64,000 nucleotides of DNA from NCBI RefSeq assembly GCF_008831285.2, contig NC_045147.1:3372001-3436000 (forward strand), written 5' to 3'. The notes beneath the pieces are model-generated. The model saw nothing but the letters and a program-made list of their open reading frames with translations. It was not told where the DNA came from and did not search any database. This document shows, piece after piece, positions 1 to 64,000 of this stretch (positions are counted from its first letter, which is position 1; each line of letters starts with the position of its first letter). The position numbers and the translations under genes were made by a program. The stretch comes from Nymphaea colorata (Eukaryota; Streptophyta; Magnoliopsida; Nymphaeales; Nymphaeaceae).

Positions 1-960
1 AGCTTATATCGCATATATCTGACACTAAAACATTGAATTTGTTGCAAAATATATATTTTTTGTTGATAAAGAGTCAACCATCATCTCTTATATTTTGAAG
101 GCATTGTTTTTTTTTTTTTGTAACTAAATTCATAGTATTCACAATATTTTGATCTTTTTGTTGAAGTGCTTGTGAAAGTGTTTCAGTTATCTCCAAAACT
201 TTATTCATCAAATGTGAATCAAACACGACCTCAAAATTTTGCAATCTACATAGCAAGATAATGGCCTCAAATCTTTCTGAATTTGTGGTCTATAATGAAT
301 TCCAATGCCTTAATTACAACATGATGCAAGTCCATTAAACTGAGTGTCGTATCAAAATGAGGACATCAACGAGTATCACTAGGTCATCTAAGTCTCACTT
401 CTTGATTCACCCTCATCTTGTTTCAAGTTTGCCTAATTCAAGTGCTTCAATCATTCTTATACATTTTACTTCTCTAATAAGCTTGGGTCTCTTGCATGAA
501 TTAGAAAAGAAAAACTTGGCAACCTTACCAGTGTATCTGAAAACAATTCAAGTACTCAATGATCTTGTGCAACCACACTACTGCTAATTGGAGTTTATCT
601 GCAAAATAGTGAATATGCAAGTTCATTTTCTTTTAATATGAGAGTCTTCAACCCATTAAATGCTTCTTTCATATTGTTTGCTCCATCATAACCATGTACA
701 CACAAATATGATATGCTCAATCTATACTTACAAAATACGTTTTTGATTGTTGCTTTGATTAGCATGAAATTGCTTCTAGAACATGTACAATTCCATGAAA
801 TTATTCAACAATTTGACCATTTTCATTAACAAATGGTAAGACAATAGGCATTTGCTCTTTAATCAATACATCTCAAGAATTATCAAGTAAAATAAAGAAA
901 AAAGTATCTCCAAGCTCCTTCATGATAACTTCACTGTACCCAAGTTTTTTGAAAATAGTC
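1..960 (-). pseudogene. hAT-family (ZMYM1-like) transposase remnant
   Basis: Read on the minus strand, this stretch gives broken pieces of the plant 'zinc finger MYM-type protein 1-like' hAT transposase. Near 950-780 it reads like KELGDTFFFILLDNS then a stop, then KEQMPIVLPFVNENGQIVE. Near 700-655 it reads GYDGANNMKEAFNGLK, the family's GYDGA-N motif. Near 256-74 it reads HLMNKVLEITETLSQALQ followed by QKDQNIVN and an MRDDG-like end. The order matches the middle of the transposase (DUF4371-type region into the hAT core). In-frame stops and frame changes separate the pieces, so it is dead. The C-terminal hAT dimerisation part would lie beyond the window start. The identity is by recognised motifs only, not by a search. 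Confidence 0.75.
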
Positions 961-1288
961 TGAACCAGTACTCGTACTGGCATCCGTACCCGTACCTATG
1001 TGACATAGTGTCTCTTGAACCTTTAATAGTGAATCTATCCTTGCCTCTCCAAGCATTGATCATGGTTCTAATCCCCTTTTGCTATTGGCTGTGATACCAG
1101 CGGCTTATTTTTGTTTCCATGTTACCTAATTGCGACTCTGCAGTTTCACTAGTTCACAAAAGGTTATTCAATGACAGAAAAGCATGCCGTTTGCATGTTC
1201 CTCCTAACTTAGGCGTATAACCATCACAAAGTGCTAAAACAAGCAAACAAAAGGAAAACGTATACCCCTGGCCAAGACAAATACTCAC
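961..1288. other. Gap between host gene and transposase relic; no exon found
   Basis: This stretch lies where the last exon of the CTLH/CRA gene would be expected. Reading the minus strand from the donor at 1288, the first acceptor-like AG (near 1130) leads to only a few codons and a stop, with no similarity to the family's C-terminus. Alternating CGTACC/TACTCG-like words occur near 965-1000. The true terminal exon is probably beyond position 1 or lost. Confidence 0.4.
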
Positions 1289-2046
1289 CATGACTTTCAG
1301 TATAGCAGTTTCTTCACATACAATATCTCTTGATAGCCCTTGACTTTGATCACCATTCTCCATATGCCTTTTGTTGCTTGATGAGATGGTACCTTGAGAA
1401 GATCCATAGCTGCAACTATTATGGGTGCTTCTTGAATCAGGATCAGCAAACAAAGGAGTGTCGCTGTTTTTTAAGTGATCTATCTTCAAAAAGCCCTCAA
1501 AGCAGTCATTACACATTTGAAGCTTAAACCACGCATCATGTGTGAAAAGTGTTGCTCTCACTACGTTCATAAGTTGAGGTTCTTCAATACCAAGGTTCCT
1601 ACCAATTGCATCCTACATCAAATCAATTATATAAAGTTAGGCAGACCCCCACTCGGCTTATGATAGATTTTCGAAGTCTCAAGTTGCATTAATAAAAACA
1701 AAGAAATAAAAAAAAAAGTAATAGCAATGGAATAACGATAATGAGAAGAAACAACAGTAATGATGAAATCATGAAAGTATACAAAAGAGAAAAAGATGAC
1801 CTTCACAAAATAAAGTTTTAGCAATTTTTACATAAATAGGCTATTCCCTCACTTTTCAAAGATATATGCAGTAAACGTTGCTACATCATTATCGAGCTGG
1901 GAAGAAGCATGAAATGATCAACATAATATTGTTGAAGGAAGAGGCACTTGAATATGGAAAAAAAAAAATTATTTTCTGAAAATCAAATCATTCCTTAGAC
2001 ATATGCACAAACATGGATATGAAATGAGAAGTATTATTTTGAGTGA

Positions 2047-2088
<42 letters not shown>

Positions 2089-3951
2089 ATGAGTGAGAAA
2101 GAGATGAAGAGACTTTTCATGTGTATGTGCATACTTGTCTCATGTATGGGGAGAAAGAGAGCGAGAGTGAGTGTGTGTGTGGGTGTGTGTGTGTGTGTGA
2201 GAGAGAGAGACCTGAAAAGACGTGGCAAGAGCAGATAATGAGATGGGTTTTGCTTGAATTTCTGCCATAGGTCTGAGCAATGTCAACAGTGTCTCCTTCA
2301 GAGGCTTCAATAGAGCTGCATTATTTGCAGCAATTGGTCCCAAGTAAGAGCATGCAACTCTGAGAGCATCAGAATGCTCTCCAGATTCAACTAGCTTCAG
2401 AAATTCCACCTGATGAGAGTATCATAATTTGCTCAGTTCTCATAATACATAACTTCATTTTCTAGCAACAATCTTCACATAAAATGTCACATGATTTACC
2501 TGCTTCAACTGAAACAGCAAAACAGGGTTTTGTTCGAAAAAGTGGGGGTCCGACAAATTGACTTCTTCAAACACCTTAGTAGTCATTCCCATCTTCGTAA
2601 GTTCTTTGATCCCCAAAATTAACTCATACTTATTTAGATCTTTAATTTTCAAACCTTCAATGCCAGCATCCTTCGTATCAACCTGTATGATAAGAAAACA
2701 TCAATGAAAGGAAAAAGAAGAAAATGATGTCATTCTATTTTTAAGCACATAAGCTATGCATACCTCCTCATCCTTTAAGGCTTTCAAACGAGCTGGATCT
2801 GTATAAATTTTTCCATCACCAGAAGCTAAAGCCCCTTCTTGCCTCTCAACCCTACCTTTCCATCTCTTGAGTCTGATCCTCTCCCTGGATCCACGCCACC
2901 CAGCAGATACTTTTCTAGGATGGTTACCAGTTTGGTGTGGTTCGCTGGTGCTGCAATCTTCCTGGTCATCCATTATCTCGTCCACTAACCTCAATTCAGA
3001 ATCAGCATCCCTTGTGCTCAGCGAAGAATTTGTTTCAGGCATGTCTTCTCGATGAAAACCATTAGCTGAGATTTCCCCATCCAAATAACCCATTCCACAA
3101 TCCATGTTCAATAATGAATCTTCTTTCTGAGGATTGCTCTCAAAATCTGGTAAAAGTGTCTTCATAGTTTGACAATAGTCATTTGTATTCAATCCTGGAA
3201 ATGATACACAAGCACATTCCAGTTAATTTCAAACTTGTCATGCTCATATGCCAGGTTTTCCAGTGATAATGTTTGTTATTTACCTGATGCTGATATCCCA
3301 TCAACATCCAGCAATCCTTGGTAGACACAGTACTCATAAACAAGTTTGTCGAGCATTGGAACATCAAATCTCATTCGGCATAGCTCATTCTGTAAGTCAC
3401 TAAACAAGTAAGATAAATTGCAATACTAGATTTCTCATAATGAATTAATGTGAGTAATACATCAGTGCCTGAGGTTCTATGTCCACTATGTGTTGCCAAC
3501 GGAAAATCAAGACCAAGCAAGCTCATTCCATGTGATCAAATTATGTCTACTGTTGCTTATATTACCTACTGCATTTTTCTTACACAAAATTATCTTGACA
3601 TATAAAATAGAAATTTTAACATTCAAGTAGCACCTGAAAAGCTCTGAACATATCTCCTTTTGCATATCTTAAACTATCAACTGCCCCTTGCCTCGTGAGC
3701 TGCACAGCATGTGCAAGAGCTTGTATGTCTACCTGAGAATATCAATACCAAAAGATGGTAACACTGGAGTACTAAAGAGAAAGAAATAGAGAACATTCAG
3801 AACCTGAACTCATGCCTCATCATAAAGGGGGGCCTCGCATAAACCCTCTTGGGGAGTAGCGGGTGGATCACGCTCCTTAACTAATAAATGCTCAATAACA
3901 TCTGATACTGGTGAGACAACACCTTGCCTATAGCAGAACTCCTTATGTATG
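1289..3951 (-). CDS. CTLH/CRA domain protein, RanBPM/GID-like (3' part of gene)
   Basis: Seven consecutive exons join in frame on the minus strand: 3951-3816, 3732-3634, 3389-3284, 3194-2764, 2682-2500, 2409-2212 and 1612-1289, about 492 codons. Exon 3951-3816 contains IHKEFCYRQG and ERDPPATPQE; the next gives VDIQALAHAVQLTRQGAVDS. Exon 3389-3284 holds CRMRFDVPMLDKLVYEYCVY, the LisH-like segment. Exon 3194-2764 holds WRGSRERIRLKRWKGR, and 2409-2212 holds the CRA-like region with LRVACSYLGPIAANN and LKETLLTLLRP. These match the plant family annotated as LisH/RanBPM (At5g66810-type, about 740 aa) from memory. Such proteins are scaffold subunits related to CTLH/GID E3 ligase components; the exact role here is inferred. 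The first ~200 residues (N-terminal CTLH part) and the C-terminal few dozen residues are not found. Intron 3733-3815 has a GC donor. Without N-terminal exons it may be truncated, or may have a very long intron. Confidence 0.8.
2045..2211. repeat. Compound (GT)n/(GA)n microsatellites inside an intron
   Basis: There are two blocks, about 2047-2089 and 2167-2210, each a GT run followed by a GA run. The second ends one base from the splice donor of exon 2409-2212, so on the coding strand the intron starts GTCTCTCTC and then runs into CA repeats. The spurious ORFs here (HTHTHT, RERERE) are translations of these repeats. Confidence 0.9.
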
Positions 3952-5563
3952 CTGCACACCAAGAAAAGGAGTGCTGAATCCACGTGTGTCCGTCAGTAAG
4001 GATGCAAAGATACATCAGAAATGAAGCGAAGCTGCTGCATACCTTACCAAGTACCTTAGAGTCATTTAGAAAAGTGGATCATAAGCCTGTAATTGGTCTC
4101 TCAGAACAGAAGACAAGGAAGCAGCTAGGTCAAATCTCCTCTTCTCAGACCACTAAAACAGACAGCACAGTAATATGCAAATATTAGATACAACCCCAAG
4201 CAATGCAGTCTAATTGTAAATCATTTGCAAGTCCTCCTAGAAGACATGCTGGGGCTAGACAATTCACATGGTCTTCGAAAAAATCAATAAAAAAATATAT
4301 AAACACAACAATTAAATTGTCGAACACAAAGGCATATAAGACCATCAAAATAAAGCCAATGCACAATTTATCCACTACACAAACATTTTTCAGGATGATA
4401 AACCAAGTATTAGTATCTAGAGCCACATCAGTCAACATATAAATTCAACAAATATTCACTTCACAACTAAAAGAAGAAAGAGAGGCAACAACAGAGAAGA
4501 ATGGTACATGGCAGCAAATCAGCAGAAAAGAGGGACAAGGAGAAAAAAGGAATGAAAAAACAAAGAGGAAGGAAGGAGGTGAAAGAAGAGGAGGAAGAAC
4601 AAGAAATACAATACAAGTAGGAAAAAAGACGAAGAAGTGTCATTATGTAACTGCAGCACGATGGCAGGAGAAAGAAGAAAACAAGGGGGAGAAAGAGGAA
4701 GAAAGAAAACATACCTATCGACCAAAAGGGAAAGAAAGAAACAGGGAATAAAGAGGCGAGAACTCCTACAATCAGAATTTCATTTTTTTTTTTCTTGTGA
4801 ACACCGATCATCTATCAAAGGACTAGTTGTGAACTGGTCAGAGTGGTCAAGGAGGAGTCATTGACTTTAAGACCAGGAAGAATTACACCTAAAGACTAGC
4901 CGGTTGACAGCCGAATAGACTGACTAGTCGTGCTAGTCAGACCAACTAGTTAGGATTTTTAGGACAAGGCCCAAAATCGTAAAGAAAACCATAATGACAA
5001 GATGCATCAAATGCTTACATGAACCCAACAATAAGGTAAAGGATACACAAACCTTCAAAAAATTGATATACTAGGCTTTTTGTGAAGGTAGGTACATATG
5101 CTATGCCTCCATCCACATCTACATGGTGTTCATGCAGATGAATATCTAGGCTTGATACTCAAAGATGACCACAGCATAGATGGCAAAAGAAAAAACACCC
5201 TCAAATTTAGGTACACCAAACATGACACTCAATAATGAATGGCAAAAGGAAAAACACCCTCCATTTAGGTACATCAATGTAATTAATATTTCCTACTTAC
5301 ATCCTACGCAGTAGAACATGGAGGTCAGGCATTCCCCAAAAAGACAAACTAGCTGGAATTTATTTGGGACTATCAGTCCAAGTCAGTTCAATTAGTTTAA
5401 AAAATAAAATCAAGAGCAAATATAAAAACACATCAGACAAAGTTCCAAAAACTATAAAGGACAATATGCCACACCTTGAATCAAGTAAAACATCAATCCT
5501 GAATTCAAAAATATATATTGATACGCAAATGAAATGTATGCATAGATGCAAGCCTTATGTATG

Positions 5564-5567
<4 letters not shown>
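3952..5567. other. Non-coding stretch upstream of the CTLH exons
   Basis: No exon with the expected N-terminal CTLH sequence was found on the minus strand. The stretch is A-rich with a strongly purine-rich block at about 4470-4760 (AAGAAGG-type). Short ORFs on both strands there are low-complexity shadows. It is most simply intron or spacer. CTAGTCG/GACTAG-like words recur around 4830-4950. Confidence 0.5.
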
Positions 5568-5609
<42 letters not shown>

Positions 5610-5633
5610 CACACACACACACACATATATATA
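5568..5633. repeat. Compound microsatellite (CT)n-(AC)n-(AT)n
   Basis: A CT run of about 18 units is followed by GTGT, an AC run of about 8 units and a short AT run, with no coding context. Confidence 0.95.
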
Positions 5634-8600
5634 AACGAGATAGAGAAATATCTAATGTATTTATAACAAAAGATAGAAATTAGAAACACAATTCTACTCT
5701 GAGCAATACTAAAAAGAAAACTATGATTATGTGGAGGATTTATGTTCCCATTTTTAGGGGAAAAAAGGAATTAGTAATCTTGATTCTTAAACTTGAAAGT
5801 AGGTATATAGATTTCAGAAAAAAGAAATTAGAATTAGAGATTTAATAGTTTGTGATAGGAAAGTAATAGATTTTGTGCTCCCAATCAGCACCTAGCAACA
5901 CCATTAAATGACGTTATGATATTATATGGTTGCTGATGCAAGAACTGTGCCTCAATTTTTAAAAACTTGGATCTGGCCATGCATGTACATATTACCATAC
6001 ATATGTGTGCGCATATGGATGACACAGCGAGCACGGCCATTTTTCACAAATTCAGCCTCATATATACAGTTTAATTTAAGAGAGCAAAGGAACTGAACAA
6101 TCCAAGCGACGACCTAACACTACCCAAGTAGGTAGTTTGTTGAGGTAAGGTTACTTGCCAAATGTCGATCCTCTCCCAAGATCTCTCGAAGGAGCCGGCA
6201 GACAAAACCAAAAACAAATTATTTACAATTTCAAAACCCGGCCGGACAATCACCCCGCCTTAAAATACCCTAGGACAATGGATTACAAGTGAGGTTACCC
6301 ACCCAAAAGGCTGAACCTACTACAATATGCTAAGGGGTTGCGAGGCTAGTACAAGCGCGTACGATACAATATGACGCTCACAACTCACTCAACAAATCAT
6401 TCATTCATCCAACCTATCATACATGCCTAGGAACGGTCAAACCATACCCAACCAGTAGGTGGTCTAGCAGCCCGCAGTCGTGTCTTCGGCACTCATGCCT
6501 CTAAGGTACCGCTGCGGTTGCTTAGGCTAGTAGCCGAGTAAGAAAACAAGAACACCCAAGACCCCGCTGCTATGGGGAGTTTAGACGTATACTGCCGGAT
6601 GGGTCTGGCGTATTGCAGCAAGAGACTCGAGGTGATAAACCGGTAGCGGATGCTACACTCGAGTAATGCAGCTACGGAAGGAATGGAGGGCTCGACCTGC
6701 CTGGCCGAGGTGTGTGGTAACTCCCGCCGAAGGCTGCTGGAATCTGAGAGAGGAGTGCTCTCGGCTTTGGCCAGGCTTCTTCTTGATTGGCCCCGTAGTA
6801 GGGGAGTAGTCTGCCTTGGTGATGAGAAGACTAGACTAGAGCTCGGGATGTTCCTAGCTAAGGGTAGGAAGAGCTCGGTCTAGAGCTCGGTCATGCCTAA
6901 CTAGTGGTGGGTTAGGTTGGGTCCGAATAGGGTATGCTTGGCTGGGTTAGAGAAGGACAAGACTCGGATAAGTAGGCTGGATGGGTCGGGTAAGGTGGGT
7001 CTGGTCAAGGCTCGACTAGGTCAGGTCTAAGGTTCAAATGTGGCTAAGCTTGGTCAAGGGTTGACTAGGTCAAGCGAGTCTACCGGTTTGGGATCAAATA
7101 AGCCTAGGTTCGTGCGAGGAGGGAGGTGCGGCTTGGGTCTAGCTGATTAGGGAAGGTAGGGGCATGTGGCAACGTGGGGAAAGTTGCCTTAGGTGACGTA
7201 GGGGCTACTTTCCTAAAGAGTAGGAAAGGAGGCGCAAGGGGAGGTTGCCTAGGTGGGTCGACTCGATAAGGTAAGGAGAATTTCCTAAATGCTAGGGATA
7301 TGATTGTGGGATAGGGTTGCCAAAAATGAGAAGAGGAGGTAAGGTGGCACCAAATGCCAAAAAGGCAAGGCGAATGACGCATGGTAAAGATAGAAGGTTT
7401 AGGGGAGAGAGGGAACAACAGGTAAGGAAGGTGATGGTTGGGGAAGGTTCGTGAGGTGGAGGACCAGATATGGAAGGCTGGAATCTTGGGCGGATAAGGA
7501 AGGTTGATGAGGGGGAAGGGAGAGATTTGGGAAGGCTTAGATCTCGGAGGGGGTTAGGAAAGGTGGCAACAAGATCTTCCTAAAATAGAGTGATATGCGT
7601 GAGAAGGGAAAGTACCGAATTGGAAGGAGGTGTTGTGCGAGGATCTTGCTCGAATTGGAAGGTGGGCGAGCTGGTGTTGGCCTGGTCTTCCTCCTTTGTC
7701 GACTGCCACGTGCCTCCAAGGTAGGACTGAGATTGCTCCACGTGGCTGTTGACGGCCCACTTGCCGAAACGGATGGAATCGGTTAAGGAATCTCCCATTT
7801 GGAGCCAGCGGCTAGGGATTAGAAACCCTAATCTCTATCTCCTCTTTAGACAAAATTGCCCTTACTAAATGTAATGTAGACCATATGGAATATTTCAGGC
7901 CAAGGGTAAATTGTGGACTCCCAGAATTTGCACGAGCTGACCGGAAAAAGTGCAGCGGTGGCCGGGTTCTTGTGGATTCCGGCCGTCACTAGAACTCCAA
8001 CGTGGGTCTGCAAACAACTCTGTTTTCATCGATATTTCACCAGCCAAATGAGGTCCGATCATTGTGATTTTGGGATATGTTGTAGCTGAGATCAGGACCA
8101 ATCCAACGGCACCAACAACGTCTGGAAAATCTTGACGGATCGTCGGGAAATGGCCGTTGATCAGACAGGTCTACCGCTGGTCGCGGTAGAACGGTGGCTG
8201 CGATACAGTTCTGTTTCGCCATAGATTTGGATACACAAATAGATTCCGATCTTAATGAAATTTGAACAGATGATAGCTTACCTCAAGACAATTTTAACGG
8301 CATATTGTACACATTGAAAATCCCAGGAAATCGCCAGATCCAGATCGAAGAACAGCAACCTGTTGCTGGAAATGATAGAAACGCGGCAACAGAGGATGTT
8401 CTGTTTTTCGTACGATTTGACCAACCAAATGAACTTCAAAAGCCACCAAATTTGGATATGTTGTATAGGACGTTGAGACGATTCCAACGGTATATATATC
8501 GTCCTCTAACTCCCAGTATAACTTCAGATCTCGTCGCTTGAACGGAGAGATATTTCTGTATTTCCGCCCGAGCGCGCGACCGCGTCCAAACTCGCTCCTT

Positions 8601-10082
8601 GCGGCGGGGAACTTCGATTTCTACTTGCTCACAATAATAGGCTTCTAGGGTTTAGGAGAGCACCGACTTGAGATCAATACTTCACCTAAGCCATTGGAAG
8701 AGGGTCGTTTTGCTGTTGGAGAAGACGAACACCAGATTCATGGGCATTCTCCTTCACCGCAGCCTTCCCAGTTGAGTTTCCGGCCTCTAGACCTTTGTGG
8801 GAAAGCGAAGGAGTGTACCGCGAAGCGCTTCTTATTGTTAAATTGGGTAAAAACGTGGATGAAGAGGTTGCTGGCCACCGGAGGCTTCCCTGACTTCTTC
8901 AAACGTGATTCCTTCGGCGGTGGAGAGAAGGGACTTTAGAAAAGAGAAGAGGTTGAGGTAGAGGAGGCTGTGAGGTTGAAGAGAAGAACAAACCAGCCGT
9001 CACCGGTAATGGAGGTTGGAAAAGATGTTTTCGACCGCCGCCGGTTGAAGGACAAGTGGAGGAACAATCCCACGTGGGGAGAGGAGAGAGAAACGGAATT
9101 TCAATTCTTCATTATCAAAAAAGCCTTTTCAAAACACTAACTACAATGCTTATATACATCAAGTGCCTCAGTTCACTTACTCCTAACCCGAGACGGTACA
9201 AAAAACTTAAGCAAATCGATTCCAAAACGTCTCAAACCGAGACAATACAAAAAGCACTAAGACAAGAGTACTATAAAGCAAATGGACATGGATCCAAACT
9301 CGTTTTGCCCACTCCAATGTGTCCCGGACTTGTGGGTCCAAGTATAACTTGCCTAGGTCCATCCTAGGCTGCTCCGTAGCTTGGTTAAGGTCTCGACACC
9401 TTACTTTAGTCTGGCCTAAACTGGGTCCTGGTCCACTGTCATGCTGGTCTTCAATCTCCACTGAACTCGGCTCAAGCCTTGCCTCATTTTTTTGACCTTA
9501 GCTGCTCCGCCCACTCCTCCCACTGCAGCCACATAAGTAATGCCCGAAAGGTCTACAAGTGTCGAACTCTGAACCATGCCAATGTTAACCTCACAAGAAA
9601 AAGAGGGTGTAGGCCTGTCAGGTGGTAATCGTCGTGCCCAGCTACACCCTACGCCACTGATTGGCTTCACTCTATGGCTCTTTGTCATGCCCTCGACAGC
9701 TCTCGACTATGCCAAAATTAGGCACGTATCAGATCCACCCTCCTTACATCGAGTTTGTGCCATGATGTCTCCATGGGTGATCTGTATTGCTCCAACTAAC
9801 TCTCTCAAGCACTCATGCATGTGATTGGGTCCATAATCTCGAGGTAAGTGCTCTAGGGAGTTCCTCTGAAGAAAGAACCGTTGCCTCAGTCCTCTCGTAT
9901 ACATCCACAAGATGGCTCCCATTCTTTTTGCTCCAACTAATATGTGGCCATCTTGTTTTTGCCTTGAGCCATAGTCCCGAGGTATAAGGCCAAGCAGTGA
10001 CCTTTGCTACTCAAGAACATACTTGGGCTCTTGCGGGTTCTCCAACTCTTCTCGTGGTTTGCCCCTATCGTGGGGCTGCCAT
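5634..10082. other. Non-coding, locally GC-rich region, no gene recognised
   Basis: I see no convincing gene. 5634-6060 is A/T-rich. 6060-7800 is G-rich on the plus strand with many AAGGT/GGTTGGG words and no long ORF. 7890-8560 contains reiterated phrases of the type CCAAATGA...CCAACGG, which I associate with long terminal repeats of plant LTR retrotransposons. 8640-9130 and 9480-9720 have the same flavour. No LTR pair, primer-binding site or polyprotein fragment could be paired up, so a non-autonomous LTR element is only a suspicion. The ORFs of 60-104 codons (for example 7104-7418 minus, 9056-9367 plus) show no recognisable motif. Confidence 0.4.
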
Positions 10083-11148
10083 TGTTTCTACCATAAAGGG
10101 CTCGCAATCTACCAAATAAAAGATAAATCAGGCATGACACTATCGTAGTCGCCAATAGACCATCACAGGCATTGAGTAAGCCAGTATGAGGCTCAAGGCT
10201 CAACATGTTCCCCGTGGATGTTTCCCTTGGATATAGTTAAACAAGTAGCAACTAAACAAGTTAATGAGTTAAATGAATTAAGACTCAAACTAAATGAGAC
10301 TTGCTTAATATAAATGAGTTAAACGAGTCGAGTCCAAGTTTGACGTTGTATCCTCGAGTCAAGCTTCAGCCTGTTCTATCGATTTCAAGTTTTCTGAGTC
10401 GAGCTCAAGCTGGCCCAACTTGAACTCGACTCGGCTGGTGTGCTGCCCTACTTCCTCCCAACTAGCCATGTTATATCACTCTAAGTGAATCGAGTATTGG
10501 TAAACTCTCAAATGAACACTTACTTCAGTGTAATTGCCAAGTTCGTAATTCCAAATGTCCTCTTTGTTGATGGCATGAAAAATCAAGATATTTTAGTTAT
10601 CACTTGCTTCCTTAACAAAAGAGATTGATGGCTGGGAATTTTTTCCAACTTTTAACCATGACTTTTATGGCTCTAGCCATTGCCCGTCAACCATTAAAAA
10701 AAAAGTTGTTTTCATTTTCTTTCTTTACAAAAAACATTGTACATAGTTATCAAATAGACATGATCTCACTCCTATGCACAACCACCATGGTTCAATGTTC
10801 ACCTACATGAAATCTTAAAGCAAAGAAATATCATCAAGTAAATAGATATTGTTGGTGAAAAGAAATTATGGTGCATGAAGAGGATGCATGGCTGGAAAAT
10901 CTTGGTTGGCAGTGATGACTTAATCACGATTGCAACACCCAGTCACATAGCTGTAAATTTTTTTTTATAATTAATGCCACGAACTATTCAATAAACTATC
11001 AAAATAAACGCCTGATGTATGGTGGACAGCGTGCATTAACAAGAGAAAGAAAAGTTGTATGCTTATACAAAACCACAAAGAATATTGTAATATAATGATG
11101 AGAGATTAATATTATTGAAAAAGATTGTAACTAAAGCTTCTTGTTCTC
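10083..11148. repeat. Copy of a dispersed local duplication unit
   Basis: This block is visibly the same as 45,769-46,900 and 57,060-58,140 and, more weakly, 22,820-23,760 and 54,540-55,350. Shared landmarks are AAGGGCTCGCAATCTACC, ACCATCACAGGCATTGAGTA, a stretch of GAGTCGAG words and TGGCTGGGAATTTT. No coding frame is shared between copies. In several copies a copia RNase H relic precedes the block, so it may derive from the 3' end of an old retroelement. Confidence 0.75.
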
Positions 11149-12444
11149 AAGTTGACAAAATTTTTGTACTGGCCTCAAAAGCTTCGTGTTCTCAAACTGG
11201 GAATACTAAGGGGATCTTGCGATAGTTTTCAACATTGATCGGGACTCAAGTCTCAACGATACATTTCATGATGGTAACTATTCTGTCGGCAAAAGCTATG
11301 CCATTGGTTCAAATCTCATTTTACCGATGGTTTTGGTCGTCGGCAATAGTCATAAATATTTTAGTGGGTGTTTCGTGAAAATTAGTAAAACCTTTATTAA
11401 GAGATGACAAGTAGTAGTCGTCTTTTGTGGCGGCTATGTCCAAAGATTCAAAAATCATTGGTGGCTTTTAAAGGTTTTACATTATCCACGGATTGAAGAT
11501 AACTTCAAGGGTAAAAAACCAAAGGCTAGCCACCAACATGTTGCCCTTAACTTCAATATAGATAGGTGAGCAAAGGAGCAAAGTTCACAAAATTTTTCTA
11601 CTGGCCTCAAACGCTTCGTGTTCTCAAACTGGGAATACTAAGGGGATCTCGCGACAGTTTTCAACATCGATCGGGACTCAAGTTTGAACGATACATTTCT
11701 TGACGGTAACTATTCTGTCGGCAAAAGCTATGCCATTGGTTCAAATCTCATTTTACCGATGGTTTTGGCCATCGGCAATAGCCATAAATGTTTTAGTGGC
11801 TGTTTCGTGGAAATTAGTAAAATCTTTATTAAGAGATGACAAGTAGTAGTCGTCTTTTGCGGCGGCTATGTCCAAAGATTCAAAAATAATTGTTGACTTT
11901 TAAAGGTTTTACGTTATCCACAGGTTGAAGACGACTTCAAGGGTCGAAAACCAAAGACTAGCCACCAACATGTTGCCCTTAACTTCAATATACATAGGTG
12001 AGCAAAGGAGCAAAGTTCACAAAATTTTTGTACTGGCCTCAAAAGCTTCGTGTTCTCAAACAGGGAATACTAAGGGGATCTCGCGACAGTTTTCAACATC
12101 AATCGGGACTCAAGTTTGAACGATACATTTCTTGACGGTAACTATTCTGTCGGCAAAAGCTATGCCATTGGTTCAAATCTCATTTTACCGATGGTTTTGG
12201 CCATCGGCAATAGCAATAAATGTTTTAGTGGGTGTTTCGTGGAAATTAGTAAAACCTTTATTAAGAGATGACAAGTAGTAGTCGTCTTTTGCGACGGCTA
12301 TTTCCAAAGATTCAAAAATAATTGTTGACTTTTAAAAGGTTTATGTTATCCACAGATTTAAAACGACTTCAAGGGTTGAAAACCAAAGGCTAGCCACCAA
12401 CATGTTGCCCTTAACTCCAATATAGATAGGTGAGCAAAGGAGCA
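11149..12444 (+). repeat. Three tandem 432-bp copies of the hevein-gene promoter region
   Basis: Units start at 11,149, 11,581 and 12,013, each beginning AAGTTNACAAAATTTTT and each 432 bp long. The same sequence occurs once, as single-copy upstream DNA, before the intact hevein-like gene at about 59,262-59,790. Each unit ends near a TATA-like word (TATAGATA, TATACATA, TATAGATA) where the intact gene has TATAAATA. The units differ by scattered substitutions, for example GGCCATCGG versus GGTCGTCGG. They are inferred to be promoter duplications of a damaged paralogue. Confidence 0.9.
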
Positions 12445-12953
12445 AAGGTAGCATTACACATGAGCATTTATCTCCATCCGAAGCTCTACCTATAGAAAGT
12501 GAGATTATACATATCAGTTGGAAGGAGGGAAGGGAAGAAGCGGCGGTGCAGCGGTGTCGCTTATGATCATGGTGTTATTTGTGCTGGTTGTAGGCAGTCG
12601 CGGAGCTACGTGTGGGCTGATGTGGATAGTGAGCAAAGGTAGCATTACTCATGAGAATTTATCCCAATCCTAAGCTCTAGCTAGAGAAAGTGAGATTATA
12701 CATATCAGATGGAAGGACGGAAGGGAAGAAGCGGCGGTGCAGCGGTGCCGCTTATGATCACGGTGTTATTTGTGCTGGTTGTAGGCAGTAGCGGAGCTAC
12801 GTGTGGGCTGGCGTGGGCAGTCAGGAAAGGTAGCATTACTCATGAACATTTATCCCAATCCTAAGCTCTAGCTAGAGAAAGTGAAATTATACATATAAGA
12901 TGGAAAGGAGGGAAGGGAAGAAGCAGCGGTGCGGCGACTTGTGCTGGTTCTAG
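12445..12953 (+). repeat. Three tandem 191-bp copies of the hevein 5'UTR/signal-peptide region
   Basis: Units start at the GGTAGCATTAC word at about 12,447, 12,638 and 12,829. Each carries the 5' leader, start region and signal-peptide codons of the gene at 59,867, up to the valine-rich VLVVG segment. The coding sequence then breaks into CAGTAGYGGAGYTACGTG, which is unrelated to hevein. Unit 1 has lost the ATG (TTG); unit 2 keeps it (about 12,710); unit 3 has an altered, shortened leader. The first two units contain only about 35 bp of the foreign sequence before the next unit begins, so they duplicated after the foreign insertion arrived. Confidence 0.85.
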
Positions 12954-13173
12954 GCAGTAGTGGAGTTACGTGTGGACTAGCGTGGGCAGTGGCCCACGCA
13001 AGCCCATTAAAGCTCTCCTTTAAAATTCCCTTCAAAAGGAGCTCCATTCAAGTTCAACGGCATGGGTTGCCCATGCCAGACTTTGGTCGAGCCCCACAAC
13101 AAGTCTCGAGCCCCACAACGAACAGCACGAACAGCAGCTCCAGCCTCCAGTCGTCTATTAGGGCAGTTACGAA

Positions 13174-13707
13174 TAAGCCTGGGCGTCTGGCCGGGCCGCC
13201 AGCGGGTACCCGGTACCCGGCCCGGCCCGTCCCCCTTCTCCTCCTCCTCTTCCCGTCCCCCATCCTCCTCCTCCTCCCGTCCCCCTTCCACCTCCACCTT
13301 CTCCTCTTCCCCCTTCCCCCTTCCACCTCCACCTCCTCCCCCTCTTCCCCCTTACCCCTTCCGTCCCACCTCCTCCTGTCCCCCTTCCCCCCTCCTTCTC
13401 CCTTCTCCTCCTCCTCCTCCTCCCGTCTCCCATCCTCCTCCTCCTCCTCCTCCTCCTCCCGTCACCCATCCTCCTCCTCCTCCTCCCGTCTCCCATCCTC
13501 CTCCTCCTCCCCTTCTCCCTTCCCCCCTTCTGCCTCCACCTTTTCTCCCTTCCCCCCATCCGCCTCCACCTCCTCCCCCCTCTGGCCCTCTCCTTCTTCC
13601 CCTTTCCCAGTTTCCCCCCATCGGGCTGGGCCGGGACCCGGGATATCGGGCCGGGCCCGGGCCAGGTCTTACCGGGCAGGCTCGGCCCGGCCCGATGCCC
13701 ACCCCTA
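13174..13707. mobile_element. GC-rich hAT-like MITE with (TCC)n core
   Basis: The left end is TAAGCCTGGGCGTC and the right end is GATGCCCACCCCTA, which read as imperfect inverted ends of the TAGGGGTGGGC type, each followed inward by GGCCGGGC-rich sequence. Flanking 8-mers GTTACGAA and GTAATGAA match at 6 of 8 positions, fitting a hAT target duplication. The centre (about 13,220-13,600) is a long degenerate TCC/CTC microsatellite, which explains all the proline/serine- or glycine/arginine-rich ORFs in this interval. Confidence 0.55.
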
Positions 13708-13898
13708 GTAATGAAAACCATCCCTTCCCTCTACCGCAGTTGCCCTCGCTCCGTCGCTCCACCATTCATCAGAGACCGGCTGACTCCGGCATTGTTTCTC
13801 CCACAGCTATGCTGCCGAGTCGGGTGAATGTTTGCCCCCATGCCCCAAATGACTTTTTCTTGATGTTGTGCTGTGGTGGTGAGACCTGAGTGCTTCCT

Positions 13899-14087
13899 CT
13901 TCTTCTTCTTCTTCTTCTTCTTCTTCTTGAATCGTGAGTTGAAGTTCATAATACAATCTCTCAAACAAGCTCACAAGGGTCAAAGGGCGATGACCAATGG
14001 CCCAATGGACGCTCAGTATGGCTCTCTCCCTCAGTCTTTGTCTCTCTTCTTATTCTTCTTCTTCTTCTTCTTCTTCTTCATCTTCTT
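13899..14087. repeat. Two (TTC)n microsatellites
   Basis: TTC runs occur at about 13,899-13,927 and 14,045-14,083. The polyphenylalanine or polylysine ORFs here are artefacts of them. Confidence 0.9.
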
Positions 14088-14369
14088 AGTTCTTCGTATG
14101 ATAATTTTGATTTGGGCGTTTCTATTTAAACTTTCTGCTTATTGTTTTGGGAGTTTAATTTGCCCTTTTTATTACGAATTTTGGGGTTTGTGGGCACTTG
14201 GCAGTGAAATCAAAGGACGACTGATCACTAATTCTTGCAAACGGAGATTTGAATCTGACTAACTTCATAGGTGTGTTGCTTTCTTTTGATATAACTAGGT
14301 AGCAGAGCAGGTCCTCTTGCTGATTTGTAGTATGCTGCTTGCTAAAATCTTTTCCGCATGGAAATGTGC

Positions 14370-14814
14370 AGGGGAGTTACAGACCATATTGTTGGCAGTT
14401 GCCGTGTTCGTTGCCGGAACTATTGTGTTACTACTCAAAAGGAGAAGGGAAGAAGAAAAGGATGAAGGCTGCAAGTTCCTGGAATGGCACCCAGGAGTTT
14501 TTCTTATGAAGAATTGAAGATAGCCACCGAGAATTTTCAGGCAATTCTTGGCCAGGGTTTGGTTTTGTTTTCATGGGAATCCTGAATGATGGGACGGGTA
14601 TTGCAGGGAAGAGGTTGGACAATGTAGGGCAGGAGATGAAGGAGTTCGTAGCAGTGGTTCAAACAATTGGTAGCATTCATCACTTGAATCTGGTAAGACT
14701 GGTAGATTTCTGTGCCAGGAAATTACAAAGGCTTCTGGTTTACGAGTACATGTCTAATGGCTGTTTGAATAGGTGGATCTTCCATGAAAATGATAACCCA
14801 AAACTTGACTGAAA
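14370..14814 (+). pseudogene. Lectin-type (SD2-5-like) receptor kinase fragment
   Basis: The fragment starts after an acceptor-like TGCAG. It encodes a transmembrane segment (TILLAVAVFVAGTIVLLL), a basic stop-transfer stretch, then in another frame SFSYEELKIATENFQ, and in a third frame MGILNDGTGIAGKRLD, TIGSIHHLNLVRLVDFCA, LLVYEYMSNGCL and RWIFHENDNPKLD. This is the juxtamembrane region and N-lobe of a plant G-type/SD2-5-like serine/threonine kinase. The glycine loop is interrupted by a small deletion (frameshift near 14,556), the helix-C glutamate position reads V, and the reading stops at TGA where the family has a tryptophan. The catalytic loop and C-lobe are absent, so it is not functional. 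It lies inside the sequence separating the two halves of the hevein paralogue. Confidence 0.85.
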
Positions 14815-15113
14815 AAAAATGCTCTTTATTAGAGCGTATCGGCAGAAATATAGTTCATTTGAAATCTCTAAATTGTCCATTTTTTCTTGAAATTGACTGA
14901 AATGTCCCTTACATTAGGTTGGTATACATGGGTGCGGTCAAAGATTTTGCACTACTCTATCCCACAGTAATGGACATAGTCTATCTTTAGTAGATTAGCA
15001 AAATTTTTTCACATAATTTAGTATCTAAGCAAAATATTTTCACATACTAGTATATATTAGTGTCCCTCAACAAAAAAATTCTGCCTCCACGGCAAAAAAT
15101 TTCTGCCTTGTAG

Positions 15114-15268
15114 AGGCAATGGTTATGCCTGTTGCAGAGGCTCAACGCCAGAACGGGCCTTGCTATGGTCCACTAGGTAACAACATAGTGGACTGCACAA
15201 CAATAAATCTTAGCTATTGCTGCAGCAAATTTGACTACTGTGGCAGTGGCCCTGCGTATTGTGGGTAG
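15114..15268 (+). pseudogene. Hevein-like paralogue, mature-peptide part
   Basis: Codons from AMVMPVAEA through the mature domain to YCG align along their whole length with the intact gene at 59,867. The signal-peptide start is missing because of the insertion upstream. Differences include first cysteine to arginine (QRQNG), third cysteine to tyrosine (PCYG), lysine to threonine and G to D in the FGYC motif (FDYC). The stop codon TAG (15,266-15,268) is not the gene's own TGA: it is the first three bases of the hAT-like element inserted here. The gene's original downstream sequence resumes at about 19,924. It is non-functional as it stands. Confidence 0.85.
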
Positions 15269-15274
15269 GGATGT

Positions 15275-15590
15275 GAATGGAAAAAATCGGATATGGTAAG
15301 TAATTTAACATCTGAATAAGAAAACCAGATGGAATTCAGATTTACGAAATAACATCTGATCGGATTCAGATTCAGATTTACGTAAATATCTGATCGAATA
15401 CTTAACCATCTTATCCAATCGGATACGAATTCGGATTTGGTTTTAAGTAAATATCCAATCAGATACTGTCTGAATCCTGAATTGATATCTGAATCTGAAT
15501 TACAACTTGATATCTGAATCCGAAACGCAGGTCCTGACATCTGAATCCGATGATATCTGAATCCAATATCCGAACTCAGAGCTTGAGTTG
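15275..15590. repeat. Left subterminal array of the hAT-like element
   Basis: Reiterated ATCTGAATCCGA/ATCGGATTCAGAT words in various spacings. They mirror in inverted sense the array at the right end. The 168-codon minus-strand ORF over this region is a translation of this array, not a gene. Confidence 0.8.
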
Positions 15591-15869
15591 GTGTTCCCAC
15601 GTTTTGAAGTTGCAACTTATGCTTAAAGTTATGATATAAGAAGAATATAAATTTTATATGAATGTATAATCTGATTAAAATGTAATGACTTATGAAGTTG
15701 CATATAATAACAGTCAAATAGTTATCATATACACCATTCAACTTAAAATATTTAAAACTATATCATATAAAGCTAATTAATTAATAATTAATACTGTGTT
15801 TAATTAAATGTTTTTGTGTAAACAAACATACTATTATAGTTAAGACATCAACTAAGGAGGATATCCTAA

Positions 15870-16320
15870 ATAATATATTTATTTAATTGAAAATAATAAA
15901 GAAAACTTAAATTTAGAAATTTCAACAAAATGAGTATTTTTAAAAATATGAAAATTAATCGTAAATAAATAAATTTAATATGAAAAAAGGGTTGAACTCA
16001 TAAAATGTTTTATTTATGAAATAATCAATTACTTATCTAATCAACAAATAATTGTTTTGTATAATCATACAATTTGTCCAAAAGCCTTAGGTATTTAATA
16101 TATAACACAAAATGCACAAATTTAAAAACAAAAGTCTTTAACTAATAGGAAAACAACAAATTGTTTTATTTAACAAATTATCTGAAATATGATTTGATTA
16201 AAAAATACGATTTTATATAAAAAAAACACCTATTGCAATAAAGTTAAGAGGACTAACGCACAAAAGTTATTGATGATGTGGAGCGAATGAAAGTTTGACA
16301 TCTTTTAACACTTTTTTTAT
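15870..16320. repeat. A/T-rich block duplicated at 27,161-27,612
   Basis: It begins TTAATTGAAAATAATAAAGA and ends TTTGACATCTTTTAACAC in both places, with only scattered differences. One copy lies inside the 4.65-kb element, the other is in intergenic DNA. No coding content is seen. The surrounding 15.6-17.1 kb is extremely A/T-rich with no gene. Confidence 0.85.
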
Positions 16321-17159
16321 GGATATAACTCAAATTATTTCAATTAACTCAATTAATTAAGAAAAAATATTAAATAATGTCCTTCTTAAATGAGAAATAA
16401 TATGGGCCACCTGATTTAATAATTCTCAATAAGTCATCATTATGAAATAATAGTTTACTCCCTTACAATATGTTATTATTTAAAAATAGACAAATCAAAA
16501 TATTTTTAAAAAAAAGAGAGAGAATAGGTCAAAGAATACATGTGCACGTCCTTAAAAGACTTAAAGATATAGAAATCAATTATGACAAATTAGGAGTATG
16601 AAGAACTTATTGAGAAAATTGATGACCTAAAAGTTAAAACATCTTAACCAACCACGTCAAAATTAAGTAATAAATATTTGTTCATAAAAAGAAAATATGA
16701 AAATATAAAAGATCAAAATAAAATTATTTGTCCAAAAGAGTTAAAAATAAAATTCGACAAAACTATATGAAATCACATGTATAAAGCAATAATCCAACTT
16801 TTACTAAAGTATTTATAAAGGAAAAAAATTGTGGTTATCCTCCAAGACAACCATATTATGAAATGAAAGATATGTTTTAGATAAACATTTAAAAAAAAAG
16901 AATTGAACAAAAAAAGGTATGTGAAAATAATACAAAACTTCCAAATCAAGAATTAAACTCAAGTTTTATTTAATGAGTTTATTTATTTTATTGATTAATA
17001 AATCAATGCAACATTTTTTAATTAATTTAATAAAAAAACAACTATTTAACAAGTAAATAAAAAATAAGTAAAAAATTAAAAAGTGGTCTATATTATTAAT
17101 TAACTTTCAGTAAGTAAATAAAAAATAACACAATAGAGATTTTTAAGAGATGATGGGCT

Positions 17160-17880
17160 TAGATTAGGGTTGAGGACAACTAGATGGATGAAACAATTTA
17201 AAAAATCGATTTATTTCCGTCCATCAAGGTTGGAGATTTTGCGGGCCTTTTTCGACTGGTCAAGCTTGTTATACTCAGAACGATAAACATCAACTTGATT
17301 CGTTATTATAAAACCGATTAAATATTGAAACCGATACACCAAGTCATCGAAACCGGTTCACCGGTTTAGAGTGGTCGGTTGTTTCTTTTTCCCCCATTGT
17401 TTTCTCTCTCTCTCTTCCGTCGACCATCGTCATCGTCCCACACCAGCACCACAGCTCCACCGTTAGGCATCCGGCATCTAGCCACCAGCCCACCGACATC
17501 CCATCATCCATCTTTGCCGAACTGCCATTGGTATCAAGTATGTAACATTTCCCCTCTCTTTCATGTGTTCTCTCTTGGTCTCTCTCTTAAACTGTCATGA
17601 CCTCATCCTCACAGGCTCACTGAAAGGACACAAAGAAGAGAGGAAACCCTTTCTTTCCTCGTTATTCCTGTTTTCCTGGTAAGAGAAGAAACACTGGAAG
17701 AATGTGGAGAGAATGCACCATGTAGCATGAATGGGTAGAGGAGGATTCTCATCTCTGGATCCATTCACTACCCATGGAGCACTCCTGAGGCACATTCATC
17801 AAAAAATTTGGAAATGAGGAAACTGGGTTTCTTCTCTTCCTGTTCTTTTTTTGGATATAATAAAATTTGCTGGGGTTCAT
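17160..17880. other. Non-repetitive segment upstream of the GH35 fragment
   Basis: Contains a pyrimidine-rich TTTCTCTCTCTCTC tract at about 17,400 followed by CCACC/CCATC-rich sequence, resembling a plant 5' leader. A plus ORF at 17,379-17,600 is Ser/Pro-rich and unrecognised. It could be part of the captured host DNA, but nothing proves that. Confidence 0.3.
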
Positions 17881-17884
17881 GTAG

Positions 17885-19050
17885 ATGTGGCCTGATCTGA
17901 TACGTATGTGGCTTGGATGTTATCCAAACTTATGTTTCTGGAACCGCCATGAGCACTCTCCTAGGAAGGTAACATTTCGTTTCCTTCTACTTCCAGATTC
18001 TCTTTTAGTGGTACTTTTTCTTTTCTTTGCTTGTTTTTTGGTGTATATGTTCATAATGTTGTCCTATATATTTCTGTTCTTTGCAGTGTTATTTTGAGGG
18101 CAGATATTCGGTTCAAAGCTGGTTCATCAAGCCGGCCTCTATGTTCACTTGTGTGTGGATTGGTCCTTATATTTGTGCTGAATGGAATTTTGGGTCCGTC
18201 TTGATTTTATCTGCAAATTAGAATATGCACATTCCGTTGCTTGGATTTGGATTTAATGATTTGTGCATTAACTTTGTCTTGATATTACAGAGGATTACCT
18301 GTTTGGTTGAAGTATGTACCTGGTATCAGCTTGAGAACTGATAATTACTCTTTTAAGGTATTTTTTTGCTTTGTTGCCTCTAGCTGTTTAAGAATTTTCT
18401 TCTGGCAACATGTTTAGATATAGTGAAATGAAAAAGTGGGCCATGATGAGTTTCTGTTTCTTTTCTTTTTTTTTGAATTATGAAGGCTGCAATGAAGGGA
18501 TTCACTCAAAGATTGTTGAGATGATGAAAGCTGAAGAGCTGTTCCAGACACAAGGAGGACCAATCATCTTGTCACAAGTATGGAAGCATTTCGTTTCGAG
18601 GATGAACTGGCTATTAGCTGGAAATCTTCTTTTCCATTTTGTAGATTGCTGGAAATCGCTTCATACTTTCTTTTTAGTAGCTGGGAGAGAATTTTCCTGG
18701 TATGTGCGTCAGAGAGAGACAGTTTTTGAAGTGTTCTGGCATTCCTGATAATCATGATCGACCTAGTTCTGTTGTGGCATATATGATTTTGTTGGCTGGG
18801 AGAGAATTTTCCTGATTATGGAATTTTCTCTTGCATGTTGGTTGCTAAAGGAGGTTAGATAACATACTTTCTATTTCAAAGACCGGTGTACTGTACAATA
18901 TGGGGCAGCAAGACTTGTTATATTTTTCCTGATGAATTATCAATTTGATGACAGATTAATACATGCAACAGATATTACTGCGATTATTTCACTCCCAACA
19001 AGCCATATAAACGGAAGATCTGGACTGAACTGGAGAGGAATGACCTGATA
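17885..19050 (+). pseudogene. Captured beta-galactosidase (GH35) fragment with introns
   Basis: Five exon-like pieces in order: 17,885-17,968 (MWPDLIRM ... FWNRHEHSPRK), 18,087-18,193 (YFEGRY ... WIGPYICAEWNFG), 18,291-18,357 (GLPVWLKYVPGISLRTDN), 18,486-18,577 (AAMKGFT ... ELFQTQGGPIILS) and 18,955-19,050 ([19 protein letters not shown]). These are hallmark segments of plant GH35 beta-galactosidases, with exon borders at AG and GT where plant genes of this family split. The exon carrying the IENEYG proton donor and several following exons are missing, and the coding frame is damaged (for example a shortened first exon). Retained introns show DNA-level capture rather than a retrocopy. It lies entirely inside the 4.65-kb element and cannot encode an active enzyme. 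Confidence 0.9.
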
Positions 19051-19559
19051 TGAGCCAACTGACGCAAGGATTGTGTCCATATTATACATGACCTGCAATT
19101 GAGGAAAAAGTTGTCCACCTTACTGGCAGTGATGGGAAAATACACAGCAAAAGGTAGACTTTTGTTTCCTATCAGAGTTTCGTTTTGAGAATTAAGGTTT
19201 TTGTTCCATTCTCATCAATGTTTCATCTGTATGTTGTAACAGTTCAAGTGTATATCAGTGCTTCTAGAGACATTCCATCAAATTTCTTTGACAACCTCAA
19301 GTGACTGAACACTCAGTAAATTTTGTGATTATGAAGTACAAGAATTGAGGCGTTGGCTTCAGACTATATAGTTTTTTGCATATGCCTAGATATTTAATGG
19401 AAAGTTTTTAGGCAGTCTATGGGGTGGCTGGCCCTGCGTTGGGCATTTTTTTTTTTTAAAAAAAGCCATTGGTAAATGGTAATTAACATCCTTGGAGGCT
19501 TGGATTATCTCGCTAGCCAATCTTCAGTGGAACAAATGACAAGTTAGTTTTGGATGTCA

Positions 19560-19905
19560 AATTTGAAATTCTTTAGATCAGAATGGGATCTTTAAATATA
19601 AAATTTGGATTCCGATTGAAATCGGATATTGAATTAAAGAATCAGATTCAGATTTTAATCGAATTTTGCATTTAAAAGTTGCATTCGGATTTCGGATAGG
19701 AATCAGATTTGGTTTTAAAGTTGGATTCGGATTCGGAATCAGATTTTGATTTAAAAGTCGGATTCGGATCGAAATCGGATATGGTTTTAAAAATCGGATT
19801 CGGATATTATATAGATTTTATTTCATTCAAATTCAAATCCGAAAATATGCATATCCGGAAAATCTGATATGATGAAGAGTATATTCAATCTGAATCCGAT
19901 CCGTT
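19560..19905. repeat. Right subterminal array of the hAT-like element
   Basis: Tandem, imperfect GGATTCGGATTT/AAATCGGAT words with lengths of about 12-25 bp, in inverted orientation to the array at 15,275-15,590. Such subterminal motif clusters are where hAT transposases typically bind, a family-based inference. A related degenerate array ending TGACATCCCC is found at 33,100-33,440. Confidence 0.8.
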
Positions 19906-19915
19906 GACATCCGTA

Positions 19916-20250
19916 ATTGCGGGTGAGCTTTTTAGCTCTAATGTTGTGCCCTTGTCAGTCTTATCAAACGGTCTTGTGGCTATGAATAAAGCAGCTTGCC
20001 AAGCTGGTGGTAAGGTCCGGTTCAGCTCCAGTGCTCCTTAAATAAAGGAGTGTATGCACCGTTGTTTGACGATGTAATATGTGTTTGTTGTGATTGCATT
20101 AGACGTGCTTTAGAAGACTAGGATCTTAGCAACGTGGATTAAAAGCTGTTGATTTAACGTCGGATGGAAGAGACAATGGGTTTCATTAATTTACAGCTAA
20201 TTAGTTTTTGAGTCATTATTATATTATTATTATTATTATTATTAAAAGCA
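19916..20250. other. 3' flank of the disrupted hevein paralogue
   Basis: From 19,924 the sequence continues GTGAGCTTTTTAGCTCTA, the same as 60,095 onward behind the intact gene, including GAATAAAGCAGCT and TTAAATAAA candidate poly(A) signals. It diverges after about 20,160. Confidence 0.85.
20216..20246. repeat. (ATT)n microsatellite
   Basis: A run of about ten ATT units just after the end of homology with the intact hevein locus. Confidence 0.9.
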
Positions 20251-21015
20251 AAATATTCACGGTCGATATCTTGGTCTGCCGTTGCGGGACTAAATGCCAA
20301 GTTGTGGGTCTCCCACTAATTTGGAGGATATCGATGTATCCAATATCTTCCACACGTATACGAAACGTGTAACTGTCTATCAGTTTCTCATATTTATTTT
20401 TGTTTTTATTTTATTTATGTCGTGGTTGGGCCATGTATACCATATATTGTAATTGTCAACATATTTAATTAAGTCATATATCTGATGTCTCAAACTATAC
20501 GTCAGTAGCGTTAGAGAAGAGGTTCGCTGGTGGCCAATAGGGTGTGAATTAGAAGATAGCAGTATGCTTTTAATTGTACTTCAGTTAGGTTTTAAATTCT
20601 TAGCAAACAAAGTTAAAGTCAAGTAATTAGATTAGCAAGAGTTACTCTTTTTTTACTAAATTATATTCTTCATGTGTAGATTTCCACTTAATCATATATA
20701 TATATAGATAATTCGGCCCTTTCTTGGCCGTCATGTCCCACTTCTAACTTAATTATTCAATTGGATTTAATTAGATTAGCTAGTTAATTTATGCAGTCTA
20801 ATTAAACTTCACTAGCTAGAACCCTCCAAGGGGTTCATGTAAAGCTAGCTGTTGGTTTATGTTGTGCTTCTAAGTTTTCTGTTTTCGTAAATTTATCCTG
20901 AGAGCATCTCTACATATGGCATAGTAGGGGCATTGTCAGAATTTCATCAGTTGGATTATTTTCTTTAATATTTTTTTGTCAATTAGAATTGGTTTATTTT
21001 TTCATCTCCTCTGCT
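20250..21015. other. Non-coding, no feature seen
   Basis: A/T-rich DNA with no ORF of note and no clear repeat partner in the window. Confidence 0.5.
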
Positions 21016-21019
21016 TCTG

Positions 21020-21265
21020 TTTTAGTTTATTGACTTAGTTTTTCTTGTATACAATCCCATGTCGAACCATTGGGTCCTCCATGAGTGGACACTCCTTTTA
21101 CCGCAAATGAGATGTCAGCTCTAACCATGGGCACTCCTTTTACAGCACATAAGATGTCAGCTCTAATGATATATATATATATTCTGCATAAGTTACGGTC
21201 ATTGAATCTCATTTCATAGTTTTCCAAAGGCTGGACAAGTAGCCACGAGAGTGTTGATAGGGTTT
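21020..21265 (-). pseudogene. Copia RT/RNase H relic
   Basis: Minus-strand frames give RADISFAVKGV and an imperfectly duplicated RADILCAVKGV. These resemble the RPDISFAVN-V block of plant Ty1/copia polyproteins, preceded by a LVATCPA-like piece. A related, longer relic is at 62,640-63,120. It is broken by stops. Confidence 0.6.
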
Positions 21266-21269
21266 GCAT

Positions 21270-22805
21270 CGGTCGTGAATATATTTTTTCTCTGTAAGTT
21301 CTGACCTTATATTTCCCTAATAGGGGAAATTCAATACCAAAAAATAATGCAAATCAAGTTTTCAACAAGGTTACGTACATGATCATCTACATAAAGCATG
21401 ACAAAAAAAAATGATTGTCTATTCTGAGAGGATAAAAAGGATTTGTCTGAAAGAGCTTTAGAAAAGCTATGTGCCTCCAAGGAAATTGCTCAACCATGAA
21501 CACACGATTATTTAAGTGTTTTCTTCATACCATACAGCGGCTTTCAAAGTTTGCAAACATGATTTTTGAGGATGGGATTACTCAAAATCAGGTTGTTGTT
21601 TCATACAATAGTATCTTCAATTGTAACGTCAGTGAAAATATAGTAGTGACACCACGTATGCCTGCTTTCTGAGGATGTATAAGTAATCCCTGTACTAACA
21701 GATTCTCTTGTTTAGCATCAGTGATTGCCCAATTTCTTGTAGTGACTTTACAATACGTATTCTTTTCCATGAGAGGTAAAGCATATCAAGATTGATCACC
21801 ATTATGTGAATGAGAAGCTCCAAACTAATGAGATAGAGACTGCATTTGCCAAAAGCAAAATATTGACTAAAAGCTTCCCAAGGTAGAAATTAGTAAACAT
21901 CAATGGATGTATGGTTGTGATGGCATCACCACCTCGCTTGGTGAGCGTTGAAAGATATGATTCCTTTGAAGATTGATGAAATCTCTCGTCCTGGTCTTTT
22001 AGGATATGCAAGTGAAAATAGAATATTGACAACATGTGATGATGCGTAAGTGATCCTTTTACTAACATATTTTTTTTATCATCATTGGTTGCCCAACTTT
22101 TTGCAATGATTTTACAATAAATCTTGTTTTTCATGAGAGACCGAAACACATTAAGTTTACTCACCATTATGTGCATGAGAAACTTCAAACCAATAAGAGA
22201 GAGACTGCATTTGCTAAAAGCAAAACATTGACTAAACTCTTTCAAAGTAGAAATTAGTAAACATCAATTGAATGTATGGTTGTAATGACATCTCCACCCC
22301 TTGGTGAGTGTTGAAAGACACGATTCCTTTGAAGGATGAAATCTCTCGTCCTTATCTTTTAGGATACATCAGTGAAAATATATTAGTGGCACCATGAATG
22401 CTGTTCGTGAGGATGCATAACTGATCCCTTTACTAGCATATTCTCTATTTAAAAAAAAAAAAAAAAAAAAAACATCGGCAACATCTTGCAATGATTTTAC
22501 AATATTTCTTGTTTTCCATGAGTGCGCAAAGCATATCAAGATTGATTGTCATTATGCATGTGTGCTGGAAAATTCAAACCAGTGAGGTAGAGACTGCATT
22601 TGCTAAAAGCAAAAACCATCTTGCAAATGCATTGAGTAAAAGCTTCTGGAAGTAAAAAGTAATAAGTATCTATTGCATGTATGGTTGTAATAACACCTAC
22701 ACTGCACTTGATGGTGAGTGTTGAAAGATACAATTGCTTTGAAGACTGATGACATCTCTCATCCTTATCTTTTAAGATTTCTAGATGTGGTTTTGGATAT
22801 CGTTG
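21270..22805 (+). pseudogene. Three decayed copia RNase H tails in series
   Basis: Plus-strand frames repeat the end of a copia polyprotein: KHIKIDHHYVNEKLQ ... TAFAKSKILTKSFPR ... LVSVERY at about 21,770-21,960, again at about 22,140-22,320 and a third time at about 22,540-22,740. Each is followed by TCTCGTCCT(T)ATCTTTTAGGAT-like sequence. The KHI-D-H-V motif and the FTKSLP-like motif mark RNase H and the pol C-terminus. All have stops and shifts. The first part (21,279-22,030) is duplicated at 60,555-61,330. Local tandem duplication of a 3' retroelement fragment is the simplest explanation. Confidence 0.65.
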
Positions 22806-22819
22806 AATCGTCAAAAACT

Positions 22820-25660
22820 ATCACAGTCATTGAATAGACCGGCATGAGGCATCACGACATCACAAGGATTATGTAGGTCAACATTGGATAGAACTAGTAA
22901 AAGTGAGTTAATTGTTTAACCATGTTGTCTAATGTATCCACCCTGGATCTGCTGGAATTCTCCACTAAACACTGAGAAGCCATGGAGAACCTTCTAAGAA
23001 AAGTTAAAGTAAAATGAAGCACAACCTCCAAAGATATGGCTGAAACATTCAGCCAGTTCTGTCTTTATAAATGCTCTTGTCACATTTTTCATATGAAGAT
23101 ATTCCCGAGCCCCATCCATTTAATGACAAATGGACTTGATGTCATTCTTCTTCCCAGCATGCCATGCTAGCACTCTCAAAAAATTGGGTCTTGGGTAAAT
23201 TCTCAAAGGAACACTTACCTTCCTGTTGCCAAGTTCCTAATACCTATATGTTTTTTTTTGGTGATGGGATGAAGATCTTGATCTTTTAATTTGTGGACCT
23301 TGTCAAAAGATATTTAGGGTTGAGACTGCAAAGAAATATCAATAAGTAGATAATGGTTGTTTTAAAAGAAATTAGGGTTCATGAAGTGGACACCTGGAAA
23401 ATCTTGGATTGAGACATCTACTCAATTATCATTTCAACCACCAGTCATATATATTCTCCTGGAAAATCCAAAACAAATGTGGCCAACAATAAGTGCTTGT
23501 ATGAAATAAGAATTTTTTTTTTTCAGAAGGTAAATTAGTTTTAGAATTTCTTCTGACATGCTTCACCAGCATGTGCTTCTGAAGGCCAACTTATTAGTGT
23601 TGAAACAGAATTTCATGGCCTATAAAATTTTTATAGTTTTCCATTCTTGACTTACGTCATTCTTTTGTATTTTTTTTAATTAAAGCCACAAACAATTTTG
23701 TATACTATCAAATAAATGCTTGATGTGGTCTGCACTTCTATTAACCAAAACTGATAACAATTATGTAATCTAATACTGATAGACACAAGTTGAAAAGATT
23801 GCAACTAAAGCTTCTTGTTTCTCAAGTTCACAACATTTCATTGCTGACGTCAATGGTACTTCATTCATGTTTAATGGAAAGTAAAACCTTTGTGAGGAAA
23901 ATCATAGCTTTGTTTTGAGATCGTTAAGGGAAGGCTAAGTCTGAATATTCAAAAAGAATTGTGGTATTTGAGCTTCACGTTATCCATGTATGTCATTGAT
24001 TAAATGGTGCATATGAACCTTATACGCCAAAGATGACTTCAGGGCTTAAAACCCACAGGCTAGCCATATTGGCTATAATTTTCTGTGTAATCAAGTTTGT
24101 AATTGTGTAGCTAGTTAATTTGTTAGTGGTTATATGATGTAAGCTGGAATGGCATTTGATTTTTCATCTTTCCAATTTTTGCTTATAGTAGTTGTTTTGT
24201 AGTTTTATTAGATCTTATTAGTGGTGGTTGTTACAAAAAACTATAATTGTTTGTAGAGTTAGACATAGTGCAGAAAATTGAGCCTCTTCTACATTCTCGA
24301 ACTTTCTTCTGAACAAAAAATTTGCCTACTTTGCACACTCCATGGAGAAAATTCTTAGATTTTTTGACAAATTGTGGCCTATTGGAAAACAGATAGGGCC
24401 TTCAAGTTCTTGCTCCATCCTTCAAGTACTTGCAACCAGCATTTCCTGTATAGCTATTCTCAATTAGATCCAAAAGATCTTGTGGAAAAAAAAAATCTCA
24501 TTTTATGCTTCTTAACTCATAATTATATCCATTAAAAATAGGTACCAATGATTGGGAAAGGTCAAAATTATCTCAGGAATTTGTCAAATGGTTTACACAT
24601 GCATAGACATGTTTAACTTGCACACTAAATTCTTCAGCCTTCAGCAACAATCACCACCTTACACAACAATCCTGAGGTTCAATCAAACCTAAGCTCTAAA
24701 ACCACCATCAGCAACAGAATGAAAACAGCAGCCAACTTGCAAATCTAAGATGGAGTCTCCTGCCATTCCTCTTTCTTGTTTATGCAAATTACAAATACAA
24801 GGGAAAAAACATAATAGAAAAATCATGAAAGATACAAATGGGTAACACAATAATCAAATGGAGAATAGAGTTTACGGCACGAACACTTTCAATTCTGATA
24901 TATTTTGGTACTGCTCAGCAAATTCCATCGTGGGGCAAGGCGTGGGCCTCACAGCATTGATTCATTGAAGAGTAAGTTTCACTGTTAAAATTGTTAAGTG
25001 TAAAATATTTATAAAAATAATGAAAATTTTGAAAATGGATAATTAAATAATAAATATATCAATAAAGAACAATCTTAAAAAGCACATTTAATTAGAATTA
25101 ATAATCTTTCGCACACATTCACTCACAATTAAATCACATGAACAGTGCCAGATAAAAGGAGTTAGACTGACAACCACAAAAGCTAATAAAAAATAATACC
25201 CTAAAATTGAATGGAAATATTTAACAATATGGTAAACCACGTAAAGTGACTGAATGTTTTTTTAAATGCCTTAAAATTAATGTTCTAACTAATTCATATG
25301 TGGTAACTAAACAAATGACCAAAAATGCGATTTATTTAGCATGTAAAGCGACTATACCTGAAAAAAAAAGATAAACAAAGAAAAAAAAAGACTTTAATTT
25401 TGAGAAAAAAACGGTAAAAAGTAGTTGACAGCAACAATTATGTGATTTTATGCAGGAAAATTCAAAGTTTTTGACCGGTTTTTGCCAAGAAACTGGGCAA
25501 CAGGAACAGTATTGTGTTTCCATTCAAAATCTTGTCCTATTATAAGTTAGTTTGATCGATCCTCGCGCGGTTCTAGAATATTTTAAACTCGATTCTAAGA
25601 TGATTAAAAGCACAAATCCCAACTACATAGAGCCCAGAAACGATCAAATACATGTGGATC
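22820..25660. other. Duplicated non-coding DNA, no gene
   Basis: 22,820-23,760 is a diverged copy of the unit at 10,083-11,148. 23,770-24,370 matches 61,360-61,970. 24,370-24,930 matches 63,200-63,780 and 34,380-34,900, including ACAACAATCCTGAGGTTCAA and TCTAAGATGGAGTCTC. 25,010-25,560 resembles 35,250-35,770. Relative to 61-64 kb this copy lacks about 1.2 kb between ACAAATT and GTGGCC (near 24,370). No ORF has a recognisable motif. Confidence 0.65.
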
Positions 25661-26115
25661 TTTTTTTTTCATAGAAAATGAACATAAGCATATTCGACAG
25701 CCTTGCCCTGATTCTTCGAGTCTTAAAACTGACACTCACGACTGTTTATTTGGTTCTTTTGTGGTCTACATCTTTCCTACCATGGATTGGCATAACAATA
25801 CAAGCTTGGGGTTGGAAGGCACTCAGTCTTAATTTCAAGTTCGGGGGCATTAACTTCTTGTGTTAATACAAAAGGAGGTCACTGATACACAAACTGAAAT
25901 ACAAAGGAAGCGGTACTTCGAGGCATCACAAGTATGTCTTATACTCTAACAAACCATTTAGCAATAATAACAAATTGTTATTGTCTCGTGAATGTGTCTC
26001 AAAAAATAAGACAAATTCATTGAATATTGTAACAAGTGCTCTATTTTTTGTGATACATATATAAGACAGTAACAATGTGTTACTGATCGGACAAAGGATT
26101 GGATAAAACTGACAT
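25660..26115. repeat. Block repeated at 27,612-27,960
   Basis: Shared landmarks are CCTACCATGGRTTGGCATA, TTAATACAAAAGGAGGTCA and TAACAATGTGTTACTGATCG. Inside, AACAAATTGTTATTGTCT and AGACAGTAACAATGTG form a weak inverted pair, so a degenerate MITE may be embedded. Confidence 0.75.
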
Positions 26116-27160
26116 TCATAACGGGTAGTCTGTCTGTCTTTAAGATTGACCAACTAAACTATGAGATGCTCTTTACAATTTTTTTTAAGTAGTGTTTGAT
26201 TCGTTGAATCGGCCAGCAGTGTTAAATATAAATAAAAGGTCAGTAGACTATATATTTTTTAAAATATTTTAATAATGTTTAATTATACACATCGTTTTTA
26301 CTAAAAAAATAATATTTTTATATTTTTGGTCTGACTGAGTGGCCGGTTGAAGGGAATGGATGAATGTGCGCACCTACAATACTGTAAGTCAAATGCACCC
26401 AGATTTTTTCTTTTTAGGGTTTACAATAAATGTAACGCGGTCGTCGGGTTCCCGGCGCCCCTGCTTTCTATAAATTGCGGGTCTCATAACTCGCCGCCTG
26501 GCCGGAACCAGGGCCCGCCAAAGCGCGTCGGCACAACTCCGGCCACCACGTTGACCGTGTCTTAAACGAAATTCCAGACGTCATACGTAAAAGTTTGACG
26601 TTAATAGAAAATACTCCAACTTTTGGTATTTTTTATAGATAACACTAACATTTTCTGGAGCTTATAGAGATTATATGTTATGAATTTGAAATGACCAACA
26701 CACCATGGCTGGCTAACTGGAAGACATGTTATCGCCAGTGACGGCGCCAAAAACTTATGAAACTTTTAAGGACATTCATATGTAAAAAAGTGAAAACTAC
26801 TCAATCCGTTCCGAGCTTGCATATAATCAAATATTTATATATACTCAAAACGGAGGCTTAATCAGATCAGTTGTCATTCCTGATGTCCGAATCTGATATG
26901 AGTCATTTACGAGATATTAAACTTTTTTTTCATATCTGATTTTTAAAAATGTTTGGTTGGGACATCCAATGTAACTGAGATATATTAACATCCTTTTTTA
27001 GACGGGTAGATCTACGTATGAAACAGTTTACCTGATCAACAACTATAATATTTCAATCTTTCAAGTGAAGATAGCTAGCAGCTAAATAAACGGCGCTCTT
27101 GTTGGCATTCTTGGACTATGGTATAATTCATATTAATAAAAAAGTTGTATGCCTTTTAAA
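26116..27160. other. Non-coding; short GC-rich island
   Basis: Mostly A/T-rich. At 26,430-26,560 there is a GC-rich island preceded by TTTAGGGTTT and containing CTATAAATT, which looks like a relic plant core promoter and leader. The small ORF there (26,347-26,565) has no recognisable domain. Confidence 0.4.
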
Positions 27161-27612
27161 ATTTCTTTATTAATTGAAAATAATAAAGAAAACTTCAATT
27201 TAGAAATTTCAACAAAATGAGTATTTTTAAAAATATGAAAAGTAATCGTAAATAACTATATTTAATATGAAAAAACGGTTGAACTCATAAAATGTTTTAT
27301 TTATGAAATAATCAGTTACTTATCTAATCAACAAATAATTGTTTTGTATAATCATACAATTTGTCCAAAAGTCTTAGGTATTTAATATATAAAACAAAAT
27401 TCACAAATTTAAAAACAAAAGTCTTTAACTAATAGGAAAACAACAATTTGTTTTATTTAATAAATTATCTGAAATATGATTTGATTAAAAAATACAATTT
27501 TATATAAAAAAAACACCTATTGCAATAAAGTTAAGAGGACTAACACAAAAAAGTTAATGATGATGTGGAGCGAATGAAAGTTTGACATCTTTTAACACGT
27601 TTTTTACGGATA
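27161..27612. repeat. Second copy of the 15,870-16,320 block
   Basis: Near-identical A/T-rich sequence. It is followed at 27,612 directly by the copy of 25,780-26,110, so two unrelated repeats are fused here. Confidence 0.85.
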
Positions 27613-27975
27613 TATTCCTACCATGGGTTGGCATAGAAATGCAAGCTCGAGGTTGGTAGGCACTCAATCTTAATTTCTAGTTCAGGGGCATCAGCTTCTT
27701 GTGTTAATACAAAAGGAGGTCATTGATACACAAACTGAAGTACAGTGGGAGCGGTACCTCGAAGCATCACAAGTATGTCTTATACTCCAACAAACCATTT
27801 AGCAATAATAACACATTGTTATTGTCTCGTGAATGTGTCTCAAAAAATAAGACAATTCATTGAATATTGTAACAAGTGTTCGTTGAATCTGCTCTGTTTG
27901 TTGATACTTTTATAAGACAGTAACAATGTGTTACTGATCGGACAAAGGATTGGGTAAAACCTAATTCGGCTCTTT

Positions 27976-28134
27976 GGGGCTGTTTATTATTCTTTCATGA
28001 ATTTTGATTCATGGAACACTAGAATAAGTCCTCCATGAATCTACCTTAATGCAGAGGTAAAATTCATAGAATATTTAACAAGTCAATCACCTTTATTTAG
28101 AGGCAAATTCATGAAATAGTAACAAACTGTTCTT
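27976..28134. mobile_element. Small MITE with inverted ends
   Basis: Left CTGTTTATTATTCTTTCATG and the reverse complement of the right end CAGTTTGTTACTATTTCATG agree well; about 21 of 25 bases match across the arm. At about 160 bp with no coding capacity, it fits a Tourist/hAT-size MITE. Its exact ends and target duplication are not resolved. Confidence 0.55.
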
Positions 28135-28234
28135 ATTGTCAAACATTTTAATAACGCGGTTCCTGGCATTAGAGCAGAGATCTAAAATGCGACTTGACTT
28201 GAATGGAATGGAGGGCCTACCTTGAGGTCATTTT

Positions 28235-28428
28235 AGGGGCGGAGGCAGGAGACCCACCTCGGCCATGGCCTCAACCCAGCTAATTGAAAAAAAAATTATA
28301 TTAAAAAAATTAAAAAAATTATAGTTGTGTAATGTATTTTTTGGATTTGGGTTTAGTTTGGTCCTACCTGAAAAAGTTTATTGGATTGTTTGGTCCGCTC
28401 CTAAAAAAAATCATCGCTCCACCCCTGA
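28235..28428. mobile_element. 194-bp hAT-type MITE with perfect 8-bp TSD
   Basis: GTCATTTT lies at 28,227-28,234 and again at 28,429-28,436. The ends are AGGGGCGGAGGCAGG on the left and, reverse-complemented, TCAGGGGTGGAGCGATG on the right. Short length, 8-bp TSD and AGGGG-type ends fit a hAT MITE. It is non-coding. Confidence 0.75.
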
Positions 28429-29027
28429 GTCATTTTCCTGTCTACATAGGTAAGAGATGATATATGCATATTAGTTAGATTAGTTCGATACAAAGTAGAA
28501 CCTTCAAAATGCTACTTCGCAATGAATCCTCCTCTTTATAGTGAGAGAGGCATCATGCTGGGGAACAAACACCACATGGGCGACATTTACTGGGAACGTA
28601 TTTTCCACACTGAAAATCTTTGAAGCTTATAAAAGTCAGGAAATTTCTCAAACTAATAAAATTAATGAAAATTGTGAAATTCATGAAATTTAGGAAGTGT
28701 ATAAAATTTTAGAACATTGTTCACGACACCTTTGTCAATAACTTTCATTTAATTTCTTATTTCATTATGTCAACCACAAACAAACACGAATTAAATATGT
28801 AAACACATAAAGATCACATTATAGTGACCGTGACACTTTGACCAATTTGTGGCGGCCGTGATCTCCAGAAACATGTAAAGCAAATAGGAAAAGAAAATAT
28901 CTAGTAGTATTCTCTTTTGTAAGAAATTTTGTTGGATTCCGTCCAACTTATTGCCAATGTTCTGATTTTTCTCTCCTTCTAGAAGACGATGATGGCTCAC
29001 AATCTGTAATGGACGACTAGGATGGCG

Positions 29028-29993
29028 TCAATCACCCTTGATGAACAAAGCAAATCGCTTGAGCAGCAACTTCGCCTTCTCGTCCTCTGGCCTGAACAGA
29101 TGGAAGACGTGTTCCTTCCCTTCCACCTCCGCCTCCCCCTTCCAACCGCTAGCAGTCAAGGCTTCAAAGAACCACCGGCCGCGGCCCCGCAGGAAGTCAT
29201 TTCCGGCGATGGAAACCAAGACGCGCCGGCACCCCAGCCCATTGAGGAACGGCGAGCCAACCGCTAGCGGATTCATAATGGGGTCGTCGACTCCAGGGCT
29301 GGCAGGGCACGCCAACTTCCATATCAACTCTACATGTGCTGCCGACTCAGGCAACTCGCCCTCCAGGAGAGTCGACGACGAGAAGTACGGATGGACCAGA
29401 AGGATCCCCTGGGTCTTCACCGGGTCTTCGATGGGCGGACCCGATCCATGAACTGCAGATGCGCCGCCGGCTCTCATGGCTACATGGTGGACGAGGTTGG
29501 CACCGGCGCTGTCGCCGGCGAGCACGATGCGGCCAAGGTCGGCATGATCGGCGACCCATGGCTCGGTGCCTGGTCCAGTCTGGCGCGCCACCCACTGGAA
29601 GGCGGCCCAGCAATCGTGGTGGCAAATTGGGGCGGGATGTTCCGGAGCTAGGCGGTACTCGACGGAGACTGCAACGGCCCCCGTCTCCGCGACGAGGGAG
29701 TTGAGGTAGTTGTGGAAGAGAGGAGAAAAGGCAGACCCCATGAAGAAGCCACCACCATGGAAGTAGATTAAGAGTGGGCGGCGGTGATGGTTGCCGGAAA
29801 GTGGGGGGAGGTAGAGGCGGGCGGAGAGGCCAGTCTCAGGGTCGATGAGGACGTCTTTGGAGGAGACGCCGGTGGTATGATGGTCGGTGGAGGGAGGGAC
29901 CCTCTGGTTGCCATTCAGCCTCTCTACCCGGCCGTCCTGATAGAGCCGAATGAATCCAGGGACTTCGCCTATCAACTCTGCGGAGGAATCCAT
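29028..29993 (-). CDS. Plant carboxylesterase (CXE / HIDH-like, alpha/beta hydrolase)
   Basis: An intronless 321-residue protein. The start chosen is the ATG at 29,993 (MDSSAE), because the paralogue at 38,244 starts at the same codon; a longer reading adds 17 unconserved residues. The oxyanion-hole motif HGGG is at residues 79-82, the nucleophile motif GDSAG at 160-164 (Ser162), the acid at Asp266 in GNDFLRGRG and the base at His295 in EHVFHLF. The RLAPEHPAP block is at 114-122. All catalytic residues are present and the length is normal for plant CXEs. The N-terminus (VPGFIRLYQDGRVERL, VPPSTD, TGVSSKDV) is typical of the group with AtCXE12/13 and 2-hydroxyisoflavanone dehydratases. It has no signal peptide, so it is probably cytosolic and hydrolyses small acyl esters; the natural substrate is unknown. 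It is a tandem paralogue of the broken gene at 37.3 kb. Confidence 0.93.
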   Translation of the reverse strand: MDSSAELIGEVPGFIRLYQDGRVERLNGNQRVPPSTDHHTTGVSSKDVLIDPETGLSARLYLPPLSGNHHRRPLLIYFHGGGFFMGSAFSPLFHNYLNSLVAETGAVAVSVEYRLAPEHPAPICHHDCWAAFQWVARQTGPGTEPWVADHADLGRIVLAGDSAGANLVHHVAMRAGGASAVHGSGPPIEDPVKTQGILLVHPYFSSSTLLEGELPESAAHVELIWKLACPASPGVDDPIMNPLAVGSPFLNGLGCRRVLVSIAGNDFLRGRGRWFFEALTASGWKGEAEVEGKEHVFHLFRPEDEKAKLLLKRFALFIKGD

Positions 29994-29999
29994 GCTCCA

Positions 30000-32860
30000 G
30001 AGAGAGTGCGTCGGTGCCGAGTGTGTAGCCTTTCTCCTTACCATAAATGGGTGTTTTGTTTTCAGTTTACTTACCTATCACCGTTTCATTTTTTCTAGGT
30101 GTTCATATGGGGATGCTTTTATTTATTGGGCCCAGCGGCCGCTGGCGTACCCAGTCGGATTCAGGCCAGGGCCCGGCCTGTTTTTTACCCTAGTGTCCAT
30201 GATTTAACTCTCTGTTCGGCCCCGACATCATAACGGGCTGGGTTGGGTTCAGGTTAACCTACTTGACCCATGGGGCCCGTTAGCTAGTTTTGAGTCTCCA
30301 CTTTTTAACTTTTTACCAAAGGCATTTGGGCTTTCAAGTTTTGACTTTTCCTTTTTTGTTTTTTTGTTGGAAAGAAAAGATCTTTGCGTGTTGAGCCATC
30401 GCCACCGTCGCCACACCACGAGTCCGCCACCGCCGCCGTCGACCTCCGGTCCACCACCGGAAGTGCTGGGGTTCGATTGTCAGTCGTCACCGAGTCTATT
30501 TCCCCTCCAGTGGTTCTAGTAGGAGGCTATTGATTTTCATCTTCACGGTGAGCAGGTATACAAGTGATCTCTTTTGATTTAGAATTATTAAAATTGATGG
30601 TTTAAATTCAGACGTTCCATTTGATTGGCTTTGTTCTTTTTCTTGATACATCAGATTTTTTTACTCTGGTTTTCTCACGCGTGTTATGCAACTCCTGAAA
30701 TATCACCAACTTGATTATTATGTTTATCTCCTCTTGTTTGCTACATTACATTCTCTTGATGGTAGCTGACATCATACACAGACACAACTCTTGTTCTATC
30801 TTGCCTAAATATGGCACAATTCTGTTTTTGGCTAACTATTAAAAGAATATGCTTAAGCGTCTATATTTTCCATCTCGAAATTGTAAAACAAATGATAGTG
30901 CGCGAGAGAGTTCTATCTCTGTTTATATTGCTTAGTCTAATTCAAATAGTTGTTGTTGTATCTCCCTGTTTGATCTTAGTTCTTGGGTGCATTTGGATGG
31001 AAAAAGAAGAGGGGGTCCAAACAACATTGGAAAACTTAGTGGAGAGTTCTCTGGTTATAAGAACGTGTATGCTTTTTACTTGACCTAGTTGCTTGCTCTC
31101 TCTCTCCACACTTACATGTATGATTGCAAACAAGCACTTGTTAATTTTTATTAACATTTCTTTTTCATGTTAAATTGCAAATGGACATTCAAGATTGTCG
31201 ACGGACTCTCAAGATGTCAAGATGTTTACTTTGATTTCCAAACTCTCTTTTTATGTTTATGGTTTTAGCAATTTTAGTTTCTGTTGTGATCTGGTAACTA
31301 ATGTTAGTCAAGAGTGATGGCTAATTGATCAATGATGATCATGATGGCGATACTGGCTTTAGATGTTTCTTGGTGGCTGCTAGTGCTACAGTTTGGTTGT
31401 ATAATTTTGAATGGTTGAAGTTGAATTTGCTTGTTGTGGCTGAAGTTGTTGAACTGCGACCATCATATTTCTTTTTTTAATGTTCTTTTGATACAGACCT
31501 CACTCTGTTGAGGAATGTTAGAGCAAATATTACATCCACTGATTTGATCAAGACTCCTCAAAAGTGAGGCTCAAATGAAATCTAAAAATGAAAAGGGAGG
31601 ACAAAGCGTGAGCCAAAGAGGTTCTTTCAAAAGACGTTCAACATTTAAAATTACATATGCACATGATGCACATGAGATTAAAAACAGTGCCCGGCCGGCC
31701 TGACCCAACCCGGCCCGTCCCGACCCAGCCCGGTCCTGCAGTTAAAAAACGGGTCGAGCAGGGCCGAAACTCGGATGTGGTTGAGTATGTCCAATACCCT
31801 GCCCGACCTGGCCCATTAATAGTCGGCAGGTAGCATGTCAACCTGATCCAACTTCAGGTCGTTAACAACGTTCACTAAACAGGTTGACCCGGCTCGACCT
31901 GGCCCAATGCTCAGGTCTATTGTATTGTAGTGTCCCACACTCTTGGCTAGTGTTTTAGGGGAGTGTTTGGTAATAGTAATTTATTGTTGATGTCGTCTCA
32001 ACATTTTACAAAAAAAAAAAAAATAGATTTTGAAATGTTTAATAATTGTTTCATAAATGCACTATAATTTTTAAGATAGATTCATAGATCATTAATGCTG
32101 CTAAACACCTCATAAAGAGCTTTTCTTTTTTGGCTTTGAGAATCATAGCATATACGAAAGTTTTAGTTATCAATTTAATTTACGCATATATCACTTCCTC
32201 TAACCTAATCTTGAAACTTCTTTACATATTTGACTACTTCACTGGCTCTTTGAAGCTTCGTCATATACATATTGGAAAGATTATTTTGAACTCAAAAACG
32301 TGAACTATTATAGGATGTGACGATGAACGTTATTTAAAATCTATAATTGGAATCTACGGATCTAATCTTAGTTCATGGAACCAAAGAAAAGAAAAATTCA
32401 GTGTCATTTGATCGTCGGGTCTTGGATCCTCGTGGGTTTCCATTTTCCTTTTTTAAATCAGGACGTGTGCGGCTAAATTTTTCAGATCAAATAGTTTGCT
32501 TTTGAACAGCTGAACAATTTTTTTTTTACAATTATTTTGACTTTCGTCCTTTTTCTGAACCCTGTCACGTCTTCTGTCAAATTTGGACGCTGACACATTA
32601 CTTCGACTGTTGGGACAATTGAATATAATTTTTTAAAAAAATTCAGTTTACATTATCGTGCATATTATATCAATTTATGTCTATACTCGTACTTAGGTTA
32701 ATAAAGGGTATTGCCATCTTCCTTATTAAATTTGACTACTTTCGAAATCTAACTTAAGCATACTTAAGTGGCCCGATGACAATAGTAAGACATCGTTCCG
32801 AGGCAAACTATCCTACATATAATCATGAATCGATAGCCAGTGTCTTTACAATTAAAATAT
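30000..32860. other. Intergenic, TE-like GC-rich patches
   Basis: No gene recognised. Patches at 30,130-30,290 and 31,690-31,910 carry GGGCCGGGTTGGGT-type words. ACGGGCTGGGTTGGGTTCAG (about 30,232) and the reverse complement of TGACCCAACCCGGCCCGT (about 31,700) are inverted to each other, which suggests subterminal repeats of a 1.5-1.8-kb hAT-like element, though the true ends could not be fixed. Between them 30,380-30,560 is CCACCGCCGCC-rich, resembling a plant 5' exon, with a GT-like donor after GGTGAGCAG. 32,290-32,600 matches 38,640-38,950, extending the carboxylesterase duplication. Confidence 0.45.
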
Positions 32861-32864
32861 GAAT

Positions 32865-33090
32865 GAATTATTTATATGGTGAGACATATCAAATATTTAC
32901 AAATCATAGATGCTTAAAACATTTGGTTATCTATATGAAGGAATTATTTATATGGTGAGACATATCAAATATTTACAAATCATAGATGCTTAAAACATTT
33001 GGTTATCTATATGAAGGAATTATTTACATGGTGAGACATATCAAATATTTACAAATCATAGATGTTTAAAACATTTGGTTATCTAGAAAG
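32865..33090. repeat. 76-bp tandem repeat, three copies
   Basis: Units beginning GAATTATTTATATGGTGAGA start at 32,865, 32,941 and 33,017. They differ by one or two bases (ATATGG versus ACATGG), so the duplication is recent. Confidence 0.95.
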
Positions 33091-33099
33091 CATATTAAG

Positions 33100-36000
33100 A
33101 AATTGGAACGGATTCAGATTTAAAAAATGACATTCGATTATATTTAGATTCAGATTCGAATACAGACTCAAGCCAGACTTATTTTTAGACAAATATCAAA
33201 TATCTAATGCTCATACATTTTGAAATCGGCCAAATTAGGTTCAAAATTTGGATTTGGATTCGGATATGAATGCAAAAAATAGATTCAAATTGTGAAATGG
33301 ATTTCTAAGTTCGGATAAATATATGACTTTTAGTTGTTCTTATTTGAATCAGAATTTAAACCCAAATGTGTAAATATCTGAAAAAGCGGATATTGTTAAA
33401 GGTGTATCTAATTCAAATCGATACACTGACATCCCCATGTATTAGGGCATCGCTTACTCACAGTCTCATGCTCAAGAGAACTGGAATTAGGGTTGAAGAG
33501 ATGTGATTAATAATATTGAGCGGATAGAGACAAAGATACTACTGGGCGACTATGAGAGGAATGGAACTATGTGGTGTATTAGAGGCCTCAAGGAAGAAAA
33601 TAAGATTGAGGTCCAGGCTTCTCACCTGAAGGATTGGAGTGCTCTAAAATAACCTGTTGTGGAGGAGAAGCTCTAAAGAGTCGGGGTACATAACAGGGAG
33701 CAATTACCATCTTCTACTTTTTGTTTTAGTAGATTGGCTTGTTCTTTTTCTAGATGTGTCCAGTCCTTTTGCAAATGCCACAATACATGTTGTTATGGTT
33801 TTACCTTTTATTACTTTATGGCTTTACCAGTCTTATATATCCTCCCCATCCATGTTCATAGTAGCCACCTCGACCCTACATCATTTCATCTAGCATTGTT
33901 TCCTCCTTGCTAGAATTATGCAACTTTACTTCCTCCTTGCTAGAATTATGCAACTTTACTTCAGCTTGGAATGCTTGTTTTGCACTTTTAATAGTTGACC
34001 TGTTCTTTTTTTTTTCATGGGCTAGACTACCTTATAGCTCAATATTAAAATAATTGGTTAGATCTTTAGATTCTTATTTAACATTAACCACATGATCAAA
34101 ACCTGGGCGGTAAGCTTCTCAAAATTTTTTCAAATACCGTTTCTTTACTATAATTTTCCCAAAATCTGCGGATTTGAAATCCTGGTAATTAGATCCGCAG
34201 TGAGGCAAACACACCCTTAATTAAAACTGATTTTTGATTACTCTCGTGGCCTCTTAAACCATGTCTTAAAGTCTCCATTAAGGATTTACAGTTTTATGTT
34301 GGTCACCTTTTTACCACAGCAATATTCTTACTTGAGAATAATCTGAGCTTCGTTTAAGATAGCACGACCAATATGAGAAAAGATAGTCCCAGCTTTTGAA
34401 AAACAGACCAGGCCTTCAATTTCTTGCTCCATTGTCCTTTAAGTACGAGCAACCAGCATTTCCCATGCAGCTTTTCTCAATGAAATCCAAAAAATTTTAA
34501 TGACAAAAACAAAATCCTCATTTTATGTGCCCAAACACGTAATTATTCCCATTAAAAATTGGTATCAGTGATTGGAAAAAATCAAAATTGTCATGTCATT
34601 TGCCATAGTAAAAGAAGTTCTCTCAAGAATTTTGTCAAATGGTTTATGCATAGACATGTTTAACTTTGCACTGAATTGTTTAGCCTTCACCAACAATCAC
34701 CACCTTACACAACAATGCTAGGTTCAATCAAACCTAAGCTCTAAACCCACTATTAGCAACAAAATGCGAGTCTAAGATGGAGTCTCATGCAATTCCTCTT
34801 TCATATTTATGTAAATTACAGATAGTAGGAAAACAGCAGCCAACTTGGGGGGACACAAAGAATCAACTGGAGAATAGAGTTTGCGGCACAAACATTTTCA
34901 ATCTACTATTTTATGTACACAACAAACATTTAGAATCTTTAATTTGGCCGTTCTCATGAAAAAAATCTGGATCCGCCTATCAACAAACTATGACTACTGC
35001 TGTCTCTAGCATCGTGAGACGATCACCAGATTCACCACAAGTGCGGGTGCACTAGAATGATGTGTTGGATCTTCACTGGCTCTTCAACCAGCTAGCCCAA
35101 TCCATGAATTGCATGTTCACCCTCGGGTCTCATGTTGACATGGAGAATGAGATTAAGTTTTAAAAGGTGATGAAGCGAGGTTAGGCGTTACGTCCGTCGT
35201 GAGGCAAGGTGTAGGCCTCACAACATTGATGAAGCGTAATTTTCATTCTCCAAATTGGCTAAGTGTAAAACATTTATAAAAGTAAAGAAAAAGTTTGGAA
35301 AAGGAGAATTAAAAAATAAATATATCAATAAAGCACAATTAAGTTACAATTACGGTATCGGACAAAAGGAGTTAAACTCACAATCACAAGAGCTTATGTA
35401 TAGTAAAACCCTACGATCGAATGAAATATTAAAGTTATTTTAAAAAATTAATTTCTAAGTAAGGTGTGTTAAGGAAGCAAATGACTGCTAAAACAGGCTT
35501 TCCTTTTCTAACGATGTGCTAAACAACGTAAAGAGACTGAAAAAAAAAAAAAACAAAAGAAACAAAGACCAAAAAAACAAAAGATTTTTTTTGAAAAATG
35601 TCTTAAAAATAATTTTCTAACTAAGATGCATTAACTAAACAAATGACCAAAAATCTGATTTATTTACACCGTAAATCATCGACAAAAAGGACTTTCAATT
35701 TTGGAAAATGCAGTAATAAGTAGTTGCCAATAAACTGACCAGCCGGAACAATATTGTGTTTCCATTCAAATGACGTTCTAGAATATTTTAAACTCCATCC
35801 AAAACGATTAAAAGCAAACTACATTGAGCCAGAAAACAAGCATTGTGCATTGAAAAGCATGAGCTGCTGCTGGAAAAGGGAAGAACACGACCAGCGGGAT
35901 AATCTTATTCAAAGTCGACCAAATGCATATGGATCGCTTTTTATCGACTTTCTTTTATGGAAATTCAATATAAGCACGATTTTAAAATCGACTCCACACC

Positions 36001-36890
36001 CGAAACCTAATTCTTGGACTGTTAAAACTCATTGTTATTAGGACAGTTTATTTGGTTTGTTTGTGGTGTACAGTTTTCTTACCATATGTTATTAAGAGGG
36101 TTTAGTGCAATAGTTTGGAGTCATGGCTAGTAGGTGGCTAATCTCTATTTCAAGTGTCAAGAAGCATCAACCTTTTATGCTACAAAAAAAGGGTTGTTAA
36201 TGTGCAATCTAAAGTGTAACAGGGACGGCACTATAAAATACTAAAAGCAAACCCTGTAAACTAAGGTGACAAGAGGAAGCTCCCACTCTGTTGGAACCTG
36301 TACTGGTTTTCTACTATACCAAAAGTCCGTTGTCTTAAATGTCAAATATGATGGCCCACCAAAATTTTGGGTAAACCATGGAGACAAAACGTGAATGTTG
36401 GGTATAACATGTAGAAGAATGTGGAATGCATAGTGCTCCCTAACAATTAATTCTTAGTGATTTGTGTCACTTTAGTTGTTTGCTATCTTGTCCAATAAAT
36501 AATTAAGGGTTAAACTCATCCAACTAAATGAGGATTCAATGGCTTGAATGTTCAACAATCGAACATCTTGACCTTGTTTGGTAGTGAAAATAGTTTGTTA
36601 CTATTCTATGAATCTATCACAAAAAACTATAGTAACTTTTTGAAGAATTTTAAAAATTTTAAACTACATGTAAGTTTCAAAAATTTTAGTTTTAATGTAT
36701 AAAAAAGAACTAAAAAATTTTACTTGAAACATTTTAAAAATTTTGAAACTATAGTTTATAGTTGTAGCTGCCGGTGCTGATGGCCCATCAACTTTGTAAT
36801 TACTTTCAACAGGAAATCGCTACATCATGCACACGTTACGCCAAACAGTTTATCTCATGAACTGTATTCGTTTCAAGTGTACGAAATTTT
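33100..36890. other. Non-coding DNA between the carboxylesterase copies
   Basis: 33,100-33,440 is a degenerate GGATTCAGATT array ending ACTGACATCCCC, like the right end of the 15.3-19.9-kb element. A 30-bp direct duplication (TTGCTAGAATTATGCAACTT) lies at 33,902-33,961. 34,380-35,240 matches 24,370-25,010 and 63,200-63,780. 35,250-35,770 resembles 25,010-25,560. 36,570-36,760 has CTTGTTTGGTAGTG and repeated TTTTAAAAATTTT, possibly a MITE. ORFs such as 33,657-33,893 and 35,754-36,041 show no recognisable domain. Confidence 0.45.
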
Positions 36891-36899
36891 AGAAAATTA

Positions 36900-37261
36900 T
36901 TCACAGCGCCCCTTTGTCAACATTTGATGCATACTACTAAATGTAACTTTTATTTAATTTCTTCTTTCTTTACGTCAACCACAAACAAACACAAAATTAA
37001 GCATACACTGAAGAAGATCACATCATTCACTTAGACACTTTGTCCTATATGTGGCATCCGTGAATCTGCAAAAAGATGTAAAGCAAAAAGGAAAAGAAAT
37101 TTTGTCGGATTCCGTCCAACTTATTGCCAATGTTCTGATTTTTTCTCCTTCTCTCGAAGACGACGATGGCAGACGTTTGGTTGGAAGTGAAGCTTTTGGC
37201 TTTTGGTACGAACAAAGGGAACCTGAAACTCATCAATCTATAATGGACGACCAGGATGGTA
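36900..37261. repeat. Carboxylesterase 3' flank shared with 28,740-29,027
   Basis: TTATTGCCAATGTTCTGATT, AATCTRTAATGGACGACYAG and other landmarks are shared in the same order, so the tandem duplication covers the 3' flank as well as the gene. Confidence 0.85.
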
Positions 37262-38244
37262 TCAACCACCGTTGATGAAAGAAGCAAATCGCTTGAGCAG
37301 CAACTTCGCCTTCTCATTCTCTGGCCTGAACAGATGAAAAACGTGTTCCTCCCCTTCCACGTCCTCCACCTCCGCCTCCCCCTTCCAACCGTTAGCAGTC
37401 AATGCTTCGTAGAGCCACCGGCCGCGGCACCGCAGGAAGTCCTTTCCGGCAATGGCTACCAAGACGCGCCGGCACCCCAGGCCAGAGAGGGACGGCGAGC
37501 CAACCGCTAGTGGATTCATAATGGGGTCGTCGACTCCAGGGCTCGCAGGGCACGCCAACTTCCATATCAACTCCACAAGTTCTGCCGACTCCGGCAACTC
37601 GCCGTCGAGGCGAGTTGACGACCAGAAGTACGGGTGGACCAGAATGATCCCGTGGATCTTCACCAGGTCTTCGATGGGCGGACCCGATCCATGAACTGCA
37701 GACGCGCCCCCGGCTCCCATGGCTACGTGGTGGACGAGGTTGGCACCCGCGCTGTCGCCGGCGAGGCGGCGAGCACAATGCGGCCGAGGTCGGCATGATC
37801 GGCGATCCACGGCTCCGTGCCTGGTCCAGTCTGACGCACCACCCACTGGAAGGCCGCCCACCAGTCGTGGTGGCAAGCGGGAACGGGATGCTCCGGAGCT
37901 AGGCGGTACTCGACGGAGACGGCGATGGCCCCCGACTCGGCGACAAGGGAGTTGACGTAGTTGTGGTAGAGAGGGGAAAAGGCAGACTCGATGAGGAAGC
38001 CACCACCATGGAAGTAGATTAACAGTGGGCGGCGGTGGTGGTTGCTGGAAAGTGGGGGGAGGTAGTGGCGGGCGGAGAGGCCAGTCTCAGGGTCGATGAG
38101 GAAGTCCTTGGAGGAGATGCCGGTAGGATGATGGTCGGTGGAGGGAGGGACCCTCTCGTTGCCGTTCAGCCTCTCTACCCAGCCGTCCTTATGGAGCCGA
38201 ATGAATCCAGGGACTTCGGCTATCAACTCTGCGGAGGAATCCAT
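37262..38244 (-). pseudogene. Second carboxylesterase, 8-bp frameshift
   Basis: A full-length paralogue of the gene at 29,028-29,993, read from MDSSAELIAE at 38,244 to FINGG at 37,262. The first frame runs to about residue 158, ending ADLGRIVLA, and carries HGGG. The second frame resumes at AGDSAGANLVHHV and keeps Ser, Asp (GKDFLRCRG) and His (EEHVFHLF). At about 37,761-37,774 the plus strand reads GCGAGGCGGCGAGCAC where the intact gene reads GCGAGCAC. The 8-bp insertion, a near-duplication of GGCGAG, shifts the frame just before the catalytic serine. Extra residues near the C-terminus (EVEDVEGEEH) are in frame. No splice sites would remove the insertion neatly. It is probably a young pseudogene; an assembly error is possible but unlikely for an 8-bp repeat slip. 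Confidence 0.88.
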
Positions 38245-38249
38245 GGTTG

Positions 38250-40331
38250 AGAGATGTGAGAGAGAGAATCTGTGTGTCTCCTGTGTGCCGGAGCCCTTCT
38301 CCTTGTAATCTTATTTGTAAATGGATGTTGTTTTCAGTTTCCTAACACTGCTTTATTTTTTATTATTTATTATCTTGTCGACATGTGGATGCTTTTATTT
38401 CAAGTGTCCCACACAGAGGATCTCTTGAAGTTTTTTTTTTTCTTTTCCAAAATAAGGTATCTGGTCAGTATATCATCGCTTCCTAACCAGAAAACAGCCT
38501 TTTATCTCAAAGTTAGAGAAGTAATCCGTGAATCTCCATACAAAGTAGTTATGATTGGTCGTATGGTTCTCCAACTGTCCAATTTTGAGCTCCCTCATAT
38601 ATATATTTGATGTATTAGTTGAACTCTAAAGCATGAGCTATTACAGGATGTGATGATGAACGTTATTTAAAATATATAATTGGAGGTCGTTCCTATGGAT
38701 CTAATCTTAGTTCATAGAACACTAGAATAGCTCAGATTCATGATGTAAAATCACCCTTCATATGCCCATTATATCTTGCAAAAAAAAAAAAATCAATAAC
38801 ATTTGATTGTCAGGCCTCGCATCCTTCTATGTTTCCATTTTCCTGTTTGAAATCAAGAATCACATGTGTACGGCTAAAATTTTCAGATCAAGTAGTTCGA
38901 TTTTAAGCAACTGGACAATTTTTTTACAATTATTTTGACTTTATGTCAAGTTCGGAGGCTGAGACATTACTTCGAAAGGCCCATGCCTGTTGGGACAATT
39001 ATCCATCCAATATAATTCTTTAAAATTTCAGTGTACATCATTGTGCACACTATATTTCAATTTGTGTCTAGACTCGTGCTTAAATTAAGAAAGGCTATTA
39101 CCATATCCTTAATAAATTTGACTGAATCTAACTTACTGATGAATAGGTCAAAAAAAAATTGGGCACATTAATGAAACAAGTGTTTTATGAATTTGTCGCA
39201 TTTTTATGGAAATTAACAATGTATTACTACCAAACCGTTTCTCAGTAATGTTTTGTATATCTCATATTTAATATTGAAGTTTATTTGAGATCATTGGGAA
39301 TCTTAGATATGGAGAGCTGATGTCAGACATTGTCCAACATCAAATCTATGGTTTTTGCGATGAGTGTCTTATATCCTCTTTCTTACTTGTTGGTTAGATA
39401 CGGTATTTGTTTATACTGTAGGTCTCATGTAAGAGGCATTTAATCTGGAAATCGGATTTAAGATTTGAGGCTACCAAACACAGGTCTGTCCAAAATAGAA
39501 GAAAGTGTGAAATGAACTTGAGAAACCGGAAAATAAATGGTCCAACTTACAAACTTTCTTAACATGGTAGATGAATTTCTTGAAGTATTTGAAAAATTGT
39601 GGATGACACAACTCGAGTAAACTAATTGGACGGCAACAATTATTTAAAAACCCCATGAAAGCAAAATTTTATCATACTCTTACGGGGTGGGGAACTGAAC
39701 TGAACCAATCGATCATCATGGAAGAATAACGAAAATGATAGCTCAAGTATTTCTAATGCATCTATGCATACAGATCCTTCTTTGTGTGTAGGAAATACAG
39801 GAGGAATATAGTAGAAAAGAGCAGTAATCATGAATTGTTCTATCGGGGGACACAGCAAATTAGTTAGACCTTTTGCAGAATGATAGGAGCATTCGATCGA
39901 GCATAAGTTGCTTGTAAGAAGAGGAAAATGATTTGAGAAGAACAATGAGCAAAAGAGTTCAGTTGTGTAGTTTCCCAATGATTTGAGACAAAAAGAGAAC
40001 AGTACATTACATCTTTCATATTCTTATCAAATCCCATCCTACTTGTGTCAAGGATTGCCAATTTCTTAACAGATTACAGTGCCCCAATATCGGATGTCTG
40101 CTTTACAAGATTGCAGAAACTGACTTAATTTCTCTTCTTTATTTGTCCTAGAGTGGAAATTTTTTTTAGGCACGAAGAAGCGAGCTGGCATAAAATAGTA
40201 TGGATCCTTTTTATTGTGAAAGGTTGATGCACGAGTTTCATTGTATGAGTCATCATGGTCCACAAGGATATTTTTATTATAAGCTCCAAACAGGAAAAAT
40301 AACTCAGCATGAAAGTGGTGAAGGACAATTA
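38250..40331. other. Intergenic; carboxylesterase 5' flank then nothing recognised
   Basis: 38,250-38,340 resembles the upstream flank of the intact carboxylesterase (GTTTTCAGTTT). 38,640-38,950 matches 32,290-32,600. 39,200-40,330 has short ORFs on both strands with no recognised motif. Confidence 0.45.
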
Positions 40332-40531
40332 TGTTACAGAGAACATTTGAGGCTGTTCAAGAATGTGAAATTATTAATTCATAAAATTCGTTAATTATTT
40401 TTCTTGCTTTCTTTGCACATTGTCCCCTTATTATAACTATAAATAAGTGTTGAGAAATGAAATACGTATGCGCTCGTACTCTAGTTTCTATTCTTTCTAC
40501 TCTTCATGTAGTTGGACTCAATTTTTGTACA
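40332..40531 (+). repeat. Candidate 5' LTR of a copia fragment
   Basis: It begins TGTTACAGAG and ends TTTTTGTACA, immediately followed by the primer-binding site TGGTATCAGAG. ACTATAAATAAG at about 40,437 would be its TATA box. At about 200 bp it is short for an LTR, and no second copy is visible in the window, so the left border is inferred. Confidence 0.55.
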
Positions 40532-40542
40532 TGGTATCAGAG
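40532..40542 (+). other. tRNA-iMet primer-binding site
   Basis: TGGTATCAGAG is the classic plant copia PBS complementary to the 3' end of initiator methionine tRNA, directly after the putative LTR end. Confidence 0.75.
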
Positions 40543-40614
40543 TAATGTCCACGACTTGCTGGGTGATATTCTTATCCCAATGGTGGAACACTGCATGTAG
40601 GATCAGAGTCTCTC

Positions 40615-41905
40615 GGACATGTCAACTAGGTGGATTCTTCCAACCCTTATTACTTGCATCATTATGACAATCCTAAAGTTGTTCTGGTTTCACAACTCTT
40701 GATTGAAGATAACTACCTTATATGGAGCCATAAAATGACTATGGCATTGTCTGCCAAAAACAAGCTAGGGTTTGTGGATGGAAGTCTTCACCAACCAAGC
40801 ATCGCTACACCAGAGTTTATGACTTGGAGACACTGAAATCATATGGTATTTTCTTGGATTCTCAATTCTATTTCTTGTGAGATTATGGGTAGTGTGATTT
40901 ATGCTACTTCTGCCATAGATGTGTGGATTGAACTTAGAGAATGGTTCACTCAAGGGGTAGCACCATGAAAATACCAATTACAATATGTTACTTCTCGTCT
41001 ATCAGAAAACATCATGACTGTTGTTGCATACTATATTAAAATCAAATCGTTGTAGGATAAACTATGCTCTTATGAGCCTCTACCTGAGTGCTCTTGTGGT
41101 GGTATGAAACTCATGGCAAAGTGGTTGCAAGAGGATCGTGTTATTAAATTTCTAACGAGACTGAATGGCACATTCACTAGTTTTATAAGATAAATTCTAT
41201 TGTGTCACCCATTGCCTTCAATTTCCAAGGTTTACTCTCTTGTACTTCAAGAAGAAAAGCAGAGAGAGGCATGAGTGATGAGCAATCCAGTTGAGAATGT
41301 TGGTTTGCCCACTATTGGTAGGGATCTCAAGCTTGTTAAAGGCTGAAACAACAAAAAAATCTCAATATTATTGCAACTATTGCAAAATTTCAAGGCATAC
41401 CAAAGAGAGATATTTCAAAGTAAATGGATATTTTTCAAATACTAAAGATGGCAATGAAAGGTATGTGAAATGTGCTCCCTACTTGTCTTCTGATGACCAC
41501 TTTGGTGAAAAACCTCAATCTATAGCTTCAACTTCTGCTGCAATAAACAAAGATCTCAATAAAGATTCTGCACCTTTCTTTACAATAGAAAAATACAATC
41601 ATATCAAACTTCTTAAAGATCGCTCATCTGCCCAGTGTAGTTCTGTAGCTATGTCTGTTCACTCTTCTGGTACTTGGATTTTGGACAACGGCACAAGTGA
41701 TTGTATGTGTGTCATTGAACATTATGATCAATGTGTCACTTTTTCAGTCCTCATTTCCTGTTAGACTACCTGACAATGAACTAGTTTCAGCTACTCATAT
41801 TGGACAAGTCCAGTTATCTCCTAACCTTATGGTGCAAAATGTCTATTATCTTCCCAATTTTAAATTCAATCTTGTTTCCATAAGTAAAGTTCTACTTAAC
41901 TTCTA
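40615..41905 (+). pseudogene. Copia gag / protease fragment, 3' truncated
   Basis: Plus-strand frames read NPYYLHHYDNP, DNYLIWSHKMTMALSAKNKL and GFVDGSL (gag N-terminus of plant Ty1/copia), then YVTSRLSENI and DRVIKFLTRLNGTF (gag core). A CCHC-like CNYCKISRHTKERYFK follows, then WILDNGTSD (decayed protease motif, normally DSG-TD) and VYYLPNFKFNLVSISK. Multiple stops and frameshifts break it. The sequence ends before integrase and RT. It is a different family from the element at 49-54 kb. Confidence 0.85.
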
Positions 41906-43425
41906 CTTATTTTGATGTTGATACTTAAAAACATAAGATTAAAATATGCTTTTTGACATGCCGCTAGAATTTTATAGGAGGAGAAAACTAAAACTCGCAT
42001 ACGAATAAGTAAAGTATCTATTTAGGTTTTTTAAAAAATGATAAATTAACAATTGACTTTCAGCTATTTGAACTCTCATTGTAGGTAGAAGGAAGATAAT
42101 AAGGAAGAGGATATGCCGGAAAATCTTGGAAAGGAGAGGATTATAAAAATGGTTAAACCTTGGAAGAGGAAGAGGATATAAAATTTGAAATCTTGTAAAA
42201 GAAAGGACCATTCTAAAAATGATTAATACTCTAAGGGTTATAGCTCAGGAAAAAAAAAACATTTTCCTTCTATTTACAGTGACTCTTTGGTCAACACTCA
42301 ATGCATACTCCTAAATTTGACTTTCACCTTATTCTTCTGTAACAACCACAAACAGCACATTATATTCAAAGAGAAAATTTACATCGTTGAAAGTTTGATT
42401 TGTAAGTAGCTGCACAAGTCATTCTCAATTATATTGTAGTTCGTCCTTTTTCTAAACTCTATCAAGTCTTCTGTCAAATAAGGAGGCTGAGACATCCCAC
42501 CATCTTTTGCCAGCTTGGGTTCCCTTGTTTTCATCAAATTCTTGCAAAAAGAATAGTGTCAGATCATAGATATCTGAAGATTGGTTGGTAAAAATGGGGC
42601 AAAAAAGGTTTAAATTTGGGTTGCGTCCAACTTTTTATCAGATTGGGCTTAGTCAGATTTTAGGGTTTGGAATTACATTTAGACTTCATTTTTTATAAGT
42701 AAACTTGGAGCTGCCTGGAATCAAATCTGCCGTTTGTAGGATTTATCCAACTTGAATTAAGATTCAGCTATGATCAGTTGTAGAACTAATGTGTTATTCC
42801 TTAACCTGTGGTGAAGGAAATCAGCCGGAACTATTATTTTTATGTTTTGAAAAAAATATATTAAGAATTGATTTTCACCTATTTGAACTGTGGTAGGTTA
42901 GATAGAGGGAAGACGATACAATTGAAAATCTTGGAAAGGAGAAGGGATTTTCTAACAATGACCAAACCTTCAAAAGAGAAAAGGACTATCATAACCATGG
43001 TTAATACGGCGTAGGTTACTGGAAGTTACCTTTTTATTAAAATCTGACGTCCAGAGTCTACCTAACACAATTGCTGGTTGAGAATAAACTATTATTAGAT
43101 CCGACCTTCATGCTGCTCATCAAGTCAGCAGCTGACAAGCGTCTCTTATGATTATTAAGTCTTAGTATATTTAAAATTAGGCAAAATGCTGAGTTTTGTT
43201 GCCCGTTATGAATTATTAATTAAACTTATCATATCATCCATCGCCTACTTGCCTAAAAGTACTTCAAATGATTCACAGTTATTATGGATATTATTGTATA
43301 TTTGCTACTCTCTTAGCCTTCAGCCAGGGGCGGTGCCATAAACTTTTGACCAAGAGGCACTAAATATATAGTGAATAAAAAACGTATAAATTAAAAGAAC
43401 TATAACTTAAAAAGCAAATCAAATA
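41906..43425. other. Non-coding, no gene
   Basis: A/T-rich DNA. Related phrases recur at 42,000-42,240 and 42,840-43,020 (GGAAAATCTTGGAAAGGAGA), so part is an internal duplication. At about 43,325 CAGGGGCGGTGCCATAAACT looks like a hAT terminal sequence, facing the transposase relic that follows. Confidence 0.4.
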
Positions 43426-43429
43426 TTCA

Positions 43430-43800
43430 TAATTATGAACAAATTTACAATTGGCTTCAAAAAACAAAACAAATGACTATAGTTATGAATAAATTTATAA
43501 TTAGCTTCAAAAAGTAAATTTAATAACTATACTTTTGTACAAATTTACAATTAGTCCCAAAAAGTAAATCAAATGAAAAAGACTGTAGGTCTACACATAT
43601 TTATAGTTGGCTCCCAAAACAAAACAAATAGTTATAGTTTTGTACAGCTTTACAATTGGACCCAAAAAAACAAATCAAATAGTTATAGTTCAATTATAGA
43701 ATTAAAATTGGCCCAAAAATCAAATCAAATGGCTATAGTTCTGTACAAATTTATCATTGGCTTCAAAAAAGCAAAACATATAACTATAATTGCAAATAAA
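43430..43800. repeat. Degenerate ~50-60-bp tandem repeat
   Basis: About six or seven units built around ATAGTTNTGTACAAATTTA followed by CAATTGGCTTCAAAAA and a poly-A-like AAACAAAT tail. Units vary in length and sequence. The ORF across it is a by-product. Confidence 0.75.
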
Positions 43801-43804
43801 CTCA

Positions 43805-44215
43805 CATTCAGCCCAGTTGATGTTTCATATTCTGGAAACAAAGCATGATTGTTTCATCAATGGTGTTGTCAAATGTATCCTTCTCAATGTAAGTAATCAA
43901 AGCATCATTGACTCATCATCTCTCATTTTGTTACGAAACCAAGTTTTGATATTATCATGGCTGAGAATATTTTCAACACTTTTTGTTGCAATTGATAAAG
44001 TTAGTGTCAACTTGATCAGCAAATACACCAAATGAACTGCTATATGCTTTCTTGTTGTTATAATTATTTGTGCAAGTTCTACCAAAGAATTTAAATGTGA
44101 AAACTCCATAAGGTCTTCATATCTTTGATATGTAATTTTGATATCTAAGTCTTTTCATGCATATTCCAGGAAAGTCTTTAGGATAGAACTCAGCAAGACG
44201 AACTAAGTTACCTAT
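43805..44215 (-). pseudogene. hAT (ZMYM1-like) transposase C-terminus
   Basis: On the minus strand: LVRLAEFYPKDFPG at about 44,215-44,170, then HLVYLLIKLTLTLSIATKSV, ENILSHDNIKTWFRNKMRDD at about 44,030-43,925, then a broken end with EGYI. This is the hAT dimerisation domain of the plant ZMYM1-like transposase family, where related proteins have TASVERAFSAM-IVK-RLRN-M. Stops follow. The relic at positions 1-960 is from the middle of the same protein family but is not part of this copy. Confidence 0.8.
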
Positions 44216-44374
44216 ATCAAAAGTCTAGTAGGTCATTAAGGGTACAAAGTTACCTATATCAAAAGTCTAGTAGGTCATTAAGGGTACTAAGTTACCTATA
44301 TCAAAAGTCTAGTAGGTCATTAAGGGTACTAAGTTACCTATATCAAAAGTCTAATAGGTCATTAAGGGTTAACT
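44207..44374. repeat. 42-bp tandem repeat, four copies
   Basis: Units start GTTACCTATATCAAAAGTCT at 44,207, 44,249, 44,291 and 44,333, differing by one to three bases. They begin inside the DNA encoding the transposase relic, so the expansion postdates it. Confidence 0.95.
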
Positions 44375-44739
44375 TCTTTGGGGAAAGAAAGCAGACTTGC
44401 AAATGATGTGCAAATGTTAAGACATTATTTGATAGAATAAGGACTGATCAATTTCAAGCTATGATGGAGCTGCATATGGAGGTTTGTATTGGACAAATGC
44501 AGAGATGTTGGCAAGAGATGGATTTGTGACAGTTCCACTATAGTGCCCTGTTGAGAAAGAGTCAACTTTAATTTGAATAAGTCAAGTCTGATCCCATCAA
44601 AGGTCATTGAAACAAGAGTTTTAGTAGTTGGTTATGTCCCTTCTTGAACAGCTTTTCGTAATTGAATCAACACGTTCGTAATAGTCTAGCCTTCGAATCT
44701 TGGTCTATTTGTGTGAAAACAATTCTTTGGCTTAAACAT

Positions 44740-46600
44740 GCTACTGAAAGGAGAAGCTCTGCCTCCTAAGTTAGCTTTCAAACAAGCCCTATTTTGCTGG
44801 ATTTGAGCGCCAATTGCCATCCTAAGTTCCCCATTTTCAGAAACTTGTTGAGAAAGCCTTTCCATACAATCATAGGGGCATTTTAGGAATTTCATTAGTT
44901 ACCTTATTTTCTTTAATATCTACCAATTAGAATAGGTTTATTGTTATTATTTGTTTTGGTTGTAGTTTACTGACTTATTTTTTTCTTGCTTTAGCCACTT
45001 ATTTTGCGCCTCTTCCAAGATTCATGTACATTGAAGAGGTAAAGTGCGGATATTAGCAGAGTAGTCAAAGTACTTTAGGGTATATTTATTTTGTGCATTG
45101 GATTGTCTTCCTCGTGTGACTTTGCATAATTTTTTTTTTGTTTGAGTAATAAAGGAAATTTATATCTTATCCATTTTTGTTTTGGATCATGATTATCTGA
45201 GATCTTCTTGTTTGTGGATCGAACCCGACTTATCACCACTTTTTGTGTAGATCTGAAAATTTAATTGGTGCGTGACTGAGACGCCATAGAAGATAGCATC
45301 ACAAAAGGCCAAAGATGGTCTGCGTGCACCATAAGGAGCCATGTGGCAACAGTAATACATTGGTATTGTCCCACGAATTGCCTGCAGATTCCTTTTTTTT
45401 CAGCACCAGTGATTGCTTGTAGTGATAACATAGCAAATCAAATTTTACAAGAGAAAGCGAAAGACGTCAATACTCATTGCCATTATGTGCAGAATAAAGT
45501 CGAAGGAGATGGAGACCCCATTTGATTAAAACAAAATCATTTTTCAAATTCATTGACCCAAAGTTCGCCGACAGAAAAATTCAAAAAATATCAATTGCAT
45601 GTAATGGATGGTGTTGAAAGGTACAATTCAGATGAAACTTCTCATGCCTATCTTTCAGGAAGTGTGGATGTGGTTCCGGATATCACCTAAATTTATACAA
45701 TATTTTTTTTATTACAAAATTTTTTCTGGCCAATCACTTGTTTCTCAGTGCCTTATTTTTTCGTCCTTTGTTTCTACCATAAAGGGCTCGCAATCTACCA
45801 AATAAAAGATAATCAGGCATGACACTATCGTATTCACCAATAAACCATCACAGGCATTGAGTAAGCCAGTATGAGGCTCAACATGTTCCCCGTGGATGTT
45901 TCCCTTGGATAATATAGGTCAACATTGGGTCGAATCACATAAATGTGTTGTCTTTGTGTGCTCATGTGTGGCTTGAAACTCCCGATGCAAATTGTTGGGA
46001 GAGAGGACTCCCATAACCTGGGGGCGAAGGCAGTTGTGGGGCACCATGTGGACAACCTACAAAAAATTCTTATTTTTATATTGATACTACAAATAAATTT
46101 TATTTATTTACATGTTGGTATTTCTTAAAACCCGACTAGGCTCAACTACATAATGGGTGTTAAATTATAATGAGAAAGTAGTTAAACAAGTAGAAACTGA
46201 ACAAGTTAATGAGTTAAATGAATTAAGAGTTAAACAAAATGAAACTTGCTTAACATAAATGAGTTAAACGAGTCGAGTCCAAGTTTGATGTTGTATCCTC
46301 GACTCAAGCTTCAGCTTGTTCTATCGAGCTCTAGTCTTATGAGTCGAGCTCAAGCTGGCCCAACTTGAACTCGACTCGGCTGGTGTGCAGCCTTACTTCC
46401 TCCAAACTAGCTTTGCTATATATTGCACTCTAAATGAACCGAGTATTGGTAAACTCTCAAATGAACACTTATTTCAGTGTAATTGCCAAGTTCGTAATTC
46501 CAAATGTCCTCTTTGTTGATGGGATGAAAAATCAAGATATTTTAGTTAACACTTGTGAAACACCACTTAAATGTCCTCGTAATTGCCAAGTTCGTAATTC
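44740..46600. repeat. Duplicated block, partner 56,140-57,960
   Basis: The two blocks share order and sequence: CAAGCCCTATTTTGCTGGAT, TTGCGCCTCTTCCA, TGGTGTTGAAAGG, AAGGGCTYGCAATCTACC, GTGTTGTCTTTGTGTGCTCA and the GAGTCGAG region. The other copy lacks about 70 bp around 45,355-45,425 and has a 54-bp tandem duplication at 57,513-57,620. The 45,769-46,600 part also matches 10,083-10,570. No intact gene is inside. Confidence 0.9.
45420..45680 (+). pseudogene. Copia RNase H tail relic
   Basis: Plus frames give NIANQILQEKAKDVNTHCHY, VQNKVEGDGDPI, then NSLTQSSPTEKFKK and GVERYNSDE. This corresponds to the KHIE-DCHF-REK ... DIFTKSLP end of a copia polyprotein with several stops. The partner relic is at 56,725-56,945. 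Confidence 0.55.
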
Positions 46601-48500
46601 CAAATGTTTTTAAACATGTGCCAAGTGCGTAATTCCAGTGAATTTTTTTTTGCTCCGCCACAGCTAAACACCAAGAAGCCATGGAGGACCTTTTGAGGAA
46701 AGTTAAAGTAAAAAGAAGTACATCCCTGACGATGTGGTTGAAATCTTCTATCCTTTTGGACTGCAAAGAAATATCATTAAGTAAACAATGGTTGTTGTAA
46801 AAGAAAACAAGGTTCATGAAGAGGATGCCTGGAAAACCTTGAGTGGAGACATCTTCTCAATTATCATTGCAACCACCAGTCATATATATATATATATATA
46901 TAAGAAACAAGAAATCCCACAATAAGTGCATGCATGAAATAAGGTTGTTTTTTTTTCAGCCCACAATAATCATTCATCACCAACAAGACATCAAAGATTA
47001 ACCTAGCAATTAACTTATGTTAAAGATAAAGGGGAGGGGAAAACTAGCAAAAAAGAGCTTCATGGACCATAAGAGCTTATTTTGAATTGGGTGATTGCTC
47101 TAGAAAGTACTACATAGTCTACTATGACATTTATGATCAGTAACGTTCAGTATTGAATATGGCAGTAACGGCTCGAACAGGGCATCTTTTAGGTGCTATT
47201 TGGCATTAAAATTGAGACTACTGTCAAACAGTCCCTTAGGAGACTGACCCATTTACTGGTCTGCCACTTGAAGGACATATTCCTGGTTGTGAAATAAAAT
47301 GAAATAAAATATTTAAGGCGACGGTGGAATATGAGTCCAATATATTCATCTTATCATAATTGGAACAGTAAAACCTCTATTATTAACTTGGCTAGCAATG
47401 GCATATCTTTGGATGAGCCATCACTTCTGTACCTTGATTTGGTACACCCATCACAACCATCAGTGTTGCCAAGACAAATTGCATCCGAGTCATAAATAGC
47501 ATGTGAGTGCCACATTGCGGATGGGATCGCTGAAGATCACATGTTGATTGAACTATCAGTGAGATGGAGAGAAATGCATCATTAAAGACCACGTGTTGGC
47601 AGAACCATGGTGACACTATGAGAAACAATGTCATATACTGCCATTGGTGGGTCTAAACATCATCGTATGCACACAGCATGATTATGTGCATCTGGTGCAT
47701 GCAAGATTTTGGTTGATTGTGGTGATTTAAGAAAAGCGGGTCAATATACATAAACCACACACTCTCGCTCCAATGCATTATATAGAAAAGATTTTCAGCT
47801 TACACAAGGGATTTTCCATTGTCCATCCATCCAGCAATGGCATTAACGCACCCTTGCTGTTTAGAAAACCATCCAGCAACAATTGTGTGACCTTCAATGA
47901 TGATTTCATCCAGTTTCGATGAGTATTTCTATCTCTCTCTTATCTTTCTCTCCTCCTCCCTTCCAATTGGATGGTTGATGTCCACCGACAAGAATGGCAA
48001 ATTGGCCGCTGGCCATTATTGTCTGTTATCCAAGATATCACGTGCTTTCCCGTTCCTCTGTATTGTATTAGACATCTAAATTTGATATTATGTAGCATGA
48101 AACTTATTCTAAAGAACAGGACTTGTCAACTTGATTTCATCTGTTATTAAGTATATGTTTGTAATTTTATATATTAAACTCTTTTATTTCTCATTTCTCA
48201 ATTTTTGTGAATTGAGAATCAAGACATGTGCATATGAGCTAACAAGTGAAAAAAAGCTTTGGACTATTGGTTTTTGAATTTTCATGAAATCCTAACAAAC
48301 TTTGAAGAAACATATTTTTTATCTTAGGTTTTTCAAGTAGAAATCATATTTGTATAGTTAGTTTCAATTTATAAAAAAAAATATGCATAGGTAGTTTTTC
48401 AGATAATTTAGTTTTTCAAACCGTTTTTACCTTTTTAATTACATTCTTAATGATAATTTCAAAATTTTGGACTTGATGTTTATGCATCACATCGCTGCAT
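46601..48500. other. Non-coding, no gene recognised
   Basis: 46,660-46,930 continues the dispersed unit (AGCCATGGAGGACCTT), with a TA microsatellite at about 46,885-46,901. 46,950-48,500 shows no recognised motif; ORFs at 47,392-47,634 and 47,897-48,079 are unrecognised. Confidence 0.45.
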
Positions 48501-48524
48501 TGTGCATCACTTCACACCACAAGT

Positions 48525-48820
48525 TCAATGCATTGCTTGGCATCAGCAGGATTAACAACATTGGATGTAACAATAAAAATCTTTTTTTCTATGAAAAAAA
48601 CGAATCATATTGAGACTAGTTGTCATCATGCGCGAGCGAAGTTTCAAAACAAGGAGACAGAGACCCCATTCGTTAAAAGTAAAAATGATCTTTCAGATGC
48701 ATTTACCAAAAGCGTCCCAGTGGAAAAATTAATAAATTTCAATCTCAAGTGTGGTTGTGATGACATCTACACCCAATCGATGGTTAGTGTTGAAAAGATA
48801 CAATTCTTTTGAAGGCAAAA
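48525..48820 (+). pseudogene. Copia RNase H / pol C-terminal relic (best preserved)
   Basis: A 94-codon open frame reads NHIETSCHHARAKFQNKETE, TPFVKSKNDLSDAFTKSVP, VEKLINFNLKCGCDDIYTQ. This is the end of a copia polyprotein (KHIE-DCH, LADAFTKSLP, LGCDDIY-like). It is the least damaged member of the relic family seen at 21.8, 22.15, 22.55, 45.45, 56.7 and 61.1 kb and could serve to orient the others. Confidence 0.8.
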
Positions 48821-49173
48821 GAAATCTCTCGTACTTATCTTTTAGATTTTTGGCTGTGTTTTTTTATGTCGTTTAAATTTATGCAATATTCTTTGTATAA
48901 CAGAAATTTTCCTTGGCCATCGAGTGCATCCCCATGCCTATCTTTTCCTCTCCTCCCATGAATACAAATAGCAAGAAGAAAATCTCATTTTTACTACTAA
49001 AAGGTCTAGGCGGCTAGCAGTTTACAATATAAGAAAACCACCATGCATGACTCTATTGTAGTTGTCATCAACCGTCAAAGTCATTGAATAAACCATCCTG
49101 TGGATATATAGCCTTATCGTGGATAATACGGGGTCAACATTAACGTTGGTGGATTTATGACTTTATGTACTTC

Positions 49174-49566
49174 TGTAAGAAATCAAAATGAAGAAATAAT
49201 TAAAGGGACAAAAATTTTTAAAGTGGTTCAGCCAATAGGCCTACGTCCACTAGTCTATCATTTCTTGCTTGCCTTCCTTTGGTGGAGAGGCTCATTTATA
49301 TAGAGGAGTTACATAAGGGGTCTCTAGTTCCCAAGAGACATGACTTTTCATCTTTCAACATACATGACTTTTCATCCCTCAAGAGACATGACTTTTCATC
49401 TCTCAAGAGACATGACTTTTCATCTCTCAAGAGACATGTCTTTTCATTTCCTAAGAGACATGACTTTTCATCTTCCAACAGACATGACTTTTCATCTCTC
49501 AAGAGATATGACTTTTCATCTCCCAAGTAATACACATTGAGAGCCTTCTTGGTGTTTCTGTTAACA
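49174..49566 (-). repeat. 3' LTR (element orientation)
   Basis: It runs TGTAAGAAATC ... TTCTGTTAACA on the plus strand. It contains eight 24-bp repeats (49,335-49,526) built on AGACATGACTTTTCATCTCT and a TTTATATAGAGG TATA-like word at about 49,292. It differs from its partner at about one position near 49,214 (AAAAATTTTT versus AAAATTTTTT). Confidence 0.95.
49335..49526. repeat. 24-bp coding minisatellite inside the LTR (8 copies)
   Basis: The cores TGACTTTTCAT at 49,340, 49,364, 49,388, 49,412, 49,436 (variant TGTCTTTTCAT), 49,460, 49,484 and 49,508 are exactly 24 bp apart. Because 24 is a multiple of three, all frames stay periodic and open: HDFSSLKR on the plus strand, DEKSCLLR on the minus. 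The same array is at 53,931-54,122 in the other LTR. Confidence 0.95.
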
Positions 49567-49580
49567 TCCCCCCGCAAGCT
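49567..49580 (-). other. Polypurine tract of the copia element
   Basis: On the element strand the sequence GCTTGCGGGGGGA lies immediately before the 3' LTR start TGTTAACA, the position and composition of a plus-strand priming polypurine tract. Confidence 0.75.
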
Positions 49581-52500
49581 CAATGCTCCAACAATGAGAT
49601 TGAGCTTGTTAATTATTTGATAATGGTGCTGCTTACTAAGTGGCTTAGTTAAAATATCAGCAACCTGATCTTTGGAAGAGATGTACTGAATTTTCAAATC
49701 TCCTTTAGCCAATTTTTCTCGAACAAAATGAAGGTCAATCTCTATGTGTTTGCTGCGACTATGATACACAGGATGAGCTGCAAGATAGGCTGCGCCGATG
49801 TTGTCGCACCATAATATGGGAGGTTGTGATTGATCAACACAAAGTTCTTTTAATAAAAATTGTAACCACATGATTTCAGCAGTAGTATTGGCAATGGATC
49901 GATACTCAGCCTCAGTGCTAGAACGAGAGACAACTGACTACTTTTAGCACTCCATGAAACTAGATTGGATCCAATAAACACTGCATATCCACCTGTAGAG
50001 CGTCTATCATCAAGACATCCTGCCCAATCTGCATCACTGTAAGCATTAATATTTAAAACTGAACTAGGTTTAATAACAAGGCCATAATCAATAGTGTGCT
50101 TTAAATATCTTAGGATTCTCTTTACGGCATCCCAATGGGCATCAGTAGGATGATGCATGTATTGACAAACTTTGTTGACAGCATAAGAGATGTCTGGACG
50201 AGTCACAGTAGAGTATTGAAGAGCGCCAACAATGCTGCGATAAAGAGTTGGATCATAAAAATTTGATCCAGTTTGAGCAGATAAAGCAGGGGAGCATGCC
50301 ATGAGAGTTGAAACTCCCTTAGTTCCAAGCATATTTGTTCTTTTGAGAAGCTCGAATATATACTTCCTTTGAGACAATATTAGCTTATTGTCAATTCTTT
50401 TTGCATCTATGCCCAAAAAAAAATGAAGCTCACCCAGATCTTTAATGGCGAACTCACTTTTGAATTGACAAATAATTTTATGAATATATTCTGGTGAGCT
50501 TCCTGTTATGATCATGTCATCCACGTATACCAAAACATATAGAAGTATTTCTCTTTTTCTCAAAATAAAAAGAGATGAATCTGTTTGAGCCCCTTTAAAA
50601 CCAAGATTTTGGAGGAATAGACTAAGACGGGCAAACCATGCCCTAGGAGCCTGTTTTAAACCATATAAAGCACGTTCAAGCTTGCATACATGATTTGGGA
50701 AAGAATGATTTTGAAATCCGGGTGGTTGAGCCGTATAAACTTCTTCTGAAATAGATCCATATAGGAATGCATTTTGAATATCCAACTGATGTATTTTCCA
50801 TTTGTGACTAATAGAAATAGTCAATACTGTCCGAATTGTAGTAGGCTTCACAACAGGGCTGAAGGTTTCAGTATAGTCAATTCCTTCTTTTTGACTATAT
50901 CCCTTGGCGACGAGTCTAGCCTTGTATCTTTCCAATGATCCATCTGCCTTTCGCTTGATTTTGAACACCCATTTACATCCTACAATGTATTTGGCTTCTT
51001 TCTTTGGAACAAGTTTCCAAGTATTGTTTCGAATAAGAGCATCATATTCTTCTTGCATGGCCTTCCTCCAATTTTCATCTTCATATGCTTCCTTGAAACT
51101 TGAGGGTTCTTTGTCTTCAAGAAGAGTGGAGACAAGAGCTCTTGGAAGAGAGTGTTTGCTAGAAAAATATGTATGGAACTCATTGTATTTAGAATTAGGT
51201 TTGAAGATTCCCACTTGAGATCTAATAGTCATAGGATGGACTCGTTCTTGATTTGGTTCATTTTCATTGGATTGGGTAGGCTCCTCATTTTCAAGAGTTT
51301 TAGGTTGAGATTCACTATTTGTTTCAGACTGAAGTAAGGGTTCCTCTGAAGTTGTGGAGGTACTAGATGATGGTATTGTAGGGTTTGATAACTGATATTC
51401 ATGAGGGGAGGTTAAAATTATAGCTTGGTTTTGAGTTTCTAGATCTTGAGTTCTAGTTTCTTGAGTATCAATAAAAGGAAATTTTTTCTCATTAAATTGG
51501 ACATGTCTCGAAATATAGATTTTACGGGTTCGTACACCCAAACAATAATATCCTTTATGTTGAGGAGCATAACCCAAGAAAACACATCTTTCAGAACGGT
51601 AATCTAATTTATTTTTCTGATAAGCTCTTAAACAAGGAAATCATTCACATCCAAAGATTTTGAGGAAGCCATAGTCAGGTTTCTCTTTGAACAATTTTTC
51701 CAAAGGAGAAGCAAAATCAAGAATCTTGGTTGGCATTCGGTTAATCAAATATACAGCAGTACAAAAAGCATATGACCAAAAGTTCTTAGGAATATTACCT
51801 TCTGCCATTAGAGATAAACCTGTTTCAACAATATGTTTATGTCTCCTTTCAGCTGCTCCATTTTGTTCAGGGGTATGAGGACATGATATTCTATGTCCAA
51901 TCCCATTATCGACAAGATATGATTGAAGCCCTTGAAATTCTCCTCCTCAATCTGAGTGAAAATATTTTATCTTGTGCCCAGTGAGATTTTCAGAAAGTGC
52001 CTTGAAAGCTTTAAAAACATGACTGACATCTGATTTTTTTTTCATCAAATAAATCCAAGTATATCTTGAAAACGCATCCATAAAAATCACATAGTACTTA
52101 AAACCATTCACACTCTCCACTGGGGCTGGACCCCATACATCAGAATAAATGAGTTCAAGCGGGCGGTTCACCTTACTTGAAATAGCATTAAATGGAAGTT
52201 TATGACTCTTAGCCTTTTGACAAGCTTCACACAAATAATTTAAACAATCATCATAATAAGACAAATCATACTTGTTCAAAACCTTCTTAACAATGGAAAA
52301 TGAAGGGTGACCAAGTCTTTTGTGCCACTGCCCAATAGTATGTCTTTCTCCAAGTTGTGCTTCCTTTTTTCTGCTACTAAGGTCAATCTTATATAGCCCA
52401 TCACTGCTCGTTCCTTGATGAAGAATTTTTCCCGTTCCCTGCTGCTTAACATAGCACATATTAGGATGAAACTCAAAATAGACTCCATTATCCTTAGAAA

Positions 52501-53758
52501 AACGTTCTACAGATAACAAGTTTCTTGTTATTTTGGGCACATGAAGGAGATAATTTAAAACTAAATTTTGAGATGTCTTTGAAGAACCAATATGAAAAAT
52601 TCTCAAACCTGATCCATCTCCGATTTTTACTGCATCTCCACCTTTGTATTTGGCATGAATGGACAAGTTATTGATATCATTGGTGATGTGATGAGTCGCA
52701 CCGAAGTCAGGATACCAATTGTCATCTCCAATGTCTTGATTCAGAGTGCTAGAAGAAACTGCATGATATGCTTGAGGAGGCGTTGTCTCTTTTTCTTTAA
52801 GCAAGTTAGTATATGACCAACAAAACTTTGCAATATGACCAACTTTTCCACATATTTGGCACACAAAACGATCACCTTTGTATTGATCACTTTTCCGGAC
52901 TCCTCCTCTAGATTGATAGTTGTTTCTACCACGACCTCTGTAGTTGGTTTGCTTGTTGTAAACTTGTTTTGAGGCAATATTCGCAACCGGCATAATAGAT
53001 TCAAAAGTTTGAGAATCATCTTCTTTTAAGTTGGCTTCTTGTATGAGAAGAAGCCCATGAAGTTCGTTCAAAGAGACAGGGTCCTTTCGAGTTTCCATAC
53101 TGACTTTAAAAGCAAGATATTCACTTGGCAATCCTCTAAGAATTTGAAGGACAAGATCATCTTCATCAACAGGTTTGGATGCAATGGCTAATTGATGAGC
53201 AATAAATTTTGCTTTGTTTATATAAACATCCATAGAACTAGACCCCTTTTTCAAATCTTGAAACTGTGATTTTAACTGCATTATTCGAGCCCTAGATTGA
53301 GTGGCATATGACTGCCTAAGAGCGCTCCAAACCTCAAAAGAGGTTTTTAAACCAATAATTTGGGTATGTATTGCTTCAGATAGAGAGGACTTAATCCAAC
53401 TCAAAAGTAGTTGATCATTTTTCAACCATTCAATATATTCTGAACTAATTTCAGTTGTTCCACTTCTAAACATTGATGGAGCAGGTTTGCTTCCATCAAT
53501 ATATCCCATAAGACCAAATGATATCAAAATTGAAGTGAATTGAGATTCCCAAATAAGATAATTTTCAGCATTTAACTTGATGGTGAGGAAATGCTGTAAA
53601 TTGCTTGGGCACTGAAGAGGAGAAGCAAGAAAATTCATACCCGTATCAGAGTTGACTCATGTATTTGATGATGCTTCTTGATTTGCCATGAGAATGAAAC
53701 GCGGCAACACAAGATGTAATCCTTAGGATCTAGCAGCAACACTAACAAGGACCAGTGT

Positions 53759-53769
53759 CTCTGATACCA
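53759..53769 (-). other. tRNA-iMet primer-binding site
   Basis: On the element strand TGGTATCAGAG directly follows the end of the 5' LTR (CTTACA), complementary to the 3' end of initiator methionine tRNA. Confidence 0.9.
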
Positions 53770-54162
53770 TGTAAGAAATCAAAATGAAGAAATAATTAAA
53801 GGGACAAAATTTTTTAAAGTGGTTCAGCCAATAGGCCTACGTCCACTAGTCTATCATTTCTTGCTTGCCTTCCTTTGGTGGAGAGGCTCATTTATATAGA
53901 GGAGTTACATAAGGGGTCTCTAGTTCCCAAGAGACATGACTTTTCATCTTTCAACATACATGACTTTTCATCCCTCAAGAGACATGACTTTTCATCTCTC
54001 AAGAGACATGACTTTTCATCTCTCAAGAGACATGTCTTTTCATTTCCTAAGAGACATGACTTTTCATCTTCCAACAGACATGACTTTTCATCTCTCAAGA
54101 GATATGACTTTTCATCTCCCAAGTAATACACATTGAGAGCCTTCTTGGTGTTTCTGTTAACA
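53770..54162 (-). repeat. 5' LTR (element orientation)
   Basis: 393 bp, same length as the other LTR and identical apart from about one base, with the same eight-copy 24-bp array at 53,931-54,122. Confidence 0.95.
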
Positions 54163-56139
54163 CTTCATAGATGTTAGTTCGTCTTTTTGTACTACTTCAT
54201 TTGTGACTTGAATCTCAAATAGCGTGGATAGTTCAAGGCTAGAACCAATTGAGTTCAAGTTACAGACCTAATTGTGAGGTTCCTTCCTCCCTACTAGCCA
54301 TTCTCTAGCAATCTAAGGTTGTGTTTGTTTTACCATGGATTAATATCTATGGTGATCTAAGATCCCTAGGATCCTACGATCGGACCTCCCCCCATCTGAC
54401 ATAAGACCCATGCTTTTAAAATGAAATTCATGCTACTGAGAGCTGCAGTTTGTTTAAACTGAGGATCTCTCAAAACACACAGTTTTATGTAGCCTCGGAT
54501 ATGCAACCCACATGAATTGAGTGTTTGGTAAAATTTAAATGAACGCTTATCTATGTGTTGCCAAGTTTGATATGTTCACTTTCTTGATGGGATGAAAATC
54601 ATGATCGTTAAAGTCATGTTTCCTTAACAAAAGAAATTCGTGGCTGGGATTTCCTTCCAACTTCAGACCATGACTTTTATACCCCAACCATTGCCCACTA
54701 ACCATAAGAATTTGTTTTTATTTTTTTCCTTTTATGAAAACGTAGAGCGTAGTGATTAAATGGACATGGCTGCATTTCCATGCAGAACCGCCGTGGTGTG
54801 GTTCAATCACGAGTACTTGAAATGAGAGAAATATCATCAAGTAAATAATGGTTGGTCTAAGGGCCACTCTAAGCTTAAATTTGAACTTTAAGGGACACTC
54901 ATATTAAAAACTGAAAATTAATGAAGTTTTCATATATAAATAAAGTAAATTTTATGGGCTGGTGTGGGCAATTGGCCCACACCAGCTACAACATAGCTTC
55001 TCCACTGGTCAAAACAAATTAAGATGCATGAAGAGGATGCCCGGAAAATCTAGTCTGGTGGCATTGATCATATATATTCCCATGCAAAAGCCACAATAAG
55101 TGCATCTACATTATAAGGATTTTTTTTTTTAAGAAAGCTAAGTAAATTAGTTTGAGAATTTCCACTGGACATGGTAATTAGTTGTGCAGTTTCAATGCCA
55201 ACTTGTAAGTGTAAAGACAGAAGTTTGTGGCCTATAAGTACCACTTTTTACCTACGCTAGCTATTTGTTCATAATTTTTTTTTTAAATCAGTGGCACAAA
55301 CTATGTCGTAAACTATCAAATAAGTGCCAGATGCATTTCTCTTCTCTAATGCTTCTTGTTTCTCAAGCTAACAAAATTTCAATATGGGCTTCAAAGGTGC
55401 GTATTTCATGTTTCATAGAAAGCAATACCTTTATTAAGATAATTTATAAAATATAATCTTTTTTAGTAATTACTAAAAGTCTAAGCCAAAGTAATAAAAA
55501 ATAATTGTGGTATTTAAGCTTTATTTTTTCTGTCATCATGCGATGTCAATCAAATGGTGGAGATAGCTTAATCTTGTCATCCAAAGATGAGTTCAAGGGT
55601 CGAAAACCATAGACTACCCATCATCGGTTTCAATTTGTAGGCAGCCAAGTAAACAGTTGCATGGCTAGTTCATTTGCTAGTAGTTATACTTCATAAGCTG
55701 CAATTGCATTTGTTTTGTGATCTTTCTAGTTTCAGCTTAACATATTTATCTTCATAGTTTTGTTAGATCATATTAATGGTGCTTATTGCTTGGTTTAGTT
55801 AGACATAGTGAAGGAAATTGAGCTTCTTCTACATTCTCGAACTTTTCTCTGAACAAAATTTTTGGGTATGCCAGACACCTCATTGTAGGAGCAAATTCTT
55901 AGAGCTTTGGGGGTGCCATTCTTCCCACTGGTGGGTCTACTCTGTGAGGACCTTCAGTTTTTTTTTTTTAAAAAAAAAAAACTTATTTTCATCTAATTTT
56001 AAAAAAGTCTTCAAGAACTGGTTTTCTTGTTCTTTGTTTTAAAGTCTGTATGAAGAAATATCTCCACAAAAATTGAAAATTCATGTTTTGGAATCTAGGG
56101 GTAATTTTTGATATCTTTGAAAAGGGTTTTGCTTCTCTA
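54163..56139. other. Non-coding continuation of the dispersed unit
   Basis: 54,163-55,700 continues the unit interrupted by the copia element: TGGCTGGGATTTCCTTCCAA matches 10,635, and TTCAAGGGTCGAAAACCATA matches the hevein-promoter units. 54,310-54,470 (CCATGGATTAATATC ... GGATCTCTC) may be a MITE. GGGCTGGTGTGGGCAATTGG at about 54,960 is related to the foreign piece that interrupts the hevein paralogue. 55,800-56,100 has a poly-T/poly-A tract. No gene was seen. Confidence 0.5.
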
Positions 56140-57960
56140 ACAACTTAGCTTTCAAACAAGCCCTATTTTGCTGGATTTGAGCACCAATTGCCATCCTAAG
56201 TTCCCCATTTTCAGAAACTTGTTGAGAAAGCCTTGCCAAACAATTGTAGGGGCATTTTAGGAATTTAATTAGTTACCTTATTTTTTTTAATATCTACCAA
56301 TTAGAATAGGTTTATTGTTATTATTTGTTTTTGTTGTAGTTTATTGACTTTTTTTTCTTGCTTTAACCACTTATTTTGCGCCTCTTCCAGGATTCATGAG
56401 TACATTGAAGACGTAAAGTGTGGATATTGGCAGAATAGTCAAAGCACTTCAGGGTATATTTATTTTGTGCATTGGATTGTCTTCCTTTTGTGAGTTCGCA
56501 TAACTTTTTTAGTTTCAGTAATAAAGGAAATTTATATCTTATCCATTTTTGTTTTGGATCATGATTCTCTGAGATCTTCTTATTTGTGAATCGAACCAGA
56601 CTTATCACCACTTTTTGTGTAGATCTGAAAATTTAATTGGCATGTTACTGAGACGCAATAGAAAATAGCATCACAAAAGGCCCAAGATGGGTTGCGCACA
56701 CCATAAGTAGCCATGTGGCATAACATAGCAAATCATATTTTGCATGAGAAAGCGAAAGACATCAACACTCATTGCCATTATGTGCAGAAGAAAGTCGAAG
56801 GAGATGGAGACCCCATTTGATAAAAACAAAATCATTTTTCAAATTCATTGACCGAAAGTTCGCCGACAGAAAAATTCAAAAAATATCAATTGCATGTAAT
56901 GGATGGTGTTGAAAGGCACAATTCAGATGAAGATAGATGAAACTTCTCATGCTTGTCTTTCAGGAAGTGTGGATGCGGTTCCGGATATCACCTAAATTTA
57001 TACAATATTTTTTTTATTTTTTCTGGCCAATCACTTGTTTCTCAGTGCCTTATTTTTTCGTCCTTTGTTTCTACCATAAAGGGCTTGCAATCTACCAAAT
57101 AAATGATAATCAGGCATGACACTATCGTAGTCGCCAATAAACCATCACAGGCATTGAGTAAGCCAGTATGAGGCTCAACATGTTCCCCATGGATGTTTCC
57201 CTTGGATAATATAGGTCAATATTGGGTTGAATAACATAAATGTGTTGTCTTTGTGTGCTCATGTGTGGCTTGAAACTCCCGATGCAAATTGTTGGGAGAG
57301 AGGACTCCCATAACCTGGGGGCAGAGGCAGTTGTGGGGCACCATGTGGACAACCTACAAAAAATTCTTATTTTTATATTGATACTTCACATAAATTTTAT
57401 TTATTTACATGTTGGTATTTCTTAAAACCCGACTAGGCTCAACTACATAATGGGTGTTAAATTATAATGAGAAAGTAGTTAAACAAGTAGCAACTGAACA
57501 AGTTAATGAGTTAAATGAATTAAGAGTTAAACAAAATGAGACTTGCTTAACATAAATGAGCTAAACGAGTCGATTAAGAGTTAAACAAAATGAGACTTGC
57601 TTAACATAAATGAGCTAAACGAGTCGAGTCCAAGGTTGACGTTGTATCCTCAAGTCAAGCTTCAGCTTGTTCTATCGAGCTCAAGTTTTCTGAGTCGAGC
57701 TCAAGCTGGCCCAACTTGAACTCGACTCGGCTGGTGTGCCGCCTTACTTCCTCCCAACTAGCAGTGCCATATATTACACTCTAAATGAATCGAGTATTAG
57801 TAAACTCTCAAATGAACACTTATTTCAGTGTAATTGCCAACTTCGTAATTCCAAATGTCCTCTTTGTGGATGGGATGAAAAATTAAGATATTTTAGTTAA
57901 CACTTGCTTCCTTAACAAAAGAGATTGATGGCTGGGATTTTTTTCCAACTTCTAAGAATG
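56140..57960. repeat. Duplicated block, partner 44,740-46,600
   Basis: See the partner block for shared landmarks. It includes a copia RNase H tail relic at about 56,725-56,945 (HIA ... EKAKDINTHCHY, VEGDGDPI). A 54-bp unit (TTAAGAGTTAAACAAAATGA ...) is tandemly doubled at 57,513-57,620. Confidence 0.9.
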
Positions 57961-58497
57961 ACTTTTATGGCTCCAGCCATTGCCCGTCAACCATTAAAAA
58001 AAATTGTTTTTATTTTCTTTCTTTACAAAAAAAATAGTGCATAGTTATCAAATAGACGTGATCTCACTTCTCTGTACAACCACCATGGTTCATTCTTCAC
58101 CTACATGAAACTTTAAAGCAAAGAAATATCATCAAGTAAATAGAGTACTTTATCAACAAGATTTCATCAAGTTTTTGAGAACAGTACAAAGAAATATTCA
58201 GTTTGATACTTTAGTCGCTTACAAAGCAAGCTCTAGATTCCAACCTAAACGTGATCTGTCTTTTAAACCTTTCTACAAATGGCGGCATATTAAAGCAGAT
58301 CACACTCTAATCGAGCTATCTGTCCTTTAGAAGGTTGTTTGAGGGCAGAAACAATATGTTACTGTTTCATATATTTTTTGCCTCAAAGGTTATGGTGCCT
58401 TAAAAATTGAAATAAATTCATTAAATGCTTTCACAAATATTTTGTGAATTTATCTCAATTTTTGCGGCACATACATGGCTTACCAAACAACTTTTAT
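57961..58497. other. Non-coding, end of duplicated unit
   Basis: Up to about 58,140 it matches 10,640-10,850. Beyond that no repeat partner or ORF was recognised. Confidence 0.45.
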
Positions 58498-58660
58498 GGG
58501 GTCCTTTGGCAGTAGAGACATTTTGTGAGTGTCTCATGAATTTATCCAAAAGATTGAGGCCAGTTTATCGAATGCTAAAACTATCGTTTTATGAACATGC
58601 TACAATATTTGGGGTAGATTCATGAGACACTTACAAAGTGTTGCTGCTGCCAAACTACCC
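58498..58660. mobile_element. 163-bp MITE with ~48-bp inverted ends
   Basis: Left GGGGTCCTTTGGCAGTAGAG and the reverse complement of the right end GGGTAGTTTGGCAGCAGCAA, then TGAGTGTCTCATGAATTTAT against TAAGTGTCTCATGAATCTAC, form a long near-perfect stem. The flanks are TTAT on both sides. The GGG...TTTGGC ends and a TTA-containing target duplication fit a Tourist/PIF-Harbinger MITE. Confidence 0.75.
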
Positions 58661-59261
58661 TTATAAGTATGGAGAAAGCAGAATTTGCTGCTTTTTTTCC
58701 AATGTTATAAAATTATTTATGAGCCGATAAGCGGTTGAATCGGCCTCTATCACTTAATACAGTCGAACAAGATGTGTCATTTTGGTTTTGTATAAGAAAC
58801 AAAAATTGATATCTATAACACTCACGATTAATATAAGAAGCTGAGTAATTAATGGGGTGTTAGACAAAATTTGTGGCGTCTTAATTAGCAGGATTTATGG
58901 GAGTGGCTTTAGAAGTGCGATCATCAAGGCAACTGTATATGGATCCAATTTTAGTCCCTTATTTTATCTATTTTAATTTATCTTATGGATATCCAAGCCA
59001 CTGAACTTTCAAATATATGGTGGTACAAGAGAAATGTGAAGGGGTCAAGTCCAAAGTTCACCATTAATTTATTTCCTGAGATTTTACATGGTTTTGCTAT
59101 AGTAAGGTTCGCTGGCTAGGGCTCTTTGGTCTCACTAAAAAAGTTAGTTAAAAAATACAAGTAACAGTTTTAAGTAGTTTAGAATGTAAAATATGATCCT
59201 TTCAAGGCACTTATATTGAAAATCCGTGCATCAGTCACCAAGTAATAGGTTGAAATCTTGT
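58661..59261. other. Non-coding upstream of the hevein locus
   Basis: A/T-rich, no ORF of interest and no partner recognised in the window. Confidence 0.5.
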
Positions 59262-59866
59262 TCTCAAGTTAACAAAATTTTTGTACTGGCCTCAAAAGCT
59301 TCTTGTTCTCAAACTGGGAATACTAAGGGGATCTCGCGACGGTTTTCAACGTCGATCGGGACTCAAGTCTCAACATTGATCGGGGGACTCAAGTCCCCCC
59401 GTGCTTCTTCCTTTCCTTCCTTCCCACCAGGAGCGGAGGGAAGGGGGCAGCAAGGGTCTTGGCCCCCGTCAGATTTTAAAAATTTTAAAATTTATATATA
59501 AATTTAAAAAAATATATTATAATATATATTTCAAATCACGTTTTACTGATGGTTTTGACCGTTGGCAGCCATAAACTTTTGAGTGGGTGTTTCGTGGAAA
59601 TTAGTAAAACCTTTATTAAGAAATGACAAGTAGTAGTCATCTTTTGTGGCGGCTAAGTCCAAAGATTCAAAAATAATTGTAGTCTTTTAAAGGTTTTACG
59701 TTATCCATGGATTGAAGACGACTTCAAGGGTCCAAAACCAAAGGCTAGCCACCAACATGTTGCCCTTAACTCCAAAATATAAATAGGTGAGCCAAGGTAG
59801 CATTACTCATGAGCATTTATCCCAATCATAAGCTCTAGCTAGAGAAAGTGAGATTATACATATCAG
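59262..59866 (+). promoter_or_regulatory. Promoter and leader of the hevein-like gene
   Basis: 59,262-59,790 is the single-copy counterpart of the 432-bp units at 11,149-12,444, with an extra G/C-rich insert at about 59,360-59,520. A TATA box TATAAATA lies at 59,778-59,785, 81 bp before the ATG, so transcription would start near 59,810 with a leader of about 55 nt (GCATTACTCATGAGCATTTA then AGCTCTAGCTAGAG). The leader contains an upstream ATG (CTCATGAGC, at about 59,808) that would be at or before the start site. Confidence 0.65.
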
Positions 59867-60097
59867 ATGGAAGGATGGAAGGGAAGAAGCGGCGTTGCAG
59901 CGGTGCCGCTTATGATCATGGTGTTACTTGTGCTGGTTGTAGGGGCAATGGTTATGCCTGTTGCAGAGGCTCAATGCCAGAACGGGCCTTGCTGCGGTGC
60001 ACTGGGTAACAACCAAGTGGACTGCAAAACGATAAATCCCAACTATTGCTGCAGCAAATTTGGTTACTGTGGCAGTGGCCCTGCGTATTGCGGGTGA
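59867..60097 (+). CDS. Hevein-like chitin-binding peptide precursor (8 Cys, 76 aa)
   Basis: A small secreted peptide. Residues 1-35 are a signal peptide with a basic N-terminus (KGR), a hydrophobic core (MIMVLLVLVVGAMVM) and an AEA cleavage site. The mature part is residues 36-76 (41 aa). Its C-terminal half CCSKFGYCGSGPAYCG is the chitin-binding core of the hevein/ChtBD1 family, with the conserved Ser, three aromatics (F65, Y67, Y74) and Gly-rich loop. The protein ends at YCG, as in short amaranth-type hevein peptides, without the C-terminal cysteine pair of classical hevein. Cysteines are at 37, 42, 43, 53, 61, 62, 68 and 75. The spacing C-x4-CC-x9-C-x7-CC-x5-C-x6-C differs from hevein's C-x8-C-x4-CC-x5-C-x6-C. 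It is likely secreted and chitin-binding, perhaps antifungal; this is inferred from the family. It is intronless, with no chitinase domain downstream. Confidence 0.85.
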   Translation: MEGWKGRSGVAAVPLMIMVLLVLVVGAMVMPVAEAQCQNGPCCGALGNNQVDCKTINPNYCCSKFGYCGSGPAYCG

Positions 60098-60530
60098 GCT
60101 TTTTAGCTCTAGTGTTATGCCATTGTCAGGCTTATAAGACGGTCTTATGGCTATGAATAAAGCAGCTAGCTAAGCTGGTGGTAAGGTCCGGGTCAGCTCC
60201 AGTACTCCTTAAATAAAGCAGTGTATGCACCGTCTTGTTTGATGATGTAATATCTATTTGTGGAATCTCATAATGACACGTTATATGTGTTTGTTGTGAT
60301 TGCATTGTGTCCTTCCATTGGCTTTAGAGAAATTTTAAAGCTAAATATGTGTCGTCTTTTATGGTTGCATGCAATTGGTCATCGATTCACGGATTTAAGA
60401 TCCAAGGTTGCATTAAAAGACGTGCTTTAGAAGACTAGGATCTTAGGAACGTGGATTAAAAAATGTTGATTTTTGATATCCTTGGGGTAATTTTTGATAT
60501 CCTTGAAAAGGGTTTTACTTCTCTAACAAC
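60098..60530 (+). other. 3' untranslated/flanking region of the hevein-like gene
   Basis: Contains GAATAAAGCAG at about 60,155 and TTAAATAAAGCAG at about 60,209, two candidate poly(A) signals. 60,095-60,290 matches 19,924-20,090 behind the disrupted paralogue. The part at about 60,250-60,410 is missing from that copy. No ORF. Confidence 0.65.
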
Positions 60531-60554
60531 TTAGCCACGAGATTGTCGATCGAA

Positions 60555-61330
60555 TTTTCTCTGTATGTTCTGATCATATATTTTCCTAATAGGGGAACTT
60601 CAATACCGAGAAATAATGAAAATCTATGGGATCTTTTCGAATAATCTCCCAGCCAAAGTTTTCAACAAGGCTACGTACATGATCATCTACATAAAGCATG
60701 ACAAAAAAAAAAGATTGTCTATTTTGAGAGGATAAAAAAGAGTTGTCTGATAGAGCTTTTAGAAAAGTTATGTGCCTCCAAGGAAATTGCTCAACCATGA
60801 ACACACGATTCTTTAAGTGCTTTCTTCATACCATACAGAGGCTTTCAAAGTTAGCAAACATGATTTTTGAGGATCGGATTACTCAAAATCAGGTTGTTGT
60901 TTCATGCAATAGTATCTTCAATGGTAACTTTAGTGAAAATATAGTAGTGACACCACGTATGCCTGCTTCCTGAGGATGTATAAGTAATCCCTGTACTAGC
61001 AGATTCTCTTTTTTAGCATCAGTGATTGCCCAATTTCTTGTAGTGACTTTACAATACGTATTATTTTCCATGAGACGGAAAGCATATCAAGATTGATCAC
61101 CATTATGTGAATGAGAAACTCCAAACTAATGAGGTAGATACCGCATTTGCTAAAAGCAAAATATTGACTAAAAGCTTCCCAAGGTAGAAATTAGTAAACA
61201 TCAATGGATGTATGGTTGTGATGGCATCACCACCTCACTTGGTGAGCGTTGAAAGATATGATTCCTTTGAAGGTTGATGAAATCTATCGTCCTTATCTTT
61301 TTGGATATGCAAGTGAAAATATAATAGTGG
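60555..61330. repeat. Duplicate of 21,279-22,030 with copia relics
   Basis: Sequence and order match (CTAATAGGGGAA, ACGTACATGATCATCTACAT, CACGTATGCCTGCTT). On the minus strand 60,804-60,586 has MLYVDDHVRS, a decayed RT YVDD motif, followed by DPIDFHYFSVLKF. On the plus strand at about 61,050-61,240 lies an RNase H tail (HHYVNEKLQTNEVDTAFAKS). It is dead retroelement DNA shared by both hevein loci. Confidence 0.8.
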
Positions 61331-62000
61331 CAACATGTTTCTCAAGTTTGATGTAATCTAATACTAATCGACATGAATTGAAAAGATTGCAACTAAAGCT
61401 TCTTGTTTCTCAAGTTCACAAAATTCGTTGCGGACGTCAATGGTACTTCATTCATGTTTAATGGAAAGCAAAACCTTTATGAGGAAAATCATAGGTTGTT
61501 TTGAAATCGTTAAGGGAAGGCTATGTCTGAATATTCAAAAAGAATTGTCGTATTTGAGCTTCACGTTATTCATGTGTGTCGTTGATTAAATGGTGCATAT
61601 GAACGTTAACCTTATACGTCAAAGATGCTTCCAGGGCTTAAAACCCACAGGCTAGCGATCATTGGCTATAATTTTCTATGTGATCAAGTTTGTAATTGTG
61701 TCGCTAGTTAATTTGCTAGTGGTTATATGATGTAAGCTGGAATGGCATCTGGTTTTTCATCTTTCCAATTTTTGCTTATAGTAGTTGTTTTGTAGTTTTA
61801 TTAGATCTTATTAGTGGTGCTTATTGTAGAAAACTATAATTGTTTGTCAGAGTTAGACAGTGTGCAGAAAATTGAGCTTCTTCTACATTCTCGAACTTTC
61901 TTCTGAACAAAAAAATTGCCTACTTTGCACACTCCATTGAGAAAATTCTTAGATTTTTGGACAAATTTGGTGTCATTTCCTTCCCTGACACATCTACTAT
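61331..62000. repeat. Duplicate of 23,757-24,370
   Basis: Shared landmarks are AAAAGATTGCAACTAAAGCT, GGGCTTAAAACCCACAGGCT and TCTACATTCTCGAACTTTCT. Relative to 21-25 kb, this copy jumps from the equivalent of 22,036 to 23,757, a 1.7-kb difference. No gene. Confidence 0.85.
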
Positions 62001-62640
62001 ATCGGGGGAAACTTTCAGAATTTTTGGACTTATTTTCATATGTGGTTTTCAAAAAAATTTCAAAAACTGGTTTCCATGGTTATCTATTTTCAGGTCTCTT
62101 TGAGAAAAGTTCATGTCTTAGGATTTAGGGGAAATTTTGAGTTCCATGAAAAGGCTATTCCTTCTCTAACAACTTAGCTTTCAGACAAGCCCTATTTTGG
62201 TGAATGTGGACATCATTTGCCCTTCTAAATTTTCTATTTCCTAAAACCTAGCCAGAGCTAGAGCATTTCTATACTATATATAATAGCGGCATTTTAGTAA
62301 TTTGTTTAGTTTATTTCTTTATTTTCTTTTGTCAATTACACTAGGTTCATTTTTTTTTTGTCTCTTAGTTGTAATTTGTTTCAATTTTAGATTTTGACTT
62401 ATTTTTCCTTGTTTTAGGTGCCTATTTTGGGACTCCTCAAGGATTCATAACTACATTGAAGATATAAATTGCAGATCTTGCTAGAGTCCTTGAGCAATTA
62501 GGAAAGATTTGTTTCTTGGACTGGATTGCTGTCTTTGTGTGACTGCAATATCTTTTGTTTGAGTAACAAAGAGTATTTTATTCATTTTTTATTTGGATCT
62601 AATCAGGCACATTACTGTCATGGAGATCAAGAATTTTAAG
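62001..62640. other. Non-coding, diverged relative of 44,750-45,200
   Basis: CTTAGCTTTCAGACAAGCCC and GTGACTGCAATATCTTTTGT phrases echo 44,770-45,160, so it belongs to the same old repeat, heavily diverged. No ORF of note. Confidence 0.5.
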
Positions 62641-63120
62641 TGCTATTTGATTTCCACTTGTACTTCATCAAAAACATCTTTTAAAAATACTTGACGACAA
62701 ATCTCACAGAAATTTGATCATCAAAAGTATCCTTGAGATAAGAAAGAGTTTTTTTAAGTAGTGTCCAACCACTGGGTCCTCTATGTATTGGCACACGCTA
62801 TTTACAGCAACTGCGATGTCATGTCTAACGATAGTAGCATATTGTAAGGCTCCAATAAATCTTCTATATGATATGGAGTCATTTAAACCAGTCTAATGCT
62901 TTTTTAAAGCTGGACATGAAGCCATGAGATAGAGATTGCCATTACATCTTTTGGACCTGCCCTCATTAGACATTTGATAATGTATTTTTTCTGTTATGAC
63001 CAAATATTTTTCTAATAAGACGACTTCAAAACCAAGAAAATAATGAAATTATGGTAGATCTTTGACAGAAATCTCCATGCTGATTGAAGTTTTCAAATGG
63101 ACAGTTGACAGAAAAACGGC
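62640..63120 (-). pseudogene. Copia reverse transcriptase / RNase H relic
   Basis: From high to low coordinate, minus frames give a decayed RT end, then MRAGPKDVMA, MASCPALKKH, SYRRFIGALQYATIVRHDIA, VAVNSVCQYIEDPV and, after a shift, SYLKDTFDDQ. This is the YRS-VGALQYAT-TRPDI-FAVN-VCQ-M block of Ty1/copia pol. Stops and frameshifts are numerous. A shorter relative is at 21,020-21,265. The 5' gag and integrase parts are not present. Confidence 0.85.
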
Positions 63121-63189
63121 GAAATGAAGGTGTGAACTAACAAGGCAACATACATAATCCAAACTTGATTTGAGTTGATAGCACTACCA

Positions 63190-63780
63190 ATATGAGAGAA
63201 GATGGTCCCAATTGTGGCCTATTGGGAAACAGATTGGGCCTTTTAAGTTCTTTGCTCCATCCTTAAACTTTGTGCAACCAGTATTTCTTGTATAGCTATT
63301 CTCAACTATATTCAAAAGATCTTGTGACAAAAAAAAAAAAACTCATTTTGTGCTTCCGGATTCATAATTGTATCCATTAAAAATAGGCACCAATGCTTGG
63401 AAAAGGTCAAAATTATCTCAGGAATTTGTCAAATGGTTTAGTTATGCATAGAAATGTTTAACTTGCACACTTAATTCTTCAGCCTTCACAAACAATCACC
63501 ACCTTACACAACAATGCTCAGGTTCAATCAAAACCTAAGCTCTGAAACCACCATTAGCAACAGAAAACAAACAGCAGCCAACTTGCAAGTCTAAGATGAA
63601 GTCTCCTGCCATTCCTCTTCTTGTTTAGGCAAATTACAAATAGAAGTGGAAAACATAATAGAAAAAACATGAAAGATACAAATGGGTAACACAAAAAATC
63701 AAATGGAGGATAGAGTTTACGGCACAAACACTTTCAATTCTGATATATTTTGGTAGAGTAGGAGGAGTGTTTCAATATTC
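63190..63780. repeat. Third copy of the 24,370-24,930 / 34,380-34,900 block
   Basis: Shared landmarks are AAGTTCTTGCTCCATCCTT-like sequence, TTTGTCAAATGGTTTA, ACAATCACCACCTTACACAA and TCTAAGATGRAGTCTC. No coding content. Confidence 0.85.
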
Positions 63781-64000
63781 CACCGCTCAGCAAAAGACCG
63801 ACGTCCACCCTTCTCCCCCATCCCTCACAGTTTTAGCCATACTTTTTAGTATCTGAGGTGCTGCCTTTGATATGCTTAACTTGCACATCAATGGCCTTAC
63901 ACGGAGGTTGACCCTCTGTATATTCGAACTGGGGACTGAGTACGCATCTACCTGCCCCTGACTCAAGCTATTGCATCAACCTCTTGGAGTTATGAGTGCT
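63781..64000. other. End of window, nothing recognised
   Basis: 220 bp, slightly more G/C-rich, with no ORF or repeat partner identified in the window. Confidence 0.5.

Follow-up and report, generated by a model that had tools for sequence, protein, structure and literature searches.

The 64-kb stretch of Nymphaea colorata DNA analyzed here (the window) contains a gene whose product is, on balance, probably a secreted and cargo-free hevein-like chitin-binding peptide that keeps a complete hevein core and has its fourth disulfide moved to the N-terminal segment. The eight-cysteine plan of this peptide appears to mark a genuinely new type of plant defence peptide and not a sequence oddity; it is not an isolated case, because 14 intact genes of the same plan are present in one genome.

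The gene and its predicted product

The open reading frame at 59867-60097 of the forward strand encodes 76 amino acids, a hydrophobic signal peptide followed by a 41-residue peptide (sequence QCQNGPCCGALGNNQVDCKTINPNYCCSKFGYCGSGPAYCG). Its cysteines (C37, C42, C43, C53, C61, C62, C68, C75) are spaced C-x4-CC-x9-C-x7-CC-x5-C-x6-C, and one glycine and the stop codon follow. Both the reading frame and its non-canonical eight-cysteine spacing are present exactly as the original prediction had described them, and a six-frame scan of the window found the full pattern once, at this very position. A TATA box (TATAAATA, 59778-59785, forward strand) is located 89 nt upstream of the ATG, with TATAAA beginning at 59778, and a TATA-like motif is found at an equal distance from the ATG in the other six copies of the gene on the same contig (C10). 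Residues 1-35 (59867-59971, forward strand) form the predicted signal peptide, as judged from hydropathy; the -3/-1 rule, applied by eye, places the likely cleavage site after AEA|Q. Cleavage there would release the mature peptide QCQNGPCC...YCG with all eight cysteines (59972-60094, forward strand). With pyroglutamate and four disulfides, its monoisotopic mass is predicted to be 4211.59. No match to Rfam at the gathering scores and no ARAGORN match was obtained in the window.

The TGA stop (60095-60097, forward strand) is positioned one residue past CysVI, and the frame thus ends with neither a C-terminal tail nor a propeptide or cargo. Poly(A) signals of the AATAAA type follow on the same strand at 60156-60161 and 60212-60217, 58 and 114 nt past the stop. 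A cargo domain behind the peptide (chitinase, barwin) was sought in a Pfam scan of positions 60098-64000, in which the three forward frames gave no match at E ≤ 1. The reading frame might alternatively represent exon 1 of a longer protein, either a chitinase or a tailed hevein, with the stop codon overlapping a splice donor (GG|GTGAGC). A donor-like GTGAGC does overlap the stop, and six of the 168 downstream AG sites would add a C-x3/4-C within range; yet the two poly(A) signals, the lack of any domain in the forward frames as far as position 64000, and a stop one residue after CysVI in every one of the 14 intact genes speak against a continuation of the frame, and make it highly improbable. 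Excerpts from a review describe hevein-like peptide precursors as three-domain proteins (PMC4695807), composed of a signal peptide, a mature domain and a C-terminal region. The latter region is absent from all 14 intact genes, and a precursor without it is unusual in comparison with the three-domain type described.

The hevein core and the predicted chitin-binding site

The Pfam family Chitin_bind_1 (PF00187) matches residues 43-76 of the window peptide along profile positions 2-31 (E = 1.3e-6) with 29 bits, above the curated cut-off of 27.8 bits. Together with the hydrophobic N-terminus ending in AEA, this match bears out the proposal that the gene encodes a hevein-like peptide with a signal peptide. 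The Pfam alignment treats C43 as CysI; hence, C43, C53, C61, C62, C68 and C75 constitute the six-cysteine core (59993-60094 on the forward strand, including the final glycine), and C37 and C42 are left over. These six residues satisfy the motif CXnCXnCCXnCXnC, which is given as the cysteine motif of hevein-like peptides in the text available from PMC9127739. The same source, in the part available, formulates the chitin-binding site as SX(phi)G(phi) in loop 3 plus GXXXX(phi) in loop 4, and both elements are present in the window peptide as S63-K-F-G-Y67 and G69-SGPA-Y74. For comparison, the corresponding residues of ginkgotide gB5 are S19, F21, Y23 and Y30, according to an excerpt of PMC5093130.

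Chitin_bind_1 also matches all nine distinct mature sequences of the family at E ≤ 0.01, eight of them derived from intact genes and one (L039) from a copy without a signal peptide. When six diverged members were scanned singly, five of them gave a Pfam match that began with the third cysteine. Three scored above the cut-off (29.7, 30.7 and 28.1 bits), two just below it (27.2 and 27.5 bits), and one, L037, well below it (21.3 bits), its match covering the C-terminal half from near the fifth cysteine. The limitation of the L037 match to this half, and the non-standard order of eight cysteines with two vicinal pairs, are what one might cite for a new fold that is unrelated to hevein and whose C-terminal half simply mimics the chitin-binding motif. 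Against such a fold stand the hevein-domain match in nine of nine distinct mature sequences and its start at CysI, both in the window peptide and in five of the six diverged members, and we regard it as extremely improbable. The original prediction had left the choice between an extra disulfide on a six-cysteine core and a new fold; with a Pfam core that runs from CysI through residues 43-76, the former fits better.

Within this core, the cystine knot, with the I-IV, II-V, III-VI pairing typical of hevein-like peptides, would consist of the pairs C43-C62, C53-C68 and C61-C75, while the fourth disulfide would join C37 to C42 in an N-terminal CxxGPC segment that abuts CysI. The signal peptide would direct the product to the apoplast, where S63, F65, Y67 and Y74 may bind the GlcNAc units of chitin from fungi (or arthropods) and thereby impede the growth of hyphae, with the N-terminal loop acting as a brace of the fold. 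Hevein-like peptides bind chitin and hinder fungal growth, as stated in the available parts of reviews including PMC4695807; by analogy with these known peptides, chitin binding and hindrance of fungal growth in the apoplast should be expected of the N. colorata peptide as well.

A gene family in the N. colorata genome

The genome assembly searched has a total length of 408 Mb, divided among 783 contigs; the five that were met in the searches are 24.9 to 36.3 Mb in length, so that the assembly is near chromosome scale. A Pfam-family search gave 12 matches and a protein search 22. Fourteen of the 22 protein-search matches are intact genes, possessing both a signal peptide and a stop codon, and they reside on three contigs: seven on contig C10, one on contig C5 and two groups of three on contig C8. 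The seven on contig C10, among them the window gene, are near-identical (any two of them differ at 0 to 9 nucleotides) and are located at 3.35-3.62 Mb; the single gene on contig C5 is found at 1.68 Mb, and the two groups on contig C8 occupy 19.24-19.27 Mb and 13.874-13.880 Mb. Left out of the intact count were the window pseudogene (3387107) with its signal-peptide pieces (3384518 and 3384709), a mature part without a signal peptide (C10:3325002), a fragment (C8:13869944), a match confined to a signal peptide (C8:19225093), and two chitinases on contig C2. The copy at C10:3325002 (L039:315-437) contains the mature eight-cysteine region and has no in-frame signal peptide upstream; it is probably a truncated copy. 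The Pfam-family search recovered eight of the 14 intact genes, so some members match the general model weakly; a further search of the genome, this time using a diverged member as the query, returned 18 matches, none of them to an additional copy. The search was also extended to viral contigs and to genome contigs of prokaryotes, where no relative was confirmed.

All 14 intact genes encode eight cysteines and place the stop one residue after the last of them, and the exact spacing of the window peptide recurs in 12 of the 14; a family sharing the spacing, of the kind the proposed subfamily called for, is therefore present in this genome. One of the two exceptions has C-x5-CC; in the other (L037:154-276, C8:13874106), the loop that joins the third cysteine to the fourth has 5 residues and not 9, with all eight cysteines retained. 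Loop 1 likewise differs in length between families of hevein-type domains. When the nine distinct mature sequences (eight encoded by intact genes, and L039) are aligned, 14 columns are invariant, and these include every one of the eight cysteines; for a random placement of the invariant columns, the probability of this outcome would be 3e-5. Moreover, dN is smaller than dS in 21 of 21 pairs, with ratios of about 0.05-0.59; these pairs were formed from seven of the nine sequences, with L039 included and with L037 and L032:4239-4376 set aside on account of their length. Judged from these sequence comparisons, the conservation pattern has the look of a working family under purifying selection.

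A broken copy within the window

Parts of the gene region are duplicated in pieces within the window, where positions 10079-24910 correspond to 57062-63755; this second copy goes unmentioned in the original prediction. In the left copy, the promoter region is present in three tandem copies with a 432-bp period (11149-12447), and the gene itself is a pseudogene on the forward strand. Its signal-peptide half is located at 12709-12789, with a further partial copy at 12518-12598. An insertion of 2322 bp (12786-15107), which contains a protein-kinase fragment and shows by eye a short TTGTAG repeat at both borders, separates this half from the mature half at 15107-15265. The latter has undergone the replacements C37R and C43Y, so that six of the eight cysteines are left, C42 being one of them, and it scores 23.4 bits with Pfam, below the cut-off. 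A second insertion, of 4645 bp (15267-19911), is situated at the final codons of the pseudogene, and the 3' untranslated region follows at 19912-20088 on the forward strand. By eye, the 4645-bp insertion is bordered by an 8-bp near-repeat (ATTGTGGG/ATTGCGGG) and has the ends TAGGGATGTGAATGG and TACGGATGTCAACGG (reverse complement); a scripted comparison of the ends gave a weak match that differs from the ends recognized by eye. This insertion is probably a transposon of the hAT-like class, and the short repeats bordering both insertions resemble target-site duplications. For the pseudogene, dN is 0.096 and dS 0.278 (Fisher p = 0.08, with rounded counts), and the clustering of changes has p = 0.11.

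The broken copy has a bearing on which residues form the fourth disulfide. The same peptide, in the same role, might use C42 as CysI and form its extra disulfide between C37 and C43, across the vicinal pair; the broken copy has lost exactly these two cysteines and has kept C42 along with the other five. If meaningful, this loss would favour the C37-C43 pairing; since the pseudogene is interrupted by two insertions, it may be a matter of chance in a dead copy. Furthermore, Pfam identifies CysI with C43 and with the third cysteine in five of the six diverged members, and a glycine follows the third cysteine in 13 of the 14 intact genes, as it does in hevein domains. We therefore consider pairing of C37 with C43 unlikely. 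Between the two partners that had been proposed for C37, C42 is favoured, since the C37-C42 pair is like one type of hevein tail, and C43 is kept as a rival.

Other parts of the window carry further features. A Copia-type LTR retrotransposon with matches to reverse transcriptase, gag and integrase occupies 49174-54162 on the reverse strand; it is flanked by 393-bp repeats that contain a 24-bp tandem array and are 99.7% identical, so that its insertion is recent. Two carboxylesterase-like genes (Abhydrolase_3) at 29031-30074 and 37045-38310 of the reverse strand are about 89% identical over 1 kb, and the frame of the second appears to be split.

The N-terminal segment as a possible relocated hevein tail

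The segment C37-QNGP-C42 (59975-59992, forward strand) is like the C-terminal tail of x4-type hevein domains (CysVII-x4-CysVIII). In sequence, the C37/C42 pair resembles the tail with which some hevein domains end, a tail that is absent at the C-terminus here. Phmmer aligns the N-terminal CQNGPC with the domain junctions CQNGAC and CQGGPC of wheat agglutinin and with the junctions CQSGGCC and CQSGACC of an Arundo lectin. In the aligned sequence of the Arundo donax lectin (6stm), two domain junctions carry an extra cysteine directly after the tail (CQSGGCC, CQSGACC).

Phmmer bit scores were compared for the native order, the core alone, the core with the tail rotated to the C-terminus, and the rotated form with a shuffled tail, a single shuffled tail being used. 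Stated in that order, the scores rose upon rotation for avenatide aV1 (19.2, 19.3, 24.2 and 18.1), wheat agglutinin 3 (2x52; 40.3, 50.5, 61.9 and 44.2) and the Arundo lectin (42.8, 43.9, 55.2 and 39.6). Rotation gave no gain over the core for hevein (1hev; 18.1, 18.7, 17.4 and 19.2), lectin-C (1ulk; 24.4, 26.9, 25.5 and 26.7) and chenotide (5zv6; 25.9, 27.6, 26.4 and 26.9), and for the class I chitinase 4mpi the score dropped from 15.8 for the core to 13.8 for the rotated form. The gain in the phmmer comparison is hence confined to the grass lectins and avenatide. Against the wheat and Arundo tails, the probability that four random residues between the cysteines reach the score of QNGP is 5e-6 under general amino-acid frequencies, and 3e-4 when they are drawn from the residues of the peptide itself. 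Six family members were also compared locally with seven canonical domains (three from wheat agglutinin, four from this genome; 1000 draws each): the rotated tails of five members performed better than random tails (P from 0.000 to 0.012), and that of the member with CQTAKPC was not clearly better than random tails (P = 0.153). This local test was chosen post hoc, after the motif had been seen, the members are related to each other, and the reference set is small; the reading of the segment as a tail is therefore supported by it and not proven.

Hevein domains with a tail also occur among the chitinases of the same genome. In the two chitinases on contig C2 (GH19 plus Chitin_bind_1), the hevein domain ends with CRGGPC, and from the look of this short hevein domain we assume that they belong to class IV. 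A chitinase gene start on contig C9 (C9:23700055-23700303; L001:1339-2142) has two tandem hevein domains before the GH19 match, an arrangement presumably like that of nettle-agglutinin precursors, and these domains end with CQSQC. None of the 12 Pfam-family matches in the genome was a multi-domain hevein lectin lacking a chitinase. As far as the sequences go, placing the segment at the C-terminus increases the similarity to the grass lectins and to class IV-type domains, and not that to hevein.

The N-terminal pair could also be an independent addition to a six-cysteine peptide of the amaranth or chenotide type, with its likeness to hevein tails a coincidence. Amaranth peptides and chenotide cQ2 do match the C-terminal half, they have six cysteines and end soon after CysVI in the partial sources at hand, and comparison with hevein, chenotide and the class I chitinase shows no tail likeness; on the other hand, the likeness of CxxGPC to x4-type tails beats random tails in five of six members, and the segment matches the tail of the class IV-type chitinases of the same genome. 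We hold an independent origin of the pair to be somewhat unlikely. A relocated tail may instead derive from the hevein domain that preceded the core in a tandem or chitinase ancestor. We tentatively suggest, at less than even chances, that this came about by a natural circular permutation, in which the CysVII-CysVIII tail of the preceding domain became fused to the next CysI and the core's own tail was lost, founding a family of at least 14 genes for out-of-phase heveins whose fourth disulfide would brace the fold at its opposite end.

Comparison with known hevein-like peptides

The 8C hevein-like peptides (hevein, ginkgotides, vaccatides, morintides, avenatides) likewise possess a signal peptide, eight cysteines, a C-C-CC-C-C core and chitin-site residues of the same kind, and some of them are also cargo-free. 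Their order, as given in an excerpt of PMC5093130, is C-C-CC-C-C-C-C, with the fourth disulfide in the C-terminal tail; the order here is C-CC-C-CC-C-C, the additional pair being N-terminal, and a tail behind CysVI is absent from all 14 intact genes, which stop one residue past this cysteine. Loop 2 spans seven residues in the window peptide, in contrast to four in hevein. The 6C peptides (amaranth AMPs, chenotides) also end just after CysVI and match the C-terminal half well, whereas the window peptide has an additional N-terminal pair, a precursor without a C-terminal region and, as in all intact genes of its family, eight cysteines instead of six. An extra disulfide on the hevein core is likewise found in the 10C peptides (EAFP, WAMP, Ee-CBP); according to partial sources, these retain the 8C arrangement and have a fifth disulfide on top of it, while in the window peptide the tail pair itself is seemingly relocated and the number of disulfides is at most four. 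The junctions of the tandem lectins wheat germ agglutinin (CQNGAC, CQGGPC) and Arundo donax lectin (CQSGGCC, CQSGACC) are much like CQNGPCC, yet these lectins are multi-domain proteins, and the window peptide consists of one core behind a tail-like segment.

Text searches of partial literature for strings of the peptide or for its cysteine order returned, among the matches listed, no peptide of this order from a plant. The search with peptide strings led, in the passages returned, to Stellaria SmAMP2, which is canonical, and to work on chenotides; the search with the cysteine order led to cone snail, spider and mussel peptides among the matches listed. The cycad peptide Cy-AMP1 is a possible precedent: it has 44 amino acids and is called hevein-like in an excerpt of PMC7662308. 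The cysteine order therefore appears to be new among the plant hevein-like peptides in the partial literature searched, with Cy-AMP1 compared by description only, and the suggestion of an undescribed subfamily stands to that extent.

In the portions of the literature at hand, hevein-like peptides are sorted by the number and order of their cysteines, and their fourth disulfide is described as C-terminal. If the fourth disulfide of the N. colorata family is truly N-terminal, the hevein scaffold would tolerate the moving of its brace, and the family would offer a case of how single-domain peptides might arise from tandem lectin or chitinase genes. It would also provide a new scaffold for stable chitin-binding peptides.
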